A stretch of DNA of 64,000 nt, taken from positions 87,266 through 151,265 of the forward strand of contig JAABRR010000009.1 of assembly GCA_011390785.1 (NCBI GenBank), in the 5' to 3' direction. Numbering within the stretch: the stretch's first letter is position 1; the number at the start of each line of letters is the position of its first letter. The translations under genes were made by a program, and so were the position numbers. Below the pieces are notes generated by a model. The model did no database searches and was not told where the DNA came from. It worked only from the letters and a program-made list of their open reading frames with translations. Of this stretch, positions 1 to 64,000 are shown piece after piece. The stretch comes from Sphingobacteriia bacterium. GTDB taxonomy: Bacteria > Bacteroidota > Bacteroidia > Bacteroidales > UBA7960.

Positions 1-1
1 T

Positions 2-703
2 ATGCTATATGCTGCTGATCTGCTTGGCCATTACTCTGGCTGGAAAGAAAAAGAAAGAGCTCAATTTGAATCATGGTGGCGACAGGAAGTGCTAATCAAC
101 GGCGCTGTGTTGCAAACCCTGCGCGTTAAGGATAACAACTGGAAAGATGCCGGTTTGCTGGGTGTAATTTCTGCTGCGGTGGTATTTGAAGACAGCGATT
201 TGCTCAAAGAAGCCCTGATTCAACAAGCCAGCTACTTTTATCCCCGCAAAGACTCAAGTGTAAGATTAAAGGGAGAAGATTGGAAATTTGAAAAGAATGA
301 GAAGGGAGAATTCCTGCCAAGAGAAGTGGTGCGAAACAACGGCAGAAGTGGCTTAACTTACACCGGATATGCCCTTACCACTATGGTTCAGCATTTTGAA
401 ATTGCGCGCTATTGCGGATTTAACAATTGGCATAAAGTAGCTGAAAATGGCGCATCAATGTATGGTATCATCAACCAGTTTTTTAGGTGGGACATAAATA
501 ATGATCCGTTTTTCTGGCACAACAACCCCGGTAAAAATTCCACAAGAAAAAATACTTACGAAATTGCCAACAACCATTTTAATCTAAGCACTGAATTTAA
601 GGACTGGATCATAAACAACCGGCCTCTTTACGGTGAACAGGGAGACCCTTGGGTTACGCTTACAAAAGGAGATATTCCGACCCGATATAATGAAAACGAA
701 TAA
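2..703 (+). CDS. Alginate-lyase-family polysaccharide lyase, C-terminal part (partial at window edge)
   Basis: This is the C-terminal 233 residues of a secreted polysaccharide lyase of the alginate lyase superfamily (PF05426 type, all-alpha toroid; families such as PL5 or PL38). It resembles the family in the helical segment with the NNW signature (NNWKDAGLLG, about residues 44-53) and the segment around GLTYTGYALTTMVQHFEIA. The reading frame is open to the left edge, so the ATG at position 2 is only the first Met inside the window and the true start lies upstream. The gene ends 35 bases before a GH88 glucuronyl hydrolase on the same strand. Together they suggest a unit in which the lyase cuts a uronic-acid polysaccharide and the hydrolase removes the unsaturated end. 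The exact substrate (alginate, glucuronan, glycosaminoglycan) cannot be read from this fragment. Confidence 0.75.
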   Translation: MLYAADLLGHYSGWKEKERAQFESWWRQEVLINGAVLQTLRVKDNNWKDAGLLGVISAAVVFEDSDLLKEALIQQASYFYPRKDSSVRLKGEDWKFEKNEKGEFLPREVVRNNGRSGLTYTGYALTTMVQHFEIARYCGFNNWHKVAENGASMYGIINQFFRWDINNDPFFWHNNPGKNSTRKNTYEIANNHFNLSTEFKDWIINNRPLYGEQGDPWVTLTKGDIPTRYNENE

Positions 704-738
704 ATAAACTCAAATCAATTACCATTAAAATCAATATT

Positions 739-1938
739 ATGACCAGGTATTTTCGGCCACTCAGTTTTATCCTGCCAATGATGCTTTTTCTAACTCCATC
801 GTGCTCGGAGAAATCAAACCAGTTGGATGTGGAAAGTGTTTTAAACCAAGCAGTAGAGAAAGTATTTCAGGCTCAGCAATTGCAAGCGAATAACGAGCAA
901 ATACCAAGAAATATAGAACCCGGCGATGAATTCTGGAGTACTCAATCATACACTTCGTGGACATCTGGTTTTTGGCCTGGTATCCTCTGGTACATTTACG
1001 ATTATACCGGAGATGAAAAATGGAGGCAGATAGCACATGAAAAGAACCTGCCGGTAGCCAATATACTTGAAGGCGACAAAAAGGATCATGATTTGGGGTT
1101 CCAGTTTTTTTGCTCCTTTGGCAATGGCTACAGGCTCACCAACAATCCGCAATACAAAGAATACATTCTTACTGCCGCCGATCAGCTGGCCGATATGTAC
1201 CACCCAACGGTGGGTACCATTTTATCATGGCCCCATGCCCGCGACCGATACAAAGCGCCACACAACACCATCATTGACAACATGATGAACCTGGAGTTAC
1301 TCTTCTGGGCTGCCAAAAATGGTGGCAACCCCGATTATTATGATATGGCGGTACGTCATGCCACCGTTACCCTTGAAAATCAGATACGACCCGACTTTAC
1401 CCAGTGGCACGTAGTGGCATACGATACCATTACCGGCGAAGCGGTGCAAAAGGTTACCCGCCAGGGGTATTCCGACGAATCGTTTTGGGCACGTGGGCAA
1501 GCCTGGGGAATATATGGCTTTACCATGGTTTACCGGGAAACCGGCGAAGCAAAATTTCTGGAAGCAGCTCAAAATATGGCCAATGTTTTTCTTGAGCGGC
1601 TCCCCGATGACCATGTTCCTTACTGGGATTTTGATACTCCCGACATCCCCGATGCTCCGCGCGATGCATCGGCAGCTGCCATTGCCGCTTCCGCTCTGCT
1701 TGAATTATCCGGTTTGGTAAAAGATCCGCAACAATCAGAATATTACTTCACTTCAGCCGGCAACATCCTGAAGTCACTTTCAGAGAACTACCGGTCCGGC
1801 TCCGAAAATTTGGCCATCCTGAACCACTCGGTTGGCAATTTCAACACCGGCTCCGAAATTGACATCCCCATCATCTATGCCGACTACTATTTTATTGAAG
1901 CATTGCTCAGGAAAAGAGCTATTGACAGTAAGAAGTAG
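739..1938 (+). CDS. GH88 unsaturated glucuronyl hydrolase, lipoprotein
   Basis: This 399-residue protein fits the glycoside hydrolase family 88 fold and length. GH88 enzymes hydrate the 4,5-unsaturated uronic acid left by polysaccharide lyases and so release it from oligosaccharides. Visible signatures are SWTSGFWPG (about 73-81), DHDLGFQF (116-123) and IIDNMMNLELLFW (178-190). Asp116 or Asp118 and Asp180 are the likely equivalents of the two catalytic aspartates described for Bacillus UGL. The N-terminus has a hydrophobic stretch ending in LTPSC (Cys22), a lipobox, so the enzyme is probably anchored in the periplasm or on the outer membrane. It follows the alginate-lyase-family gene by 35 bases and ends just before a strong bidirectional hairpin. 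Co-expression with the lyase is likely. Confidence 0.88.
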   Translation: MTRYFRPLSFILPMMLFLTPSCSEKSNQLDVESVLNQAVEKVFQAQQLQANNEQIPRNIEPGDEFWSTQSYTSWTSGFWPGILWYIYDYTGDEKWRQIAHEKNLPVANILEGDKKDHDLGFQFFCSFGNGYRLTNNPQYKEYILTAADQLADMYHPTVGTILSWPHARDRYKAPHNTIIDNMMNLELLFWAAKNGGNPDYYDMAVRHATVTLENQIRPDFTQWHVVAYDTITGEAVQKVTRQGYSDESFWARGQAWGIYGFTMVYRETGEAKFLEAAQNMANVFLERLPDDHVPYWDFDTPDIPDAPRDASAAAIAASALLELSGLVKDPQQSEYYFTSAGNILKSLSENYRSGSENLAILNHSVGNFNTGSEIDIPIIYADYYFIEALLRKRAIDSKK

Positions 1939-1966
1939 GTATAGAAATCTTTTTTTACGCAAAAAA

Positions 1967-2006
1967 AATAACCCGCTAATCAAACTGAATAAGCGGGTTA
2001 TTTTGC
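1967..2006. terminator. Bidirectional rho-independent terminator
   Basis: A perfect 11-bp inverted repeat (AATAACCCGCT at 1967-1977 and its complement at 1992-2002) is followed by TTTT on the plus strand. It is preceded by a run of eight A on the plus strand, which reads as a U-tract on the minus strand. It can stop both the GH88 transcript and the tRNA-Arg transcript coming from the right. Confidence 0.85.
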
Positions 2007-2038
2007 TTAAAAAAGGCCTTAATTGCCTGTTCGTCAGG

Positions 2039-2112
2039 TGACTCCGGGGAGACTCGAACTCCCAACCGACAGAACCGGAATCTGCTATTCTATCCAATTG
2101 AACTACGGAGCC
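2039..2112 (-). tRNA. tRNA-Arg (anticodon CCG)
   Basis: The minus strand folds into a full cloverleaf. The acceptor stem is GGCTCCG paired with CGGAGTC (one G-T pair). The anticodon stem is GCAGA/TCTGT with loop TTCCGGT, giving anticodon CCG, which reads the Arg codon CGG. The T arm is GGGAG TTCGAGT CTCCC. CCA is not encoded. A TAnnTTTG box lies just upstream (2124-2131) and a terminator just downstream. Confidence 0.95.
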
Positions 2113-2123
2113 GTAAAGTGTTG

Positions 2124-2131
2124 CAAATTTA
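2124..2131 (-). promoter_or_regulatory. Bacteroidota -7 promoter box for tRNA-Arg
   Basis: TAAATTTG on the minus strand matches the TAnnTTTG box and ends 11 bases before the tRNA. No convincing TTTG -33 box is seen at the usual 19-20 base spacing. Confidence 0.5.
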
Positions 2132-2201
2132 CTGTTTTTTTCTTTCGAATATGTTCTTTTACCAATTATCGTATTACCTGAATTTTTTGTTCGTAACTAC
2201 C

Positions 2202-2490
2202 TTAATTGGTTTGTGCACGTATTATATGCAACCCTGATTCCAGACCGGAAGTATTGAAAACCATTTCATTTTGCAGTGGAAAAATTTCTTTGACAATGGC
2301 ACCGTTAACATTGATAAGTTGTACCCGAAACGGGCTTTTAGCTGTGCTCCTGATAAGGCAGAAAAACAAGGTTGATGCTAATGGCGCCCGGGCTGTAAAC
2401 ACCTGTTTGCCATATTTGTCCCTTGTCGGCAGTAATTTGCCATGTCCCTGAATTGTTGGAGTTTATATCTGTTGGAATGTTTTACCAAAA
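2202..2490 (-). pseudogene. Remnant of a T9SS-sorted secreted protein (C-terminal sorting domain)
   Basis: The minus strand encodes VQLINVNGAIVKEIF and then LESGLHIIRAQTN just before a stop. This is the usual pattern of a type IX secretion type-A sorting domain (short beta strands, an xVNGxxV turn, a final SGLxxGxxxV/I strand). The matching upstream part, containing NNSGTWQITADKGQIWQTGVYSPG, lies in a different frame and ends in a stop around 2340. That suggests a frameshift between the two pieces. A stop codon at about 2483-2485 closes the upstream frame, so no start or main body survives. I read this as the tail of a decayed secreted protein. The frame assignment is an inference from short segments. 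Confidence 0.5.
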
Positions 2491-2510
2491 TACGACGAAA
2501 ATTTCTGATC

Positions 2511-3137
2511 TTACTTTCTTCCGAAATCAGCGGGTATTTCACCCCAGTTGCGGGTGTCCCATTTCAGTATTTTATTTTTCCAGGTGTTTTCTTTGAGCCA
2601 GTTCTCTGCTCTTTCAATAAATTCGAATAATCTTTCGTTGCTGGGTTCTTCGGCAAGAGTAGTTTTCGCCTTTTTATTATTTACCCAGGCCATGGCAGTT
2701 TGACTGTCAGTGTAGATAGGAAGATCGATGTTTTGTTGTTTACAAAGTGCCAATGCATGAACAATGGCCAGAAACTCGCCCACATTGTTGGTCCCTTTGG
2801 GTAGTGGACCTCGCTTAAACCAAACCGATTTGTCGGCAGTATAAACCCCCTGGTATTCCATGTTTTTGGATGCTGAGCTATAGGCGGCATCTACTGAAAT
2901 ACTTTTCATGATGGGGCCACCACCTGCGTTTTGATTAGATGTGGAAGCAGATGCCGGTTTTTTGTTCACATATTTCCAGTAGTTTTCATTGATGGCCCTG
3001 TGGGCAAGGGCTTCATTTTCAAATGATTTATATTTGGCGCCGGCATATCCTTTAATGGCCGTTTCACAGGTTTTCCAATTGTCGAAAACTCCTGTTTTGT
3101 GACCTTCCCAAACTACGTAAAATTTTTTCTTTGCCAA
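2511..3137 (-). CDS. rnhA: Ribonuclease HI with N-terminal hybrid-binding (viroplasmin-like) domain
   Basis: This 208-residue enzyme degrades the RNA strand of RNA-DNA hybrids. Residues 1-57 (KKFYVVWEGHKTGVFDNW...) form the small caulimovirus-viroplasmin/RNase H1 hybrid-binding domain. A Ser/Ala/Asn-rich linker of about 20 residues follows, then the RNase H fold from about residue 77. The acidic active site is visible as Asp83 (SVDAAY), Glu121 (NVGEFLAI), Asp144 (YTDSQTA) and an Asp in the C-terminal tail (Asp194 or Asp204). This two-domain form is common in Bacteroidota and resembles eukaryotic RNase H1. It is a single-gene unit, upstream of the tRNA-Arg on the same strand. Confidence 0.93.
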   Translation of the reverse strand: MAKKKFYVVWEGHKTGVFDNWKTCETAIKGYAGAKYKSFENEALAHRAINENYWKYVNKKPASASTSNQNAGGGPIMKSISVDAAYSSASKNMEYQGVYTADKSVWFKRGPLPKGTNNVGEFLAIVHALALCKQQNIDLPIYTDSQTAMAWVNNKKAKTTLAEEPSNERLFEFIERAENWLKENTWKNKILKWDTRNWGEIPADFGRK

Positions 3138-3202
3138 TCGGTTAGTTGTTTTAGGGTTTGAGAATCAATATCGTTTATTTAAGGTTTTTGCACTGCCTGA
3201 TT

Positions 3203-3220
3203 CCCCCTTCAAAGGGGGAG
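3203..3220. repeat. Palindromic repeat, CCCCCTTnnAAGGGGG family (copy 1)
   Basis: CCCCCTTCAAAGGGGGAG is a near-perfect palindrome. Related copies in this window lie at 36808-36836, 44429-44456 and 44481-44510, always between genes. Confidence 0.7.
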
Positions 3221-3301
3221 TTGGACCTACAAATAAATAATGTAATTACTATATTTTTAGCTATGGTTATTAATGTGGATTAAATATTTCTAATTCAATG
3301 C

Positions 3302-3414
3302 CGTTTAGTTTGGTAAATTGGTTTGACTCCTTAGGAGTCACATGTTTATTGAAGAAGCCATTGTTTTTTATAAACATGCGACCCCATTCGGGGTCGAATA
3401 ATCTTAACTAAACG
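3302..3414. repeat. Nested palindromic element of about 113 bp
   Basis: The 319-base gap between rnhA and thiL contains an element with nested inverted repeats. The outermost pair is CGTTTAGTT (3302-3310) with AACTAAACG (3406-3414). Inside are the palindrome GACTCCTTAGGAGTC, the pair ACATGTTTAT / ATAAACATG, and the hairpin CGACCCCATTCGGGGTCG. The layout looks like a small non-autonomous palindromic element rather than a terminator, because it sits well downstream of thiL and upstream of rnhA. Confidence 0.65.
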
Positions 3415-3456
3415 ACAATAATTTCTGATTCGCTATTTCTTTCCTGATCGCTCAGG

Positions 3457-4494
3457 TTATTCCTTCCTGAACGAATCCCACCCTTGTGCCCGCAAAGTAA
3501 CAATATTACCCGATGTGGCTACCAGGTCTCTTTGTGCCGGATTTTCTGTTATATGACCAATGATGCTTATAATTTCCTGGTCTTTGATTTTTTCGTAATC
3601 GCTTTGATTGATGGTAAAGAGCAACTCATAGTCTTCGCCCCCATTAAGGGCAAATGTAGTAGGGTCTATTTTGAATTCGTGGCCTACTGCAGCGGTTTGC
3701 ATATCGATGGGTATTTTTTCTTCATAGAGTACCGCACCTTTTTCTGATGCTTTGGTAATATGCATAATTTCAGATGCCAATCCATCGGAAATGTCAATCA
3801 TGGCAGTGGGAATTATCTCAAGTTTTTTCAATAATTCAACCACATCTTTGCCTGGTTCCGGTTTTAATTGTCTTTCCACCACATAGCTGTAACCTGAAAT
3901 ATCGGGTTGCATGTCGGGGTTGGCTTTAAAAACTTCTTTTTCGCGCTCCAGTACCAGCAGTCCTGAGTAGGCAGAACCGAGATTTCCGCTAACGCATATC
4001 AAATCTCCGGGTTGGGCACCTGAGCGGTAAGCGATCTTGTCTTTGTTTACTGTGCCAAATGCCGTTACCGACAGCATCAATCCTGAAATGCTGCTGGTAG
4101 TATCGCCTCCCACCATATCAACATTGTATTTGTTACAGGCAAGCAACATCCCTTCATAAATTTCTTCAAGTGCTTCAACCGTGTATTTACTCGAAACGGC
4201 AATACCCACCACCACATGGGTTGGTGTGCCATTCATAGCATAAATATCTGAAAGATTTACCGCAATTGCTTTATAGCCCAAATGTTTCAGTGGTGTGTAC
4301 ATAATATTAAAATGAACACCTTCTACCAGCAGATCTTTAGTTATGAGATTGTAAATATCTTTATCAGGGCTGGCTATAACAGCGGTATCATCGCCAACAC
4401 CCTTAATGGTTTGTTGATGATGATGCTTTATTTGGGATGTAAGTTTGTCTATCAGGCCAAATTCTCCAAGTTCGGTTACCGGGGTTGCGCTCAT
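3457..4494 (-). CDS. thiL: Thiamine-monophosphate kinase
   Basis: ThiL phosphorylates thiamine monophosphate with ATP to give thiamine diphosphate, the last step of cofactor synthesis. The 345-residue length and the AIR-synthase/PurM-like fold motifs fit: GVGDDTAVI (32-40) with the metal-binding aspartates, DLLVEGVHF (54-62), LSDIYAMNGTP (81-91), GGDTTSS (about 129-135) and ISDGLASEI in the C-terminal half. The ATG at 4494 is supported by the alignment-typical N-terminus (TELGEFGLIDKL). It is a single-gene unit, and a TAnnTTTG box lies 53 bases upstream on the minus strand. No other thiamine gene is near. Confidence 0.95.
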   Translation of the reverse strand: MSATPVTELGEFGLIDKLTSQIKHHHQQTIKGVGDDTAVIASPDKDIYNLITKDLLVEGVHFNIMYTPLKHLGYKAIAVNLSDIYAMNGTPTHVVVGIAVSSKYTVEALEEIYEGMLLACNKYNVDMVGGDTTSSISGLMLSVTAFGTVNKDKIAYRSGAQPGDLICVSGNLGSAYSGLLVLEREKEVFKANPDMQPDISGYSYVVERQLKPEPGKDVVELLKKLEIIPTAMIDISDGLASEIMHITKASEKGAVLYEEKIPIDMQTAAVGHEFKIDPTTFALNGGEDYELLFTINQSDYEKIKDQEIISIIGHITENPAQRDLVATSGNIVTLRAQGWDSFRKE

Positions 4495-4546
4495 ATTTGG
4501 ATTTTAAGATTTTTTTTATGAAATACTGCAATATTTTTTAGAAATG

Positions 4547-4554
4547 CAAAGTTA
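4547..4554 (-). promoter_or_regulatory. Bacteroidota -7 promoter box for thiL
   Basis: TAACTTTG on the minus strand matches TAnnTTTG and leaves a leader of roughly 45-50 bases before the thiL ATG. Confidence 0.45.
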
Positions 4555-4712
4555 TGAAAGTTGAATAAGATGACTAATTTAAAAAGGTCGGCAGGCTCAT
4601 TCTTTATGAGTATTGGGCTGCTTTTGGTAGTGCTGTTTGATTTGTTGGGCTAATTTAACATTTAGCAAGCTTCATTAAGGGTTTAACGTAGAAAAAATAC
4701 ATCTAAAACTAT

Positions 4713-4720
4713 TAGTTTTG
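4713..4720 (+). promoter_or_regulatory. Bacteroidota -7 promoter box for the lytic transglycosylase
   Basis: TAGTTTTG matches TAnnTTTG and lies 50 bases before the ATG at 4771. No clear -33 box is seen. Confidence 0.45.
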
Positions 4721-4770
4721 CATGGTTCATAGTCCTTAGGAAATATTTATCATATTATATACATCTGTAA

Positions 4771-5772
4771 ATGTCAAAAAGAATATATTTCGTTTTTGCG
4801 ATACCCGTTATTTTTATCTTTCTTCTTAAATTATTTTCCTCCGGAACAACAAATAATGAACAACCTGGCAATGTTGTGTCAGAGCCAGATCATGACTATC
4901 GTGTTTATGCCTTGCCTATTCCCCAGGGTTTGAATCTGGCAGGAGAAGAAGTGCCGGTGCACAATTTCGATATCAGGGAACGCTTTGATCGTGAACTGCT
5001 TGTTAACAGCTACTGGCAGTCGCAAACCCTGCTTTTTATAAAACGGGCCAACCGTTGGTTCCCCCTTATAGAACCTATACTTGCAGAAGAAGGTGTTCCC
5101 GATGATTTTAAATACCTGGCACTGATTGAAAGCGGACTCACAGATGTTGTTTCTCCCGCCGGTGCAGCTGGGTTCTGGCAAATTATGAAAGCCACTGGCA
5201 GGGAGTTGGGCCTTGAAGTTAATAATGAAGTGGATGAGCGCTATCATTTGGAAAAGTCAACCCGTGCTGCTGCAAAATTTCTTCATAAAGCTTATGAATT
5301 ATATAATAACTGGACTCTCGCTGCAGCTTCCTACAATATGGGCAGAACAGGGTTAAACCGCCAGTTGTCAGCACAAAATGAAAATAATTATTACGATTTG
5401 TGGCTCAACGAAGAAACATCAAGATATGTTTTTCGAATTCTGGCCATAAAAGCGATTATAGAAAATCCGGTGATGTATGGTTTTAATCTTAATGCCGATG
5501 ATCTGTATGCACCACTCGATTATTATACCGTTAAAGTAGATACTTCTATTACAAATCTGGTTGAATTTGCCCGCCTTCACCAAATTACTTACAAAGAGCT
5601 ACGTACACTTAATCCCTGGATTCTTCAATCAGGTATTACCAACAGTTCGGGTAAAGTTTATGAGATCAAAATTGCCAAGGAATCTCTTTTTGGCTATGCC
5701 TACGCTCAGCCTGAATCGCCTGTTTTACCCATTAGCCATGATGCTGATCCACAAAAGGATACCGATTTATAG
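4771..5772 (+). CDS. Membrane-anchored lytic murein transglycosylase (SLT/MltD type)
   Basis: This 333-residue protein is predicted to cleave peptidoglycan glycan strands, forming 1,6-anhydromuropeptides. Residues 4-22 are a hydrophobic N-terminal anchor or signal. The SLT domain follows, with the catalytic Glu120 in YLALIESGL, the SPAGAAGFWQIM segment (128-139) and AAASYNMGRTG (184-194). This is the classic family-1 transglycosylase pattern. After the SLT domain, residues 252-310 (YTVKVDTSITNLVEFARLH...) look like a degenerate LysM-like peptidoglycan-binding region, less certain. It is monocistronic, with its own promoter, between thiL (divergent) and uvrA. Confidence 0.88.
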   Translation: MSKRIYFVFAIPVIFIFLLKLFSSGTTNNEQPGNVVSEPDHDYRVYALPIPQGLNLAGEEVPVHNFDIRERFDRELLVNSYWQSQTLLFIKRANRWFPLIEPILAEEGVPDDFKYLALIESGLTDVVSPAGAAGFWQIMKATGRELGLEVNNEVDERYHLEKSTRAAAKFLHKAYELYNNWTLAAASYNMGRTGLNRQLSAQNENNYYDLWLNEETSRYVFRILAIKAIIENPVMYGFNLNADDLYAPLDYYTVKVDTSITNLVEFARLHQITYKELRTLNPWILQSGITNSSGKVYEIKIAKESLFGYAYAQPESPVLPISHDADPQKDTDL

Positions 5773-5878
5773 GGGTTCTACAATATTAATCGGGCAATGC
5801 CAAATCCTTAACTAATCGACATTGCATAGCCTGTAATAATTTTCCTGCTTGCGGCAAACAATTTCCGATCTGAATACT

Positions 5879-5886
5879 TACCTTTG
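5879..5886 (+). promoter_or_regulatory. Bacteroidota -7 promoter box for uvrA
   Basis: TACCTTTG matches TAnnTTTG and lies 24 bases before the uvrA ATG at 5911, giving a short leader. Confidence 0.5.
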
Positions 5887-5910
5887 CAGGTTCGGTTTAA
5901 CACATAAATA

Positions 5911-8751
5911 ATGCAGCAGATATCTCCTCAGGATTACAAAGAATGGCTCGAAGTATTCGGAGCCAGAGAACACAATCTTAAGAATGTTGACATACAAATA
6001 CCCCGCAATACCTTAACGGTAATAACTGGTTTGAGTGGTAGCGGAAAATCATCGCTGGCTTTTGATACCATTTACGCCGAAGGACAAAGGCGCTACATAG
6101 AAACCTTTTCTGCTTATGCAAGGCAGTTTTTAGGCAGCCTGGAGCGCCCCGATGTGGATAAGATCAGCGGATTAAGTCCGGTAATTAGTATTGAACAGAA
6201 AACCACCGGAAAAAATCCCCGTTCTACCGTAGGCACAGTCACCGAGATATACGATTTTCTCCGGTTATTGTTTGCCCGCGCTGCCGACGCCCACTCTTAT
6301 GTGACCGGAGAAAAAATGGTTCGATACAATGAAGGGCAGATACTGGATCTTATCATCGAAAAGTTTTCAGGAAAGAATATGCTTATGCTCGCCCCCCTTG
6401 TAAAAGGGAGAAAAGGCCATTACCGCGAATTGTTCGACTATATGCAACGACAGGGTTTCCTGCGTGCACGTGTTGATGGTAAAGTTCGGGAAATAATACC
6501 CAACATGAAAGTAGACCGTTACAAAATTCATGATATTGAGCTGGTTGTCGATAAAATAGCTGTAAAGGCGGAACATCTTAAACGGATTGATGAATCCGTA
6601 AAGGTAGGTATGAAGTATGGTAAAGGTATGATCATGCTGCTTGATGAAACTACCGATGATGTATTTCATTTTAGCAGAAACCTTATGTGCCCTGTTTCTG
6701 GTATTGCCTATAAGGACCCGGAACCCAATACTTTCTCGTTTAACTCCCCATACGGAGCATGTCCGGTATGTAACGGTCTTGGGCATATCAGTGAGATGGA
6801 TCTTGACAAGATCATCCCTGATAAAAACCTTTCCATAAACAAAGGAGGGTTAGCGCCACTGGCAGAGACAAAAAATCCATGGATTATTAAGCAGCTGGAA
6901 GCTATCGGGCATAAATACAATTTTAATCTCGATACACCTATTAAGGATATTTCAGACGAAGGTATAAGCGATATTCTATATGGATCAAACGATGTGTTCA
7001 GGGTAAAGAATACAAATTTGGGTATCACTCAAACATACAATCTAAATTTTGATGGGATAGTCAATTTCATTTCTGCCCAATATGATGAAAGCCCTTCGCG
7101 AAATGTAAGGAAATGGGCGGGCGAATTTATGCAGCAGAAGATTTGTCCCGAATGCGAGGGTCAAAGGTTGAAAAAAGAATCTCTCCATTATAAATTGGGG
7201 GGCTTTAACATTGCTGATCTGGCAAAGTTAGACCTTACAAGCCTGAAGGAAAACATTGCAAAACTTCAGCAAACCCTTGACGACCGAAAACTCCATATTG
7301 CCAACGAAATTCTTCGCGAGATTAACACCCGTCTTGGTTTTATGCTCGATGTTGGATTGGATTATCTCTCTCTTGACCGGCCAGCCCGATCTCTTTCCGG
7401 CGGCGAAAGCCAGCGAATTCGTCTGGCTACCCAGATTGGTTCTCAGCTTACAGGTGTGCTTTATATCCTCGATGAACCCAGTATTGGCCTCCATCAACGG
7501 GATAATCACAAGCTTATAGAGTCTTTAAAAAATCTGCGTGATATTGGCAATTCTGTTATAGTGGTAGAACATGACCGCGATATGATTATGGCTGCTGATT
7601 ATGTTATAGATATGGGACCGGGTGCCGGCTTGCATGGCGGTAAAATTGTGGCAGAAGGCACCCCTCTGGAGATAATGCAGAAAGGTTCTCTTACCGCTCA
7701 ATATCTGCGCATGGAAAAGGATGTGCCTGTCCCTGAAATATTGCGGAAAGGAAACGGTAAAAAACTCATCCTAAAGGGAGCTACTGGCCATAACCTTAAA
7801 AATGTTGATGTGGAAATTCCGCTGGGTATGCTTATTTGTGTTACAGGTGTTTCAGGAAGTGGTAAGTCAAGTCTTATTAATGAAACGCTGTATCCCATTT
7901 TGAGCAGCCATTTTTACCGTTCAGAAAAGAAACCTTTACCTTACAAAGATCTTAAGGGAATTGAGAATATTGATAAAGTGGTAGAGATTGATCAGTCGCC
8001 CATTGGTCGCACACCAAGGTCAAATCCGGCTACCTACACCAAAGTTTTTGATGAAATACGAAAACTGTATGCATCTCTTCCGGAAGCCGCAATCAGAGGA
8101 TATAAACCCGGAAGGTTTTCTTTTAATGTAAAGGGTGGGCGTTGCGAAACATGCCAGGGTGCCGGTGTAAAGGTGATAGAGATGAATTTTCTACCCGATG
8201 TGCATGTTGAGTGTGAAGATTGCCAGGGAAAACGCTATAACCGCGAAACTCTCGAAGTACGTTACAAAAGCAAATCCATCAATGATGTACTAAATCTGAA
8301 TATAGACCAGGCGCTTGAATTTTTTGAAAATCTTCCGGCAATTGTACAAAAAATAAGGACACTTCGCGATGTGGGTCTTGGCTACATTACCCTGGGGCAA
8401 AGCAGCACTACTTTGTCGGGTGGAGAGGCGCAGCGGGTTAAGCTGGCTGCTGAACTATCGCGCCGGGATACCGGGCAAACCTTCTACATCCTCGACGAGC
8501 CTACTACGGGGCTGCATTTTGAAGATGTAAGGGTACTGATGGATGTGCTCAACCGGTTAGCAAACAGAGGTAATACCGTGCTTATTATTGAGCACAATCT
8601 TGATGTAATAAAGGTTGCTGATTATATTATTGATCTCGGGCCTGATGGTGGCCACAGGGGTGGGCAGATCATATGCAGAGGAACACCAGAGCAAATAGTG
8701 AAAAACAGCTGTGGCTACACGGCCGAATTTTTAAAACCGTTGTTAACCTGA
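5911..8751 (+). CDS. uvrA: UvrABC excinuclease subunit A
   Basis: UvrA is the damage-recognition ATPase of nucleotide excision repair. The 946-residue length is full. Both ABC ATPase halves are intact, with Walker A motifs GLSGSGKSS (40-48) and GVSGSGKSS (about 646-654), signature motifs [12 protein letters not shown] and [15 protein letters not shown], and Walker B segments ending [11 protein letters not shown] and [11 protein letters not shown]. Two zinc-finger regions are present (CPVCNGLG ... CPECEG, and CETCQGAG ... CEDCQG). It is convergent with the PKD protein gene, with only 31 bases between the stop codons and no obvious terminator. Many Bacteroidota carry uvrA paralogs. Length and zinc fingers fit the canonical one. 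Confidence 0.97.
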
Positions 8752-8782
8752 GTAATTAACCAGATTTATTTTGCCTTTTCCC

Positions 8783-11700
8783 TTAGCGATATAGGGTAAC
8801 ATCGCCTGTAAGCGTAAAACTTCTACCATTGGTGCATCGGCCGGTAGCTTTCCAAACATAAACATCCATTTGAGAAAGCCTTCCTTTGTGATAGCCATCC
8901 CAGCCAATATTGATATCGTCTGAACGGTATATCAATTCACCCCAGCGGGTGTAAATTTCCAGTGCATAGTCATCAACCCCTTCATATACAGGGTGGAAAA
9001 CACTTGTGGAAGGATTGTTAACATCAAAGCCACCACCTGATGGGCCTGCTTTGTCAGGAATAAAGGCATCGGGAAAAATAATCTTACAACTTTCGTCAAC
9101 ACGAAGAGAATTATTTAATACCAAAGTATCATAGCACATAGGCAGGGTGTTGCTGGTGGCTATAAGCATAATATCATAAACCCCGGCTTCAGTATAATAA
9201 TATTCAGGTTCAAATTCGTAACTTGTGCTGCCATCACCAAAATCCCAGAAATAAAAATCGGCCAGCAATGAATTATTGATTACCTGCAGGGGTTCTTCCG
9301 GTATGCTTATATGGGGTGCTACAAGTTCGAAACTGGCAATGGGGTTTTCGATTACTTCTACCTGTTGAAATGTAGTATCGCGGCCGCCATCTCCCAGAGC
9401 TACCATATAAACATTATAAATTCCATGATCTATAAAGGTATGTTCAGGTGCCGGGTCGGTAGACATACTTTCGTCGTCGAAGTTCCACCGGAAGCTGTGA
9501 GCATACATACTATGGTTGGAAAACTGAACGGTAAAGGGGGCGCAACCCGATGTTACCGATGAAAATTCTGCTTTGGGAACAGGCGATGTAATGGTTACAA
9601 CCTGTGTATGTAGGTCAGAACAATGTTCATTCTCTGCAATCAGGGCTACTACATATTCTTTGGTACTCATATCATTTTCATCCCAGATATAGGAATGGTC
9701 AACTGGATTGAAGTTATCGGTTTCAACACTGTTTTCATCGCCAAAATGCCAGGTGAAATCCCAGTAACCCGGATTGGTATTATTGGTAAAGGTTACAGTT
9801 GTGTTTGGATAAGGTTGTATTTCTGGTTGCGCCGAAAAATCTGCTATCGGCGAAGGATACACGCTTACTTCACGGGTAACTGTATCCGAGCAACCGTAAA
9901 CAGATTTGGCGATCATTTCCACAGGATAGATCCGGGGATCCAAATCTTCATTGAAAAACACATGCAGGGGTGCTGCACTGTTGGATGTGTTTTCATCAGA
10001 AAAATTCCATTTGTAAGATTCGGCTAACAGAGAGTTGTTGACAAATTTTAATGTTAAAGGAGAACAGCCTTCCCAGCTATTATCTTCTGTACTGAAACCG
10101 GCTGTTACTTCCGGAAAAACAGTAGTAGTTTGCATGTTAACTGCCTCGCAGCCAAATTCGTTGCTCACTGTCAGACTAACAGGTATTTGCATAGGAATGG
10201 TTCCCTGGTTATTCCATGTGTAGTAAAACGTACTGTCCGAAGTGTCTGATAAAGAATCGCCCAAATTCCATTCGAATGTGGTGGCTCCTGTTGAGAGATT
10301 TCTGATTTCAGGAGTAAACGGAGAACATCCTGAATATGGGGTTATCGCAAATAAAGGTTCCGGAATGGGTCTTACGGTAATCTCCTGCATGGTTTGGGCT
10401 TCACAACCCCATGATGATTCTACCAGCAGAGTAACCTGAAATACATTACTTTCCGTGTGGCTGTAATTGGTAAATGTTTGTTGAGGATGGGCTGCTTGAG
10501 ATGTGTTTCCGTTACTGAAATTCCAGGAAAAGATTTCACCACCCTGGCTAAGATTATCAAAAACTGCGGTATGTGGATGGCAGCCTTCATTATTGGTGGA
10601 AAATTCTGGTATAATTTCAGGATAAATAACGACTTGCTGCGAATGAGTATTTTGGCAAAGGTGATTGTTTTCGGTGGTTAAGGTGATGGTGAAGGTACCC
10701 GGGCCCTGATCAGCAGGTTGATAATACAGGTGAGTGAAAGATGCATCATGAGTATAAAGCGTATCGCCATCACCCATTTCCCATGTTAGCTGATCGGCTC
10801 CTTCTGTAAAATTCTGGATGATAATATCATAAGGGGCACAGCCCGGTGTGTTGGGAACTGAAAAAAATGCTTTAGGTTGTGGCAAAACCCTTATGAAAAG
10901 CGTGTCCTGATGCAAGCATCCATTTTCGTTGAAAGCGGTTAACAATACCTCGTAAATCGTGTCATGTGTATGGCTAAAATTATGGAAGGTATGGATATGC
11001 TTATCGTTCATGTTTTGAGAAGAGTTGCCGTCGCCATAATTCCAGAGATAGGCAGCTGCAGCAGTGGCACCATATGAATGGTTGGTAAACTCAACAGTAA
11101 GAGGATGGCATCCTTCCTCAATATCAGCGTCAAATTCTGCCTTAATGTTTGGATAAATAATGGCTTGTTGTATAAGGGTGTCCTGGCATGAAAAACTATT
11201 TTCAGTTATCAGGTTTATAGAAAAATAGCCGGGTCCACTACCGGGTTCTACGTTGTAAGCATGTGTTACCACTGCAGAGTCATAATGCATTATTCCACTT
11301 CCATCATCAAAATCCCATGAATAGCTTGTAGCACCTAGAGAATTTTGTTCGATTATGATTTCATAAGGTGAGCATCCGGGTGTATTAATAATGCTAAAAC
11401 TGCTGTTGGGTTTGGGGAAGATCTCTACATGTGATGTAGAATCAGCAAAACAACCATAAACGGAAGACGCAAAAAGGTGAATATTGTAAGATACAGGGGC
11501 TAAATGATCAAAGTTGTGAAATGTGTGTTGGGGGCTATATTGGTCGCTTACTATACCATCACCAAAATTCCAGTCAAAATAGTTGGCATTTTCTGTTGTG
11601 TTCTCAACAGGAAACGGCAGAGGATGGCAACCCTGCTCCGGATGAGTGTAAGCAATGTTTACTTCAGGAAAAACGGTAATAATTCTTACCAGGGTATCTA

Positions 11701-14700
11701 AACATCCATCACTATTGGCGGCTGTTAATTTTATCGAAAATTCCTGTACCTGATCGGTTTTGTTTTCATAAATGTGGGTTAAAATCGACCCGGTATCATT
11801 GCCTGTATCACCATCGCCAAAATCCCAGTTCTGGGTTAAAGCCCCTTTGGTTTTGTTATCAATAGTTACGATAAATGGTGAGCAACCCTGATTTTCTTCA
11901 ACAGTAAAATTTGCCTTTACCACAGGGAAAAGTGTAATGGTATGGCTTACACTGTCGCGACACAGATATTCCGACTCTGTATAGAGCCACACATCAAAAA
12001 CTGTATCATTAATAAAAGAAGTGTTGGTAAAGGTATGGGAAACAACTTCCTGGTTGGAGGATGATCCATCGCCAAACTCCCATTGATGTTTAAATACGCC
12101 GTTGGATTGATTGTTGAAATCTATTTCAAGAGGCGAACACCCAATATCTGCTGAAGGGGTAAATGCTGCGTTTATTTTCGGGTATACAGTAATTGGACGA
12201 TTCAGTGTGTCGATACAACCCTGATTGTTGGAAATGGTTAGTAAAATGTCGTAAACAACCGGAGTAGTTTCATTATGATCAAAAAGGTGCTGAAACTGCA
12301 GAGAATCTGCACCATAGTTGTAAATAGTTCCATCACCCATATTCCATTCATAATTAATAGCTCCGTAAGCCTGGTTAAAGATGGTTATCTCTTCCGGATT
12401 ACAAATTTGGGCAGGATTAAAATCAAAATCTGCCTTCAGGTAAGGATTTACGGTAATATCGACAAAGGCAGAATCACGACAGAAGTTGTCTGTTCGGGCT
12501 TTTAACCATACTGTATAGGTTATGGGGGCATCGGTATTGTTTTCGAAAATGTAAACAGGATCTGTTTCTGAAGAAGTGGCACCATCGCCAAAATCCCATT
12601 CAAAGTGTGAAGCAGTAATCGTAGAATTGTTGGAGAAATTTACTTCTACAGGGCTGCAGCCGTCTGTAACCGACGCATTAAATGCAGCAATTATTTCAGG
12701 ATAAACCTGCAGCTCCTGGGATGATGTGCTGCTGCAATGCTCATTTCGGGCTATCTGGGTTATGGTGTAACTGACAATGGTATCGGTTGAATTGGAAAAT
12801 GTTACAATGCCGGGGTCTTCATCTGTTGATGTTGTTCCATCGCCAAAATCCCACTCATAATCGGTAGCTCCGGTGGCCATATTGGTTATTTCTACTTCCA
12901 GTGGATGGCAACCTGCAATAGGTGCCATGCCAAATCCTGATTCTATGGCCGGGTAAACAGTAATGGGAATGGTATCGGTTGACATACAAAAATAGTTTAC
13001 CGACATCACCGAAAGGACTGCATAAAAGGTAGTGTCTGCATCCGAATTATTCACATACGTTTTCTCAGGGCTTTCTTCAATAGAAAAGGTTCCATCACCA
13101 AAATCCCAGAAATGAAAAAGAATGGGCCCTTCAGAGTTGGTTGTAAAGTCTACTGTTAACTCAGAGCATCCTTCCGTAACTGATGCAGTAAAATCTGCCA
13201 CTACAGGTGGATAAACTTTTACAGTACGTTGGCGAATATCTGAACAACCAGCGGCATTTGTGGCTTTTAGGGTAATGGTGTAATCTTCAATGCCGGCTAC
13301 TATAGGGTAGGTATACAAAAAAACCGGAGCGGCTTCAGTATCTGAAAATCCATCCCCATAATTCCACTCGTAATTAAGGGCTCCCACCGAATGATTAGCG
13401 ATATTTACATCATTAGATATGCAAATATCATCACGGCTTGTATAAAACTGTGCCTGAACGTAAGGCAATATTGTTAAGGGCTGAAAAGCATAGTTGGTAC
13501 ATCCGGTAACCGGATCGTTAAATTCATACATCACTTCATATACTCCTTCTCCAATATCGTGGGGCAGGAAGTTTGAGAAATCTATATAGGGAAGGTCCAG
13601 AACATTTCCGAGATGGTCGAGCAGGTAATAGGTGCCTCCTGCAGGAGCACCGCCACTTAGAGCAAACCCTGGTGTGTTGGCACATACAGTGTTTGGCATA
13701 GTCAGGGATATTCCGGGCAGTGGATTCACATTTAACACAACCGATGCTGATGCAGGGGTTGCTCCCGGATTTAAGGCATCCCCCACTTCAACAGTATAAG
13801 TGGTTGTTTGAGATGGACTGGCCACTGGTGATGCCAGAGCTGATGGGAAATCGGGTGCATCGGCTGGGTTTGCCGTCCAGTTATAAGTGTAACTACCTGA
13901 GCCACCACCCGGCAATACCCATAATTGAGATGAATCGCCCTGGCAAATAGTATTGGGTAATCCTGCTAATTCAGAAATGTGGATGTTCCCTCCCTGAATA
14001 TTAACCACAACATTATCTGTTGCTATACAACCGGTTAAGATATTGGTTACTGTAAGGGTAAACTGGGTAGATGTATTTAGATTTATCGTAGTTGGATTTT
14101 GCACATTGGCATTAATAAACAAATGGGCAGGTTCCCACGAATAACTGTAGGTATCCGGGCCGGCGTTTTGAGCTGTTAATACTGTGGGATTGCCCGCCAG
14201 AAGAACCTGATCAGCGCCGGCATCAGCCAATGGCAATTCATTAATCACAATCAGTCCGGTATCAGAAGATGCACATCCGTAGGCATTTATAAAAGTGTAT
14301 TGTATTTCATAATTTCCCGGGATGGCTGCATCTGTGTTGAAGTTTCCTGCTGAAATGAAATTGCCGGAATACACTCCTCCCGGTGGACTGGCCCCCCCTA
14401 AGGCTTGCCACCCCTCGTTGTTACAAAAGTTATCTGTTGCCCAGGTAATAGTGGGTAATGGAACTATTGTAATTGTCTGATTGGCAAAGCCCAAACATCC
14501 GCTAGTGGGGTCTTCATATTTATAGGTAACTTCATGGTTGCCCGCACCCAGATTGGCAACATTAAAAAAGGGCGAATAGTTACCATTTACGTAGTAAACC
14601 CCACCTAATGGAGTACCTCCTGTAAGTAAAAATCCCGGAGTATCTTCACAAACCGGATCAAAAGTATCAAGGTTAACGTTTAAATCGTTTTGCGTAGAAT

Positions 14701-15109
14701 AAACGGTAAATTCAAAAGATGGGGTTCCGCTTTGACAAAAAGAAATGGAGTGTGGGCCAGGGTCGCCCTGATCAAAACAAATATTGATTAGGTTTGATGT
14801 GGCAAATTGTGACGGTCCGCAATTAACAGTGTAATAAACACTTCCTATGGGTGCGGTAAAAACAACGCTTACACCATTGGCATCCGGATGCAGGTTAACA
14901 AGAAATTCCATACACTGATGGTTGGCCGGTGCACCACAGCATTGACCATTGGGCATAACAGGCCCGGATGTTTGCCAGGTTGCATCGGCAGAAGCACTTA
15001 AATCAATATTAAATGTAGTGGTTCCATCGGTGCAGTTTTGACCATAGGAAGTAGTAGTAGATAGCAATATTCCTATCATAAAAATCATGATTCTAAACCA
15101 TGAACGCAT
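8783..15109 (-). CDS. Giant PKD-repeat cell-surface protein with T9SS type-B (gliding-associated) C-terminal domain
   Basis: From the ATG at 15109 this is 2,108 residues. I prefer that start because MRSWFRIMIFMIGILL...SYGQ is a clear signal peptide. The open frame runs 50 codons further upstream, but that stretch is Cys-rich and not signal-like. After an N-terminal region of Ig-like and SprB-type repeats (about residues 20-640), at least 17 PKD domains follow. Each carries a variant of the WDFGDG motif and most carry a preceding GCSP(L/Y) segment. The last about 100 residues (IIFPDAFIPD ... ALEIYTRWGELIY ... WDGYHKG ... VYVWKA ... TGDVTLYR) match the gliding motility-associated C-terminal domain that directs T9SS type-B export and attachment. 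The protein is probably an adhesin or a polymer-binding surface protein. Near-identical repeat codons are diverged, so the gene is not a recent expansion. Confidence 0.9.
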   Translation of the reverse strand: MRSWFRIMIFMIGILLSTTTSYGQNCTDGTTTFNIDLSASADATWQTSGPVMPNGQCCGAPANHQCMEFLVNLHPDANGVSVVFTAPIGSVYYTVNCGPSQFATSNLINICFDQGDPGPHSISFCQSGTPSFEFTVYSTQNDLNVNLDTFDPVCEDTPGFLLTGGTPLGGVYYVNGNYSPFFNVANLGAGNHEVTYKYEDPTSGCLGFANQTITIVPLPTITWATDNFCNNEGWQALGGASPPGGVYSGNFISAGNFNTDAAIPGNYEIQYTFINAYGCASSDTGLIVINELPLADAGADQVLLAGNPTVLTAQNAGPDTYSYSWEPAHLFINANVQNPTTINLNTSTQFTLTVTNILTGCIATDNVVVNIQGGNIHISELAGLPNTICQGDSSQLWVLPGGGSGSYTYNWTANPADAPDFPSALASPVASPSQTTTYTVEVGDALNPGATPASASVVLNVNPLPGISLTMPNTVCANTPGFALSGGAPAGGTYYLLDHLGNVLDLPYIDFSNFLPHDIGEGVYEVMYEFNDPVTGCTNYAFQPLTILPYVQAQFYTSRDDICISNDVNIANHSVGALNYEWNYGDGFSDTEAAPVFLYTYPIVAGIEDYTITLKATNAAGCSDIRQRTVKVYPPVVADFTASVTEGCSELTVDFTTNSEGPILFHFWDFGDGTFSIEESPEKTYVNNSDADTTFYAVLSVMSVNYFCMSTDTIPITVYPAIESGFGMAPIAGCHPLEVEITNMATGATDYEWDFGDGTTSTDEDPGIVTFSNSTDTIVSYTITQIARNEHCSSTSSQELQVYPEIIAAFNASVTDGCSPVEVNFSNNSTITASHFEWDFGDGATSSETDPVYIFENNTDAPITYTVWLKARTDNFCRDSAFVDITVNPYLKADFDFNPAQICNPEEITIFNQAYGAINYEWNMGDGTIYNYGADSLQFQHLFDHNETTPVVYDILLTISNNQGCIDTLNRPITVYPKINAAFTPSADIGCSPLEIDFNNQSNGVFKHQWEFGDGSSSNQEVVSHTFTNTSFINDTVFDVWLYTESEYLCRDSVSHTITLFPVVKANFTVEENQGCSPFIVTIDNKTKGALTQNWDFGDGDTGNDTGSILTHIYENKTDQVQEFSIKLTAANSDGCLDTLVRIITVFPEVNIAYTHPEQGCHPLPFPVENTTENANYFDWNFGDGIVSDQYSPQHTFHNFDHLAPVSYNIHLFASSVYGCFADSTSHVEIFPKPNSSFSIINTPGCSPYEIIIEQNSLGATSYSWDFDDGSGIMHYDSAVVTHAYNVEPGSGPGYFSINLITENSFSCQDTLIQQAIIYPNIKAEFDADIEEGCHPLTVEFTNHSYGATAAAAYLWNYGDGNSSQNMNDKHIHTFHNFSHTHDTIYEVLLTAFNENGCLHQDTLFIRVLPQPKAFFSVPNTPGCAPYDIIIQNFTEGADQLTWEMGDGDTLYTHDASFTHLYYQPADQGPGTFTITLTTENNHLCQNTHSQQVVIYPEIIPEFSTNNEGCHPHTAVFDNLSQGGEIFSWNFSNGNTSQAAHPQQTFTNYSHTESNVFQVTLLVESSWGCEAQTMQEITVRPIPEPLFAITPYSGCSPFTPEIRNLSTGATTFEWNLGDSLSDTSDSTFYYTWNNQGTIPMQIPVSLTVSNEFGCEAVNMQTTTVFPEVTAGFSTEDNSWEGCSPLTLKFVNNSLLAESYKWNFSDENTSNSAAPLHVFFNEDLDPRIYPVEMIAKSVYGCSDTVTREVSVYPSPIADFSAQPEIQPYPNTTVTFTNNTNPGYWDFTWHFGDENSVETDNFNPVDHSYIWDENDMSTKEYVVALIAENEHCSDLHTQVVTITSPVPKAEFSSVTSGCAPFTVQFSNHSMYAHSFRWNFDDESMSTDPAPEHTFIDHGIYNVYMVALGDGGRDTTFQQVEVIENPIASFELVAPHISIPEEPLQVINNSLLADFYFWDFGDGSTSYEFEPEYYYTEAGVYDIMLIATSNTLPMCYDTLVLNNSLRVDESCKIIFPDAFIPDKAGPSGGGFDVNNPSTSVFHPVYEGVDDYALEIYTRWGELIYRSDDINIGWDGYHKGRLSQMDVYVWKATGRCTNGRSFTLTGDVTLYR

Positions 15110-15594
15110 TTTGCTAACCCGGTAAATTTCTGATGGAGCAGGAAATCCATTTACAACCAAAGGTTCATAAGCTTTATTAGATATGGGAGCTAAGGGGCAA
15201 TAATGAATAAGGCTACCACACCATTGACAAAGGCATAAAAATTTATGATAAAAATCCATTAGTTGTATTTTAACGAAAAGTCTGCAATTCTTTTATTTCG
15301 CTGAGTTGACAATAATTATTTAGTCACGAATTTACTAATTAATAAATTGGTCAACCATCGTTAAAACAACCAATTTTTACAGGTGTTTTTACCTACTTGT
15401 AATGGCAAATTTTTTTATAAGGCAAAATGGAAAATAATATCTCTTTCAGCCAAACAAGAAAATTTAATTTATAATCTGAAAATTCATTAATATTGTAGTC
15501 TGATATTCAGTTGTTTGTAATTGATTTTAATACCTTTCTTATCTTTTTTCAAACCTATGTACTCACTTATTGTTTCAAGTAATAATTAATTCAG
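15110..15594. other. AT-rich divergent intergenic region
   Basis: These 485 bases separate the PKD protein gene from the divergent M3 peptidase gene. I see no gene or RNA. On the plus strand a near-match to the -7 box (TACCTTTC, 15531-15538) lies 57 bases before the peptidase ATG. No exact TAnnTTTG box was found for the PKD gene. Confidence 0.4.
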
Positions 15595-17700
15595 ATGAAA
15601 ACTATAATAAATGTAATTAGTACAGCAATGATTTTATTAACCTTGAATTCCTGCAACACCGAAACCAACCCCTTGTTGCAAACTTTTAATACCCCATTCG
15701 AAACTCCTCCATTTGATAAAATCAAACATGAGCATTACAAACCTGCTTTTGAAGCTGCTATTGCAGATGCCCGGGATGAAGTGGATGCAATAGCCACCCA
15801 GGCATCAATTCCTGATTTTGAAAATACAATCGAAGCTTTGGCTTATTCCGGAGAACGGCTTGATTTGATCAGTGGTATTTTTTATAACATCCTGCATGCT
15901 GAAACCGATGAAACGATGCAGCAAATTGCCCGCGACATCTCTCCGATGGTAACCGATTTTCAGAATGATATTCGGTTTAATGAAGCTCTTTTTCAGCGTG
16001 TTAAATCAGTATATGATCAAAAAGACCAGCTAAACCTTACCACAGAACAAGAAATGCTTCTCGAAAAAACATTCAAAGGGTTTTCACGAAATGGTGCCAA
16101 TTTATCTACAAATGATAAAGAAAAGATGCGCGGCATTTCTCGTGAGTTGTCAGAACTTTCGCTAAAATTTAGCGATAATGTGCTGGCTGAAACCAACGGC
16201 TGGTTTTTGCACATTACCGATGAAGCTGATTTAGCTGGATTGCCGCAATCTGCCTTAGACGCCGCGTTACAAGCTGCCAAATCAAAGGACCTGGAGGGTT
16301 GGGTTATTACCCTTGATGCCCCCAGTTTTGGCCCATTTTTGCGATATTCTGAAAAGCGTGACTTAAGAGAAAAAGTTTACATGGCCTACTCTACAAGGGG
16401 TTACCAAAATAACGAACACAACAATTCTGAAATCATAAAACGAATAGCCAATTTAAGACTGGAACGGGCCAATCTGTTAGGCTATCCTTCGCACGCAGAT
16501 TTTGTACTAGAAGAAACCATGGCGCAAAGTGCTGGTAATGTAAACAACTTTTTAAAGGATCTTGCAGATGCTTCTCTGCCTTTAGCAAAAAATGAATTGG
16601 TAGAGGTGCAAAAATTCGCTGCACAAAAAGGCTTTAAAGAAGAGATAAAACCCTGGGACTGGAGTTTCTGGGCTGAAAAACTGAGAAAAGAAAAATATGA
16701 TTTCGACGAAGAGATTACCCGCCCCTATTTCCAGCTTGAAAAAGTAAAGCAAGGAATTTTTGATCTTACCGGAAAACTTTTCGGAATCACTTACAAAGAA
16801 AATACTGAAATACCCGTTTATCATGAAGATGTAAAGGTTTTTGAAGTGTATGATGCCGATGGAAGTTTTCTCTCTTTGCTCTATCTTGATTTCTTTCCAC
16901 GGGAAGGCAAAAGCGGCGGTGCCTGGATGACCAGCTTCCGCGAACAATACGTTGAAAATGGAACTGACTACCGCCCGCAGGTATCCATTGTTTGTAATTT
17001 TTCCAAACCTACAGACACGAAACCCTCCTTGCTAACTTTTAATGAAGTAACCACTTTTTTGCATGAATTCGGACATGCACTTCATGGTATGCTATCAAAA
17101 GTTACTTACAGTAATCTTTCAGGAACCAGTGTTTACCGTGATTTTGTAGAGCTCCCATCCCAGATCATGGAGAACTGGGCGGTTGAACGGGAATTTCTTG
17201 ATATGTTTGCACGTCATTACGAAACCGGAGAACCCATCCCATCTGAACTGGTAGATAAAATTATCAAAACAGAGCGTTTCCATGCTGCCTATGCCGCGGT
17301 TCGTCAGTTAAGTTTTGGTTTAAACGATATGGCATGGCATAGCATTACGGAACCTGTTTCTATGGATCCTGAACAATTTGAAATCCATGCCATGCAACCC
17401 GTACAGCTTTTTAAACGCATAGAAGGCACGATGATGAGTGCTGCTTTTTCTCATATTTTTGCCGGCGGTTATTCTGCCGGATATTATGGTTATAAATGGG
17501 CAGAAGTTCTTGATGCTGATGCCTTTAAAGCTTTTAAAGAAAATGGTATTTTTAATGTTGCCACATCAAAATCTTTCCGCGACAATGTTTTATCAAAAGG
17601 TGGAACCGAGCACCCCATGAATCTCTACGTGAAATTCAGGGGTAAGCAACCCACCATTGATGCTTTGCTGGAAAGAGAAGGTCTGAAGGAAACGATTTAA
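15595..17700 (+). CDS. dcp: M3-family zinc oligopeptidase / dipeptidyl carboxypeptidase, lipoprotein
   Basis: This 701-residue metallopeptidase of the thimet oligopeptidase/Dcp group cleaves short peptides, in Dcp by removing C-terminal dipeptides. The zinc site is HEFGHALHG, with His490, Glu491 and His494. A downstream Glu in the SQIMENWA segment is the third ligand region. The N-terminal FNTPFETPPFDKIKHEHYKPAFEAA is the typical start of the mature family domain. Residues 1-20 form a lipoprotein signal ending LNSC (Cys20), so this copy is exported, most likely to the periplasm, unlike the cytosolic E. coli Dcp. It is a single-gene unit. Confidence 0.92.
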   Translation: MKTIINVISTAMILLTLNSCNTETNPLLQTFNTPFETPPFDKIKHEHYKPAFEAAIADARDEVDAIATQASIPDFENTIEALAYSGERLDLISGIFYNILHAETDETMQQIARDISPMVTDFQNDIRFNEALFQRVKSVYDQKDQLNLTTEQEMLLEKTFKGFSRNGANLSTNDKEKMRGISRELSELSLKFSDNVLAETNGWFLHITDEADLAGLPQSALDAALQAAKSKDLEGWVITLDAPSFGPFLRYSEKRDLREKVYMAYSTRGYQNNEHNNSEIIKRIANLRLERANLLGYPSHADFVLEETMAQSAGNVNNFLKDLADASLPLAKNELVEVQKFAAQKGFKEEIKPWDWSFWAEKLRKEKYDFDEEITRPYFQLEKVKQGIFDLTGKLFGITYKENTEIPVYHEDVKVFEVYDADGSFLSLLYLDFFPREGKSGGAWMTSFREQYVENGTDYRPQVSIVCNFSKPTDTKPSLLTFNEVTTFLHEFGHALHGMLSKVTYSNLSGTSVYRDFVELPSQIMENWAVEREFLDMFARHYETGEPIPSELVDKIIKTERFHAAYAAVRQLSFGLNDMAWHSITEPVSMDPEQFEIHAMQPVQLFKRIEGTMMSAAFSHIFAGGYSAGYYGYKWAEVLDADAFKAFKENGIFNVATSKSFRDNVLSKGGTEHPMNLYVKFRGKQPTIDALLEREGLKETI

Positions 17701-17889
17701 CCTTTTTTGTTACGAAATTTGTTAGGAATATTTTCCTTCTTGTTGCAGAACAAATTTAGATGTGAATGTCATGCTGCGCCCACTGATTATTATCTTCACT
17801 GAGTTCATTTTTTATTATTGGTTTCCAAATATCTGAAAATGTTACAGATAAAGGAGATATAGAGTATGGGAAATAATGTGTAAAAGCCG

Positions 17890-17897
17890 TATCTTTG
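17890..17897 (+). promoter_or_regulatory. Bacteroidota -7 promoter box for the HicB-like gene
   Basis: TATCTTTG matches TAnnTTTG exactly and lies 47 bases before the ATG at 17945. Confidence 0.5.
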
Positions 17898-17944
17898 AAT
17901 GAATATCATTTCGCAAAAAAATATTAGACAATAAAAATTCTGAG

Positions 17945-18169
17945 ATGGAACGATTGTTAAATTTACACATTGAAAAATTGCCTGTAGGATTTTATCTGGC
18001 AACTTCTGATAGTATCCAGGGACTTGTTGCCCAAGGTAGAACCATTGCTGAAACAATTGAAATTGCGAAGGATGTAGCAAAAAAATTGATTGAAGCTCAG
18101 GAGGATAATATTCCAAAGTTAGAATCTATTGATGATAGTTTTGATTACCCTATAGTTATTGGAGTATAA
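17945..18169 (+). CDS. HicB-like antitoxin (orphan)
   Basis: The 74-residue protein has the partial RNase-H-like fold of the HicB family (also seen in UPF0150/DUF1902 relatives). Visible parts are LNLHIEKLPVGFYLATSDSIQGLVAQGRTIAETIEIAKDVA, the usual beta-beta-alpha with GLVAQG and a Thr-initiated helix. In intact loci this protein neutralises the mRNA-cleaving toxin HicA encoded next to it. Here the partner is missing: directly after the stop comes a degenerate HicA start (see the following feature). The gene has its own -7 box and a strong terminator 55 bases downstream. It may still act as a solitary regulator, or it may be decaying. Confidence 0.75.
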   Translation: MERLLNLHIEKLPVGFYLATSDSIQGLVAQGRTIAETIEIAKDVAKKLIEAQEDNIPKLESIDDSFDYPIVIGV

Positions 18170-18200
18170 TGGGCTGATTATCAATGATTAAAAAAACCTA
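18169..18200 (+). pseudogene. Destroyed hicA start
   Basis: Overlapping the hicB stop (TAATG) is an ATG followed by GGC TGA TTA TCA ATG ATT AAA AAA ACC TAA, which reads M-G-stop-L-S-M-I-K-K-T-stop. Intact HicA proteins of this group commonly begin M-G-R-L/I-... with basic residues. One base change from an Arg codon to TGA, plus loss of the rest, would give this sequence. Only about ten codons remain before the terminator. Confidence 0.4.
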
Positions 18201-18223
18201 AGAACAAAAACAATAACCCAATA

Positions 18224-18258
18224 AACAGCCTGTTGAGTGATTTTCAGCAGGCTGTTTT
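18224..18258 (+). terminator. Rho-independent terminator after the HicB-like gene
   Basis: A 9-bp perfect stem, AACAGCCTG (18224-18232) with CAGGCTGTT (18248-18256), is followed by TTGC and an AT-rich stretch. The remaining bases to 18519 hold the promoter of the acyl-CoA carboxylase cluster and nothing else recognisable. Confidence 0.75.
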
Positions 18259-18396
18259 GCATTTAGTAATTTACAGAGGATGGGGTTCTATGCTATTTTC
18301 AAATTCAGGAATTTACATCATACTATTTCTTAAAAGATTCAATTAAAGATTTTGAGTATTCAATCCATAAAATGCGGTTTTAGACTAAATTATTTA

Positions 18397-18404
18397 TACA
18401 TTTG
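18397..18404 (+). promoter_or_regulatory. Bacteroidota -7 promoter box for the leucine/mevalonate cluster
   Basis: TACATTTG matches TAnnTTTG and lies 116 bases upstream of the carboxylase beta-subunit ATG, giving a leader of about 110 bases. No TTTG -33 box at ideal spacing. Confidence 0.45.
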
Positions 18405-18519
18405 TTATGGAAAGTTTATGTTTTGTTTAATTTTTTGGGCACATGGATAAACATTACTATGCTCATTCTGTTTGAAATAAATAAGAATAGTCAAAAAAAA
18501 GCAAAAAATACAGTTTAAC

Positions 18520-20115
18520 ATGTCCGATTCTGTTACCAATACTGAAGAAAAAGATTCTACCCCATCTAAACAGTCTTTTCAGGAAGTACTAAAGAACTTT
18601 TATTCTCTTTATCAAAAAGTACTTAATGGGGGATCGGAAAAGGCAGTTGCTTTACACAGAAGCCGTGGAAAACTTACAGCCCGGGAACGTATTGATATTT
18701 TGCTTGATACGAATTCTCCATTTCTCGAATTTTCTGCTCTTGCTGCCAATGGGCAATACAATGATCAGTTTCCTTCAGCCGGCATTATCACCGGTATTGG
18801 TAAGGTAAATGGTCGTTTTGTTGTTGTGGTAGCCAATGATGCTACCGTAAAAGGGGGTACTTATATTCGGGAAACCATCCGCAAGCACATTCGGGCTCAG
18901 GAGATTGCTACCGAAAATCATTTACCAGCCATTTACCTGGTTGATAGTGGCGGGATTTTCCTTCCAGAACAGGCCCGGGTTTTTCCCGATAAAGAAGATT
19001 TCGGACGTATTTTCAGCAACCAGGCGCGCATGTCGGCCCTGGGCATACCCCAAATTGCTGTTGTGATGGGTTCCTGTACTGCCGGGGGCGCTTACATCCC
19101 GGCCATGAGCGATGAAAGTATCATCGTAAAAAACCAGGGAACCATCTTTATCGGCGGTCCACCATTGGTTAAAGCGGCAACGGGGGAAGAAGTAACCGAT
19201 GAGGAGCTCGGTGGTGGCGAAGTTCATGCACGCATTTCGGGTGTTGTAGATCATCTTGCCATTGATGATGTGCATGCCCTTAAAATTTGCCGTGATATTG
19301 TTTCTGGTTTTTCATCATCTGAAAAACAGCCGGTTAACAGAATAGAGCCTTCTGAACCCTTACATCCCGCAGAAGGATTACATAATCTGGCTCTTACTGA
19401 TTCTACACAGTTGATTGATCACGTAAGGGTTATCGAACATATTGTTGATGGAAGTATTTTTCATCCCTTTAAAGCAGAATATGCCAAAACCATCATAACC
19501 GGTTTTGCCCGTATTAATGGTTACCAGGTGGGAATCATTGCCAACAACGGAGTAGTTTTTGGCGAAACAGCACGCAAAGCTGCCCATTTTGTCCAGTTGT
19601 GCAATTTTCGGAAAATTCCGATGGTTTTTCTGCAAAACATTACTGGTTTTGTTGTAGGTAAGAAATATGAACACGATGGCATTGCCCGCGATGGCGCCAA
19701 ATGGATTCATGCTGTTTCTACCAGTGCGGTTCCCATAATAAATATCGTTACCGGTGGTTCCTATGGTGCTGGCAATTATGCTATGGCTGGTCGTGCTTTC
19801 GATCCAAGATTCCTGTTTATGTGGCCCAACGCCAGAATTGGAGTAATGGGTGGTGAACAGGCAGCCAGAGTATTGGTGCAGATAAGAAAGGCAAAAGGCC
19901 CCAATGGAGTAAACAATGAAAAATCGCCGGAAGAATTATTTAACGAAATAAAGGCCAGATACGACTATGAAAGCTCTGCTTTGTATGCTACCAGCCGAAT
20001 TTGGGATGATGGCATTATTGATCCGGTCAATACACGGAAGATTTTATCGCTGACGTTGGATATAGTTGCTCATAAAAAATGGCCTGAGTTTAAACCAGGT
20101 ATTTACAGGATGTAA
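18520..20115 (+). CDS. mccB: Methylcrotonyl-CoA carboxylase, carboxyltransferase (beta) subunit
   Basis: This 531-residue biotin-dependent carboxyltransferase most resembles the beta subunit of 3-methylcrotonyl-CoA carboxylase, which makes 3-methylglutaconyl-CoA during leucine breakdown. The N-terminal half has the acyl-CoA-binding crotonase fold (GKLTARERIDILLD; YNDQFPSAGIITGIG; VDSGGIFLPEQARVFPDKEDFGRIF). The VFPDKEDFGRIF segment is typical of MCC rather than propionyl-CoA carboxylase. The C-terminal half holds the carboxybiotin site (NNGVVFGETARKAAHF; NITGFVVGKKYEHDGIARDGAK; TGGSYGAGNYAM). It is the first gene of a run that continues with hydratase, alpha subunit and acyl-CoA dehydrogenase, which supports the leucine assignment. 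Geranyl-CoA carboxylase is a possible alternative. Confidence 0.88.
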   Translation: MSDSVTNTEEKDSTPSKQSFQEVLKNFYSLYQKVLNGGSEKAVALHRSRGKLTARERIDILLDTNSPFLEFSALAANGQYNDQFPSAGIITGIGKVNGRFVVVVANDATVKGGTYIRETIRKHIRAQEIATENHLPAIYLVDSGGIFLPEQARVFPDKEDFGRIFSNQARMSALGIPQIAVVMGSCTAGGAYIPAMSDESIIVKNQGTIFIGGPPLVKAATGEEVTDEELGGGEVHARISGVVDHLAIDDVHALKICRDIVSGFSSSEKQPVNRIEPSEPLHPAEGLHNLALTDSTQLIDHVRVIEHIVDGSIFHPFKAEYAKTIITGFARINGYQVGIIANNGVVFGETARKAAHFVQLCNFRKIPMVFLQNITGFVVGKKYEHDGIARDGAKWIHAVSTSAVPIINIVTGGSYGAGNYAMAGRAFDPRFLFMWPNARIGVMGGEQAARVLVQIRKAKGPNGVNNEKSPEELFNEIKARYDYESSALYATSRIWDDGIIDPVNTRKILSLTLDIVAHKKWPEFKPGIYRM

Positions 20116-20143
20116 GTTTTGATTTTACTTTTTTAGCAGGATA

Positions 20144-20926
20144 GTGAAGGATTATAGGCACATAGAAACAAAGTTGGAAGAAGGAGTTTTTACCCTGACG
20201 CTAAATCGCCCTGAAAAGCGAAATTCTATAAATGAACAAACCATGGATGAGTTGCTCAGCGCCATGGAAAGTATACCCGTTGACGGAAGTGTCAAAATTG
20301 CAGTGATCGATTCTAAGGGGAAAGATTTTTGTGCCGGTGCCGATCTCGAATGGATGCGCAATACACAGCAAATGAATGAGATGCAGCTTCAGGAGCAAAA
20401 TATGAAGCTGCAACGTGTTTTTCAAAGGTGGTTTGATTTGCCCGTTTTTACCATTGCCCTTACCCATGGAAATATTGTGGGCGGTGCATTGGGAATAGTA
20501 GCCGCCGCCAATTTGGTTATCGCTGCACCCGACAGTAAATTCAGGTTTTCGGAAGTTACCCTGGGTCTTCTTCCTGCCACCATAGCCCCCTTTGTTTTGC
20601 AACGTACCCAAAGCAGTACTATCAGGAATGCTATGCTCACTGCCATGCCTTTCAATTCGAAAGAAGCCCTTGACGCTGGTTTGGTTGATATAATTGCCAG
20701 CACCAGCGATCATCAGCACTATGTTAATGAAAATTTAACGGCTCTGAACAAAACGGAAAACGTGGCTGTTGGTAAAACAAAAAATCTCTTAAACGATTTG
20801 ATTTTTAATCGTATCGATGAAAATATTGCTCTGCATACTACCCGGTTGCTGGCTCAGGTGCGAAAATCTGAAGCAGCGTCAAAAAGAATAAAAGCATTTT
20901 TTGAATCAATAGATAAAAAAGCATGA
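20144..20926 (+). CDS. liuC: Methylglutaconyl-CoA hydratase (enoyl-CoA hydratase family)
   Basis: This 260-residue crotonase-fold enzyme is predicted to hydrate 3-methylglutaconyl-CoA to HMG-CoA. Oxyanion-hole segments are visible as DFCAGADLEWMR (about 62-73) and IVGGALGIVAAANLVIA (about 106-122). The family alone would allow other enoyl-CoA substrates. Its position between the two methylcrotonyl-CoA carboxylase subunits makes methylglutaconyl-CoA by far the likeliest. The start is a GTG at 20144 with AGCAGG just upstream. The stop overlaps the next ATG by four bases (ATGA), so translation is probably coupled. Confidence 0.85.
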   Translation: MKDYRHIETKLEEGVFTLTLNRPEKRNSINEQTMDELLSAMESIPVDGSVKIAVIDSKGKDFCAGADLEWMRNTQQMNEMQLQEQNMKLQRVFQRWFDLPVFTIALTHGNIVGGALGIVAAANLVIAAPDSKFRFSEVTLGLLPATIAPFVLQRTQSSTIRNAMLTAMPFNSKEALDAGLVDIIASTSDHQHYVNENLTALNKTENVAVGKTKNLLNDLIFNRIDENIALHTTRLLAQVRKSEAASKRIKAFFESIDKKA

Positions 20927-22866
20927 TGATAAAAAAAGTTCTTATTGCCAATCGGGGTGAAATAGCCATAAGAATTATTCAAACCCTCAATAAGATGCAG
21001 ATTCAAAGTGTAGCACTGTATACATCTATGGAATCTGACGATCTTCATGTTAAGGCTGCAGGCGAATCTGTTTTGTTGGGCAATGGCACTTTGGTAGAAA
21101 CCTGGCTCAACATCCCACTGATTATCAATATTGCTAAAGAATATGGAGCTGATGCCATTCATCCCGGATATGGCTTTTTATCTGAAAATGCACGTTTTGC
21201 AAGGGCTTGCGAAGATGCTGGAATTATTTTTATAGGACCAACTAGCGCCGTTATTGAAAAAATGGGTAGCAAAATAATGGCTTCTGCTACTGCCCGCGAA
21301 GAAGGAATTCCCCTTTTGCCCAGGTTGGAAGGAAGTCCTGCCGATTTATTAAAACAGGGTGCTGGTCTTGGATTTCCCCTTTTGGTAAAAGCCGCTGCAG
21401 GTGGTGGTGGTAAAGGTATGATTCGTATCGATGATGCAGAAATGCTCGAACAGGCAGTTTTTTCTGCCGCCGATCAGGCAAAAAGATATTTTGATGATGA
21501 CAAGGTATTCCTGGAAAGGTATGTGCAAAACCCCCGTCACATTGAAGTACAGATTCTGGCTGATAAACATGGAAATGTAATCCACCTCCACGAGCGTGAA
21601 TGTACAATTCAGCGAAACCACCAAAAAGTGATTGAAGAAGCCCCTTCTGTTTCGTTAAATCCCGAAAACCGGGCCGAGCTTCATAAGGCAGCTGTAAAAC
21701 TGGCTTCTGCTGTTGGGTATCAAAGTGCTGGTACCGTCGAATTTATTTTGGATGAAGATGGCAGGTTTTATTTTCTGGAAATGAATACCCGCATTCAGGT
21801 TGAACACCCGGTTACAGAAATTATTACGGGTATTGATATCGTAAAGGAACAAATGCTCATTGCTATGGGAAAACCACTTTCCTATACACAAAATCAGGTA
21901 AAAGTAAACGGACATGCCCTCGAAGTACGTTTGTATGCTGAAGACCCGGCTAATCAGTTTCGACCATCAGCCGGAAAAATAAAGAAGATTATCTTCCCTC
22001 AAAATAAATTTCTGCGGGTAGATAGCGCTATAAATAGCCAAGGTAAAGTTCATTCGAGTTTTGATGCCATGATTGCCAAATTGATTGTTTCTGGTGAAGA
22101 CAGAAAGAAGGCTGCTGAAAGAATGAAAGATATACTTGCTGATGTTTTGGTTCATGGCATTACTACCAACATTCATTTGTTATCAAATATCGTTGCTGAT
22201 AAACTTTTTCTCCAAAACAAACTTAGCACGCATACCCTTTCAGATAATCTTAGCAAATGGTCGGTTTTACGCGGGAATGATACTGCTGATGTAATGACGG
22301 CCGCTCTTTTCGTTTGGCTGGAAAGGTTTTATGCACCCCACGGAGCAAGCGCATGGAGAATGGCTGCTCATGAAAAAGTTTTGGTTAACAACAAAGAGAT
22401 CAGCTTGTTTTATTACCCGCTGGGAGATGCAGGCCTGATGATTACTTTGCATGAAAATGAAGAAAAATTTATAGATATTTCTGTTAAAGGCAACAAAATA
22501 GATTTTTTATGGAACAATAGGCCCTTGAGTGTTGTTTTTAGTTATCACCAGCGCAGTGCTATGTTTCTTGTAAATGGTATTCACTACCACGCTATCTTGC
22601 CCGAAACGAAACCTCTTCCCAAAGCTTTGGTTAATGGAGCTGTAAGAAAAATGCCCGATGTAAAGGCATCGTTATTTGGCAGGGTATTAAAGGTGAATGT
22701 TTCGGAAAAGCAGAGTGTTAAATCTGGTGAAACACTAATGGTAATTGAATCAATGAAAATGGAAAATACGATTCTTGCACCTGATGATAATGTTATTTCA
22801 CGTATAAATGTTAAAGAAGGCGACCAAATCAGTGATGGCCAGGTCTTAGTCAGTTTTGAGACCTGA
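20923..22866 (+). CDS. mccA: Methylcrotonyl-CoA carboxylase, biotin carboxylase/carrier (alpha) subunit
   Basis: This 647-residue protein combines a biotin carboxylase (about 1-445) and a C-terminal biotin carrier domain. Visible motifs are VLIANRGEIAIRI at the N-terminus, the ATP-grasp glycine loop KAAAGGGGKGM (about 156-166), HLHERECTIQRNHQKVIEEAPS, MNTRIQVEHPVTE, and the biotinylation site ESMKMEN with Lys612. The roughly 130-residue stretch between the two is the BT-like linker that docks the beta subunit. Together with the beta subunit it forms the holoenzyme that carboxylates 3-methylcrotonyl-CoA with bicarbonate and ATP. It overlaps the hydratase gene by four bases. Confidence 0.92.
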   Translation: MMIKKVLIANRGEIAIRIIQTLNKMQIQSVALYTSMESDDLHVKAAGESVLLGNGTLVETWLNIPLIINIAKEYGADAIHPGYGFLSENARFARACEDAGIIFIGPTSAVIEKMGSKIMASATAREEGIPLLPRLEGSPADLLKQGAGLGFPLLVKAAAGGGGKGMIRIDDAEMLEQAVFSAADQAKRYFDDDKVFLERYVQNPRHIEVQILADKHGNVIHLHERECTIQRNHQKVIEEAPSVSLNPENRAELHKAAVKLASAVGYQSAGTVEFILDEDGRFYFLEMNTRIQVEHPVTEIITGIDIVKEQMLIAMGKPLSYTQNQVKVNGHALEVRLYAEDPANQFRPSAGKIKKIIFPQNKFLRVDSAINSQGKVHSSFDAMIAKLIVSGEDRKKAAERMKDILADVLVHGITTNIHLLSNIVADKLFLQNKLSTHTLSDNLSKWSVLRGNDTADVMTAALFVWLERFYAPHGASAWRMAAHEKVLVNNKEISLFYYPLGDAGLMITLHENEEKFIDISVKGNKIDFLWNNRPLSVVFSYHQRSAMFLVNGIHYHAILPETKPLPKALVNGAVRKMPDVKASLFGRVLKVNVSEKQSVKSGETLMVIESMKMENTILAPDDNVISRINVKEGDQISDGQVLVSFET

Positions 22867-22901
22867 TTGGTATTAATGATCATTAAAAAAAGCACAACAG
22901 T

Positions 22902-24053
22902 ATGAGTAGTCCTTATTTTACTGCCTCGCACGAGGAATTCCGGCTCAAAGTAAGAAAATTTGCCGAAGAGCATGTCAGGCCTGTAGCCGCAGAGCTGGAT
23001 CGAACAGAGAAATTCTCTGAAGAGTTAACCAAAGCCATGGGGCATAATGGTTTGTTTGGCATCAATATTCCTGCAGAGTATGGCGGGCATGGAAAAGATT
23101 ATCGCTCCCTGGTACTGGCAGTAGAAGAAATTGCCCGCGTAGATGGAAGTCAGGCAGCAACTCTTGCTGCTCATAATTCATTGGGAATAGGTCCTATTTA
23201 TATGTTTGGAACCGAAGAACAGAAGAAAAATCTGATTCCAAAACTTACATCAGGCGAACATACATGGGCATTTGCCCTCACAGAGCCCAATGCAGGTAGC
23301 GATGCCATGGGAACAGATACCCGTGCCGAACTGGTTGATGGCAATTGGGTTATCAACGGCCAAAAGATATTTATTTCCAATGCCGCTGCTGATATGTCTC
23401 TGGGTGCTACCATCCAGGCCATTACCGGCGAAAAAGATGGAAAAAAGCTCCTTTCTACCATTATTGTTGATAGCTCCACCCCGGGCTATACCCGCGAACG
23501 AATCACCAATAAAATGATGTGGCGTTCTGCCGATACCGGCAAACTGAAATTTGACAATGTAAAAGTTCCCGAAGCCAGTCTTTTAGGAGAGTTAGGTAAA
23601 GGGGGACGACAGATGTTGCAAACACTCGACAGTGGCCGCCTTACTATCGGTGCTATGGGCCTTGGTCTTGCAAGGGGTGCATTTGAAATGGCCATGGATT
23701 ATGCCAACAAAAGAGAACAATTTGGTAAACCCATAAAGCATTTTCAGGCAATTGCCTTTAAACTGGCCGATATGGCTCTTAAAATTGAACTCGCAGCCAA
23801 TACACTTTATAACGCTGTATGGCTTAAGGATAATGGGTTTCCATTTGGCAAAGAAGCTGCCATGGCAAAGCTTTACACTTCAGAAATTGCCCGTGAAGTA
23901 GCAGACGAAGCTGTTCAGATTCACGGCGCTTATGGCCTTGTAACAGATAATGATATTGAGCGTTTCTATCGCGATCAAAGAATTTTACAAATTGGTGAAG
24001 GCACCAGCGAAATACTAAGGCTGGTAATCTCACGACACATTGATAATAAATAA
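22902..24053 (+). CDS. Acyl-CoA dehydrogenase (short/branched-chain type)
   Basis: This 383-residue FAD flavoprotein oxidises acyl-CoA to the 2-enoyl-CoA. Signatures are WAFALTEPNAGSDAMG (about 117-132), NKREQFGKPIKHFQAIAFKLADM (about 268-290), and the C-terminal LQIGEGTSEILR. In the cluster it would supply the isovaleryl-CoA dehydrogenase step of leucine breakdown. However, the likely catalytic Glu is Glu366 in GEGTSEI, the position used by short-chain and 2-methyl-branched enzymes. The place where isovaleryl-CoA dehydrogenase has its Glu (LDLER) reads LDSGR here. The substrate may therefore be a short or branched acyl-CoA other than, or in addition to, isovaleryl-CoA. It is 35 bases after the carboxylase alpha subunit. 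Confidence 0.9.
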   Translation: MSSPYFTASHEEFRLKVRKFAEEHVRPVAAELDRTEKFSEELTKAMGHNGLFGINIPAEYGGHGKDYRSLVLAVEEIARVDGSQAATLAAHNSLGIGPIYMFGTEEQKKNLIPKLTSGEHTWAFALTEPNAGSDAMGTDTRAELVDGNWVINGQKIFISNAAADMSLGATIQAITGEKDGKKLLSTIIVDSSTPGYTRERITNKMMWRSADTGKLKFDNVKVPEASLLGELGKGGRQMLQTLDSGRLTIGAMGLGLARGAFEMAMDYANKREQFGKPIKHFQAIAFKLADMALKIELAANTLYNAVWLKDNGFPFGKEAAMAKLYTSEIAREVADEAVQIHGAYGLVTDNDIERFYRDQRILQIGEGTSEILRLVISRHIDNK

Positions 24054-24065
24054 ATTGCCCCAACT

Positions 24066-25061
24066 ATGGAAGACCGTAAAAAAGATCATATAAACTTAGC
24101 TCTTTCAAACAGGACCGGCTCTGTGGATAAAGACACCCGGTTTGTTTATGAACCTCTTTTATCCGGTCATTTCGTTCCTGATATACCGCAGGTTGCACTG
24201 GCCGGTAAATCAATGAAAGTGCCCGTTTGGATATCGAGCATGACCGGTGGTAGCGGCATTGCCAGGCATATCAACACTAATCTTGCTATGGCGGCCAACG
24301 AATTTGGTCTGGGTATGGGGCTTGGCTCTTGTAGAATACTACTGGAGTCGGAAAAACATCTTCCGGATTTTAATATGCGGAAAGTTATCGGAAACGATTT
24401 GCCATTTTGGGCCAATCTGGGTATTGCGCAGCTGGAAGAAATGATTGAAAAGGGTACCTTAAACGAGGTTACCGATATGGTAAATCTCCTACAGTGCGAT
24501 GGTCTTATTATTCATGTTAATCCGCTACAGGAGTGGTTTCAGCCCGAAGGCGACAAGTTAAAACATTCCCCTCTGGATATAATAAAGGAAGTATTAAAGC
24601 AACTCGAAATGCCTGTTATTGTTAAGGAAGTAGGGCAGGGAATGGGTCGTGAGAGTTTAAGGGCACTTATGGCTCTGCCATTGGCGGCAATTGAGTTTGC
24701 TGCATTTGGGGGTACCAATTTCGCCCGCGTTGAAATGATGCGACGACCCAGTACCGATCATGAGCTTTTTGAACCAATGGTTTATGTTGGTCAAACAGCA
24801 GCAGATATGCTTAAAGATGTGAAGGAACTTTTGTATTATGGCGTTGAATGTAAAGCTCCCGCACTAATCATAAGTGGTGGCATAAGGAATTATCTGGATG
24901 GTTATTACTATATTAAAACAAGTCCAATACCTGCAGTATATGGCATGGCCTCAGGATTCCTTAAACATGCCCGTGACAGTTATTCAACACTTAAAGATTG
25001 GGCTTCAGCCCATATTGACGGACTCAAAATGGCACATGCATATCTGCGGGTGAACGAGTAA
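24066..25061 (+). CDS. fni: Type 2 isopentenyl-diphosphate delta-isomerase (FMN-dependent)
   Basis: Fni interconverts IPP and DMAPP with reduced FMN. The 331-residue length fits. Family motifs visible are RKKDHI (4-9), VWISSMTGGS (about 54-63), IHVNPLQEWFQPEGD (about 149-163), VIVKEVGQGM and the phosphate-binding IISGGIRNYLDGYY near residue 280. It begins only 12 bases after the acyl-CoA dehydrogenase stop, so it is very probably on the same transcript as the leucine genes. It is followed by a 156-base gap and then HMG-CoA reductase. This places an isoprenoid enzyme inside the leucine-catabolic unit. Confidence 0.93.
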   Translation: MEDRKKDHINLALSNRTGSVDKDTRFVYEPLLSGHFVPDIPQVALAGKSMKVPVWISSMTGGSGIARHINTNLAMAANEFGLGMGLGSCRILLESEKHLPDFNMRKVIGNDLPFWANLGIAQLEEMIEKGTLNEVTDMVNLLQCDGLIIHVNPLQEWFQPEGDKLKHSPLDIIKEVLKQLEMPVIVKEVGQGMGRESLRALMALPLAAIEFAAFGGTNFARVEMMRRPSTDHELFEPMVYVGQTAADMLKDVKELLYYGVECKAPALIISGGIRNYLDGYYYIKTSPIPAVYGMASGFLKHARDSYSTLKDWASAHIDGLKMAHAYLRVNE

Positions 25062-25217
25062 ATATCTGGTCTTTAAAATAGAAACATTATAACTTTCTGA
25101 AATTAGAGAAACCTAAAATAATTGTTTAACATCTTTTTTAGTTAAAAGAATAATAAAAGATATTTTTTGAAAAAAGTCATATTCTCTTTACAATCTTCAA
25201 ATAAATTTACATAATAG

Positions 25218-26534
25218 ATGATTACGCATAGTCAGCAACCTGTTAAAGGATTTTCCAAATTAAACAGGGACGAAAAAATTAAATGGCTTTCAGAATTATT
25301 GTCGGATAATGAGACAGCTTCATTTCTTCAAAACTTTAGATATTCAGATGCATCCTTACAAAAAAAATTTGAAAGCTTCTCTGAAAATACGATGTCAAAT
25401 TACCATCTTCCATGGGGGATTGTTCCAAATGTTATGGTAGATGGGACAATATTTCATGTGCCGGTTGTAATTGAAGAAAGTTCTGTGGTGGCGGCAGCAT
25501 CTAAAGCCGCTTCATTTTGGGCAAACAGAGGTGGTTTTGAAACCCTTTTTATCTCTACATTAAAAAAAGGTCAGTTGCATTTTCTTTTTTCGGGCGACCA
25601 GGAAAGATTGAAAATGAACTGGGGTTTAATTGCTGAGGCGTTAAAAGCCTCTGTAAGTTATCTTACAGATAGTATGCGTAAGCGCGGGGGAGGTATTACA
25701 GCTTTAAGGCTTAAGAAAATCAAAGGGCTTGCTTCCGATTATAGCCAGATTGATCTTGAAGCCAAAACTGCCGACAGTATGGGGGCCAATTTTATCAACT
25801 CTTTGCTGGAAGAAATGAGCAGGGTACTTCCTGATCTTATCAATAAGCATGCAGGAGCCGGGAATGTGGAAATACTCATGTCCATCTTGTCGAATTATAC
25901 GCCAGAAAGCATCGTTAAAATGCAAATACAAGCCCCCATTGAAACACTAACATGGGACAAGAACATGGATCCTTTTAAATTTGCTGAACGGATGAAATGG
26001 GCTTCTGATATTGCCTGGCATGACAAGGGCAGGGCTGTTACGCATAACAAAGGTATTTATAATGGTGTTGATGCCGTTGTGCTGGCTACAGGGAATGATT
26101 TCAGAGCAGTTGAAGCTGCAGGACATGCATTTGCATCACGAAAGGGGAGTAAATACAGATCGCTGAGCAGCGTTACCCTTTCTAACAATATGTTTACTCT
26201 TGAAATGGAGATTCCCTTATCTCTTGGAACTGTTGGTGGTCTGACCAATCTGCATCCTTTAGCGGCAAAATCTCTTCAAATACTGGGTAATCCTGATGCT
26301 AAAACCCTTATGAAGCTATCTACTGCCGTTGGTCTTGCAAACAATTTTGCAGCTATGGCTTCGCTCGTTACCACAGGTATCCAACAGGGGCACATGAAAA
26401 TGCATCTAAAAAATATTTTAAATTCGTTGAATGTGCCTGAGAGCAAACATGTTGATGCAGAAAAATATTTTAGCAACAAAACGGTTAGCGTAGCAGCAGT
26501 AAAAAAATATATAGGTTATACTGGCAAAGCTTAA
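25218..26534 (+). CDS. mvaA: Hydroxymethylglutaryl-CoA reductase, class II
   Basis: This enzyme reduces HMG-CoA to mevalonate with NAD(P)H. The 438-residue length and the absence of a membrane anchor fit the class II bacterial form. Catalytic elements are visible as Glu56 in SENTMSN, Lys278 in HNKGIYNGVDAV, Asp285, and a C-terminal His in QQGHMKMHL. DSMGANFIN (187-195) is the cofactor-binding signature. A 156-base AT-rich gap separates it from fni, so a second promoter here is possible; no exact TAnnTTTG box was seen. Its substrate HMG-CoA is the product of the hydratase encoded 4 kb upstream. Confidence 0.94.
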   Translation: MITHSQQPVKGFSKLNRDEKIKWLSELLSDNETASFLQNFRYSDASLQKKFESFSENTMSNYHLPWGIVPNVMVDGTIFHVPVVIEESSVVAAASKAASFWANRGGFETLFISTLKKGQLHFLFSGDQERLKMNWGLIAEALKASVSYLTDSMRKRGGGITALRLKKIKGLASDYSQIDLEAKTADSMGANFINSLLEEMSRVLPDLINKHAGAGNVEILMSILSNYTPESIVKMQIQAPIETLTWDKNMDPFKFAERMKWASDIAWHDKGRAVTHNKGIYNGVDAVVLATGNDFRAVEAAGHAFASRKGSKYRSLSSVTLSNNMFTLEMEIPLSLGTVGGLTNLHPLAAKSLQILGNPDAKTLMKLSTAVGLANNFAAMASLVTTGIQQGHMKMHLKNILNSLNVPESKHVDAEKYFSNKTVSVAAVKKYIGYTGKA

Positions 26535-26584
26535 TTAAAATCGAATTAGTTCCTAAAACCCTCTAAAGTGATTCCAGAAGATTT

Positions 26585-27496
26585 ATGGAAGAACATTTTT
26601 CAAAAGGCAAACTAATCCTCATGGGTGAGTATGCCGTGCTTCATGGAGCTGATGCTCTTTGTCTTCCCCTGGAAACAGGTCAGAAGCTAATGGTTGATAA
26701 ATCTGATGATGGTCTTATTCATTGGAAATGGAGTTACCGAGATATTATTCTGGCCGATTTCTCCCTTATTGCTTCTACCCTAAAAGTTTTTAAACAGCGA
26801 ACCGGACAAGCAGAATGGGCAGTAAAGCTATTAAGTCTTATAAGAAACGATGTGGACGGTTTTCTTCTTAATGGCGCTAATCTTCATTTTGTCAATCTTT
26901 TTCCTGCAGAGTGGGGGTTGGGTAGTAGCTCAGCTTCCATTGCATCTCTATGTCGTATGGCACGAACAGATCCTTTCGTTGTTAATCAAACTCTGATGGG
27001 AGGTTCCGGTGCTGATATTGCTGCAACTACAGCCAGCAAATGGTTTATTTACCGAAAATCTCCGTCCCGGCAAAAAAACTGGGAACTCCCTTTTCAATAT
27101 CATTTCACCGAAAATACCTATTTTATTTATACGGGGAAAAAACAGGCAACAGCCAGCCATCTGGCCGAAGTTGATCAAAGGCTAAGCCGCCAGGCCATTT
27201 CATGGATGCAGGCCAACGAATATGTCTATCGTTTTCTTGCGGTTCCACCAATTTCTGAAGCCATGAAAATAATGCACGAACATGAATTGTTCGTTTCTAA
27301 AGCAATTGGGAAAACTCCTGTTGGCAATGGATTCAATGATTTTCCAGGACAAATAAAATCGCTGGGTGCCTGGGGAGGTGACTTTATTATGGCTTTAACA
27401 CAGCAATCGGACGAATTTGTTAAAAAATATTTCCAACAAAAGGGCTTTCAGAATGTTTTTAGCTGGAAAGAACTTGTTGAAACCAAAGTTTTTTAA
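26585..27496 (+). CDS. GHMP-family kinase, probable second phosphorylation step of the mevalonate pathway
   Basis: This 303-residue GHMP kinase has KGKLILMGEYAVLHGADALCLP at the N-terminus (the mevalonate-kinase-like substrate segment), the ATP loop WGLGSSSASI (about 112-121), and GGSGADIAATTAS (about 138-150). The last corresponds to the GYDIA/GSGxDxA signature of a Bacteroidota-specific GHMP kinase group. Because a separate mevalonate kinase and a diphosphomevalonate decarboxylase lie next to it, and no classical phosphomevalonate kinase is present, this gene is the best candidate for phosphomevalonate kinase. That role is an inference from context, not proven by motifs. It starts 50 bases after mvaA. 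Confidence 0.75.
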   Translation: MEEHFSKGKLILMGEYAVLHGADALCLPLETGQKLMVDKSDDGLIHWKWSYRDIILADFSLIASTLKVFKQRTGQAEWAVKLLSLIRNDVDGFLLNGANLHFVNLFPAEWGLGSSSASIASLCRMARTDPFVVNQTLMGGSGADIAATTASKWFIYRKSPSRQKNWELPFQYHFTENTYFIYTGKKQATASHLAEVDQRLSRQAISWMQANEYVYRFLAVPPISEAMKIMHEHELFVSKAIGKTPVGNGFNDFPGQIKSLGAWGGDFIMALTQQSDEFVKKYFQQKGFQNVFSWKELVETKVF

Positions 27497-27598
27497 TTTT
27501 GTTTAAACTTATATTTCGATTAAGATTACTTTTGCAAGGATTTAATAGAGGTATGAAAAAGACCTGTTTATTGCCATAACTTCAAAATAAGATATAAA

Positions 27599-28642
27599 AT
27601 GTGTATTAAAGGAAAAGTAAGATTTAGCAGTCCGTCGAATATTGCGATTGTGAAATATTGGGGAAAAGAACCCGGAGATCAGATCCCCATGAATCCTTCG
27701 TTGAGTATGACGCTTGATCACTGCAGAAGTTTTACTACAATAGATTATGTAATTAAAAAGGGTTACGAACCTCATATTGAAGTTGTTTTTGAAGGCAAAA
27801 GATCTATAGATATTGAGGCTAAATTACAGCGTTGGTTTACCAAAATATCCTATTTTTTTTCCTGGCTAAATTATGCAAGTTTGAAAGTGGAAAGTCACAA
27901 TAATTTTCCCCACTCTGCCGGTATTGCATCTTCGGCCAGTGGAATGAGCACTATGGCCATGTGTTTATCTGCCATTGATGCCCATTTGAATAACGGACAA
28001 ATGCCTGGTTTGGATGTTCAAAGCAATATTTCACGGTTAGGATCAGGCAGTGCTTCGCGCTCTGTCATGGGCCCCTGGGTTTTATGGGGTAAAACTGATC
28101 TCGTTGATGGCGCTTGCAACGAGCATGCCGTGGTAGTTCCCGATGTACATTCTTATTTTCATAATCTGAAAGATACCATTATTGTTGTAGATAAAGAGCC
28201 CAAACGCATAAGCAGTCGTGATGGGCATACCTTCATGGAATTGCACCCATGGCGCAAAGGGCGTATTGAACAAGCCCATCAAAACCTTGAATTGCTTATA
28301 AATGCCATGAAAAAAGGCGATTGGTCTTTGTTTCAAAAGGTAACAGAAAATGAAGCCCTGAGTCTTCATGCTCTTATGCTTGCCTCTGAAGGAGGAATTC
28401 TGCTATGGAAAGGGAATACTGTTGATTGGATGCATTATATACGCGATCAGCGTAAGAGAACAAGCTTGCCACTAACATTTACCCTTGATGCAGGAGCAAA
28501 TCTGCATCTATTATATCCTGCTGAAGTTAAAGATCAGGTTATGGATATTATTGAATCATCGCCTGTACCGCGTTTGGAAATTCTTCATGACCAAACTGGC
28601 AAAGGGCCTTTAATGTTGTTGGACGAATATGATCATTGCTGA
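27599..28642 (+). CDS. mvaD: Diphosphomevalonate decarboxylase
   Basis: MvaD converts mevalonate diphosphate to IPP with ATP-dependent decarboxylation. The 347-residue protein carries the signature SSPSNIAIVKYWGK (10-23), which includes the diphosphate-binding Lys/Tyr/Trp cluster. It also has MNPSLSMTLD (31-40), the ATP loop FPHSAGIASSASG (about 100-112) and RLGSGSASRSV (about 143-153). It lies 102 bases after the GHMP kinase gene. Its last 14 bases overlap the start of the mevalonate kinase gene, showing tight coupling. Confidence 0.94.
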   Translation: MCIKGKVRFSSPSNIAIVKYWGKEPGDQIPMNPSLSMTLDHCRSFTTIDYVIKKGYEPHIEVVFEGKRSIDIEAKLQRWFTKISYFFSWLNYASLKVESHNNFPHSAGIASSASGMSTMAMCLSAIDAHLNNGQMPGLDVQSNISRLGSGSASRSVMGPWVLWGKTDLVDGACNEHAVVVPDVHSYFHNLKDTIIVVDKEPKRISSRDGHTFMELHPWRKGRIEQAHQNLELLINAMKKGDWSLFQKVTENEALSLHALMLASEGGILLWKGNTVDWMHYIRDQRKRTSLPLTFTLDAGANLHLLYPAEVKDQVMDIIESSPVPRLEILHDQTGKGPLMLLDEYDHC

Positions 28643-29573
28643 GAAAAGAGATTTTTTTGCCAAGATTCTTCTGTTTGGCGAGTATAGTATTATTGATGGT
28701 GGACAGGCTCTAATCCTTCCGCTCAAGAAATTCTCAGGCCATATCGATTTTTTTGCCGAAAACTCTAATAATAGAAATACAGCAGCAGATTCAAACGATT
28801 CTATCCGTAGATACCTAAAGTATTTGCAGGAATTAGATAAATTAAAAAAATTTACCTTTCCTCTCGATCTGGAATCCCTGGAAAGCGATCTTGCCAAAGG
28901 TTTGTTTTTCAAAAGTAATATTCCTCAGGGCTATGGTGCAGGAAGCAGCGGGTCTTTGGTAGCAGCTTTGTTTTATCACTACTCCTTGTCAGGGATTGAA
29001 CTAAATTTCCGTAAGTTCAATATTGATTTTGATAATCTCCGGAAACAACTGGCTTTGATGGAATCATGGTTTCATGGTAACTCGTCGGGCCTTGACCCCC
29101 TGAGCAGCCTGATGGGAAAGCCATTTATTCTGGATGTCAATAAAAAAATCCGGTTCCAGAAAATATCTGTTAACTCAAACGGCTCACGCCCTGCAGTTTT
29201 TTTGGTTGATACCGGCCAACCAGGTAAAACCAAACCCCTTGTAGATTGGTTCCGAAAAGAAAAATTACATAAAAGGCTTAATGCCCTTCTGTTAAATGAT
29301 CTGAGTAACGAAACACTTACTGCATTCTTAGATAAGGATGACTGGCTTTTCTGGAATTATCTGGCCCAATTGTCTATTTTTCAACTTGAAAACATGAAAC
29401 CCATGATCCCTGAAACTATTCGTGAATTGTGGGATGAAGGCCTTTACAGTAAGCAATACAATTTAAAGCTTTGCGGCTCAGGCGGTGGAGGTTTTGTTTT
29501 GGGTTTTTGCAAAGATTATCCCTTTGTAAAAGAGATGTTCGATAAGTCGGGTTTTCGATCTTTTTTGATGTAA
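28629..29573 (+). CDS. mvk: Mevalonate kinase
   Basis: This 314-residue GHMP kinase is predicted to phosphorylate mevalonate. Visible elements are AKILLFGEYSIIDGGQALILP (11-31), typical of mevalonate kinases, the ATP loop PQGYGAGSSGSLVAA (about 98-112), SWFHGNSSGLDPLSS (the substrate/catalytic Asp segment) and the C-terminal KLCGSGGGGFVLGF. The ATG lies 14 bases inside mvaD. It is the last gene of the cluster and is convergent with the SAM/NACHT/TPR gene, with 19 bases between stop codons and no clear terminator. Confidence 0.9.
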   Translation: MIIAEKRDFFAKILLFGEYSIIDGGQALILPLKKFSGHIDFFAENSNNRNTAADSNDSIRRYLKYLQELDKLKKFTFPLDLESLESDLAKGLFFKSNIPQGYGAGSSGSLVAALFYHYSLSGIELNFRKFNIDFDNLRKQLALMESWFHGNSSGLDPLSSLMGKPFILDVNKKIRFQKISVNSNGSRPAVFLVDTGQPGKTKPLVDWFRKEKLHKRLNALLLNDLSNETLTAFLDKDDWLFWNYLAQLSIFQLENMKPMIPETIRELWDEGLYSKQYNLKLCGSGGGGFVLGFCKDYPFVKEMFDKSGFRSFLM

Positions 29574-29592
29574 TATTTCCAGCAAAACCTTC

Positions 29593-32500
29593 TTAATTCC
29601 ATGCAAATATTTCCCTGTTCAGGGGTACTTTCTCCATAAACGTGCTTTTAAGTTGCTCATCCTGAATTTTTTCAGCCCGTTCGGTTATAATGGATTTTGC
29701 CTTTTCTGCAAACTCTTTGGCTTTTTGGCTATCTCCCAAAGCATTTAAAATTATGGCATGATTAAACCAGGCCCGTTGCAGGTCTTCCACAACATCATAG
29801 CCGGATAGGATTTCGATTGCCTTTGATGAGAGTTCCATTGCGGAGTCTTTATTTCCCAATTCCAGTTCGGCCCTGGCCAGACCCGAAACATCCATCATTT
29901 CAAAGCTTTCTGTTTTTAGTTGCTGTCGAATAGCAATTCCTTTTTTAAATTCTTTTCTGGCATCATCAGGTCTGTTCATTTCCAAAAATATATAACCTTT
30001 GTTGTTACACGTAAGTCCCATAATATAAGGCTGACGGATAGTTTCGTTGATTGCATTGGCCTGTTGGTAAAACTCAAGTGCTTTTTCAGGATTACCACTC
30101 CACCATGATGCGGTTCCCAGGCTGTTGAGTGCTTTTCCCAGCCCTTTCTGGTCGTTGAGTTGGGTAAGAATTTGCCTGGTTTTGTTGAGATGGATAAAAG
30201 CTTCTTCTGACAAGCCCAGGCCCCGAAGGATTATGCCCATGTGGTTGTGAGCTTCAGCCAGATTGCGCGGGCTATTTGCCTTTTCAAACAGGATAAGAGC
30301 CTGCTTCAGACTTTCCATAGCAGGGATGTCCTGAAATTTTTGCCATTGATTAATACCCATAGCCGAATAGCATCTGGCCATTTGTGCCGGCAAATGAACC
30401 TTTTCAAATAATGGGATGGCTTTTTTGAAAGAGTCAATAGCTTCATCAAATTGATCAATATGTCGCAAACACCATCCTTTGGCAACAGCTACTGATGCAA
30501 GGGCTGCATAGTCGTTGGGGTTGGTAAAATGATCCGATTTTTCGAAGTACCATAGTGCTTCTGCATATTCACCTTCATGCTGAAAAATTTCGCCAACATA
30601 AACAAGCATTTTCCAGGGTTGTACCGGCAGATCTTCATATTGAAGATATTTTTCGGCACTTTTTCGCGTAAGGGTTTTTAAGATATCTGCTTTTTCAGCA
30701 CTACGGTAAGCCACCAGATCAAAATGACGGGCATCTTTACCACATAGAGAAATAAACAACGTATTGGTAACGAGCTCATCCAGTTCATTGGCAAGATTAG
30801 CCTGCTGAAGGTGTTGGGGCAGCATTTTCAGGGCATAGGTTTGTTCAAAACCCTGCATATCGGGCCAGGATGAAAGGTAAGCTGCCCATTTTTCTGCGTA
30901 TAAACGAGTGGATGTGATTATTGATAGTTGCAGGTATTCTGCAAAACTAAAATGAAACAACCGGTAAAAAACAACGGAATCATCATCTTTATAATCGATC
31001 CCTTTTTCGTTTACGGGGATGGTATCAAGATACTGGCCTATGTAGCGGATACACCAATCGAAACGTAATGGACTTAGATTCAGGCATTCGCAAAGCTGAT
31101 TGCGGGTAACAGGTTCCCGGGCGGTAAGAATGGCTCCCAAAACATCGTATATGTCTTGCAGTTTGTCAGGATCATCGGTAAATTTTTCTTTGAGCCTTTC
31201 AAAGTTGCCGTGATACCATTGGTTAAGGCTTTTGTTTTCCTTCAGGTAATTACTTATTTGATCTGCCGGCAAGTCATCTTCCAACATTGAAGTGCAGATT
31301 TGTTTTAAGAAGAGAAAATTCCATCGGGCCAGATCGGCTATTTCCTTTTGTTTGCTTAACGGAATTTTTTCACCCAGTTTTTCGGCCACAAACTGGTAAG
31401 CATCCTGTTTGTTTTCTTCGGTATCGGCTTTTAAAACAAAGCTCTGATAATCTTCCCTTTGCGATAATTTCCCGGTAATGGTACTCTGTGGCCTGGTGCT
31501 TACAGCAAAATAGATTTGCGGGGGAATAAAACCGGGTAATATATCGGTAATGGTTTGTCCATCGCTGGCTGGCAAGGCTTCATCAATAGCATCGAGTACA
31601 ATGTATTCTCTTTGCCCGGGTTTGAGCATGGCAGAGATGGTGTGAAGAAGATTTTCGAACTGCATGCGGGTATCTTTGGCACCGGTAGGTGGATTCTCAT
31701 TTTCTATGTTGTATTTTTTAAGCAGGAAATGAAACAGGCTCGATATACATTCATCAGGATCAGTTACATTGGAAGAAGCCCTGAAGAAGAAGTGTGGCGT
31801 ACCTTGAGTCGGATCAATAAGATTGGCCATGACGGCTGATTTTCCAATGCCCGGTTCGCCCAGCAAAGTAAATACCCCTTTGTCGTTTTGGGCAAAAAAC
31901 TCTTCAAAGCGCTCAAATACAAATTTCCGTCCGGTAATGTGTGAATATGAGTCGAGCAAAGCAGAAAAATTCCGTACATGTTTGTCTATCGATAGTACCG
32001 ATGCATGAAAAGCATTAAAAACCTTAAGCAACATGGATTCCTGAAAAATTTTCTCGAGAATGACTATGGGTTTATCACTTGCTGTCCGCACACCAAGTTC
32101 ATAATCAAGCATGTAAAGGTTTCTCTTTTTTTTGTTTTTCGAATAACTCTTCTGGCTGTCATAATACAGGAATGTGGGTTGGTTTTGCTCGTTACCGTTT
32201 TCAAGCATAAAAAACGGTTCTACTCCTAAAAACTTATTTTGCAAAACAAAACCGGGCTTTCCAATATTTTCCGGGTTGTATTTTCCTTCAATAATAGAAT
32301 GATTGATACCACTCCATTTTTTTGCAGAAGCTTCATTCAATGGCTCAACAACTGGAAAATCGCCAAGAAACCGGGTTTGCAGCATAAGTTCCTGGAAAGG
32401 TTGTATCCTTTGTCCGAGTTCTTTTTTGTATTGTTTTTCTGAAAGTCTTGCTCCGTGGTGTATTTCATTTCGAAACTTCACAAAATCTATAAGCTGAAGC

Positions 32501-33120
32501 AGATGGGACGTTGGAGTTATTTTCTCTCCCTTGATATTGAAGAAAGTACCGAAAAGCTTTTGCGTTAATATATTGTCATCTTTTATTATATGCATTAACT
32601 GGTCGAGCATTGTAACCCAGGTTCCTGATGAAGGCCTGGCAAGATTTCGCAACAAAGCAATGTCATTATCATTACTTCTTTTGGGCGATTGCAAGTAAAG
32701 GCTCAGCCCGTATATCACGAAGCTTTTTAAACTCGCTTCAATAGCATCTTTATAGAAGGAAACCCTGTCCCACCAGGAGAAATTTCCCTTTAAACTTTCT
32801 TCCAGTTGCTTTATACGCCATGCTGCCGGATAGGGAAACTGATCGTACATGAATTCTTTTTTTTGTGGTTTTGCACCTGTCTTTCCGGGAATCGAAATGT
32901 CTTCTTCCAAGGTTTCCAATTGGGAAGTATCTCCTGAATTCCTTTTTAGCCAATCAATCTGCTCCATCAGGTATTTTCTGTCGGGTAAGGATTCAATACC
33001 CATTTCCAACAGATCGTATCTGTCTATATGTGGAAGGTATTCAAAAGTTACCTGGTGGTTGTTAAAATATTTGGCATATTTTTCTTTCCCGATTTGGGTG
33101 AGCCATTGGTAGATATCCAT
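29593..33120 (-). CDS. SAM / HEPN-like / NACHT-type NTPase / TPR multidomain protein
   Basis: This 1,175-residue protein has four recognisable parts. Residues 1-60 are a sterile alpha motif domain of the kind found before cyclase or ATPase modules in bacterial signalling proteins. Residues about 150-260 are a helical region with FRNEIHHG (216-223), an R-x4-H motif like that of HEPN domains (R217, H222). Residues about 395-700 are a STAND/NACHT-like P-loop NTPase with Walker A GEPGIGKS (421-428), Walker B YIVLDAIDEA (506-515) and STRPQST. Residues about 810-1165 are roughly eight TPR repeats. The layout is that of a sensor (TPR), a switch (NTPase) and N-terminal effector or adaptor domains, seen in bacterial immune and signalling STAND proteins. 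No protease, TIR or nuclease active site beyond the HEPN-like motif is visible. It is divergent from the next two genes. Confidence 0.8.
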   Translation of the reverse strand: MDIYQWLTQIGKEKYAKYFNNHQVTFEYLPHIDRYDLLEMGIESLPDRKYLMEQIDWLKRNSGDTSQLETLEEDISIPGKTGAKPQKKEFMYDQFPYPAAWRIKQLEESLKGNFSWWDRVSFYKDAIEASLKSFVIYGLSLYLQSPKRSNDNDIALLRNLARPSSGTWVTMLDQLMHIIKDDNILTQKLFGTFFNIKGEKITPTSHLLQLIDFVKFRNEIHHGARLSEKQYKKELGQRIQPFQELMLQTRFLGDFPVVEPLNEASAKKWSGINHSIIEGKYNPENIGKPGFVLQNKFLGVEPFFMLENGNEQNQPTFLYYDSQKSYSKNKKKRNLYMLDYELGVRTASDKPIVILEKIFQESMLLKVFNAFHASVLSIDKHVRNFSALLDSYSHITGRKFVFERFEEFFAQNDKGVFTLLGEPGIGKSAVMANLIDPTQGTPHFFFRASSNVTDPDECISSLFHFLLKKYNIENENPPTGAKDTRMQFENLLHTISAMLKPGQREYIVLDAIDEALPASDGQTITDILPGFIPPQIYFAVSTRPQSTITGKLSQREDYQSFVLKADTEENKQDAYQFVAEKLGEKIPLSKQKEIADLARWNFLFLKQICTSMLEDDLPADQISNYLKENKSLNQWYHGNFERLKEKFTDDPDKLQDIYDVLGAILTAREPVTRNQLCECLNLSPLRFDWCIRYIGQYLDTIPVNEKGIDYKDDDSVVFYRLFHFSFAEYLQLSIITSTRLYAEKWAAYLSSWPDMQGFEQTYALKMLPQHLQQANLANELDELVTNTLFISLCGKDARHFDLVAYRSAEKADILKTLTRKSAEKYLQYEDLPVQPWKMLVYVGEIFQHEGEYAEALWYFEKSDHFTNPNDYAALASVAVAKGWCLRHIDQFDEAIDSFKKAIPLFEKVHLPAQMARCYSAMGINQWQKFQDIPAMESLKQALILFEKANSPRNLAEAHNHMGIILRGLGLSEEAFIHLNKTRQILTQLNDQKGLGKALNSLGTASWWSGNPEKALEFYQQANAINETIRQPYIMGLTCNNKGYIFLEMNRPDDARKEFKKGIAIRQQLKTESFEMMDVSGLARAELELGNKDSAMELSSKAIEILSGYDVVEDLQRAWFNHAIILNALGDSQKAKEFAEKAKSIITERAEKIQDEQLKSTFMEKVPLNREIFAWN

Positions 33121-33173
33121 ATTTATTGGTATTTATTTTCCTTAATTGGCGTTTTTTTGCAAGCATTAATTAA

Positions 33174-33181
33174 CAAATTTA
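33174..33181 (-). promoter_or_regulatory. Bacteroidota -7 promoter box for the SAM/NACHT/TPR gene
   Basis: TAAATTTG on the minus strand matches TAnnTTTG and lies 53 bases upstream of the ATG at 33120. Confidence 0.4.
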
Positions 33182-33263
33182 CACAACTAATAAAATATAA
33201 GTGCCGTTAAGCAAAGTTTTTTGTAATTTGGGCAAAAAATATTCTGTTAATAAAAGAAATGTG

Positions 33264-34550
33264 ATGGATCAGGTAGCTGAAACGATTCCCAAACAGGCCT
33301 ATACAATTTTTTGCAGTGCTTTCCGGTACAATGAGAAAAACTCACGTACCGCAGAACCTGAGTGTTTGATGCCCTGGCAGGCCCATGTATTCAGAGATAA
33401 TCAGCCTAATACCCGCTATGATGATATTTCTGCTCTTAAAAGCAAGGAACTGGAGGCTGATTTTCGCGATTATTTTTATGGATCCTTCACTGATTGTTTG
33501 CTTGGGAAAAGCTTTAAACTTCCCGAGTCTTTACTTCCCGCCTATACATGCCCGGTAAAGCAGATACTGGCCACCTGTTCGCATGAGATGGAAGTAAGTT
33601 ATATTGACTATTATTTGTTTCCTAATAATATAGGTATAGTTGCATTCAAGGTGAATTATCAGCAGAAGTCTTTCGATGATATATCTTTTCTTATCAATAA
33701 AATCCGCTCATTAGATCATTCGGATATGTTATTTGCCCGTAAAAATCTCCCCTTTATTGTGGAAGAAGCGCTAATGAATGGCAATAAGTTCAAATCTTTT
33801 ACGGTAATTGAACATGATCTGAACTTTTCTTCAAATTATTCTGCTGATCAATTGTTGTTTGATATGGCTACCTGCTCGCCGGTGGGTGCCGCCGCAGGTA
33901 AAGGGAAAGTTCCATTGCTGCAGCCATCCGAACAGTATTTTAATGAAACAATCACCAACAACAAGATATCAGTATTTGAAAATTGGTCAGCATTGGCATT
34001 GTTCGATACCTTTACTGTTTTGCATAAGGGAAGCGTTTACAATTATAACTGGGAAACCAAATATTTCAGGTTTATTTATGTATTAACACTTTATGCCAAG
34101 AATTATCTGATAGAATTGAACCGGGTTTTTCATGATCCTTTGGATAATAATCTTTATGAGAATGATTTTTATACCTTCGACAGGGATTTCAATTTTGATC
34201 AGATTTCCTATAACTTTCTTCCCCAATACATTTATGAGCAAATCAGAAAAAGCTTAAACCTTGATAAGGAATCAGAAAAGCTAAAAATTGCTATTGATCG
34301 CGACACAGCGGTAAAGGATAAAATACACAAGGCAAGGGAAGAAGAGAATGAAAAACGGATTAATACGGCTCTTTTAATCGTTGCTTTTTTGGCCATAGTT
34401 TCTGCCGTTTGGGATGGCTCAGAATGGGCTGCCAGTGTGTTTGGCCTGGAAAGAAGCTTGTTGTACAGTGCCCTAAGCAGTGCTTTTATGGTAGTTATTG
34501 TTGTAACGATAATTATTCTGTTGAGAAGGAAATATGGAAAAGCAAAATAG
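33264..34550 (+). CDS. Unknown protein with C-terminal coiled coil and two transmembrane helices
   Basis: I do not recognise this family. From the ATG at 33264 it has 428 residues; an in-frame GTG at 33201 would add 21. I prefer the ATG because the extra stretch is basic and lies where a promoter for this gene is expected. Residues 1 to about 330 look soluble and mixed alpha/beta with no motif I know. Residues about 330-365 (DKESEKLKIAIDRD ... REEENEKR) are charged and coiled-coil-like. They are followed by two hydrophobic helices (about 367-383 and 400-420) and a short basic tail. The tail layout recalls CorA-like channels, but no GMN motif is present. The gene overlaps the next ORF by 17 bases and is divergent from the NACHT/TPR gene. 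Confidence 0.7.
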   Translation: MDQVAETIPKQAYTIFCSAFRYNEKNSRTAEPECLMPWQAHVFRDNQPNTRYDDISALKSKELEADFRDYFYGSFTDCLLGKSFKLPESLLPAYTCPVKQILATCSHEMEVSYIDYYLFPNNIGIVAFKVNYQQKSFDDISFLINKIRSLDHSDMLFARKNLPFIVEEALMNGNKFKSFTVIEHDLNFSSNYSADQLLFDMATCSPVGAAAGKGKVPLLQPSEQYFNETITNNKISVFENWSALALFDTFTVLHKGSVYNYNWETKYFRFIYVLTLYAKNYLIELNRVFHDPLDNNLYENDFYTFDRDFNFDQISYNFLPQYIYEQIRKSLNLDKESEKLKIAIDRDTAVKDKIHKAREEENEKRINTALLIVAFLAIVSAVWDGSEWAASVFGLERSLLYSALSSAFMVVIVVTIIILLRRKYGKAK

Positions 34551-35115
34551 GATTTTTACCCCTGAACGGCAATATCATTGTTTATTGCATTTTTCGGAAG
34601 TTCCGGAAGATTATTTGATCGAATTGTGCAAAATCACCGGCCATTCGCTTGCAGAAGCTCATGAACTGATGAATGCACCCGGCAGTAAATTTCAGGTCAA
34701 TTGGATTGAGAGCCCCCTTTCTCTCTGGGAAAAGCTACCTGAGTTCGCTCAATTTATTGTAAGAGAGCAGGTTCGAAAAGATGGAAACAAGCATATTGCG
34801 TTTAATTTTCCTAAAAAGTTATACCCCACCGGTATTGGGTTTGACGGTATTATTGCCAAAGATCAACTCCCTTCCAACTTGCTTACGCGTATTCAGTATG
34901 TGCTACGCAATGGTTTTGAAGTTGCTACTGTTAAAATAGATAACACGCCAGTAACTTATGAGTTGCATCTGATAATGGGTTCTGGAAATCCGGAATCTGT
35001 AATCACTATGTTTCCCGGAACCTATGCCCCTCCTTTTCCCAAAAAGGAGTTTCAAACAGAAGAGGATTTTTTGAATAACATGTCCTTCTGGGAAAATCAT
35101 TTGATGGTTTTATAG
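34534..35115 (+). CDS. Unknown small protein translationally coupled to the membrane protein
   Basis: The 193-residue product has no family I can name. It has no signal peptide or membrane segment and looks cytosolic. The C-terminal half contains a run of predicted beta strands (FEVATVKIDN, YELHLIMG, SVITMFPGTYAPPFP). This run is reminiscent of the last sheet of BECR-type RNases and related toxins, where a V-I-T-x-F/Y-P ending is common; this is weak, pattern-level evidence only. It starts 17 bases inside the preceding membrane-protein gene, so the two are almost certainly co-translated and probably act together. No terminator is obvious after it. Confidence 0.7.
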   Translation: MEKQNRIFTPERQYHCLLHFSEVPEDYLIELCKITGHSLAEAHELMNAPGSKFQVNWIESPLSLWEKLPEFAQFIVREQVRKDGNKHIAFNFPKKLYPTGIGFDGIIAKDQLPSNLLTRIQYVLRNGFEVATVKIDNTPVTYELHLIMGSGNPESVITMFPGTYAPPFPKKEFQTEEDFLNNMSFWENHLMVL

Positions 35116-35940
35116 AAATTGGCCCTGAACTAATACTTTTCGAAGACTTGTCCCGCTAAGAATAAACTGAGTTTGGTACATGGTAATCAATCAAGGTGCT
35201 TTTCCCGGTTTGCCTGGCGCCTCAGAAGAAAATGCTTTCTGCATCCGAATTTATAAATATTTGCTTTTTGGTGCACATACCAGAATAGTGAAAGGGTATT
35301 AGAATTATTCAAAATACTATGCAAATTTAAAACCATACTTTAAATATACATGTGAATTTAAAGTAGCACTTTAGATTTTCATGATTTAAATGATCCGGAA
35401 TTATTTTGTAAGTGGATTTGTATAAACCGGATTTTTTTGGGGGCTGAATGAAATTTAGCTTCGCTGAGCTCCCTTTGGTTGTTTTCAATTTCGCTTTTTT
35501 TATGATGTAGCACGAATCAAAATTTATTTTTATTGCGCTGTCACCAGATTATTTCCTCCGGTTTGCCTTTCGTGGACAGCGCACTGTTCACATTGTTCGC
35601 CATTAACTAAAAAGATTATCACCCCTAACGGGGCTGGGAGCAATGAATTACAGAACAAGTCAGTCAAATTGGTTTTCTTTTCCATTGCCGTCAGTTTTAA
35701 CTGACGAATTAAAATGTGCACAACACCAGAGCGGGACTTTTGTCCCATTACAAATAAGTTTATCAAAAAAAAGCCATAAATAAATATCTTTTATTTTTCA
35801 AAAGTCATTTTTTACTGTATCATTGTGTTCGTTTTGACGGCAGATCATAAATGCCAGTTAAACAGAATAAATAAGATTAGGGTTCGTCTTATAGGAAATA
35901 ATTTCTTTTACTTCAATGATGACAAAAAACAGCCAACAAA
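35116..35940. other. Repeat-rich intergenic region without a gene
   Basis: About 825 bases without a supported gene. It contains an AT-rich stretch (35116-35520), a cluster of palindromic repeats (35534-35746, listed separately) and the leader of the interrupted ion-channel gene. The short ORFs here are translations of repeat DNA. Confidence 0.6.
35534..35746. repeat. Cluster of palindromic intergenic repeats
   Basis: Three separate inverted repeats lie in tandem: TGCGCTGTC (35534-35542) with GACAGCGCA (35575-35583), CGTCAGTT-TT-AACTGACG (35689-35706) and GGGAC-TTTT-GTCCC (35733-35746). Between them is a short CCCC...GGGG hairpin near 35622. They look like a mosaic of short dispersed palindromic units. 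Confidence 0.6.
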
Positions 35941-36744
35941 ATGATCAACAAACAAAAATGGTACGATATTATCTTCGGAAGTGACACCCCGGCTGGTAAG
36001 AGGTTTGATGTAATATTGCTTTGGGTGATCGCATTAAGTGTTCTTACGGCCATGTTTTAAAGTGTGCCCGGCATGTCTTCCCAACTGAAAAGAGTGCTTT
36101 TGATTGCTGAATGGTTTTTTACTATACTTTTCAGCATCGAGTATTTTGTGCGTATATACATAAGTCGCAAACCACACAAATATATTTTCAGCTTTTGGGG
36201 TATTATCGATTTTGTGGCTATTCTGCCTTCCTACATCAGCTTGTTCTTTTTTGGCTATCAGTACCTGCTGATTGTGCGTATTGTTCGCATGCTCAGGGTA
36301 TTTCGGGTTTTAAGGATGGTAAGGTTTAGCAGCGAAGCACAAACCTTGCTCACTGCCCTGAGGGCAAGCATGTACAAAATTGGAATATTCTTTTTTGCAG
36401 TCATTTGTATTGTTGTAATTCTTGGTACGTTGATGTATGTGGTAGAAGGGCCGGAGAACGGCTTTATCAGTATTTTCCAGGGAATCTACTGGGCTATTAT
36501 CACTATTACTACTGTGGGGTATGGTGATATTGTTCCCACTACAGTGTTGGGTAAGGTCATATCATCGGTTTCCATGATGATTGGCTACGCCATTTTAGCT
36601 GTGCCCACCGGCATAGTAACGGTGGAAATGTCGCGCAGTGTAAACAACAGCAACACTTGCTCCCATTGTGGCTTTGGAAACAGTCCGGTTGCCAACTACT
36701 GTAACCACTGCGGAACGCAGCTTAATACAGAAAAGAGTGAATGA
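35941..36744 (+). pseudogene. Voltage-gated K+ channel gene interrupted by an in-frame TAA
   Basis: Read as one frame from the ATG at 35941 this encodes a 267-codon six-helix potassium channel, broken by TAA at 36058-36060 (codon 40). Upstream of the stop is the usual N-terminus (KWYDIIFGSDTPAGKRFDVILLWVIALSVLTAMF, helix S1). Directly after it, SVPGMSS continues the typical S1-S2 turn, where relatives usually have Glu (GAA) at the stop position. Downstream the protein is intact: S4 with five Arg at every third position, the pore TITTVGYGDIVPTT, and a C-terminal four-Cys zinc ribbon (CSHCGFGN ... CNHCG). A GTG at 36064 or ATG at 36073 could give a 223-226-residue product lacking S1. A sequencing error or true nonsense mutation are both possible. 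Confidence 0.75.
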
Positions 36745-36807
36745 TTTATCGTTTATTTTCAACTATCATTGTTGTCGGATTGCTTGTTATAACTTGCAGG
36801 CCCTACT

Positions 36808-36836
36808 CTCCCTTTGAAGGGGGACTGGGGGGATGT
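36808..36836. repeat. Palindromic repeat, CCCCCTTnnAAGGGGG family (copy 2)
   Basis: CTCCCTTTGAAGGGGG followed by ACTGGGGGGATGT has the same layout as the copy at 44429-44456. It sits between the channel gene and the helicase gene and is translated in a spurious short ORF there. Confidence 0.7.
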
Positions 36837-36876
36837 TTTTCACACGTAGAAATTCTTAATACATCCTCTGACCCCG

Positions 36877-39435
36877 TTGGCTTCGCAAAAAGTTACGGTT
36901 CAAAACAATACCTTTTGCCTGCGTGTTACCAATTTGATTAATTCGCAACAAAATCACCAGGCATTGAAAACCAAAACACCATCAACCCACGGTTACCAGA
37001 TTATCTCTGATTGGATGAATTCCAGCTCTATAAAACCGTTTCCCTACCAGCAAAAAACATGGGAGTTGTTCGCCGGTGGGTATTCCGGACTGGTAGTGGC
37101 GCCCACAGGTTTTGGTAAAACGTTCTCGGTATTTCTGGCTTTGGTGATTGACTATCTGAATCATCCCCAAAAGTATAAGCCTGGATTGAAAATGCTCTGG
37201 ATCACTCCGCTGCGATCACTTTCCAAAGATCTTACCCGCGCCATGCAATCGGCAGTGGAAGAAATCGGGCTCGACTGGACAGTGGGCCTTCGCAATGGCG
37301 ACCTTACCCCGGCTGAGAAACAACGCCAGACCCGAAATCTGCCCGAAATACTGGTCATAACCCCCGAGAGTCTGCACCTTTTGCTGGCACAGAAAGCCAA
37401 ATCATCTTTTTTTCGCAATCTGCATTGTGTGGTGGCCGACGAATGGCATGAGCTTCTGGGCAGCAAAAGGGGTGTTCTTACGGAACTTGCCATTGCCCAT
37501 CTGCGAAGCATAGCACCCGGACTTAAAGTTTGGGGACTTACCGCTACCATTGGAAACCTGGATGAAGCATTGCAGGTGCTGGTCCCCTGGCAAACTCCCA
37601 AAACCCTTGTAGAAGCCGGGATGAAAAAGAAGATCGAAATTACCCCGGTAATACCTGATGAGTTGGACGTATTGCCCTGGGGCGGACATATGGGCAGCAG
37701 CATGGTAAGCAAGATTCTGCCCATTATTAATCAGAGCAAAACCACCCTCGTTTTTACCAACACCCGCGCCCAGGCCGAAACGTGGTATATGAACCTTATC
37801 GATGCCGACCCGATGCTGGCCGGGTTGATAGCCATCCATCACAGTTCCATTGATGCCCATCTGCGCACCTGGATAGAAGATAACCTGGCTTCAGGATATC
37901 TTAAGGTGGTGGTTTCTACTTCGTCACTCGATCTGGGTGTCGATTTCAAACCCGTAGATACCGTTATTCAGATCGGTTCGCCAAAAGGTGTTGCACGGTT
38001 TCTGCAAAGAGCGGGCAGAAGCGGGCACTCGCCGTTCGAAACATCCCGTATCTTTTTTGTGCCAACTCACTCGCTGGAGCTGATTGAAGCAGCAGCCCTG
38101 AAAAAGGCATGGAAGGAGCAACAATTTGAGAAGCGAATACCCGTGGTGCTGAGTTTCGATGTGTTGGTGCAGTTTCTTGTTACCCTTGCCGTGGGTGAAG
38201 GATTTCGGGTTGACGAATTGAAAGAGCAGGTAAAATCCACCTTTGCCTTTGGCGCCATTACTGATGACGAATGGAGCTGGGCCATGATGTTTATTACCCG
38301 GGGTGGTTCATCATTACAAAACTATGAAGAGTATCACAAGGTTGTTTTGGATGATGATGGTATGCACCGGGTTAAAAGCCGCAAGGTGGCCATGCTGCAC
38401 CGAATGAATATCGGCGCCATTGTAAGTGATGCCATGATGCGGGTAAAATTTTTCAGTGGTGGATATATTGGAATGCTCGAAGAATATTTCCTTACCCGGT
38501 TACAAAAAGGGGATGCTTTTATTCTGGCGGGTAGGGTGGTAGAGCTGGTTGCCATTCGAGAGGCAGAAGCTTTGGTAAGATTAAGCAAGAAGAAAAATGC
38601 CCGGGCAGTAAGCTATATGGGCGGACGTCTTCCTTTGTCGTCTCAGTTGAGTTTTTATTTACGTCAGAAGTTGGGTGAGTCTCTCCTGGCTGATGTGCGT
38701 GACAAAGAGTTGAAATTTCTGCAGCCCCTTTTGAAAGATCAGCTTGCGGTTTCGCATATTCCTACTTATGATGAATTTCTGGTGGAAGCCATTTCCAATA
38801 AATACGGCAATCACCTTTTCTTTTACCCGTTTGAAGGGCGGCAGGTACACGAAGTGATGGCTGCTTTGTTTGCCTGGCGAATAGCACAATTATTTCCTGT
38901 TTCTTTTTCCATGGCTATGAATGATTATGGTTTCGAACTGTTAACTGACAAACCATTAGCACTAACCGAAGAGCAGTTACTTACCATTCTCAATCCCGAC
39001 AACCTGATTGGTGACGTAATGAGCAGCATCAATGCAGCCGAAATGGCCCGGAGAAAGTTTCGCGATATTGCGGTTATTTCCGGATTGGTAATACAAAATA
39101 TGCCGGGACGACAGCAGAAGCTCAAATCCATACAAGCATCATCGGGCATTATTTTTAAGGCACTTGACGATGTTGACCCCCAAAACCTTTTGTTGCGACA
39201 GGCCTATGCCGAAGTTTTTAACAGCCAGATTGAAGAAGCAAGATTGCAGGAAGCATTTAAAAGAATTGCTGCCAGCCGGATTGTTTTTAAGCAATCAACA
39301 AGGTTTACTCCTCTGAGTTTCCCCATTAAGGTGGATAGTTTACGCCAGAGTCTTTCGAGCGAAGACCTGGTAACCCGCATAGAAAGAATGAAGATGGTGA
39401 ATTCTGCAACCGGTAAAAAATCCAAAACCCAATGA
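36877..39435 (+). CDS. Ligase-associated DNA damage response DEXH-box helicase (Lhr-like)
   Basis: This protein of up to 852 residues is an SF2 helicase of the Lhr-core type found in bacterial ligase-associated repair gene sets. Visible motifs are Q-motif FPYQQKTWE, Walker A APTGFGKT (75-82), DEWHELLGSKRG (the DExH box), GLTATIGN, STSSLDLGVDF and QRAGRSGHSP. A long C-terminal winged-helix/Lhr region follows. The start is uncertain: the open frame begins at a TTG (36877), no ATG precedes the conserved region, and another TTG at 36934 is equally plausible. Homology to the family becomes clear from about residue 38. The stop overlaps the PdeM start by four bases (ATGA). The ligase and exonuclease partners usually found beside it are not present here. 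Confidence 0.9.
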   Translation: MASQKVTVQNNTFCLRVTNLINSQQNHQALKTKTPSTHGYQIISDWMNSSSIKPFPYQQKTWELFAGGYSGLVVAPTGFGKTFSVFLALVIDYLNHPQKYKPGLKMLWITPLRSLSKDLTRAMQSAVEEIGLDWTVGLRNGDLTPAEKQRQTRNLPEILVITPESLHLLLAQKAKSSFFRNLHCVVADEWHELLGSKRGVLTELAIAHLRSIAPGLKVWGLTATIGNLDEALQVLVPWQTPKTLVEAGMKKKIEITPVIPDELDVLPWGGHMGSSMVSKILPIINQSKTTLVFTNTRAQAETWYMNLIDADPMLAGLIAIHHSSIDAHLRTWIEDNLASGYLKVVVSTSSLDLGVDFKPVDTVIQIGSPKGVARFLQRAGRSGHSPFETSRIFFVPTHSLELIEAAALKKAWKEQQFEKRIPVVLSFDVLVQFLVTLAVGEGFRVDELKEQVKSTFAFGAITDDEWSWAMMFITRGGSSLQNYEEYHKVVLDDDGMHRVKSRKVAMLHRMNIGAIVSDAMMRVKFFSGGYIGMLEEYFLTRLQKGDAFILAGRVVELVAIREAEALVRLSKKKNARAVSYMGGRLPLSSQLSFYLRQKLGESLLADVRDKELKFLQPLLKDQLAVSHIPTYDEFLVEAISNKYGNHLFFYPFEGRQVHEVMAALFAWRIAQLFPVSFSMAMNDYGFELLTDKPLALTEEQLLTILNPDNLIGDVMSSINAAEMARRKFRDIAVISGLVIQNMPGRQQKLKSIQASSGIIFKALDDVDPQNLLLRQAYAEVFNSQIEEARLQEAFKRIAASRIVFKQSTRFTPLSFPIKVDSLRQSLSSEDLVTRIERMKMVNSATGKKSKTQ

Positions 39436-40085
39436 TACAACAGTTAGAGATCATATCGGGTGGGGAAAGATTACTTCTCAACAATTACCGTAGTATCTTC
39501 TGGCCGGCCCGTAAAATGCTTACTCTTGCCGATCTGCATGCCGGCAAACCTGCACACTTTCGAAGGCATGGCATTGCTCTTCCGCAACAAATTATACAAC
39601 GCGATCTTGATCGTCTTACAGTATTGATCGAACATTATACGCCGACACAAGTTGTCGTTGTTGGGGATATGCTTCATTCCGGAAGAAATTCAGAAACTGA
39701 AATATTTAGCAAATGGCTGAAAAAATTTCCATCCCTAAAATGGATCCTAATTAAAGGTAACCACGACAGAAATCTTCTGGAATTATCTGAATTTTTTCAT
39801 TTTGATGTTGTTGATTCGCTGGAGGTTTCGCCCTTTCACTTTGTACACCACCCCCAAGAAGGAGATTTGATAACTATCTCCGGCCATATTCATCCCGGCG
39901 TAAAGTTAAGGGGTGCCAATCGCCAGGGTTTGAAATTGCCTTGTTTCCTGGTATTGCCAAAGCAGATCATCTTGCCAGCCTTTTCTCTGTTTACCGGATT
40001 AGATACTGATTTTGTAAAGCACCATCCGGAATTTACATCAGTTTATGTGGTGAGTGATGAGGGGATTTTTGAAACGAAAAACTGA
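39432..40085 (+). CDS. pdeM: Ligase-associated DNA damage response endonuclease PdeM (metallophosphoesterase)
   Basis: This 217-residue calcineurin-like phosphoesterase carries the full dimetal motif set: DLHAGK (the D-x-H motif, about residues 36-41), VVVGDMLHSG, KGNHDRNL and SGHIHPG. The N-terminal GERLLLNNYRSIFWPARKMLTLADLHAGK is typical of the PdeM group that accompanies the Lhr-like helicase. It overlaps the helicase gene by four bases, so the two are translationally coupled. The family is assigned nuclease or phosphodiesterase activity in a DNA repair context. Confidence 0.9.
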   Translation: MIQQLEIISGGERLLLNNYRSIFWPARKMLTLADLHAGKPAHFRRHGIALPQQIIQRDLDRLTVLIEHYTPTQVVVVGDMLHSGRNSETEIFSKWLKKFPSLKWILIKGNHDRNLLELSEFFHFDVVDSLEVSPFHFVHHPQEGDLITISGHIHPGVKLRGANRQGLKLPCFLVLPKQIILPAFSLFTGLDTDFVKHHPEFTSVYVVSDEGIFETKN

Positions 40086-40417
40086 GTCCTTTACGAAGTG
40101 TAAAATACCCGCGCATCCTATTCATTTATAAACGGGATTGGCTGTATGGGAAGCAGACAACTTATTTGGGTTTATTGAAAAACACTCGATAAACTGTTTG
40201 TCAATATACTGTAAACGCAGTATTTGGCGTTTTCTTACAAAGACTAATTAGCAGAAAACCTTTGCGTTATGCTTGCGTTATTTTTTTGCACGACATCTGC
40301 TTTGATGCCTTCAGTTCGTAGTATATTATTACAACACAGCGTTGCATCTAATGTAATAAAAGCTTTTGCAGCAAGTCCTAATTGTATTTCAATGTATTGA
40401 TATTTTTTAGTTTGGGA
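40086..40417. other. Convergent intergenic region, no gene seen
   Basis: These 332 bases separate pdeM from the convergent aminotransferase gene. The only structure seen is a weak 6-bp hairpin (ATACTG/CAGTAT, 40206-40223) without a proper U-tract. Confidence 0.4.
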
Positions 40418-41785
40418 TTAGCATAAAGAATCTTCTACAATATCGAAGGCTTTCATAAGCTGTTGCCCGGTGATAGTAAGGGGTGGCGAAAGAGTGAGTA
40501 TATTGCCATCCGAAACTTTAAAACTCAAACCATTGCTCATGCATGTGTACATGGCCTTTTCGGCTGCGGAAACATTTTTACGGGTAAGATCTCCGTCATA
40601 CACCAGTTCTATACCCCAAAGTAGGCCTATGCTGCGAATTTCACCAATCAGGTTGGTTCTTGCTTTCATCTCCTCCAACCGCTTAGCGGCAAAGCTGTGA
40701 AGATTGTTTACATGCTGCAGGATTTCCTGTTGCCTGATGTACTCCAACACGGCAATTCCGGCTGCCGAACCCACAGGAGGTTTTTCATGGGTATAATGTC
40801 CTAATGCTGTTTCACTGGCTACATTGTATTCATCTTTTGTTACTATGGCAGCCATAGGAAATACGCCGCCACCCAGTCCTTTGCCCAAAACAAGGATATC
40901 GGGTTCTATGCCCATATTTTCAAAGGCGTATAATTTGCCGGTCCGGCCCAGGGCTATGGGTATTTCATCCAGAATAAGCAGAATTCCGTGGCGGTCGCAA
41001 ATTTCACGGATTTTTTGCCAGAAACGTTTAGTTGGAACATGAACAGTGGTATTTCTGATGGTTTCCATGATTATTGCACCTACCCCGGTTTCTTTTTCTG
41101 CCACATATTCAATATACCTGGCGTATTCGATGTCGGCATCAGGGCCATTGAAGAAACCGTTGGTGGTATTGTAAGCAGGCACATGTATTACCCCAGGCAT
41201 CAATGGGCCCATATTTTGTTGAAATAGTGCTTCGCCACCCGCAGAAATGGCATCGAGTGATGCTCCATGGAAAGAATCCCATGTGCTGATTACCTTGTGT
41301 TTTCCTGTTACATATCGCGCCAGCTTTAAGGCCATTCCTATTGCCAGTGTGCCTCCGGGAGCAAACAAAACACGGTTTATACCTGCCGGCATGGTTGCTG
41401 TAAGGTGTTCGGCAAACTCAACAGCATACTGATTGGTGTATCTACGTGGCGAAAAATGTAGCTTCCGTATGGCTTCAATGGTCCTTTCAAGAATAAAACT
41501 ATTGTTGTATCCCAATTGATGAACATTATTGCCATGAAAATCCATGTATTGCCTGCCATCGGTATCGGTTAGAAAAATGCCGTTGCAACTGTCAACAGCA
41601 TTTAGGCAGGGGGTTGACAGTGACTGGTGAAGAAACACATTTGCATCGCGTTGTAGCAGCCATTGTGTTTCTTTCGAAATATTCTCTTCAATCCATCGGG
41701 CACGTTCGGTGGAAAGGTTAATGTCGCCTTCGGTCTTTAGATGATCCGTTGATTGATTCTTCTGCATACTCTTTATAAACTTCAT
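40418..41785 (-). CDS. Class III PLP-dependent aminotransferase family enzyme
   Basis: The 455-residue protein has the class III aminotransferase layout: DGRQYMDFHGNNVHQLGYNN (substrate/PLP region, about 75-94), LFAPGGTLAIGMALKLAR (PLP phosphate), ILLILDEIPIALGRTGKLYAFE (with the PLP-N1 Asp) and LVLGKGLGGGVFPMAA (with the Schiff-base Lys). Family members act on omega-amino groups; a closely similar group includes the ammonia-lyase PbfA of phosphonate breakdown. Substrate cannot be assigned and no phosphonate gene is nearby. It is a single-gene unit transcribed leftward. Confidence 0.85.
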   Translation of the reverse strand: MKFIKSMQKNQSTDHLKTEGDINLSTERARWIEENISKETQWLLQRDANVFLHQSLSTPCLNAVDSCNGIFLTDTDGRQYMDFHGNNVHQLGYNNSFILERTIEAIRKLHFSPRRYTNQYAVEFAEHLTATMPAGINRVLFAPGGTLAIGMALKLARYVTGKHKVISTWDSFHGASLDAISAGGEALFQQNMGPLMPGVIHVPAYNTTNGFFNGPDADIEYARYIEYVAEKETGVGAIIMETIRNTTVHVPTKRFWQKIREICDRHGILLILDEIPIALGRTGKLYAFENMGIEPDILVLGKGLGGGVFPMAAIVTKDEYNVASETALGHYTHEKPPVGSAAGIAVLEYIRQQEILQHVNNLHSFAAKRLEEMKARTNLIGEIRSIGLLWGIELVYDGDLTRKNVSAAEKAMYTCMSNGLSFKVSDGNILTLSPPLTITGQQLMKAFDIVEDSLC

Positions 41786-41876
41786 TAATTGATCAGGAGT
41801 TTTAAGCGTTGAAGATAATCAAAAAATTTTACTTGCATAATTTGTATCCAATAGTTGAAAGACAGCATTTAGACGT

Positions 41877-41907
41877 GTGACGGGGTGACTTGAGCTCACC
41901 CCGTCAC
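41877..41907. repeat. Perfect 12-bp hairpin repeat, GTGACGGGGTGA family (copy 1)
   Basis: GTGACGGGGTGA (41877-41888), a 7-base loop, and its exact complement (41896-41907). It lies upstream of both divergent neighbours, so it cannot be their terminator. Related arms occur at 54566-54694. Confidence 0.75.
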
Positions 41908-41981
41908 TGTTCACAATTATCATCTTTTTATCATCAAAAAAACGTATTTTAGCCATCTGAAAATCTTAAAAAATTTATCAT

Positions 41982-42911
41982 ATGGGTGAGTTAAACAGTT
42001 TTCTGGATTTTTTGAAGCAGGTTGTTCTTACAACGTTTAATCAATTGATCTGGCTCCTGGGGTTGCTTTTCGTTTTCGGACTTATTTTGTATGTTTTTGC
42101 CCGCTTTACCAGAATCACTTACGTGAAATCGGTGGGATACAAGATGGATGTTTTTTTTACCGGCTGGATCGGTACCCCCGTGCATGAACTCGGACACGCT
42201 ATTTTCTGCATCCTGTTCGGCCATCGGATATTGCAAATGAGATTGTATTCACCCAATTCCGGTGATGGTACCCTGGGGTATGTCAATCATGCCTACAATC
42301 CCAACAGCACCTACCAACGTATTGGTAATTTTTTTATTGGTGTTGGGCCTATCATTTTTGGGGCTGTGGTTCTGTATGCTTTGCTGTATTATCTGGTGCC
42401 CTCAAAAGATGACGTTTTTGGAGGAATTCATGCCCAAAGCCAGACACTGGTTGATGGTGTGCGGGGCGAATACAGCACTGCATTGGGTGCTATATGGGCT
42501 ACTACCCGCCAAACACTGGCCTTTCTTTTTAATATGGATAACTTCAGCGACTATCGTTTCTGGATTTTTCTGTACCTCGCCATTTGTGTTGCATCGCACA
42601 TGGAACTTAGTCCACCCGACATCAAAGGTGCTACAGGTGGCCTCATCTCACTGGTAATATTTTTTCTGCTTTTCAATCTCCTGGTTCTTGGTCTGGAAGC
42701 TACCGGCATCAGCAGTCATTTTGGCTCGTGGTGGGAATTTATTAAACTCGAAAATTATGCTTCAGGAATTAACAAATGGGTAGGTCTTTTTGGTGCCCTG
42801 TTTGTTTTTGCTTCCATTATTTCCGGATTGAATTTCATCGTATCCTACATATTCCTTTCTTTATACAACCTAATTAGAGGGCGGGGTTTTATCAATCCGG
42901 TGTGGCATTAA
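41982..42911 (+). CDS. Polytopic membrane protein with HExxH motif (M50-like)
   Basis: The 309-residue protein has about six hydrophobic segments (near residues 12-40, 62-82, 108-136, 175-200, 215-240 and 262-295). Right after the first, it carries VHELGHAIFC (67-76) with His68, Glu69 and His72. This places an HExxH zinc site inside the membrane as in site-2 (M50-like) proteases. The third metal ligand, often an Asp in a later NxxPxxxxDG-type motif, is not obvious, so peptidase activity is unproven and it may be an M50-related non-protease. It is monocistronic. Confidence 0.7.
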   Translation: MGELNSFLDFLKQVVLTTFNQLIWLLGLLFVFGLILYVFARFTRITYVKSVGYKMDVFFTGWIGTPVHELGHAIFCILFGHRILQMRLYSPNSGDGTLGYVNHAYNPNSTYQRIGNFFIGVGPIIFGAVVLYALLYYLVPSKDDVFGGIHAQSQTLVDGVRGEYSTALGAIWATTRQTLAFLFNMDNFSDYRFWIFLYLAICVASHMELSPPDIKGATGGLISLVIFFLLFNLLVLGLEATGISSHFGSWWEFIKLENYASGINKWVGLFGALFVFASIISGLNFIVSYIFLSLYNLIRGRGFINPVWH

Positions 42912-43088
42912 ACATTGCTGGAAGCAGCTGGGGCCAGCGGTCCCATATAGCGATAGAGAATATTAACAAAAATGATCATTGCGCTGCGAAACAAGGATCT
43001 TAGAAGCACTAATTGATGTGACAGCGCAAGTTGATTATTGGGATTAACAGAAATTTTCAGGCATTGCAAAATAGGGGAGTATCATTTC

Positions 43089-44378
43089 CTAAAACAACCG
43101 AATCAGCTTCTCGGTAATGGTTTTTCTTGAGAATTCACTGATGGCTTCCCTATGGGCCTGCCAGGGGTGCGTTGGGTCTGCCACCTGACTGATGAATCCG
43201 GCAATCCCCTCAGTGTCATGGTAGTGAAACATCTTTCCCGAGCCTGTTTGCTCCAAAATCCGGGCAGCATCGCCATCTGTAGGGCCAACGCCAAGGATTT
43301 GTTTTCCTGACGCCATGTATTCAAAAATTTTCCCGGTAACAATTCCCCTGTTTTGCTCAATATCAGGGATTACAAGCAGCAGCAGGTCTGCTTCCTGCAT
43401 GTGTGACAGTGCTTCCTGGTGGGTTGTATGGCCATGAATATCAATGTTCTGCCCCAGGCTTAAGGTAAACTGCTTTTCCCATTTGCCCGAAAGACTCCCT
43501 GTAAATTTCACCAAAAATGGCTGTTGCGATTGTTTGTGCCATTGGTTTACTGCCGATATGAAACCCGATAGGTCGTAATCATCTGCCAGAGTTCCTATAT
43601 AGCCTATTGTAAAGGCAGTTTGATGGGGTTTTGTTGCTTCAGGATGAAGATCTTTAAAATCATCCGGGTCGAAACCGTTGGTAATTACATGGAATTTGGA
43701 TGAAGGCTGGCCGGAAATTTTGCCTGCCAGTTTCTGTTTGATGTAGTCGCTTACCGTAACAACAGAATCGGCGCTTTGCAGCACACTTTTTTCCAGTGCC
43801 AGGTCACGCGATTTTACAAACGGCAAATGGAGCATCTTGCGGTAATAGAAGATGTCTGTCCAGGGATCGCGCAGGTCAGCAATCCAGTTGATTTGCGGGA
43901 ATTCTTTTTTGAGTTGCAATCCAACCAGCTGGGTGGAGTGGGGGGGACTGGTGGTGATAACTATCCTGATATCCTGTTCTGTTATCAACTGCCGTGCTTT
44001 GCGCAAAGCAAAGCGGTTCCAGCCTACCCGTGCATCGGGAACAAACAGGTTACCCCTTATGAACCGTGATAGGGTGCTGAAAAAACTGCTTTTTTGCTCG
44101 TTGGTGAAACCTGAGTAGGGAACTTGTTTGCGTCGGCTGATTTTTTTGTAGAGCGAATAAGGTTCGCGGGTAGATGTATGAAAAACCTTTACCTTTTCCG
44201 AAACCTGGTTTGTCAGGGTCTGATCCGCAACCGGGTAGGTTGCTTCATCCGGATTTACCGTAACAACAAAAGGTTTGTAGCCCATTTGTGCCAGATAGGT
44301 TGAAAATTTAAGCCACCGCTGCACCCCCGGGCCACCGCTCGGAGGCCAGTAATAGGTTATGATCAGCAGCTTTTTCAT
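43089..44378 (-). CDS. Glycosyltransferase family 4
   Basis: This 429-residue GT-B enzyme transfers an activated sugar, probably in surface glycan or lipid synthesis. The N-terminal acceptor domain starts with LLIITYYWPPSGGPGVQRW. The C-terminal nucleotide-sugar domain contains TIGYIGTLADDYDLSG (about 271-286), the helix ADLLLLVIPDIEQNRGIVTGKIFEYMASGKQILGVG (E-x7-E-like region) and a C-terminal DP(T/S) segment. Donor and acceptor cannot be read. It is a single gene between palindromic repeats and an M50-like gene. Confidence 0.85.
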   Translation of the reverse strand: MKKLLIITYYWPPSGGPGVQRWLKFSTYLAQMGYKPFVVTVNPDEATYPVADQTLTNQVSEKVKVFHTSTREPYSLYKKISRRKQVPYSGFTNEQKSSFFSTLSRFIRGNLFVPDARVGWNRFALRKARQLITEQDIRIVITTSPPHSTQLVGLQLKKEFPQINWIADLRDPWTDIFYYRKMLHLPFVKSRDLALEKSVLQSADSVVTVSDYIKQKLAGKISGQPSSKFHVITNGFDPDDFKDLHPEATKPHQTAFTIGYIGTLADDYDLSGFISAVNQWHKQSQQPFLVKFTGSLSGKWEKQFTLSLGQNIDIHGHTTHQEALSHMQEADLLLLVIPDIEQNRGIVTGKIFEYMASGKQILGVGPTDGDAARILEQTGSGKMFHYHDTEGIAGFISQVADPTHPWQAHREAISEFSRKTITEKLIRLF

Positions 44379-44428
44379 AGGGATAAAGATTCAATGTTGT
44401 TAAGGTTAGAGTTTAGTACAATCTGATT

Positions 44429-44510
44429 CCCCCTTTGAAGGGGGTTAGGGGGATGTATAATATTGTACTTTTCGTTTAGAACATCCCCCTGCCCCCTTAA
44501 AAGGGGGAGT
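44429..44510. repeat. Head-to-head pair of CCCCCTTnnAAGGGGG repeats (copies 3 and 4)
   Basis: CCCCCTTTGAAGGGGGTTAG plus GGGGATGT (44429-44456) faces, in inverted orientation, ACATCCCCCTG plus CCCCCTTAAAAGGGGGAG (44481-44510), 24 bases apart. The pair can fold into one large cruciform or two smaller hairpins. It lies between the divergently oriented upstream end of the GT4 gene and the YfhO-like gene's end. Confidence 0.75.
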
Positions 44511-44608
44511 TGGTTCTGCACAATATTGTAGTAAGTTTCATAGAATTTAGCTACATGTTGTTAATTAGATTAAATATTCCTTAACTAAAACAGTGCTATG
44601 TTTTGCAG

Positions 44609-47050
44609 TTACGCTGAGATAGTTTTTTGGGTATAAACCCTATATCCATAACCAGCTATGGCAATTACAAGCAATATGCTGAAGAAAAGGGCAATTTTAT
44701 TGCCGGTATAGTAAGATGCCGGTCTGAAAACAAACTCAATTTCATTCTCTCCGGCAGGAACTACCATGGCTCTTAAGACATAGTTGGCCCTGAAGTGTTC
44801 AGCCTTTTCTCCATTCACATACACTTCCCATCCATGAGGGTAATAAATCTCTGAGAACAAGGCCAGTTGCGGCGCAGCAGTGTTCGATCTGTAAGAAAGT
44901 TTGTTTGGCTGATATTCCAGAAGTTCAATGGTAGCGGTAGAGTCGGCAACGGGCTGATCGATGGTAACCCTATCTTCAAAACGTTTGTCGATCAGGGCGG
45001 TTTGTCCGGGTGATATTTCCAGTAATTCCATGATCTCTTCGTTGGCATTTTCTACCCACTGAATATCATTTACAAACCAAGCATTGCCCAGCGCTTCATC
45101 GTTAAAGCTGGCTGCAGGTTGCTGGTCGGGCCCCGGAACAATCAACCACCGGGTGTTCAGCATATTGAGTACTTCCATATTTCCCTTGGTAATATGCATA
45201 TCGATAAGTTCCTGGTAGCGCTGTAGCTTGGCACCATGGTAGCCTCCAATAGATTTATGGAACCAGCTGGTGGAAGAATCGTTGAAGCTGCTCACCGTTA
45301 CATTATAAACCCGGTAATGGGGCTCGGTGTCCTGCAAAATCTGCCGATCGGCCTGGGTTGCCTGGAAAGGAGATTCAACCTGTCTTTTGGGTACAAACTT
45401 GCTGTGGTCGAAGTAGCGGGTGCTTACAGGCAGCATATCAATAAGAATCAACGCACCAAGCAGAAGAAGGAAGACTGGTTTTTTGATTTTGTTGGCAGAA
45501 AACAGCCAGATAACCAATGCTGTAGCCAGTGCGAAGAAAATACTTCTACCGGCTTCAGCCTTAAAAATAGCCATTCGCGCCAGTTCCAGATTGCGCTGAA
45601 TTTGCTCAATGGCACGACTGTTTTCAGCTTCCTGGGTCATCCAGCCGGCAAACATGCTCACTTCTTCTGTGCTCATGAAACTAAAAAACATGCCTGGGGC
45701 AATGTAAAATAGCAGGGATATACCACCGGTTAATCCTAAAGCTGTTAAAAATGCCGGATGTTTGATGTTGATTTTTACCTGACCGGTGAAGAGCTGGTGT
45801 AAGCCCACAAATGCCAGGGCAGGAATCACCAGTTCGGCCACTACCAATGTCATGGAAACCGCCCTGAATTTATTATATCCGGGAATATAATGGATGAAAA
45901 ACTCGGTTAGGGGCATGAAGTTTTTACCCCACGAAAGCATAATGGCCAGTACTGCAGCAAGTAGCAAACCCCATTTTAGGGCGCCTTTTACTAAAAACAA
46001 TGACATGAAAAACAGAAATAATACCACCACACCCACGTAAACGGGGCCTGATGTAAAGGGCTGGTCGCCCCAGTACTGGTTGCCCTGCCCTACATTGCGA
46101 CGCAAAGCAGGATCTACTACTTCCATGGCTTTTTCATTGGCCCCGATTTGTCCTGATGCCCCCCCTTTTACGTTGGGAATCAATAAACTGAATGTTTCAG
46201 CAACTCCGTAACTCCAGTTGGTAATATACTCAACGCTTAGTCCGGATGTGGTAGTTTCCTCGCCAATGGTTAATTCTGAGCCACCCCTCATGGTTTCTGT
46301 TGTATAGACATAGGTGCTCCAGAAGTTGCCAATATTCACACCCACGGCAATAATAGCTGCGAATATCAAAACTCCGGTGGCTTTTAAGAAGTTGGGTAGT
46401 TTTTTTTCGCGGATTTGGTTTACCAGTTCAAAAATTCCGTAAAAGACTACTATAATCAATAGGTAGTAAGTAATCTGAAGGTGATTCGAAAAGAGTTGCA
46501 GTGCCAGGAAAATAGAGAACAGAATGCCTCCTTCAAGGTATTTGCCTCTGAAAGTATGAATGATGGAAGCCAGCACTGGTGCCATATAGGCAATGGCCAG
46601 GGCTTTGGAATTATGGCCGGCATCAATAATTATAAAGTGATAGGATGAAAGGGCAAAACCTGTTGCCCCCAAAAGTGCCACCCAGATGTTTACTTTCAGA
46701 ATCAGCAAAAAGATAAAAAAGCCAATAAAATAAAGAAATACCATATCTGCAGGACGTGGCAGGCCCAATGTAAGCACATTATGGAAAAATTTAGCAATGT
46801 TATTTCCATACAATACTGAGATTTGAAAAGCGGGCATTCCCCCAAACATTGAATTTGTCCAAAGGGCTTCTTCTCCTGTTTCGGCTCTGAAATCGGCGAT
46901 TTCTTTAGCCATGCCCGCAAATTTTACAATATCTGACTGCATCAGTTTTTTCCCCTGCAAAACAGGATACATATAACCAATACTGAGAATTAAAAAAATA
47001 AGGATGGCTCCTGCATAGGGCATTAACTTTTTCCAATCGGGCTTAAGCAT
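44609..47050 (-). CDS. YfhO-like polytopic membrane protein (GT-C type)
   Basis: The 813-residue protein has about 12-13 hydrophobic helices and a C-terminal beta-rich soluble part (about 600-780), followed by a last helix, the YfhO-family layout. An extracytoplasmic loop after the first helix contains QSDIVKFAGM (about 38-47), with an Asp-containing motif typical of GT-C enzymes. Several such proteins modify cell-surface glycans using polyprenyl-linked sugars. The particular sugar is unknown. It lies 26 bases downstream of the DUF4834 gene, so the two are probably one operon. Confidence 0.8.
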   Translation of the reverse strand: MLKPDWKKLMPYAGAILIFLILSIGYMYPVLQGKKLMQSDIVKFAGMAKEIADFRAETGEEALWTNSMFGGMPAFQISVLYGNNIAKFFHNVLTLGLPRPADMVFLYFIGFFIFLLILKVNIWVALLGATGFALSSYHFIIIDAGHNSKALAIAYMAPVLASIIHTFRGKYLEGGILFSIFLALQLFSNHLQITYYLLIIVVFYGIFELVNQIREKKLPNFLKATGVLIFAAIIAVGVNIGNFWSTYVYTTETMRGGSELTIGEETTTSGLSVEYITNWSYGVAETFSLLIPNVKGGASGQIGANEKAMEVVDPALRRNVGQGNQYWGDQPFTSGPVYVGVVVLFLFFMSLFLVKGALKWGLLLAAVLAIMLSWGKNFMPLTEFFIHYIPGYNKFRAVSMTLVVAELVIPALAFVGLHQLFTGQVKINIKHPAFLTALGLTGGISLLFYIAPGMFFSFMSTEEVSMFAGWMTQEAENSRAIEQIQRNLELARMAIFKAEAGRSIFFALATALVIWLFSANKIKKPVFLLLLGALILIDMLPVSTRYFDHSKFVPKRQVESPFQATQADRQILQDTEPHYRVYNVTVSSFNDSSTSWFHKSIGGYHGAKLQRYQELIDMHITKGNMEVLNMLNTRWLIVPGPDQQPAASFNDEALGNAWFVNDIQWVENANEEIMELLEISPGQTALIDKRFEDRVTIDQPVADSTATIELLEYQPNKLSYRSNTAAPQLALFSEIYYPHGWEVYVNGEKAEHFRANYVLRAMVVPAGENEIEFVFRPASYYTGNKIALFFSILLVIAIAGYGYRVYTQKTISA

Positions 47051-47076
47051 GTCTTTTTGGGATTTATGGTAAGGGA

Positions 47077-47322
47077 TCAGTTTTTCTTATCTTCTTTAAT
47101 TTCTTCATAATCAACATATTCACCAATCTGATCAGAAGGTTTTGATTTTGGTGGACTTTCCTGGTTTTCTTTGTCCTTGCGTAGGTGAGGATTTTGTTCG
47201 TAGAATTTCTTCTTGTAACGAAAGATTTGCCAACGAACAATAGGTGGAATAATGTAGAGTGTTACAAATCTGAATACCAGGTAAATGATAAAAAACGTTG
47301 CCAGAATTTTTATTAGGCCCAT
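47077..47322 (-). CDS. DUF4834 family single-pass membrane protein
   Basis: This 81-residue protein has one hydrophobic helix (about 4-28), a basic cytosolic segment (WQIFRYKKKFYEQNPHLRK) and an acidic tail. This pattern matches the Bacteroidota-specific DUF4834 family. Function is unknown. It is transcribed with, and 26 bases upstream of, the YfhO-like gene. Confidence 0.75.
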   Translation of the reverse strand: MGLIKILATFFIIYLVFRFVTLYIIPPIVRWQIFRYKKKFYEQNPHLRKDKENQESPPKSKPSDQIGEYVDYEEIKEDKKN

Positions 47323-47405
47323 GATAAAGTGTTTGAAATAATCAGGAAAAATGGTGTAATACTAATTATTGTTTAAGTAGTTGCAAGATCCGGATTACAT
47401 TGTTT

Positions 47406-47629
47406 GAAAAAATAATCATTGGTGTCCGGTTAAAATTAGGAGATTTAGCTTCGCTTCTACTTCGTGGTCTCCCTATGGTCGAAATGACTAGGACTTTGAA
47501 GTATATGGTGGACAACAGCTAACTGCTTGTCATTCCGAACAAAGTGAGGAACCGTAAGCTCGACGAAGTCAATCTCAAATTCATTTTGCAGTATTTTCAA
47601 ATTTAACCGGACACTAATGAAAAAATAAT
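47406..47629. mobile_element. 202-bp MITE with terminal inverted repeats and 11-bp target duplication
   Basis: The element (47417-47618) has terminal inverted repeats starting ATTGGTGTCCGGTTAAA (left) and ATTAGTGTCCGGTTAAA (right, reverse complement), 16 of 17 matching. An identical 11-base direct repeat, GAAAAAATAAT, flanks it at 47406-47416 and 47619-47629; this is the expected target-site duplication. There is no transposase gene inside. The body contains inner inverted pieces (GAGATT/AATCTC) and two NGTCATTCCGA/TCGAAATGAC-like segments. This looks like a miniature element mobilised in trans. Confidence 0.8.
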
Positions 47630-47678
47630 AGGCAAAAGTAAGAAAAAACATTGGGTTTTTACTACTGCCCGGGTTATA

Positions 47679-47712
47679 GCAAAAAAGGTTGAATCAGTGA
47701 TGAAACAACCTT
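47679..47712 (-). terminator. Rho-independent terminator of rpmH
   Basis: On the minus strand AAGGTTG (complement of 47706-47712) pairs with CAACCTT (47685-47691) and is followed by TTTTTTGC. It lies 34 bases after the rpmH stop. Confidence 0.8.
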
Positions 47713-47745
47713 CTTAAACCAAATATTATGATTTCTTATCGCTTA

Positions 47746-47901
47746 TTATTTGTGCGTTTTTTCGTCAGAAACAGTAAGTTTTTTTCTACCTTTTGCTCTT
47801 CTTGCAGCTAAAACTTTACGTCCATTAACTGATTCCATTCTTTTTCTGAAACCATGCTTGTTTTTTCTGCGTCTTTTGGATGGTTGAAATGTCCTTTTCA
47901 T
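47746..47901 (-). CDS. rpmH: 50S ribosomal protein L34
   Basis: The 51-residue product begins [20 protein letters not shown] and continues [20 protein letters not shown]. This is the complete and highly conserved L34 sequence, with a slightly long C-terminal tail ending VSDEKTHK as in other Bacteroidota. It is a structural protein of the large ribosomal subunit. It is monocistronic with its own exact promoter and terminator. The usual rnpA neighbour is not next to it. Confidence 0.97.
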
Positions 47902-48015
47902 TGCTTATTCTTATTTTGCTGTGAATATTGCCGTTTTACAAAAATGAAAACCGTCTTTTAAGCGGCATCTTGTAATAATATTATTTCTTTTTCTAATGCC
48001 CTGATTTTGGGACTG

Positions 48016-48046
48016 CAAAGATAGATAAAACTTTTTTATTAGCAAA
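48016..48046 (-). promoter_or_regulatory. Consensus Bacteroidota promoter of rpmH
   Basis: On the minus strand TTTG (48043-48046) is separated by 19 bases from TATCTTTG (48016-48023), the ideal TTTG-N19-TAnnTTTG spacing. Transcription should start about 48009, giving a leader of about 108 bases. Confidence 0.8.
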
Positions 48047-48097
48047 TGCTTTTTTAATGTTTTTCTGATGCAGTATTTTTTAAAGCAGATTAGCCAG

Positions 48098-49192
48098 TTA
48101 CTCCATAAATGTGCCGGTTTTAAGATTATAAAAACGATTATGTCTCAACAGATCAGCCGCAAGGCACGAATGAACAGGAATGATTCCTGCCAGGCTTCCT
48201 TGGGGAAAATCATCCCAAAACTCATCGGGGCAGTAGAAAATACCATGCTCTTGCGAAATTCTGGTAACATAGATCGGTTCGTTGTATCTGAGCCAGCCAT
48301 CGGGGGTTAGTTTCACAATCTCACCGTAAACCTTTCCGGCATCAGGAACCTTGACAAAATCTTTTGAAAGATGCACTGCACCGGCATACAGAACTATTTC
48401 GTTCCGATCTTTTTGTCGTGAAACCACCGGAGCTGCAACGGCTACACCAATGTGCTCCCAGTCGCAAGATGCCAGGTGAAACTGGGTTAAATCATAAAAA
48501 ACGAAGTTGCCCGGACGTATTTCATCCGAATCGTGAAACTCATTTACCAGGCTGCATGTGGGGGTATCTCCCCATGATGAAATAATGTTGGGGTACTGTT
48601 TTTCAAAATGGAGTTTTACGTTGGAGAGCTGCTCAGTGCCGGTTTTGTAGATTTTGTGTACATCGTTGAGCGATTGGGTTTGATACGCATGGCCGGCATG
48701 TGCAACAAAACCACGGAATTCAAGCATCAGATTTCTTCCTGCTTTTTCCAGCAAAGCAGTAAGGGCATCAAGATTTTCAGGATCGAATCCGCTGCGGTTG
48801 TTTCCTACATCCAGTTTAATATAAAAGTCGGTAAGATGGGTTAAGTTCTGTTCAAGTGTGTCTAAGACATCGGCATCGGCTATCAATATACTCAGATTTA
48901 TTTTTGATGACAGGTCGTTTATAAGTGGCAACTCCCTGGTATTAACCGGAAATGCCACCATGATATCATTCCAGCCGTCTTTGGCGAAATAGTTGGCCAT
49001 GCTGAAAGATGAAACAGCAATCCTGGTAACACCCGCATCCCTGAACCACCGGCCAATTTCCAGCGATTGATGTGTTTTGAAATGGGGCCGGAAAAAAATC
49101 TTTGAATGGGTTGCTTTGGCTGCCATGTTTCTAATGTTTCGGCGGCAAATTTCTTCATCTATAATAAGCGTGGGCAACGCTATTTCATCCAT
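48098..49192 (-). CDS. D-threonine aldolase / D-serine dehydratase-like PLP enzyme
   Basis: The 364-residue protein has the alanine-racemase-fold type III PLP domain: LPTLIIDEEICRRNIRNMA at the N-terminus and FFRPHFKTHQS (about 33-43) with the PLP Lys38. It ends with the small C-terminal beta domain. That domain holds the Zn-binding-type His and Cys residues seen in the DSD/D-threonine aldolase group (GIIPVHSCLAADLL, near the end). The reaction may be retro-aldol cleavage of D-threonine-type beta-hydroxy amino acids or D-serine dehydration; the family alone does not decide. No obvious partner gene is adjacent; FTCD follows 88 bases away on the same strand. Confidence 0.85.
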   Translation of the reverse strand: MDEIALPTLIIDEEICRRNIRNMAAKATHSKIFFRPHFKTHQSLEIGRWFRDAGVTRIAVSSFSMANYFAKDGWNDIMVAFPVNTRELPLINDLSSKINLSILIADADVLDTLEQNLTHLTDFYIKLDVGNNRSGFDPENLDALTALLEKAGRNLMLEFRGFVAHAGHAYQTQSLNDVHKIYKTGTEQLSNVKLHFEKQYPNIISSWGDTPTCSLVNEFHDSDEIRPGNFVFYDLTQFHLASCDWEHIGVAVAAPVVSRQKDRNEIVLYAGAVHLSKDFVKVPDAGKVYGEIVKLTPDGWLRYNEPIYVTRISQEHGIFYCPDEFWDDFPQGSLAGIIPVHSCLAADLLRHNRFYNLKTGTFME

Positions 49193-49280
49193 AATCAGCT
49201 GTTTTAGTTTTTACCAGGCAGGTTATTGCTAAGGAAACCTGCTTTATAAATATTCCGCAAGAAAAATCTTTTGAAAGATT

Positions 49281-50972
49281 TCAGGCAGACGCTATTTTAT
49301 CTTCTGTTAATTTTAATATTTCTTTTTCCTGTACCATCATCTCATCAACAATTTCCTGTCCCTTTCCAATGGTTTCCTTTACAAAATCCTTATCATCCAA
49401 TCCTGCTGCATTGATCTTTACATTCATAAAGGCACCCATTACAGCGGTTCTTACACAAAGTGCGCCAACTGCTGCATCTGTAACAGAATTGGGATTTCCT
49501 TTTTCTACCATTTCTCTTATGATTTCCAGGCTTTCAAAAGATTTCTTCATCACCCTGAATGGCACTTCAATGGCATACCGGGTGGCATCCTGTATTGCCT
49601 GAGTGCGTTTTTCTTTTTCTTCGGAGGTAGATTTAGACATGTCGAAAGCTTCCATAATAAGATTGAAAGAGCGCGTATCTTCATCAACAAGAAATAAAAG
49701 TTCATTTTTAATGGCCTGTCCTTTTTCTGCCCACTTTGAGAAATAATCCCATTTATCATCCCAGCCACGTTTGTGCGAAGAAAGATTGGCCACCATAGTA
49801 GCAAGTGATGCTCCCAAAGCGCCTACATAGGCCGAAATAGAGCCTCCACCGGGCGCAGGTGATTCACTGGCGGTTTCGTCGGCAAAGTCTTGCAATGTCA
49901 TATTGGCGAGCTTTTTATCCGATTGGCTCTCCAGCATGTACTCAATAATTTTTTCTTTGGGATTGAAGGGTTTCAGCTCATCCAAACCCATAGATTTTAC
50001 GGCAATTTTTATCAGTTCAGCGTCAGATACTCCTACACTTCGTTGTTGCTTCTTCAAGAAATATTTTCCTGCATCGAGCATGGCTTTCAAAGGCACAAGT
50101 CCTACCAGTTCAGATCCTGTTACCCGTATGCCACGGTCAGCGGCTTTTTGGGCCACTTCATCAAATGCAACATGCACGGGTGTTACAGAAATATTGGTAA
50201 GGTTCATAGATATCTGGGCAATGCCATATTCTTCTATATACCAACCAATGGCTTTTACTGCTTTCAGGGTTCCTGGTATCCAGACCTTATCGCCTTTCTC
50301 ATCGGTAACAATTTTTCCGGTAATAGGGTTTCCTTCTCTTTTTAGCCTACCTTTTTCCCTTACATCAAAAGCAATGGCATTGGCGCGACGGGTAGATGTG
50401 GTGTTCAGGTTTATGTTGTAAGCTACCAGGAAATCTCTTGCACCCACGGCTGTAGCTCCGGCTTTGGCATTAAACTGTGCCGGACCGAAATCGGGTTTCC
50501 ATTCCGACTTCTTTAGTTTATCGGGCAAGCCTTCATATTCACCGCTGCGGCAATTGGCCAGGTTGCGCCTTTTTGGTTCCAAAGCAGCGTTTTCATAACA
50601 ATATACCGGAATGTTGAGCTCCCCGCCGATTCGTTGTGCCAGTTTTCGGGCATAATCTACCGTTTCTTCCATAGTAATATTGGCTACGGGTACCAGCGGA
50701 CAAACATCGGTGGCGCCCATACGCGGATGCTCACCTTTGTGCCGGCTCATGTCAATGAGTTGCGAAGCTTTTTTAACTGCTTTGAATGCTGCTTCAATAA
50801 CTTCGTCAGGTGTTCCCACCATAGTTACCACAGTGCGGTTGGTGGCTTTACCCGGGTCAACATCCAACAGTTTTACCCCTTCGGTTGCTTCTATTTCGGC
50901 GGTGATCTGCTTTATAATTCCCATATCGTTGCCTTCACTGAAGTTGGGAACACATTCAATAAGCTTTTGCAT
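49281..50972 (-). CDS. ftcD: Bifunctional glutamate formimidoyltransferase / formimidoyltetrahydrofolate cyclodeaminase
   Basis: The 563-residue protein has the full FTCD layout. Residues 1-180 are the transferase N-lobe (KLIECVPNFSEGND at the start, MSRHKGEHPRMGATDVCPLVP with catalytic His near residue 79). Residues 181-325 are the transferase C-lobe. The cyclodeaminase domain runs from about 353 to 555 (FADETASESPAPGGGSISAY with the Pro-Gly-rich folate loop). The enzyme moves the formimino group from formiminoglutamate, a histidine breakdown product, to tetrahydrofolate and releases ammonia. No other histidine-utilisation gene lies in the window. Confidence 0.95.
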   Translation of the reverse strand: MQKLIECVPNFSEGNDMGIIKQITAEIEATEGVKLLDVDPGKATNRTVVTMVGTPDEVIEAAFKAVKKASQLIDMSRHKGEHPRMGATDVCPLVPVANITMEETVDYARKLAQRIGGELNIPVYCYENAALEPKRRNLANCRSGEYEGLPDKLKKSEWKPDFGPAQFNAKAGATAVGARDFLVAYNINLNTTSTRRANAIAFDVREKGRLKREGNPITGKIVTDEKGDKVWIPGTLKAVKAIGWYIEEYGIAQISMNLTNISVTPVHVAFDEVAQKAADRGIRVTGSELVGLVPLKAMLDAGKYFLKKQQRSVGVSDAELIKIAVKSMGLDELKPFNPKEKIIEYMLESQSDKKLANMTLQDFADETASESPAPGGGSISAYVGALGASLATMVANLSSHKRGWDDKWDYFSKWAEKGQAIKNELLFLVDEDTRSFNLIMEAFDMSKSTSEEKEKRTQAIQDATRYAIEVPFRVMKKSFESLEIIREMVEKGNPNSVTDAAVGALCVRTAVMGAFMNVKINAAGLDDKDFVKETIGKGQEIVDEMMVQEKEILKLTEDKIASA

Positions 50973-51042
50973 GGTGTGTTTTGATTTTGTGTTTTGAAAT
51001 ATATTGGATTACAATAAGTAATGTGTAATAGTAAACGAAATT

Positions 51043-51077
51043 ATAAAAAAAAGCCACTGGTGAAATACCAATGGCTT
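51043..51077 (-). terminator. Rho-independent terminator of rplS
   Basis: Stem AAGCCACTGGT (51051-51061) with ACCAATGGCTT (51067-51077), 10-11 pairs around a 5-base loop, is followed on the minus strand by a TTTTTTTTATAA tract. Confidence 0.85.
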
Positions 51078-51100
51078 GATTATTTTGACGAAAAAAGATA

Positions 51101-51457
51101 TTATATTCTTTTTTCTTTGATTCTTGCTTTTTTACCACGAAGTTCTCTAAGGTAAAATATTCTTGCTCTTCGAACGGCACCGCGGCGGTTGAGTTCAATT
51201 TTTTCGATAAAGGGCGAATTAATGGGGAAAATTCTTTCTACACCAATGTTGCCTGAAATTTTTCTTACAGTAAAAGTTTCTGTATTGGCTGTGCCTCTTC
51301 TCTGGATTACTACCCCCTGGAAAGGCTGAATACGTTCTTTATTACCTTCTTTGATTTTATAATGCACAGTAATTGTATCGCCGGCTTTGAAAGCTGGGGT
51401 TTCTTTCTTCTGCATAACAGCATCCTGTACATAATTGATTAATTCCATCTTGTTCAT
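51101..51457 (-). CDS. rplS: 50S ribosomal protein L19
   Basis: The 118-residue product shows the full L19 family pattern: [18 protein letters not shown] (about 20-37), [14 protein letters not shown] (about 42-55), [27 protein letters not shown] and the basic [27 protein letters not shown] end. It sits at the 30S-50S interface of the ribosome. In many bacteria it is co-transcribed with trmD; here an outer-membrane protein gene on the other strand lies between the two. Confidence 0.97.
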
Positions 51458-51548
51458 GACTCAGTATTTAGATCGTTTATGGCTTCACCCCATTCGTGAG
51501 GCTTTCATTATGAATATTTTACAAGTTTTTCTTCCGAAAAAGGGAGTG

Positions 51549-51556
51549 CAAAGTTA
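51549..51556 (-). promoter_or_regulatory. Bacteroidota -7 promoter box for rplS
   Basis: TAACTTTG on the minus strand matches TAnnTTTG and lies about 92 bases upstream of the rplS ATG. Confidence 0.4.
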
Positions 51557-51646
51557 GACAATTAATTGAAATAAAAAAAGATAAACATAATTATTTTTCC
51601 TGACAGTGCGGGCCATGATTATATTTGTTCATATTGGAGTCAGGAC

Positions 51647-51677
51647 TTTGTATTGGCTATTATTATATGTATTTTTG
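51647..51677 (+). promoter_or_regulatory. Consensus Bacteroidota promoter of the outer-membrane beta-barrel gene
   Basis: TTTG (51647-51650), a 19-base spacer and TATTTTTG (51670-51677) match TTTG-N19-TAnnTTTG exactly. The leader to the ATG at 51743 would be about 60 bases. A second -7-like box (TATATTTG, 51620-51627) lies just upstream. Confidence 0.75.
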
Positions 51678-51742
51678 GATGGGTAATTAAATGATTTTTT
51701 CAACCCTTAAAAATAGAGTTTTTCACTCAAAAAACATGTATT

Positions 51743-52330
51743 ATGAAAAACAAAACAAAATTAACTCTCCTGTTATCTGTAATGATGATTTTAATCTTCG
51801 CTGTCAATACAACACAGGCCCAATTTGTAAGTTACGGATTGAAAGGCGGGCTCAATATTGCTAATATTGGAGGGTCTGATGCCGGAGATGCCGGCCCTAT
51901 AAATGGTTTTCATGCCGGTGGTTTCCTTGGAGTATCGTTGTTGGGAATTGTAGCTGCTGAAGGGGGTGTTTATTTTTCGCAAAAAGGTTACATGGTGAGT
52001 GGAGACAACATTAGCGATCTTAAGGTAAGCCTTAATTACATTGATATACCTGTTGTTGTAAAATTCAGCCCTTTGCCCCTTATTCATTTTTTTGCCGGTC
52101 CGCAGGTATCTTATTTCCTTTCCGGAAAGTCGGAGCAGGATGGCACTGAAAATGAAATCGATAACTTAAGACAACTGGATTTTGCTGTGGTTGCCGGGGT
52201 GGGAATAAACCTTCCTATGGGTTTAAGACTTAGTGCAGGATACGATTATGGTTTTACAACATTGCTCGAAGAAAATCCGCGTGATATGTATAACCGGGTG
52301 ATTAAAATTACCGTGGGTTATAAATTCTGA
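51743..52330 (+). CDS. Outer-membrane beta-barrel protein (PorT / OMP_b-brl type)
   Basis: The 195-residue protein has a cleavable signal peptide (LLLSVMMILIFAVNTTQAQ, cleavage near residue 27). Alternating hydrophobic strands follow, beginning VSYGLKGGLNIANIGG and ending with an aromatic C-terminus (KITVGYKF), as in small eight-stranded outer-membrane barrels of Bacteroidota. Specific function is unknown. It has its own exact promoter and lies between the oppositely oriented rplS and trmD genes. Confidence 0.85.
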   Translation: MKNKTKLTLLLSVMMILIFAVNTTQAQFVSYGLKGGLNIANIGGSDAGDAGPINGFHAGGFLGVSLLGIVAAEGGVYFSQKGYMVSGDNISDLKVSLNYIDIPVVVKFSPLPLIHFFAGPQVSYFLSGKSEQDGTENEIDNLRQLDFAVVAGVGINLPMGLRLSAGYDYGFTTLLEENPRDMYNRVIKITVGYKF

Positions 52331-52390
52331 CCCAACTATTTTCTTTCTTACAGCCAACAGTATAAAAGCTTTTAGTCTTCAGTCTGGTTA

Positions 52391-53101
52391 TTATGGATTG
52401 TTGTCACTACTGGCATCAGGTTTTTGTTGTTGATAGAGGTCAGGTCTTCTGTCCCTGGTGCGTAATAGTGATTGCTCATGTCGCCAGTCGGCAATCTTCA
52501 GGTCATGGCCGGAAAGCAATACATCGGGCACCTTCCATCCATTATAGTCAGCTGGCCGGGTATATACCGGGGGCGAGAGCAATCCATCCTGGAATGAATC
52601 GGACAGGGCAGATGTTTCGTCGCCCAAAACACCCGGAATCAGTCTTACAAGGCTATCGGTAACAACGGCTGCTGCCAATTCGCCCCCCGAAAGCACATAA
52701 TCGCCAATACTGATCTCGCGGGTTATGATGTGTTCGCGTAAGCGCTCATCAATGCCTTTGTAATGGCCACAAAGTATAATGATGTTTTCAAGAATGGAGA
52801 GCTGATTGGCAATGGGTTGGTCAAACAGTTCGCCATCCGGGGTCATAAAAATAATTTCATTATAGTTACGCTCCTTTTTCAAGGCTTCAATACAGTCCAT
52901 TACCGGCTGAATCATCATCACCATACCCGCTCCACCCCCAAATGGATAATCATCTACCCGGCGATGTTTATTGGTAGCATAATCGCGGATATTATGCAAA
53001 TGAATATTCACCAGGCCCTTGTCAACGGCGCGTTTTACGATGGAGTGGCCAAATGGGCCGGAAAACATTTCGGGGAATATGGTGAGAATATCGATGCGCA
53101 T
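52391..53101 (-). CDS. trmD: tRNA (guanine-37-N1)-methyltransferase
   Basis: TrmD methylates G37 next to the anticodon of tRNAs to prevent frameshifting. The 236-residue protein carries the SPOUT trefoil-knot features: [13 protein letters not shown] at the start, [15 protein letters not shown] (about 51-65), [13 protein letters not shown] (about 111-123) and [29 protein letters not shown] (about 134-162). The C-terminal domain ends with [21 protein letters not shown], the typical substrate-positioning segment. It is a single-gene unit on the minus strand. Confidence 0.97.
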
Positions 53102-53114
53102 GGGCTTTTTTGTG

Positions 53115-53122
53115 CAAAAGTA
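53115..53122 (-). promoter_or_regulatory. Bacteroidota -7 promoter box for trmD
   Basis: TACTTTTG on the minus strand matches TAnnTTTG and lies 13 bases before the ATG, suggesting a very short leader or leaderless message. Confidence 0.4.
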
Positions 53123-53580
53123 CGGTTTTTTTAGGGTTTAAGTATAGGTACAACCATCAGAGTTTATTGTCTGATATGCGTGTTTTTGTATAACTTTACC
53201 CGTCGAAATTTTAAAAACAAAACCATGTTGCTCTCAAAACTCAGCAAGCATTTTTTCTATGATTTGGAAATGGATACTATGATTGGTCAAAAATGATTAC
53301 TGAGAAGGAATTATCGCTCAATGCAATAAAAACCTTTTTAGAAAAAAAGGTGAATGAATATCTCGAAACAACGATGAACCAAGCCATGACAATAATATTG
53401 ACCACATGCGGATTATTATAATTCGCAGCATGGTAAAACCTGCAGTCAGAGTATTGTTGGCGGTTTATCCCGCTTTTCGCGGGAGCTCTCTCGTCATAAA
53501 AGACGAGACAAGCTATCTGACCGAATTAATCAAATTACAAACAGATGAAATAAGAATTTGATTCTAAATATATTTACCAA
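53123..53580. other. Degenerate intergenic DNA with two hairpins
   Basis: About 460 bases without a supported gene. A few short open frames (for example from an ATG at 53224 and one at 53293) are each cut by stops within 25-45 codons and resemble no known protein. Near the right end are two adjacent hairpins: TCCCGC-TTTTC-GCGGGA (53468-53484) and TCTCGTC-ATAAAA-GACGAGA (53489-53508). Confidence 0.5.
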
Positions 53581-54513
53581 ATGATCTCCATCGTAACCCC
53601 CGTATATCGGGCCGATAAATTGCTTGCTGAATTGGTAGAAAGGGTATCTGCTGCTGTGGAACCTCTGGATCCGGAATACGAAATTATTCTGGTGGAAGAT
53701 CACAGTCCGGATGAGTCGTGGGGTGAAATTGTGGAGCTATCAAAAAAACATCCCCAGGTAAGGGGCTTGAAACTGAGCCGCAACTTTGGGCAGCACTATG
53801 CCATAACTGCCGGTTTGGATGCCGCGCGGGGTGAATGGATTGTTGTAATGGACTGCGACCTGCAGGATGTTCCTGAAGAAATCCCTGCCCTTTACAAAAA
53901 AGCACTCGAAGGTTATCACGTGGTGCAGGCACGGCGAGAAAACCGCCAGGATGGATTTCTGAAAAAGTTTTTCTCGCGTGGGTTCTATGGAATTCTCAGC
54001 TGGCTTACCGGCACAAAGCACGACCCGGCTATTGCCAACTTTGGCATTTATCACCGCAAAGTGGTTGATGCCATTTGCAGCATGCGCGAGAGCATCCGCT
54101 ATTTCCCAACCATGGTAAGATGGGTGGGCTTCAGAAAAACTACCATCAATGTTACCCACAGTACCCGCAAGGAAGGCAAGAGTAGCTATAATTACCGCAA
54201 ACTGATGTACCTGGCCATGGATATCATCCTGGCATACAGCGACAAACCCCTGCGAATGACAGTAAAACTGGGAGTATATATTAGTTTTACATCCTTTTTG
54301 TTTGCCATTTACGCGCTTGTTATGGCACTTACCGGGGGTTACCGGGTGCCAGGCTATGCCAGCCTGATCGTTTCCATCTGGTTTTTGAGCGGACTCATTA
54401 TCCTTATCCTTGGAATTGTAGGCCTATACCTGGGCAAAACCTTTGAAGGGGTGAAGAATCGCCCGGTTTATCTTGTGGAAGAACGGGTTGAAGCAGTGAA
54501 AACCAGGAACTAA
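53581..54513 (+). CDS. Glycosyltransferase family 2 with two C-terminal transmembrane helices
   Basis: The 310-residue enzyme has a GT-A domain: ISIVTPVYRADKLLAELVERV at the N-terminus, ILVEDHSPDESWGEI (donor binding), LSRNFGQHYAITAGLDAARGEWIVVMDCDLQD with the DxD (about 97-99). Two hydrophobic helices (about 232-262 and 265-290) and a short basic tail follow. This is the DPM/ArnC/GtrB layout of enzymes that load a sugar on polyprenyl phosphate, consistent with surface glycan assembly. The sugar is not known. The gene lies between degenerate DNA and GTGACGGGG repeats. Confidence 0.9.
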   Translation: MISIVTPVYRADKLLAELVERVSAAVEPLDPEYEIILVEDHSPDESWGEIVELSKKHPQVRGLKLSRNFGQHYAITAGLDAARGEWIVVMDCDLQDVPEEIPALYKKALEGYHVVQARRENRQDGFLKKFFSRGFYGILSWLTGTKHDPAIANFGIYHRKVVDAICSMRESIRYFPTMVRWVGFRKTTINVTHSTRKEGKSSYNYRKLMYLAMDIILAYSDKPLRMTVKLGVYISFTSFLFAIYALVMALTGGYRVPGYASLIVSIWFLSGLIILILGIVGLYLGKTFEGVKNRPVYLVEERVEAVKTRN

Positions 54514-54565
54514 AAATAGTTGATAGCCAGCAGTCAACAGTCGAAATTCAATGGATCAGACGAAT

Positions 54566-54694
54566 GTCACCCCGTGACTTTTGGTAATTAAATAAAACAG
54601 GGTTTGATGAAGAAAAATATTTTTTAATGCAGTCACGGGGCGACTGATTCGGGAACATGATCAGTGACGGGGTCACTGAAAGTGGCCCCGTCAC
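54566..54694. repeat. GTGACGGGG-family palindromic repeat cluster
   Basis: GTCACCCCGTGAC (54566-54578) pairs with GTCACGGGGCGAC (54632-54644), 12 of 13 matching. Directly after it GTGACGGGGTCACT (54664-54677) pairs with AGTGGCCCCGTCAC (54681-54694), with a 3-base loop. The GTGACGGGG core is shared with the hairpin at 41877-41907. Confidence 0.7.
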
Positions 54695-54755
54695 ATCACA
54701 AAACGCAAAATACTGAACGCTGAACGAAAATCTCTATTCATTAAATTTCGAAACA

Positions 54756-55496
54756 TTGATCAAACTATTAACATGGGATTCTGAGTTTTATGGTTTTCCC
54801 ACCGGACAGATTTTAATGGAAGACGCGCTCAAAGCCGGAGCAAATGGGCTTCTTACAGAATTGCAAAATCAGAATATAAGATTTCTTTATCTTTTTCATG
54901 ACCTTTCCATAAAGTCAGATACCAACGAGAAGTTGAAAATGCTTCAAACTATCGGTGCCCATTTGGTTGATACTAAGATCGTTTATGGCAAAGATCTTTC
55001 ATTAATCTCCAAAACCCGGCTTCCCGAAAATATTTCAGAATACACCCTGCCACAAGCAACTGATCGTCTCTACCAAATAGCTCTTGAGAGCGGCGTTTAT
55101 TCCCGTTTCCGGCTCGATCCGAATATTCCAACAGGCAGCTACGAACGAATGTATCGACTGTGGCTCGATAACAGCATAAACCGAAAAATTGCCGATCATG
55201 TAATAGTGTCAAAAGATGAAGCACAAATAGTAAATGGTATGGTAACTCTTTCTCTTAAAGATGAAAGCGCTGTTATTGGGCTTATTGCTGTTCATCCTGA
55301 TGGTCTTGGCAAGGGAATTGGCAGTCAACTAATGCAGGCTGCCGAACACTTTGCAGTTGGGGCAGGCAAAACTCACCTTACTGTAGCCACCCAAAAAGCC
55401 AATAAAGCTGCCTGCCGCTTTTACCAAAAGGCCGGATACACAGAAGATAGCAGGGTAGAAGTTTGGCATTGGTGGAGTTTAGGTAACAGGAAATAG
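54756..55496 (+). CDS. GNAT acetyltransferase, WecD/RffC-like
   Basis: The 246-residue protein starts at a TTG (54756). The conserved N-terminus (KLLTWDSEFYGFPTGQI) begins directly after it and no ATG is in place. The C-terminal half is a GNAT domain (DHVIVSKDEAQIVNGMVTLS..., AVHPDGLGKGIGSQLM for acetyl-CoA binding, ACRFYQKAGY). The N-terminal half with YSRFRLDPN matches dTDP-fucosamine (4-amino-4,6-dideoxygalactose) acetyltransferases. Its neighbour on the opposite strand is WecE-like, the aminotransferase that would make its substrate. Together they should make dTDP-Fuc4NAc or a similar sugar for a surface polysaccharide. Confidence 0.75.
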   Translation: MIKLLTWDSEFYGFPTGQILMEDALKAGANGLLTELQNQNIRFLYLFHDLSIKSDTNEKLKMLQTIGAHLVDTKIVYGKDLSLISKTRLPENISEYTLPQATDRLYQIALESGVYSRFRLDPNIPTGSYERMYRLWLDNSINRKIADHVIVSKDEAQIVNGMVTLSLKDESAVIGLIAVHPDGLGKGIGSQLMQAAEHFAVGAGKTHLTVATQKANKAACRFYQKAGYTEDSRVEVWHWWSLGNRK

Positions 55497-55546
55497 GAAA
55501 CGGGGAAATAGGGTAGGGGGAACAGCTATTTTACATTTCCCCATAA

Positions 55547-56710
55547 TCACACTCCAAAAAAACTCTTCACACTCGTAATCACCTTAGTTTGTAATTCAGT
55601 TGTAAGGTCATAGAAAAGGGGCAATCTCACAAGGCAATCACTATAATGGTCGGCCCAGGGAAGTTCATTGCCGTAATGCTTATCAGCATAATAAGGTGAC
55701 TTATGTAGGGAAAGGTAATGAAAGACGGATAGAATTCCATCTGCTTTCAGATGTTTAATGAAGCGGTCGCGGGTGTCGGCATTATCTAAAACCAGATAAA
55801 ACATATGGGCATTATTGGTAGCATACTCCGGAATTACCGGCAATTGTGCAAACCCTTTATCCATAAGCATATTTAATTCATTAGCATATCGCTTCCAAAT
55901 TGCCGTTCTCTGTTTCTGAATTTTATCCAGATTTTCAATTTGGGCATAAAGAAAGGCTGCAATTACTTCAGATGGCAGAAACGACGATCCCACATCAACC
56001 CAACCATATTTATCCACTTCTCCCCGCCAGAAAGCTGCCCGGTTGGTGCCTTTTTCCCAGATTATCTCTGCCCTTTTGATGAATTCAGGATCGTTGATCA
56101 CCAGCATACCACCTTCACCGGAAATTATGTTTTTGGTTTCGTGAAAAGAAAAAGCCGCAAAATGACCCATAGAACCAAGAGGCACTCTCTTTTGGATTGC
56201 CTCTTTTGATGAAGAAAGTTTTTTTAAAAAGAAAGAATCCACAGCCTGGGCTGCATCTTCTATAACATAAAGATTATATTGGGTTGCCAGAGCCATTATA
56301 GCATCCATATTGCAGGCCATACCAGCATAATGAACCGGTACAATGGCTTTTGTGCGTGTGCTTATCAGCTTTTCCAATCCGGCAACATCCATATTGGGAT
56401 GCCGGGGCCCACTATCGGCAAATACAAGTCTGGCACCCCGTAAAACAAAAGCATTGGCTGTACTTACAAAGGTATAGGATGGCAAAATTACTTCATCACC
56501 CGGCTTTATATCAATCAGAAGTGCGGCCATCTCCAAAGCATCGGTACATGATGTGGTAAGCAGGGTTTTCTCAAATCCATAGTGGTTCTCAAACCAGGCC
56601 TGACAACGCTTCGTGAAATCGCCATTGCCTGATATTTTGCCAGACTGAACCGCTTCTTGAATGTATTGAGTTTCTTTGCCGGTGAAGAAGGGTTTGTTGA
56701 AGGGTATCAT
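55547..56710 (-). CDS. wecE: dTDP-4-amino-4,6-dideoxygalactose transaminase (DegT/DnrJ family)
   Basis: The 387-residue aminotransferase has the DegT/DnrJ/EryC1 layout and matches WecE/RffA closely: IPFNKPFFTGKETQYIQEAV at the start, TTSCTDALEMAALL, LPSYTFVSTANAF, VIEDAAQAVDS, and FSFHETKNIISGEGGM with the PLP Lys193. It converts dTDP-4-keto-6-deoxyglucose to the 4-amino sugar using glutamate. It is convergent with the WecD-like acetyltransferase gene, 50 bases apart. Confidence 0.9.
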   Translation of the reverse strand: MIPFNKPFFTGKETQYIQEAVQSGKISGNGDFTKRCQAWFENHYGFEKTLLTTSCTDALEMAALLIDIKPGDEVILPSYTFVSTANAFVLRGARLVFADSGPRHPNMDVAGLEKLISTRTKAIVPVHYAGMACNMDAIMALATQYNLYVIEDAAQAVDSFFLKKLSSSKEAIQKRVPLGSMGHFAAFSFHETKNIISGEGGMLVINDPEFIKRAEIIWEKGTNRAAFWRGEVDKYGWVDVGSSFLPSEVIAAFLYAQIENLDKIQKQRTAIWKRYANELNMLMDKGFAQLPVIPEYATNNAHMFYLVLDNADTRDRFIKHLKADGILSVFHYLSLHKSPYYADKHYGNELPWADHYSDCLVRLPLFYDLTTELQTKVITSVKSFFGV

Positions 56711-56852
56711 ATTTTTGGGATTGGAGATTAGGGAATGGAGAGCTGATAGTGGGCATCTGGAAACAGATATTGGGAATGTTAAAACTGGGATAAGAGATAA
56801 GGAATGAAAAATATATGACTTGTATATTTCACGCTTCTCAATTCTATGATTT

Positions 56853-57041
56853 CTAAAACGGAACAGGCATAAAATCTTTTGTATTCGCGGTTTCCTTCAT
56901 CTGCTCGTCGGTTTCCTTCATACGTTCTTCGTTCTCCTTGAAAAGAAACCATACCTTATCAAAATTAAGCTTTTCGCTACCATATGAAGCGAGGGGTTCT
57001 TCAGCCCTGCTAATATCTTCATTTTTCTTCTTTGGTGCCAT
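56853..57041 (-). CDS. Small charged protein, probably a truncated remnant
   Basis: The 62-residue product is hydrophilic and helical with repeated ERMKETDEQMKET segments. These resemble the heptad-rich N-terminal region of PD-(D/E)XK nuclease-family proteins of the DUF3782 type, which normally continue for another 100-150 residues. Here the frame stops after NTKDFMPVPF and no nuclease domain follows. It may be a truncated gene or an independent small protein. Confidence 0.4.
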   Translation of the reverse strand: MAPKKKNEDISRAEEPLASYGSEKLNFDKVWFLFKENEERMKETDEQMKETANTKDFMPVPF

Positions 57042-57169
57042 TGTTTAATATTTTCTGCAAAAATACAACAATCGTATCATTTTTATTTCAGGAGACCAAA
57101 CCAAACGCCCACCTGACCCGTTTAAATAACTAAATTTGCCCAATTCAAAATATTTCAACCACTCAGCGG

Positions 57170-58516
57170 ATGCATCAACCCCATACAATTCCTCCTCTTC
57201 AGGCTTTATTAATTCGTAAATCGGTACATTTTTTTACAGGACTGGCTGTTTTTGGACTTACCTGGTTGGTTGATAAAGATATGCTTTTATGGCTTATTGT
57301 GGCTGGTTCAGTGTTTTCTTTTGCTACTTTCCGATATAAACGTTTTTACCTGCTGCATCAAACTACCGATGCCAGTCTGGGCACCCTATTTTACCCGATA
57401 GGCATTCTATCTTCCTTTATCATTCTCTACGATTTGCCCTACAACTATTTCCGTCTCACATTGCTCATTCTTACCATTGCTGATACTGTTGCCAGTCTTA
57501 CCGGGAGAATCATCAACGGTAATGGCTGGTTTCGTATTATGCATGATTACAAGAGTATGCATGGTATTTCTGGCTATGTGATCATCACATTGATATTATC
57601 TCTTGTTTTTCTTCCTTTGGAGATAATCGTAAATCCGTGGTTTATGTTCTCTTTTGTTTTGCTGGCAGCCCTTTTTGAGGTGATTTCATGGCGTGGTTCA
57701 GATAATCTAACTATTACGCTGGGGTTGGCTGTGTTTTTCTATCTGGGGCATACCAATCAACTCGATTACCTCTATTTATCTTTTGTACTGGGGTTTATGT
57801 CGGTAGGAGGATTGTTGTTGTATCATAGCAAAGTGCTTACCCGGTATGGTAGCCTTGCAGCCTGGATTTTAGGCATTTATCTGTTGCTTACCGGTGGATG
57901 GAGATGGGTTGTTCCGGTTCTTGTTTTTTTCATTACTTCGGTTATTTTCACTAAAATCCGGGCAGCTATTCGTGAGAAGAAGAAAAAGAAAACCGAAGGA
58001 GGACGAAATGCCTGGCAGGTGACAGCCAATATTTTGTGGGCTGTGCTCAGTACAGTCGGATTTTTGATAACCAAAAATGATTTCTTCCTGCTCCTTTTTA
58101 TTGGCTACGTGGCAGCGGTTACCGCTGATACATGGGCCAGTGAGATTGGCCCTCTTTTTAATCGTAAAAGCTTTTCCATAGCCGACTGGAAAATGCATGA
58201 AGCCGGGTTTACCGGTGGTATATCTTTTGCCGGCACCCTTGCAGCCCTGGTGGCTTCATTCATTGTTGCTGCCACCTCCTACATTCTACTTTTTGGTGTA
58301 TGGAATATTTTTGAAATTTCAGCACTAACTTTGGCAGCCTTTCTGGCATGCTTTGCCGATACTTTTCTGGGCGCTTTTTTAGAGAACCGATTGCTGGAAA
58401 TGCCTCGTTTTAAAAACAGTATAAACCCCGAAGCCATAACCCCCAACGATATAGTTAATCTTGGAGGTTCCTTAACAGCGGGGCTTTTTTACTGGGTTAT
58501 TACCCTGATCATGTGA
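57170..58516 (+). CDS. Fused VTE5-like (prenyl alcohol kinase) and VTE6-like/DUF92 (prenyl-phosphate kinase) membrane protein
   Basis: The 448-residue protein has about 13 hydrophobic helices and two domains. Residues about 15-235 resemble the CTP-transferase/phytol-kinase group: ADTVASLTG (104-112) with Asp105, and DYKSMHG (126-132), the KS motif of VTE5/dolichol kinases. Residues about 280-448 resemble DUF92/VTE6: VTADTWASEIGPL (318-330), FTGGISFAGTLAAL (347-360), CFADTFLGAFLENR (394-407) and NPEAITPNDIVNLGG. In plants and cyanobacteria VTE5 phosphorylates phytol and VTE6 phosphorylates phytyl phosphate to the diphosphate. This bacterium is unlikely to contain chlorophyll phytol, so farnesol, geranylgeraniol or diet-derived prenyl alcohols are more likely substrates. 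It is convergent with menA, 26 bases apart. Confidence 0.75.
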   Translation: MHQPHTIPPLQALLIRKSVHFFTGLAVFGLTWLVDKDMLLWLIVAGSVFSFATFRYKRFYLLHQTTDASLGTLFYPIGILSSFIILYDLPYNYFRLTLLILTIADTVASLTGRIINGNGWFRIMHDYKSMHGISGYVIITLILSLVFLPLEIIVNPWFMFSFVLLAALFEVISWRGSDNLTITLGLAVFFYLGHTNQLDYLYLSFVLGFMSVGGLLLYHSKVLTRYGSLAAWILGIYLLLTGGWRWVVPVLVFFITSVIFTKIRAAIREKKKKKTEGGRNAWQVTANILWAVLSTVGFLITKNDFFLLLFIGYVAAVTADTWASEIGPLFNRKSFSIADWKMHEAGFTGGISFAGTLAALVASFIVAATSYILLFGVWNIFEISALTLAAFLACFADTFLGAFLENRLLEMPRFKNSINPEAITPNDIVNLGGSLTAGLFYWVITLIM

Positions 58517-58542
58517 TTTGGATCAGGAAGAGTTGATAATCC

Positions 58543-59466
58543 TTATATCACATAAATTATAAATCCAATAATCAACAAAAGGGAAAACGACACATGGGTA
58601 AGAACAGTAAATTTTGCTCCTTCTTTCATTTTGTCGGCATCAGCATGGTGCTTTAAGATGATTCCCATCCCTTTGGGAAATATAAGAAGGTAAGGGATCA
58701 GGGGCAACAGAAACACCCAGCTTTTACCGGGGTATGTTGCAAACATTGATACCATAGTGGCAACAATACCCAGTTGAACAAACAGATAGAGAACCGATGT
58801 AAATTGCGTTCCCATGCGCGATGCAACACCATGCTTTCCCCCTTTTCGGTCAGCATCCAGATCGATTAACTGGCCTGCCAGCAAAATAGAGAGTGTGCTC
58901 AATCCGGTGGCAGGCATAAGGATCAACACTTGCTGGTGAAACAGTAATCCCTGGCCCACTGCCGCAATAAGAATAGCCATGGGGCCGAAAGCAAACCAAA
59001 CGGAGAATTCGCCTAACCCACGATAAGCCAGTTTAAATGGTGGTGCCGTGTAATACTTGCTGAAAAAGGCTGATAAAAGATACAAGCCCCATAACCAGGG
59101 CCACAATTCTCTGTCAATCAAAGGTGTTAAAGCAATTGTACCCACTAGTGCCATAACTAGACCAATGCGGGCCAGCATATACATTTTGGGCATTAACTCA
59201 GGATTGTCGAGCAACACACCCGACCCGCCACTGTTTTCATTGCGATGAACGTTTACTTTGTCGGTGCCTTGAATAGTATCGTAGATATCGTTATACACAT
59301 TGGTGGCTACATGCAGACCTATTCCAATGAAAATAACAATGATAAACTGAAGCACATCCAACGACCCGTTGATGCTTACAGCCAGTAAAGTACCAGCCAC
59401 CAAAGGGGCTATGATTGAACTGAGGAACTGTGCCCTCACCATTTTTGCAATGCTGGGTTTTGCCAT
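58543..59466 (-). CDS. menA: 1,4-dihydroxy-2-naphthoate polyprenyltransferase (UbiA family)
   Basis: MenA attaches a polyprenyl chain to dihydroxynaphthoate, making demethylmenaquinone. The 307-residue protein has about eight membrane helices and the two Asp-rich motifs: NVYNDIYD (57-64) and QLIDLDADRKGGKHG (199-213). The neighbouring prenyl-kinase fusion could supply prenyl diphosphate directly. A UbiA enzyme with another aromatic acceptor is possible, but MenA is the most likely. It is the only gene of its unit. Confidence 0.85.
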   Translation of the reverse strand: MAKPSIAKMVRAQFLSSIIAPLVAGTLLAVSINGSLDVLQFIIVIFIGIGLHVATNVYNDIYDTIQGTDKVNVHRNENSGGSGVLLDNPELMPKMYMLARIGLVMALVGTIALTPLIDRELWPWLWGLYLLSAFFSKYYTAPPFKLAYRGLGEFSVWFAFGPMAILIAAVGQGLLFHQQVLILMPATGLSTLSILLAGQLIDLDADRKGGKHGVASRMGTQFTSVLYLFVQLGIVATMVSMFATYPGKSWVFLLPLIPYLLIFPKGMGIILKHHADADKMKEGAKFTVLTHVSFSLLLIIGFIIYVI

Positions 59467-59697
59467 ATCTTTATGTTTTTAAGTTAAATATGACAAAACA
59501 ACAGCCTGAGTCTCAAATTGTTTTTTTATTGGTAATGATGACCTTATAACTAATCATTCAAAATTGAGCTTTTTCCCAACAGTAGTTCAATAGCTAATTA
59601 TTAACCCGGAAGATTAATGCTTGAATGAATTATTCTAATAAGTATCTTTTGAAAATGCTGATTCAAATGTGTAATTTCGTAGGGTAAAATTCCTGAT

Positions 59698-61656
59698 ATG
59701 ATCAAACCCGAAACCATTGACAAAATCTTTGATTCTGCCCGCATTGAAGAGGTTGTGGGAGATTTTGTTACCCTTAAACGTCGTGGGGTTAACATGCTGG
59801 GGTTGTGTCCGTTTCACAATGAGAAAACACCATCATTTACTGTTTCACCGGCCAAGGGAATTTTTAAGTGTTTTGGATGTGGAAAGGGGGGCAATTCGGT
59901 AAATTTTATTATGGAACATGAGCATTTCACCTATCCGGAAGCGCTCAAATATCTGGCAAACAAATATAGCATAGAAATAGAAGAAGAAGAGCCCACTCCT
60001 GAGCAAAAGGAAGCTATGGATGAAAAGGAAAGCCTTTTTAATCTTACAGCATTTGCGCAAAAGCATTTTGAAGAAACTATGCATAACACTGAAGAAGGGA
60101 AGGCTGTTGGACTAAGCTATTTTAAGGAAAGAGATTTTACTACTGAAACCATTAAGAAGTTTGGGTTAGGATATAGTCTGAACTCATGGGATGATTTTAC
60201 ATCAAAAGCACTTGAAAACGCATACAGCAAGGAATTGCTCGAAAAAAGCAGCCTTGTTCGTACCAAAGACCAGAAAACCTACGATACTTTCCGGGGTAGG
60301 GTAACTTTTCCTATTCACAATCTTTCGGGGCGGGTACTGGGTTTTGGAGCAAGAATACTAACTCAGGATAAAACCAAACCCAAATACATAAATACGGCAG
60401 AATCTGAAATATATCACAAGGGCAAGGTGCTCTATGGATTGTATTTTGCCAAAAGTGCCATCGTAAAAGAAGATAATTGCTACCTTACAGAAGGCTATAC
60501 CGATGTAATATCTCTCCATCAGGCAGGCATTGAAAACGTTATTGCCTCTTCGGGCACATCGCTCACCATCGACCAGATTAAACTTATCAGGCGCTATACC
60601 GAAAATATTACTCTCTTGTTTGATGGTGATCCTGCTGGTATAAAAGCTGCTTTCAGGGGGATAGACATGATTCTGGAGGAGGGGATGAATGTAAAAATTG
60701 TGCTGTTCCCCGAGGGTGAAGACCCCGATTCTTATGCCCGCAACTACCGACCCATAGAAGTAAAGGAGTTTATTGAAGGGAATGCCCGCGATTTTTTAAC
60801 GTTCAAAACAAGCCTGTTGCTCGATGAAACGCAAAATGATCCTATCAAAAAGGCTGCTTTGATAAAGGAGATCGCACTGAGTATCTCCCGCATCCCTGAA
60901 CCCATTGCAAGAGCCTTGTATGTGCAGAAAAGCAGCGATCTTTTACAGATCGACGAGAATCTTCTCATGGCAGAAGTGAATAAACAGCGTCGAAACAGGT
61001 CAAGGGAACTAACTCCTGATCCTTCGGCAACCCAACAGCAGGAGTGGGTAACCCCTGAATCTATCCCCTTTGAACAAACTCCTGCCAAAGGAAGCTCTCC
61101 CGTAAATTACCAGGAAAAAGAAATTATAAGGTCACTGCTGCTATACCCATCTAAAGAAATATCATTTGCGGTTTTGGATGAGAATAACCAGGAAGTTTCT
61201 CAAGAAATCCTCGTGGCAGACTACCTCATAAATGATATTGTAAATGATGATATTATTTTTGAGAATAATCTATATCAAAAAATTTTTAATGAAATAAAAG
61301 ATGCCCGCGACAAAGATATGATGCTTGACGAGCAATATTTCTTTTCTCATCAAGACCCTGAGATCAGCAAAATTGCCATTGATATGTTAACTTCTCCCTA
61401 TCTGTTAAGCAATCAATGGGAAGATAAACATAAGATCTATGTTAAAAAGGAGGAAGATGATGTAAAAAAGAATGTAGTAGAGATTTTGTATGCCTTTAAA
61501 TTGAGAAAACTTGAAAAGATTATTTTTGAGAATAAGGAAATGCTGAAATTGGAATTGTCAGAAGATGAAATGTTAATGAAAATAGAGAAGGTTCGTAATC
61601 TTGAGAATATAAAATCTCTTTTGGGGAGAGAACTTAGTCGTATTATTATTCAATAG
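59698..61656 (+). CDS. dnaG: DNA primase
   Basis: DnaG makes RNA primers for replication. The 652-residue protein has the CHC2 zinc finger (Cys37, His40, Cys58, Cys61 in LCPFHNEKTPS...IFKCFGCGKGGN), the RNA polymerase domain with toprim motifs EGYTDVISL (about 266-274) and LLFDGDPAG (about 302-310), and a C-terminal DnaB-interacting helical domain (from about 430). It is followed after 38 bases by a patatin-like gene in the same direction. Confidence 0.97.
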   Translation: MIKPETIDKIFDSARIEEVVGDFVTLKRRGVNMLGLCPFHNEKTPSFTVSPAKGIFKCFGCGKGGNSVNFIMEHEHFTYPEALKYLANKYSIEIEEEEPTPEQKEAMDEKESLFNLTAFAQKHFEETMHNTEEGKAVGLSYFKERDFTTETIKKFGLGYSLNSWDDFTSKALENAYSKELLEKSSLVRTKDQKTYDTFRGRVTFPIHNLSGRVLGFGARILTQDKTKPKYINTAESEIYHKGKVLYGLYFAKSAIVKEDNCYLTEGYTDVISLHQAGIENVIASSGTSLTIDQIKLIRRYTENITLLFDGDPAGIKAAFRGIDMILEEGMNVKIVLFPEGEDPDSYARNYRPIEVKEFIEGNARDFLTFKTSLLLDETQNDPIKKAALIKEIALSISRIPEPIARALYVQKSSDLLQIDENLLMAEVNKQRRNRSRELTPDPSATQQQEWVTPESIPFEQTPAKGSSPVNYQEKEIIRSLLLYPSKEISFAVLDENNQEVSQEILVADYLINDIVNDDIIFENNLYQKIFNEIKDARDKDMMLDEQYFFSHQDPEISKIAIDMLTSPYLLSNQWEDKHKIYVKKEEDDVKKNVVEILYAFKLRKLEKIIFENKEMLKLELSEDEMLMKIEKVRNLENIKSLLGRELSRIIIQ

Positions 61657-61694
61657 ATGTAAAGGCTTTCAACCATCATAATAAAACAGAAGAT

Positions 61695-62507
61695 ATGTTT
61701 GATTTTTTGAGAAAAAAGAAAGACTCTGATGAGCATTACGAATATGGCATCGTTCTGAGTGGCGGGGGAACCCGTGGATTTGCCCACCTTGGAGTGTTAA
61801 AGGCAATGGATGAAGAAAATATAAAGCCGGGTATTATCAGTGGTGTAAGTGCCGGTTCCATTGCCGGTGCTTTGTATGCAGACGGAATGACTCCAGAGGA
61901 GATACTCGAAGCTCTTACATCCCAAAAGATCTTTCAATATCTCGATTTTACCATCCCCAAAACCGGATTGGTAAAAATGACCGGGTTCGAAAAGTTGCTG
62001 AATAAGTACCTGAAAGCTAAAAATTTTGAAGACCTGAACATCCCACTCAAGGTTTTTGCTGTAAATATCAATACGGCTGAATACAAATGCTTCGATTCTG
62101 GTCCGTTGGCGCAGGCGATAAAGGCATCATCATCTATACCTGTTTTGTTTCCTCCGGTTCAAATTGGCGACGATTATTACTGTGATGGGGGTGTTGTTAA
62201 TAATTTCCCGGTAGAACCTTTAATCGATACATGTGATTATATTATTGGAGTGAATGTAAATCCGCTGGGAAATCGCGGTAAACTGGATAATCTGAAAAAA
62301 ATTGCTGAAAGGACCTTCCAGCTGACCATCCGCACGCATACGCTACAAAGGAAGAAATTCTGCCACCTGTATATCGAACCCGAAAGTATAGGCGATTACG
62401 GTGTACTGGATCTTTCGGGCGGAAAAGATATTTTCGAAAAAGGATATATAGCTGCCAAAAAAGCCCTGGCCGAAACTGACTGGAAAACCAAAAAAGAGTC
62501 TGCCTGA
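61695..62507 (+). CDS. Patatin-like phospholipase family protein
   Basis: The 270-residue hydrolase has the Ser-Asp dyad. The oxyanion loop is SGGGTRGFAHLG (22-33), the nucleophile motif is GVSAG with Ser52, and the catalytic Asp164 lies in DGGVVNNFP. Such enzymes cleave phospholipid or other acyl ester bonds. No signal peptide is visible, so it is probably cytosolic or membrane-associated. It is 38 bases after dnaG and convergent with the MFS gene, 20 bases apart. Confidence 0.93.
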   Translation: MFDFLRKKKDSDEHYEYGIVLSGGGTRGFAHLGVLKAMDEENIKPGIISGVSAGSIAGALYADGMTPEEILEALTSQKIFQYLDFTIPKTGLVKMTGFEKLLNKYLKAKNFEDLNIPLKVFAVNINTAEYKCFDSGPLAQAIKASSSIPVLFPPVQIGDDYYCDGGVVNNFPVEPLIDTCDYIIGVNVNPLGNRGKLDNLKKIAERTFQLTIRTHTLQRKKFCHLYIEPESIGDYGVLDLSGGKDIFEKGYIAAKKALAETDWKTKKESA

Positions 62508-62527
62508 AAAAGCAAATTTTCTCTTTT

Positions 62528-64000
62528 TTAGCTTTCTGTTTTCTTTTCTTTGATTCCGAAAGACTTTTCAATTTTAAGGAAGCGAATGATGAAGAACCCT
62601 GGAAGGGTGCACAGCACTACCCAAATAAAGAAGTTTTCATAACCTGTAATTTCCTGTATCCAACCTGATATCATGCCCGGAAGCATCATACCCAGGGCCA
62701 TCAATCCGGTGCAAATGGCAAAATGAGCCGTTTTGTGCTTTCCCTCAGCAAAGTAGATCATAAACAACATATAAGCAGTAAATCCGAACCCATAACCAAA
62801 TTGTTCTATGGCCACCGAACCAGAGATAAGCCAAAAGCTTGTGGGCTGAGCAAATGACAGGTACACAAATACCAGGTTGGGAAGGTTCATAGCCAGTGCC
62901 ATGGGAAATATCCAGTATTTCAATCCGCGACGCGATGCCATCAATCCACCCAGAATTCCCCCCAGCGTGAGAGCCAGAATGCCTATGGTACCATAGATGA
63001 TTCCCACTTCTCCGGTGGTAAGTCCCAACCCGCCAAGATCTCGTGTATCGAGCAAAAACGGAGACGCCATCTTTACCAGTTGCGCTTCTCCCAACCTGAA
63101 CAGCAGCAGAAAAGCCAGTGCAGCCCCAATATTCGACTTGCGGAAGAATGAACCGAAAGTCTGGAAAAATTCGGTAAAAATCCCGCTGCCTTCTTCTTGC
63201 AGGGTAGAAGCATCTGAAGATGGGCGGGGTAATGCAAATCTGTGGTAAATAAAAAATATTAGAAACAGGATAGTGAGAATGACAAAAGTAAGCGACCAGG
63301 CAAAGGGTATGTTGCCCGATCTGCCTTCAAAATCTGCTATTGCACGGGTTTCCAGTTTCGGATCTGCCTGTATGGCCAGCCAGGCAGTTTGGTCATAATT
63401 GTCGGATGTAAAAACAAGTCGCTCGCCCACAATGAGCTTCAAACTGCTGTTGCCGCGTTTGAAGCCGGTGTTGAGAACAATCTCTTTTCCTGGTTCAGGT
63501 GTTCCCGAAAGTTTTATTCCTACCAGCACCATATTGCCCTGCATAGTATTCTGGCTGTTATCAGCCAATTCTTCTTTCCCCGCCTTTTCTTTCAGCCAGC
63601 TGCCCAATGGTCCCGAGATATTTACTGACCACCACGATGTTTTTTTATCAATGGTTGCCTCGGGCAAAGTGAACTGATTTTTTAGGTTCTCATCTGTGGC
63701 AAACTCCTTAAGGCTATCGGCTGTTTCTTTGCTCATGTTTTGGGTAGAAATAGTAAGTTCTGTATTTGCCAAAAGAAAAGTGAGCTCATCAGAATTTGCT
63801 GTTGTTGGAAGTTCTGCAAATATTCCAGATGGCTGGTTTGCTGATGGATCAGCTGTTACAGAAAACTGAACCGGCTCCTGACCGGTAAATACTTCGAAAA
63901 AGCCTGCCAGGATAATAAGCAAGCCTTGCCCGGTGATCATGGCGAAACGGTAAAAAGTACTCCTGATGCCAATAAAGTACGATTGTTGTCCTTCTTTCAA
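62528..64000 (-). CDS. AmpG-like MFS transporter (partial at window edge)
   Basis: The visible 490 residues are the C-terminal part of a major facilitator protein. The first hydrophobic segment visible (about 13-37, FYRFAMITGQGLLIILAGFFEVF) and preceding EGQQSYFIGIRSTFYR correspond to the region around TM4-TM5 in AmpG-like transporters, so the true start lies beyond 64000. A large soluble insert of about 200 residues (about 40-245) follows, rich in beta-forming and polar residues, then about seven or eight further helices to the end. AmpG proteins import peptidoglycan muropeptides. The substrate here is not certain. Confidence 0.75.
   Translation of the reverse strand: MKEGQQSYFIGIRSTFYRFAMITGQGLLIILAGFFEVFTGQEPVQFSVTADPSANQPSGIFAELPTTANSDELTFLLANTELTISTQNMSKETADSLKEFATDENLKNQFTLPEATIDKKTSWWSVNISGPLGSWLKEKAGKEELADNSQNTMQGNMVLVGIKLSGTPEPGKEIVLNTGFKRGNSSLKLIVGERLVFTSDNYDQTAWLAIQADPKLETRAIADFEGRSGNIPFAWSLTFVILTILFLIFFIYHRFALPRPSSDASTLQEEGSGIFTEFFQTFGSFFRKSNIGAALAFLLLFRLGEAQLVKMASPFLLDTRDLGGLGLTTGEVGIIYGTIGILALTLGGILGGLMASRRGLKYWIFPMALAMNLPNLVFVYLSFAQPTSFWLISGSVAIEQFGYGFGFTAYMLFMIYFAEGKHKTAHFAICTGLMALGMMLPGMISGWIQEITGYENFFIWVVLCTLPGFFIIRFLKIEKSFGIKEKKTES

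Follow-up and report, generated by a model that had tools for sequence, protein, structure and literature searches.

The 64-kb window (the whole stretch of DNA analysed here, from source genome G000, of Bacteroidales type) contains nine reading frames on the same (+) strand at positions 18520-29573, with gaps of 28, -4, 35, 12, 156, 50, 102 and -14 bases between successive frames. They encode, in order, the beta subunit of methylcrotonyl-CoA carboxylase (MCCB, 18520..20115), a predicted 3-methylglutaconyl-CoA hydratase (20144..20926), the alpha subunit of the same carboxylase (MCCA, 20923..22866), an acyl-CoA dehydrogenase (22902..24053), type 2 isopentenyl-diphosphate isomerase (IDI2, 24066..25061), HMG-CoA reductase (HMGR, 25218..26534), a GYDIA-family GHMP kinase (26585..27496), diphosphomevalonate decarboxylase (DPMD, 27599..28642) and mevalonate kinase (MVK, 28629..29573), the last two overlapping by 14 bases. 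A preliminary description had claimed this one-directional run of leucine and mevalonate genes, with the IPP isomerase 12 bases after the dehydrogenase; all the reading frames lie at the positions given there, their families fit the matches to PDB sequences, and the 12-base gap was measured. The 156-base gap before HMGR (25062..25217, +) contains three promoter-like sites of 10/12 and could hold an internal promoter, while the scanned region as a whole had 34 such sites against 33.4 in shuffles. Promoter and terminator scans (19 terminators against 11.6) were thus uninformative as to transcript boundaries. Upstream of the cluster, and also in genome G007, is a reading frame (15595-17700 in the window) that we take, from its sequence, to be an M3-type peptidase.

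The first four genes make up a predicted leucine module of Liu type, with both MCC subunits, a glutaconyl-type hydratase and an acyl-CoA dehydrogenase. MCCB (531 aa, PF01039) matched PDB chains named MCC beta at 539-595 bits, geranyl-CoA carboxylase at 420 bits, and most propionyl/methylmalonyl-type chains at 256 bits or less. The top three chains carry other names, namely AccD1 (624 bits, deposited as a probable acetyl-/propionyl-CoA carboxylase, presumably acting as an MCC), 9tps (613 bits, propionyl-CoA carboxylase beta) and 9yx0 (613 bits, carboxyl transferase). In a survey of 80 of the 91 genomes (all but G025-G028, G030-G033, G035, G036 and G039), the MCCB matches listed fell into two groups, full-length proteins at about 430 bits or more (at least 45% identity) and a second set at no more than 258 bits. 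Identity as a carboxylase of propionyl-CoA or geranyl-CoA was rejected on this split and on most of the PDB scores, although the three best chains are named otherwise. MCCA (647 aa; Biotin_carb_N/C, Biotin_lipoyl) has a fused biotin carrier domain with the motif ESMKM near residue 610.

The hydratase (260 aa, PF00378) is a LiuC/AtuE-like crotonase whose nearest structures are 4kpk and AtuE 4zu2, and it matched a carboxygeranoyl-CoA hydratase-type NCBIfam model under its cut-off. Its Glu137 is invariant in 24/24 aligned hydratases from mevalonate-linked, lyase-linked and other MCC clusters. From its sequence the enzyme is predicted to form HMG-CoA, the compound at which the two modules meet. 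The dehydrogenase (383 aa, PF00441/02771/02770) is closest to the acyl-CoA dehydrogenase 7szv (337 bits); named short-chain types reached at most 287 bits and isovaleryl-CoA dehydrogenases at most 235 bits. Its motif IGEGTSE has Glu at what we take to be the short-chain position, and Gly where isovaleryl-CoA dehydrogenases presumably have Glu, so its assignment as a predicted isovaleryl-CoA dehydrogenase rests on context.

HMGR, MVK, DPMD and IPP isomerase of the canonical mevalonate pathway are all encoded in the second module, several as divergent proteins under their NCBIfam cut-offs. IDI2 (331 aa) scored 209 bits against TIGR02151 (cut-off 281) and 125 bits against the PDB enzyme 1vcf. HMGR (438 aa), of class II type, matched PF00368 at 260 bits, 7n7s at 392 bits and its NCBIfam model at 244 bits (cut-off 260), and carries the Glu, Lys, Asp and His motifs that we assume to be catalytic. 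DPMD (347 aa) scored 161 bits against TIGR01240 (cut-off 171) and 143 bits against 3lto; MVK (314 aa) was the weakest match, with 61 bits against TIGR00549 (cut-off 163) and 29 bits against 2x7i. The GYDIA-family kinase (303 aa; NF040656 212 bits, cut-off 225) is a candidate phosphomevalonate kinase; in Foldseek its AlphaFold model (pLDDT 89.6) matched GHMP kinases, those for mevalonate and phosphomevalonate among them.

In the usual account, HMG-CoA synthase (HMGS) leads from acetyl-CoA into the mevalonate pathway. The earlier observation that neither HMGS nor HMG-CoA lyase is encoded at the locus was extended to the whole of G000 by profile searches. No HMGS match was found with PF01154 or with a Bacteroidota HMGS profile (A1), and the lyase model NF004283 gave no convincing match in the genome, the two best being a citramalate-synthase-type protein (51 bits at best) and LeuA (44 bits). 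The proposal that leucine carbon is passed to isoprenoids was not refuted by these searches. Leucine would likely feed this mevalonate pathway, as far as gene content indicates, because the whole-genome searches detected neither the synthase that normally makes HMG-CoA nor the lyase that normally splits it. LeuA, LeuB, LeuC, LeuD, an acetolactate synthase and VorB were each detected above a curated cut-off, VorB on a contig other than that of the cluster. DXR, the marker of the MEP pathway, is present in G000 and in 41/41 genomes searched, indicating that the organism has the MEP pathway as well and that its mevalonate branch need not be essential.

The possibility that HMGS was hidden by an unsuited Pfam model was rejected since the A1 search of G000 was also empty, though a form that escapes both profiles may exist. 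A1 is an alignment of seven Bacteroidota HMGS proteins (that of locus L137, with an interrupted reading frame, was excluded). Over 50 genomes, A1 recovered the same eight HMGS genomes as PF01154 (599-781 bits), seven of which supplied its sequences and are therefore no independent control, plus a 20-bit match in G044. This survey took 50 of 80 loci; G041-G044 have match places identical to G002, G009, G003 and G006, leaving 46 new genomes. Independent controls are G089 (599 bits) and, with HMGS of archaeal type, G020 and G036 (68-71 bits). Over 41 relatives, A1 found G020 and G036, with further matches of 20-23 bits in G018, G014 and G006. PF01154 found the same two genomes and, at 22 bits, a protein of G010 that by eye reads as FabH beside PlsX.

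A survey of related Bacteroidota, as the preliminary description had suggested, found the same gene order in 18 other loci, complete or truncated at contig ends. All nine genes are present in 11/18 (in L056 and L058 a contig end truncates the first or last of them), and one further locus has all but IDI2. The loci come from six genera of the same family, from another family in the order and from one Sunxiuqinia MAG, so that adjacency by chance was rejected. Strict motif patterns were found for biotin in 16/18 loci (L170 and L132 carry SMKI and SMKT versions), hydratase in 15/16, HMGR in 17/18 (L174 is cut), IDI2 in 10/18, DPMD in 13/16 and MVK in 12/15.

Homologous MCCB, hydratase, MCCA and dehydrogenase genes also occur in lyase-linked MCC clusters, which differ in that HMG-CoA lyase adjoins the module in place of the mevalonate genes. 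In G029 (L188) the four genes have the order found here and are followed by the lyase, with HMGR on another contig (L164); in L271, L272 and L273 they lie close together. In the MCCB tree, mevalonate-linked and lyase-linked sequences fell on opposite sides of one branch (86/92). The branch had 97/95 in a second tree without G090, G045, G071, G082, G052, G078 and G057, where G004 and G009 were labelled linked although their contigs break there. Mevalonate-linked rows of the dehydrogenase tree need two changes, with 18/19 together (87/88) and the long-branch G090 outside.

The lyase was then scored in HMGR-bearing genomes, using a linkage table coded by hand for 70 genomes, of which eight were left out as undetermined, their upstream side being truncated at a contig end. 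In G007 the linkage can be followed up to IDI2, but the contig ends before HMGR, and this genome stands outside the table. Among the 62 scorable genomes, the lyase was found in 0/21 linked and 28/41 unlinked ones (Fisher p 5.6e-8, without correction for kinship). Since the linked genomes are mostly close relatives, this association represents far fewer than 21 independent events. With MCC-bearing genomes only, the figures are 0/19 and 24/32, eight unlinked genomes with MCC thus lacking the lyase. The best lyase match per genome was either at least 178 bits, as in each of the 31 lyase-bearing genomes, or at most 71 bits.

These data bear on the explanation that the two modules are ordinary neighbours, in which a diverged, undetected lyase degrades leucine, an undetected HMGS makes isoprenoids from acetyl-CoA, and adjacency reflects shared regulation or chance. 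It is favoured by the fact that all but one of the lyases found scored 139-207 bits, below the model cut-off of 246, and that A1 was made from PF01154 hits, so that the two HMGS profiles are not independent. However, both profiles reach archaeal-type HMGS, which is far from the Bacteroidota form, lyase scores are split as described, the order is kept over six genera and at least three families, and all 21 linked genomes lack the lyase. We consider this explanation unlikely.

In favour of a leucine feed, all HMGR-bearing genomes with DXR lacked HMGS (42/42, the DXR of G063 being a 23-bit fragment), and 37/42 have MCC. Against it, and in support of ordinary neighbours, 20/28 of the HMGR-bearing genomes without detected DXR had no HMGS match either, including isolates of Gillisia and two Salegentibacter and the complete genome of Saprospira grandis. 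These 20 must make or obtain isoprenoids; 16 have MCC, and G051, G055, G058 and G086 do not, suggesting that both profiles may miss a form of HMGS, or that some of these genomes have another source of HMG-CoA. Flavobacterium names were among those named in the best 120 of 5,460 hits of an HMGS protein search, which did not settle the question for Salegentibacter and Gillisia.

The supported reading, that leucine carbon may pass straight to isoprenoids as the preliminary description had inferred, draws on the lack of detected synthase and lyase in G000, the conserved order and the absence of lyase from the 21 linked genomes. The route would be as follows. Leucine or its keto acid would give isovaleryl-CoA, with VorB as a candidate; the dehydrogenase would yield 3-methylcrotonyl-CoA, MCC would put a carboxyl on a methyl carbon, and the hydratase would form HMG-CoA. 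HMGR, the two kinases and DPMD would then lead to IPP. In the established chemistry of these enzymes, DPMD later takes off the carboxyl that MCC has put on; bicarbonate would thus serve as a temporary handle, and the five-carbon isovaleryl skeleton of leucine would end up whole in one isoprene unit. We regard it as probable that HMG-CoA made by the predicted leucine module, which lies directly before the predicted mevalonate module, is reduced to mevalonate and turned into IPP/DMAPP rather than cleaved, as an acetyl-CoA-independent supply beside the MEP pathway.

The feed could instead be isovalerate or isovaleryl-CoA that is supplied externally or derived from peptides, making the cluster a route of branched-chain acid assimilation into isoprenoids. 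None of the nine genes was assigned as an aminotransferase or keto-acid oxidoreductase, VorB lies away from the cluster on a different contig, and the upstream peptidase frame, shared with G007, would fit such a feed; but LeuA/B/C/D and VorB are in the genome, and the bacterium could plausibly make and oxidise its own leucine keto acid. We consider this source quite improbable.

Bacteroidota use isovaleryl-CoA for iso-fatty acids, and the hydratase step could run in reverse, from HMG-CoA or salvaged mevalonate to isovaleryl-CoA for iso-branched fatty acids. Consistent with such use, the relatives G020 and G036 carry HMGS of archaeal type and gave no match for HMGR, and in G020 HMGS lies beside a dehydrogenase and a hydratase. 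The carboxylating direction of MCC is ATP-driven, however, and the two kinases, decarboxylase and IPP isomerase point from mevalonate to IPP. In myxobacteria, AibA/AibB are the decarboxylase of an alternative isovaleryl-CoA route. That route, which includes AibC and the aib operon, runs from HMG-CoA to isovaleryl-CoA in the available text of PMC9548883, and reportedly enters by an HMGS, whereas none was found in G000. Reverse use of the cluster is therefore very improbable.

A flow of leucine carbon to isoprenoids is itself already known. In the leucine-to-sterol route of the trypanosomatid T. brucei, leucine-derived HMG-CoA goes directly to HMG-CoA reductase within one compartment, according to the accessible part of PMC5993337. 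The same enzyme set, isovaleryl-CoA dehydrogenase, MCC and methylglutaconyl-CoA hydratase leading to HMG-CoA and HMGR, is present here as genes, with the dehydrogenase substrate predicted. T. brucei differs in having an HMGS gene and a putative lyase (PMC5993337, same part); here one bacterial cluster holds the genes, DXR is there as well, and the searches found neither enzyme. For myxobacteria, too, a flux from leucine to isoprenoids has been reported (PMC7321100), where leucine-degradation intermediates enter the mevalonate pathway and labelled dimethylacrylic acid entered a sesquiterpene, as given in the accessible portions of PMC7321100 and PMC9548883. No description of the fused nine-gene order was found in those portions, nor any report of a leucine-mevalonate cluster of this kind among the papers listed by literature searches. 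Within that scope, what is new is a cluster dedicated to the route in a genome with neither synthase nor lyase detected.

If true, leucine breakdown replaces the acetyl-CoA/HMGS entry, and HMGR-positive, HMGS-negative genomes are to be read differently. This could explain why these bacteria keep the mevalonate pathway beside MEP, would offer metabolic engineering a ready-made route from leucine or isovalerate to terpenoids, and predicts M+5 isoprene units from labelled leucine. More tentatively, a Bacteroidota lineage without HMGS or lyase may have welded leucine breakdown to HMGR, an intact C5 skeleton becoming isoprene with bicarbonate as reusable handle, and other Bacteroidota in which neither HMGS nor DXR was detected (the ruminant-gut MAGs G046 and G050, Salegentibacter, Gillisia and Saprospira grandis) might draw all their isoprenoids from leucine alone.

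HMGR followed by a GYDIA kinase, as in the cluster, was also observed in F. terrisoli (L094) and F. salilacus (L077), which differ in that no DXR was detected, neither MCC nor dehydrogenase lies beside HMGR, and HMGS is present elsewhere.

The region at 18520-29573 holds nine consecutive + strand open reading frames (ORFs), which ORF calling and family profile searches placed in the order methylcrotonyl-CoA carboxylase beta subunit (MCCB), predicted 3-methylglutaconyl-CoA hydratase, MCC alpha subunit (MCCA), acyl-CoA dehydrogenase, type 2 IPP isomerase (IDI2), HMG-CoA reductase (HMGR), GYDIA GHMP kinase, diphosphomevalonate decarboxylase (DPMD) and mevalonate kinase (MVK). The successive gaps are 28, -4, 35, 12, 156, 50, 102 and -14 bases. 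This bears out the run of leucine and then mevalonate genes in one direction that was noted in the preliminary description. The IDI2-HMGR gap, 156 bases here and -17 to 396 in other loci (with starts set by script), could contain a promoter.

In PDB sequence searches MCCB scored 539-595 bits against chains named MCC beta, 420 bits against geranyl-CoA carboxylase and at most 256 against most propionyl-CoA carboxylases, its top scores (613-624) being AccD1, 9tps and 9yx0, all named otherwise than MCC; this comparison supports a predicted MCC-type beta subunit at the 18520 end. The hydratase resembles 4kpk and AtuE (4zu2) by sequence and Foldseek, with LiuC (5jbw) at rank 32 among the Foldseek matches. 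For MCCA, PDB sequence search and motif reading support a biotin carboxylase subunit that carries a biotin motif. The dehydrogenase is of short-chain type in appearance, again by PDB sequence search, which tells against the leucine reading. The identities of HMGR (class II), DPMD and IDI2 are also backed by PDB sequence search, and MVK had a weak match.

Sequence search of the PDB gave no close relative of the GYDIA kinase (26585-27496), but its structural model (pLDDT 89.6) folds like mevalonate, phosphomevalonate and other GHMP kinases. Bacteroidetes have been described as missing a phosphomevalonate kinase (PMC4148732, PMC4026382), which makes this protein a natural candidate for that enzyme. 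A GYDIA GHMP kinase followed HMGR in 61 of the 80 HMGR loci from named genomes, with or without leucine genes beside it.

From these assignments, the most likely role of the cluster would be to carry leucine carbon to IPP/DMAPP: the leucine keto acid would pass through isovaleryl-CoA, methylcrotonyl-CoA and methylglutaconyl-CoA to HMG-CoA, and thence through mevalonate to IPP/DMAPP. The carboxyl group added by MCC becomes C1 of mevalonate and is lost at the DPMD step, so that the isovaleryl skeleton of leucine is expected intact in IPP. As for the feeding steps, a candidate for the keto-acid step, VorB, is on contig C108 of the source genome (NF005507, 544 bits, cut-off 399), and LeuA, LeuC, LeuD, LeuB and acetolactate synthase are on contig C67.

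The window occupies positions 87266-151265 of contig C158 in the source genome assembly (4.82 Mb, 158 contigs, listed completeness 100% and contamination 2.94%). This assembly was searched for the two enzymes that the window does not encode, HMG-CoA synthase and HMG-CoA lyase, and neither was detected. PF01154 found no HMG-CoA synthase (HMGS) in the whole genome. Because the Pfam model might overlook Bacteroidota forms, a second profile (A1) was built from seven HMGS that PF01154 found in other genomes, and it likewise found none genome-wide. A1 shares its origin with PF01154 and is dependent on it, seven of the eight genomes with A1 matches among 50 being its own sources; independent controls were G089 (599 bits) and the archaeal-type HMGS of two relatives (68-71 bits). 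For HMG-CoA lyase, the best NF004283 match in the whole genome reached 51 bits, and the two strongest places were a citramalate-synthase-type protein and LeuA.

The gene arrangement is real and conserved. Among loci gathered by HMGR (80 from named genomes, and relatives) and by MCCB, the complete nine-gene order was found outside the window in 11 loci (L056, L058, L059, L171, L173, L159, L161, L162, L163, L165 and L132), contig ends cutting L056 within MCCB and L058 within MVK. L132 belongs to a Sunxiuqinia MAG (Prolixibacteraceae) with proteins 29-61% identical to those of the window. L176 keeps the order with IDI2 absent, and L172, L174, L249, L160, L170 and L167 keep it partially, as far as their contigs reach, with MVK 1,407 bases beyond DPMD in L170. 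In this synteny survey the order recurs, whole or cut by contig ends, in 18 further loci of 18 genomes. They cover six genera (g1, g2, g3, g5, g6 and g7) of the family to which the window belongs, one genome of a different family in the same order (G038) and Sunxiuqinia. In L087 and L109 (Marinifilaceae-type) and L175 (G021), the dehydrogenase alone adjoins the mevalonate genes; G068 and G081 carry their MCC module, together with a second dehydrogenase, elsewhere.

Among 70 distinct genomes with HMGR, HMG-CoA lyase was present in 31, each with a best match of at least 178 bits; every other genome gave at most 71. Linkage to the mevalonate genes could be scored in 62 of the 70, and lyase was found in 0/21 linked versus 28/41 unlinked genomes (Fisher p 5.6e-8, uncorrected for kinship), or 0/19 versus 24/32 among MCC-bearing ones. 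Since 17 of the 21 linked genomes are from one family, the association reflects a handful of independent events. Lyase absence does not require linkage, as eight genomes have MCC with neither lyase nor linkage (G034, G040, G048, G050, G069, G071, G074 and G088). G012 and G021 (68% and 73% complete) are dehydrogenase-linked, with MCC not found.

The sharpest contrast to the window is G029, of the same order, where MCCB, hydratase, MCCA and dehydrogenase are followed by HMG-CoA lyase (L188), with a second lyase nearby and HMGR on a separate contig (L164). CoA-transferase-like genes also lie near the L188 lyase. Glu137 is one of 22 invariant columns in 24 aligned hydratases of both mevalonate-linked and lyase-linked kinds, and because these columns are common to both, the hydratase reaction is likely the same and the exit alone different. 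In the MCCB tree the mevalonate-linked sequences lie on one side of a single branch (86/92; 96% of 200 bootstrap trees) with the lyase-linked ones opposite, and in a reduced set the branch had 97/95 and 100%, consistent with one origin of the mevalonate-linked MCCB. The position of G090 is unsure owing to long branches.

DXR, a marker of the MEP pathway, was found in the source genome, which very likely has that pathway as well, and in 41/41 genomes looked at. HMGS was absent from 42/42 genomes carrying both HMGR and DXR, and also from 20 of the 28 that have HMGR but in which DXR was not detected. These 20 include the complete genome of Saprospira grandis (G082) and isolates of Gillisia lutea (G052), Salegentibacter salinarum (G057) and S. 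maritimus (G078). Sixteen of the 20 have MCC, and leucine feeding would fit there too; MCC is missing in G051, G055, G058 and G086. With 20 of 28 lacking HMGS and DXR, four of them also MCC, and no significant complementarity between HMGS and MCC across the 28 (Fisher p 0.37), it is possible that the profiles overlook a form of HMGS.

Two ruminant-gut MAGs, G046 (L266) and G050 (L265), have HMGR and MCC, with DXR, HMGS and lyase not found; in G051, a red-deer MAG, MCC was not found either, nor DXR, HMGS or lyase. An archaeal-type HMGS occurs in G020 (L186:4964-9996), adjoining a thiolase-like gene, a small Cys-rich protein, a dehydrogenase and a hydratase, and in G036 (L187/L001), at NF003274 518-526 bits. 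HMGR was not found in either genome, a mirror image of the window. An HMGR-like gene of another type occurs as a second copy in G003, G013, G015, G019, G021 and G024 (open frames of 392-424 aa), and as the sole copy in G034 (about 780 aa) and G040 (about 520 aa); no gene of the nine-gene cluster was found beside it in these eight genomes.

The leucine-to-isoprenoid flux that the preliminary description cited for trypanosomatids is established there: leucine-derived HMG-CoA is used directly for sterols, which the paper terms unique, and T. brucei has a gene for HMGS and a putative one for the lyase (PMC5993337). In the source genome here neither was detected. In myxobacteria, label from dimethylacrylic acid is reported to have reached a sesquiterpene, while acetate label caused no significant shift; the authors invoked the leucine pathway (PMC7321100). 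The opposite-direction aib route is described as well (PMC9548883). Two isoprenoid pathways in one bacterium are known, as in Mycobacterium marinum, in a paper whose main text lacks the word leucine (PMC12632256). A fused leucine-mevalonate gene cluster was not found among the matches listed in the literature searched, most subscription journals being outside its scope. As a form of a metabolic connection already known, the arrangement would be new, and it makes a clear prediction that can be tested.

A putative M3-type oligopeptidase ORF (15595-17700) precedes MCCB on the same strand, as one does in G007 (L249:7902-10010). Beyond it, on the - strand (8783-15259), is a protein of 2158 aa in which 'WDFGDG'-like segments, presumably PKD-type, recur many times; a 2166-aa ORF is in the same place in G007 (L249:973-7473), matched by position alone. 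Immediately downstream of the cluster, the sequence of a 1175-aa protein (29593-33120, - strand) suggests an ATPase whose C-terminal part carries TPR-like repeats.
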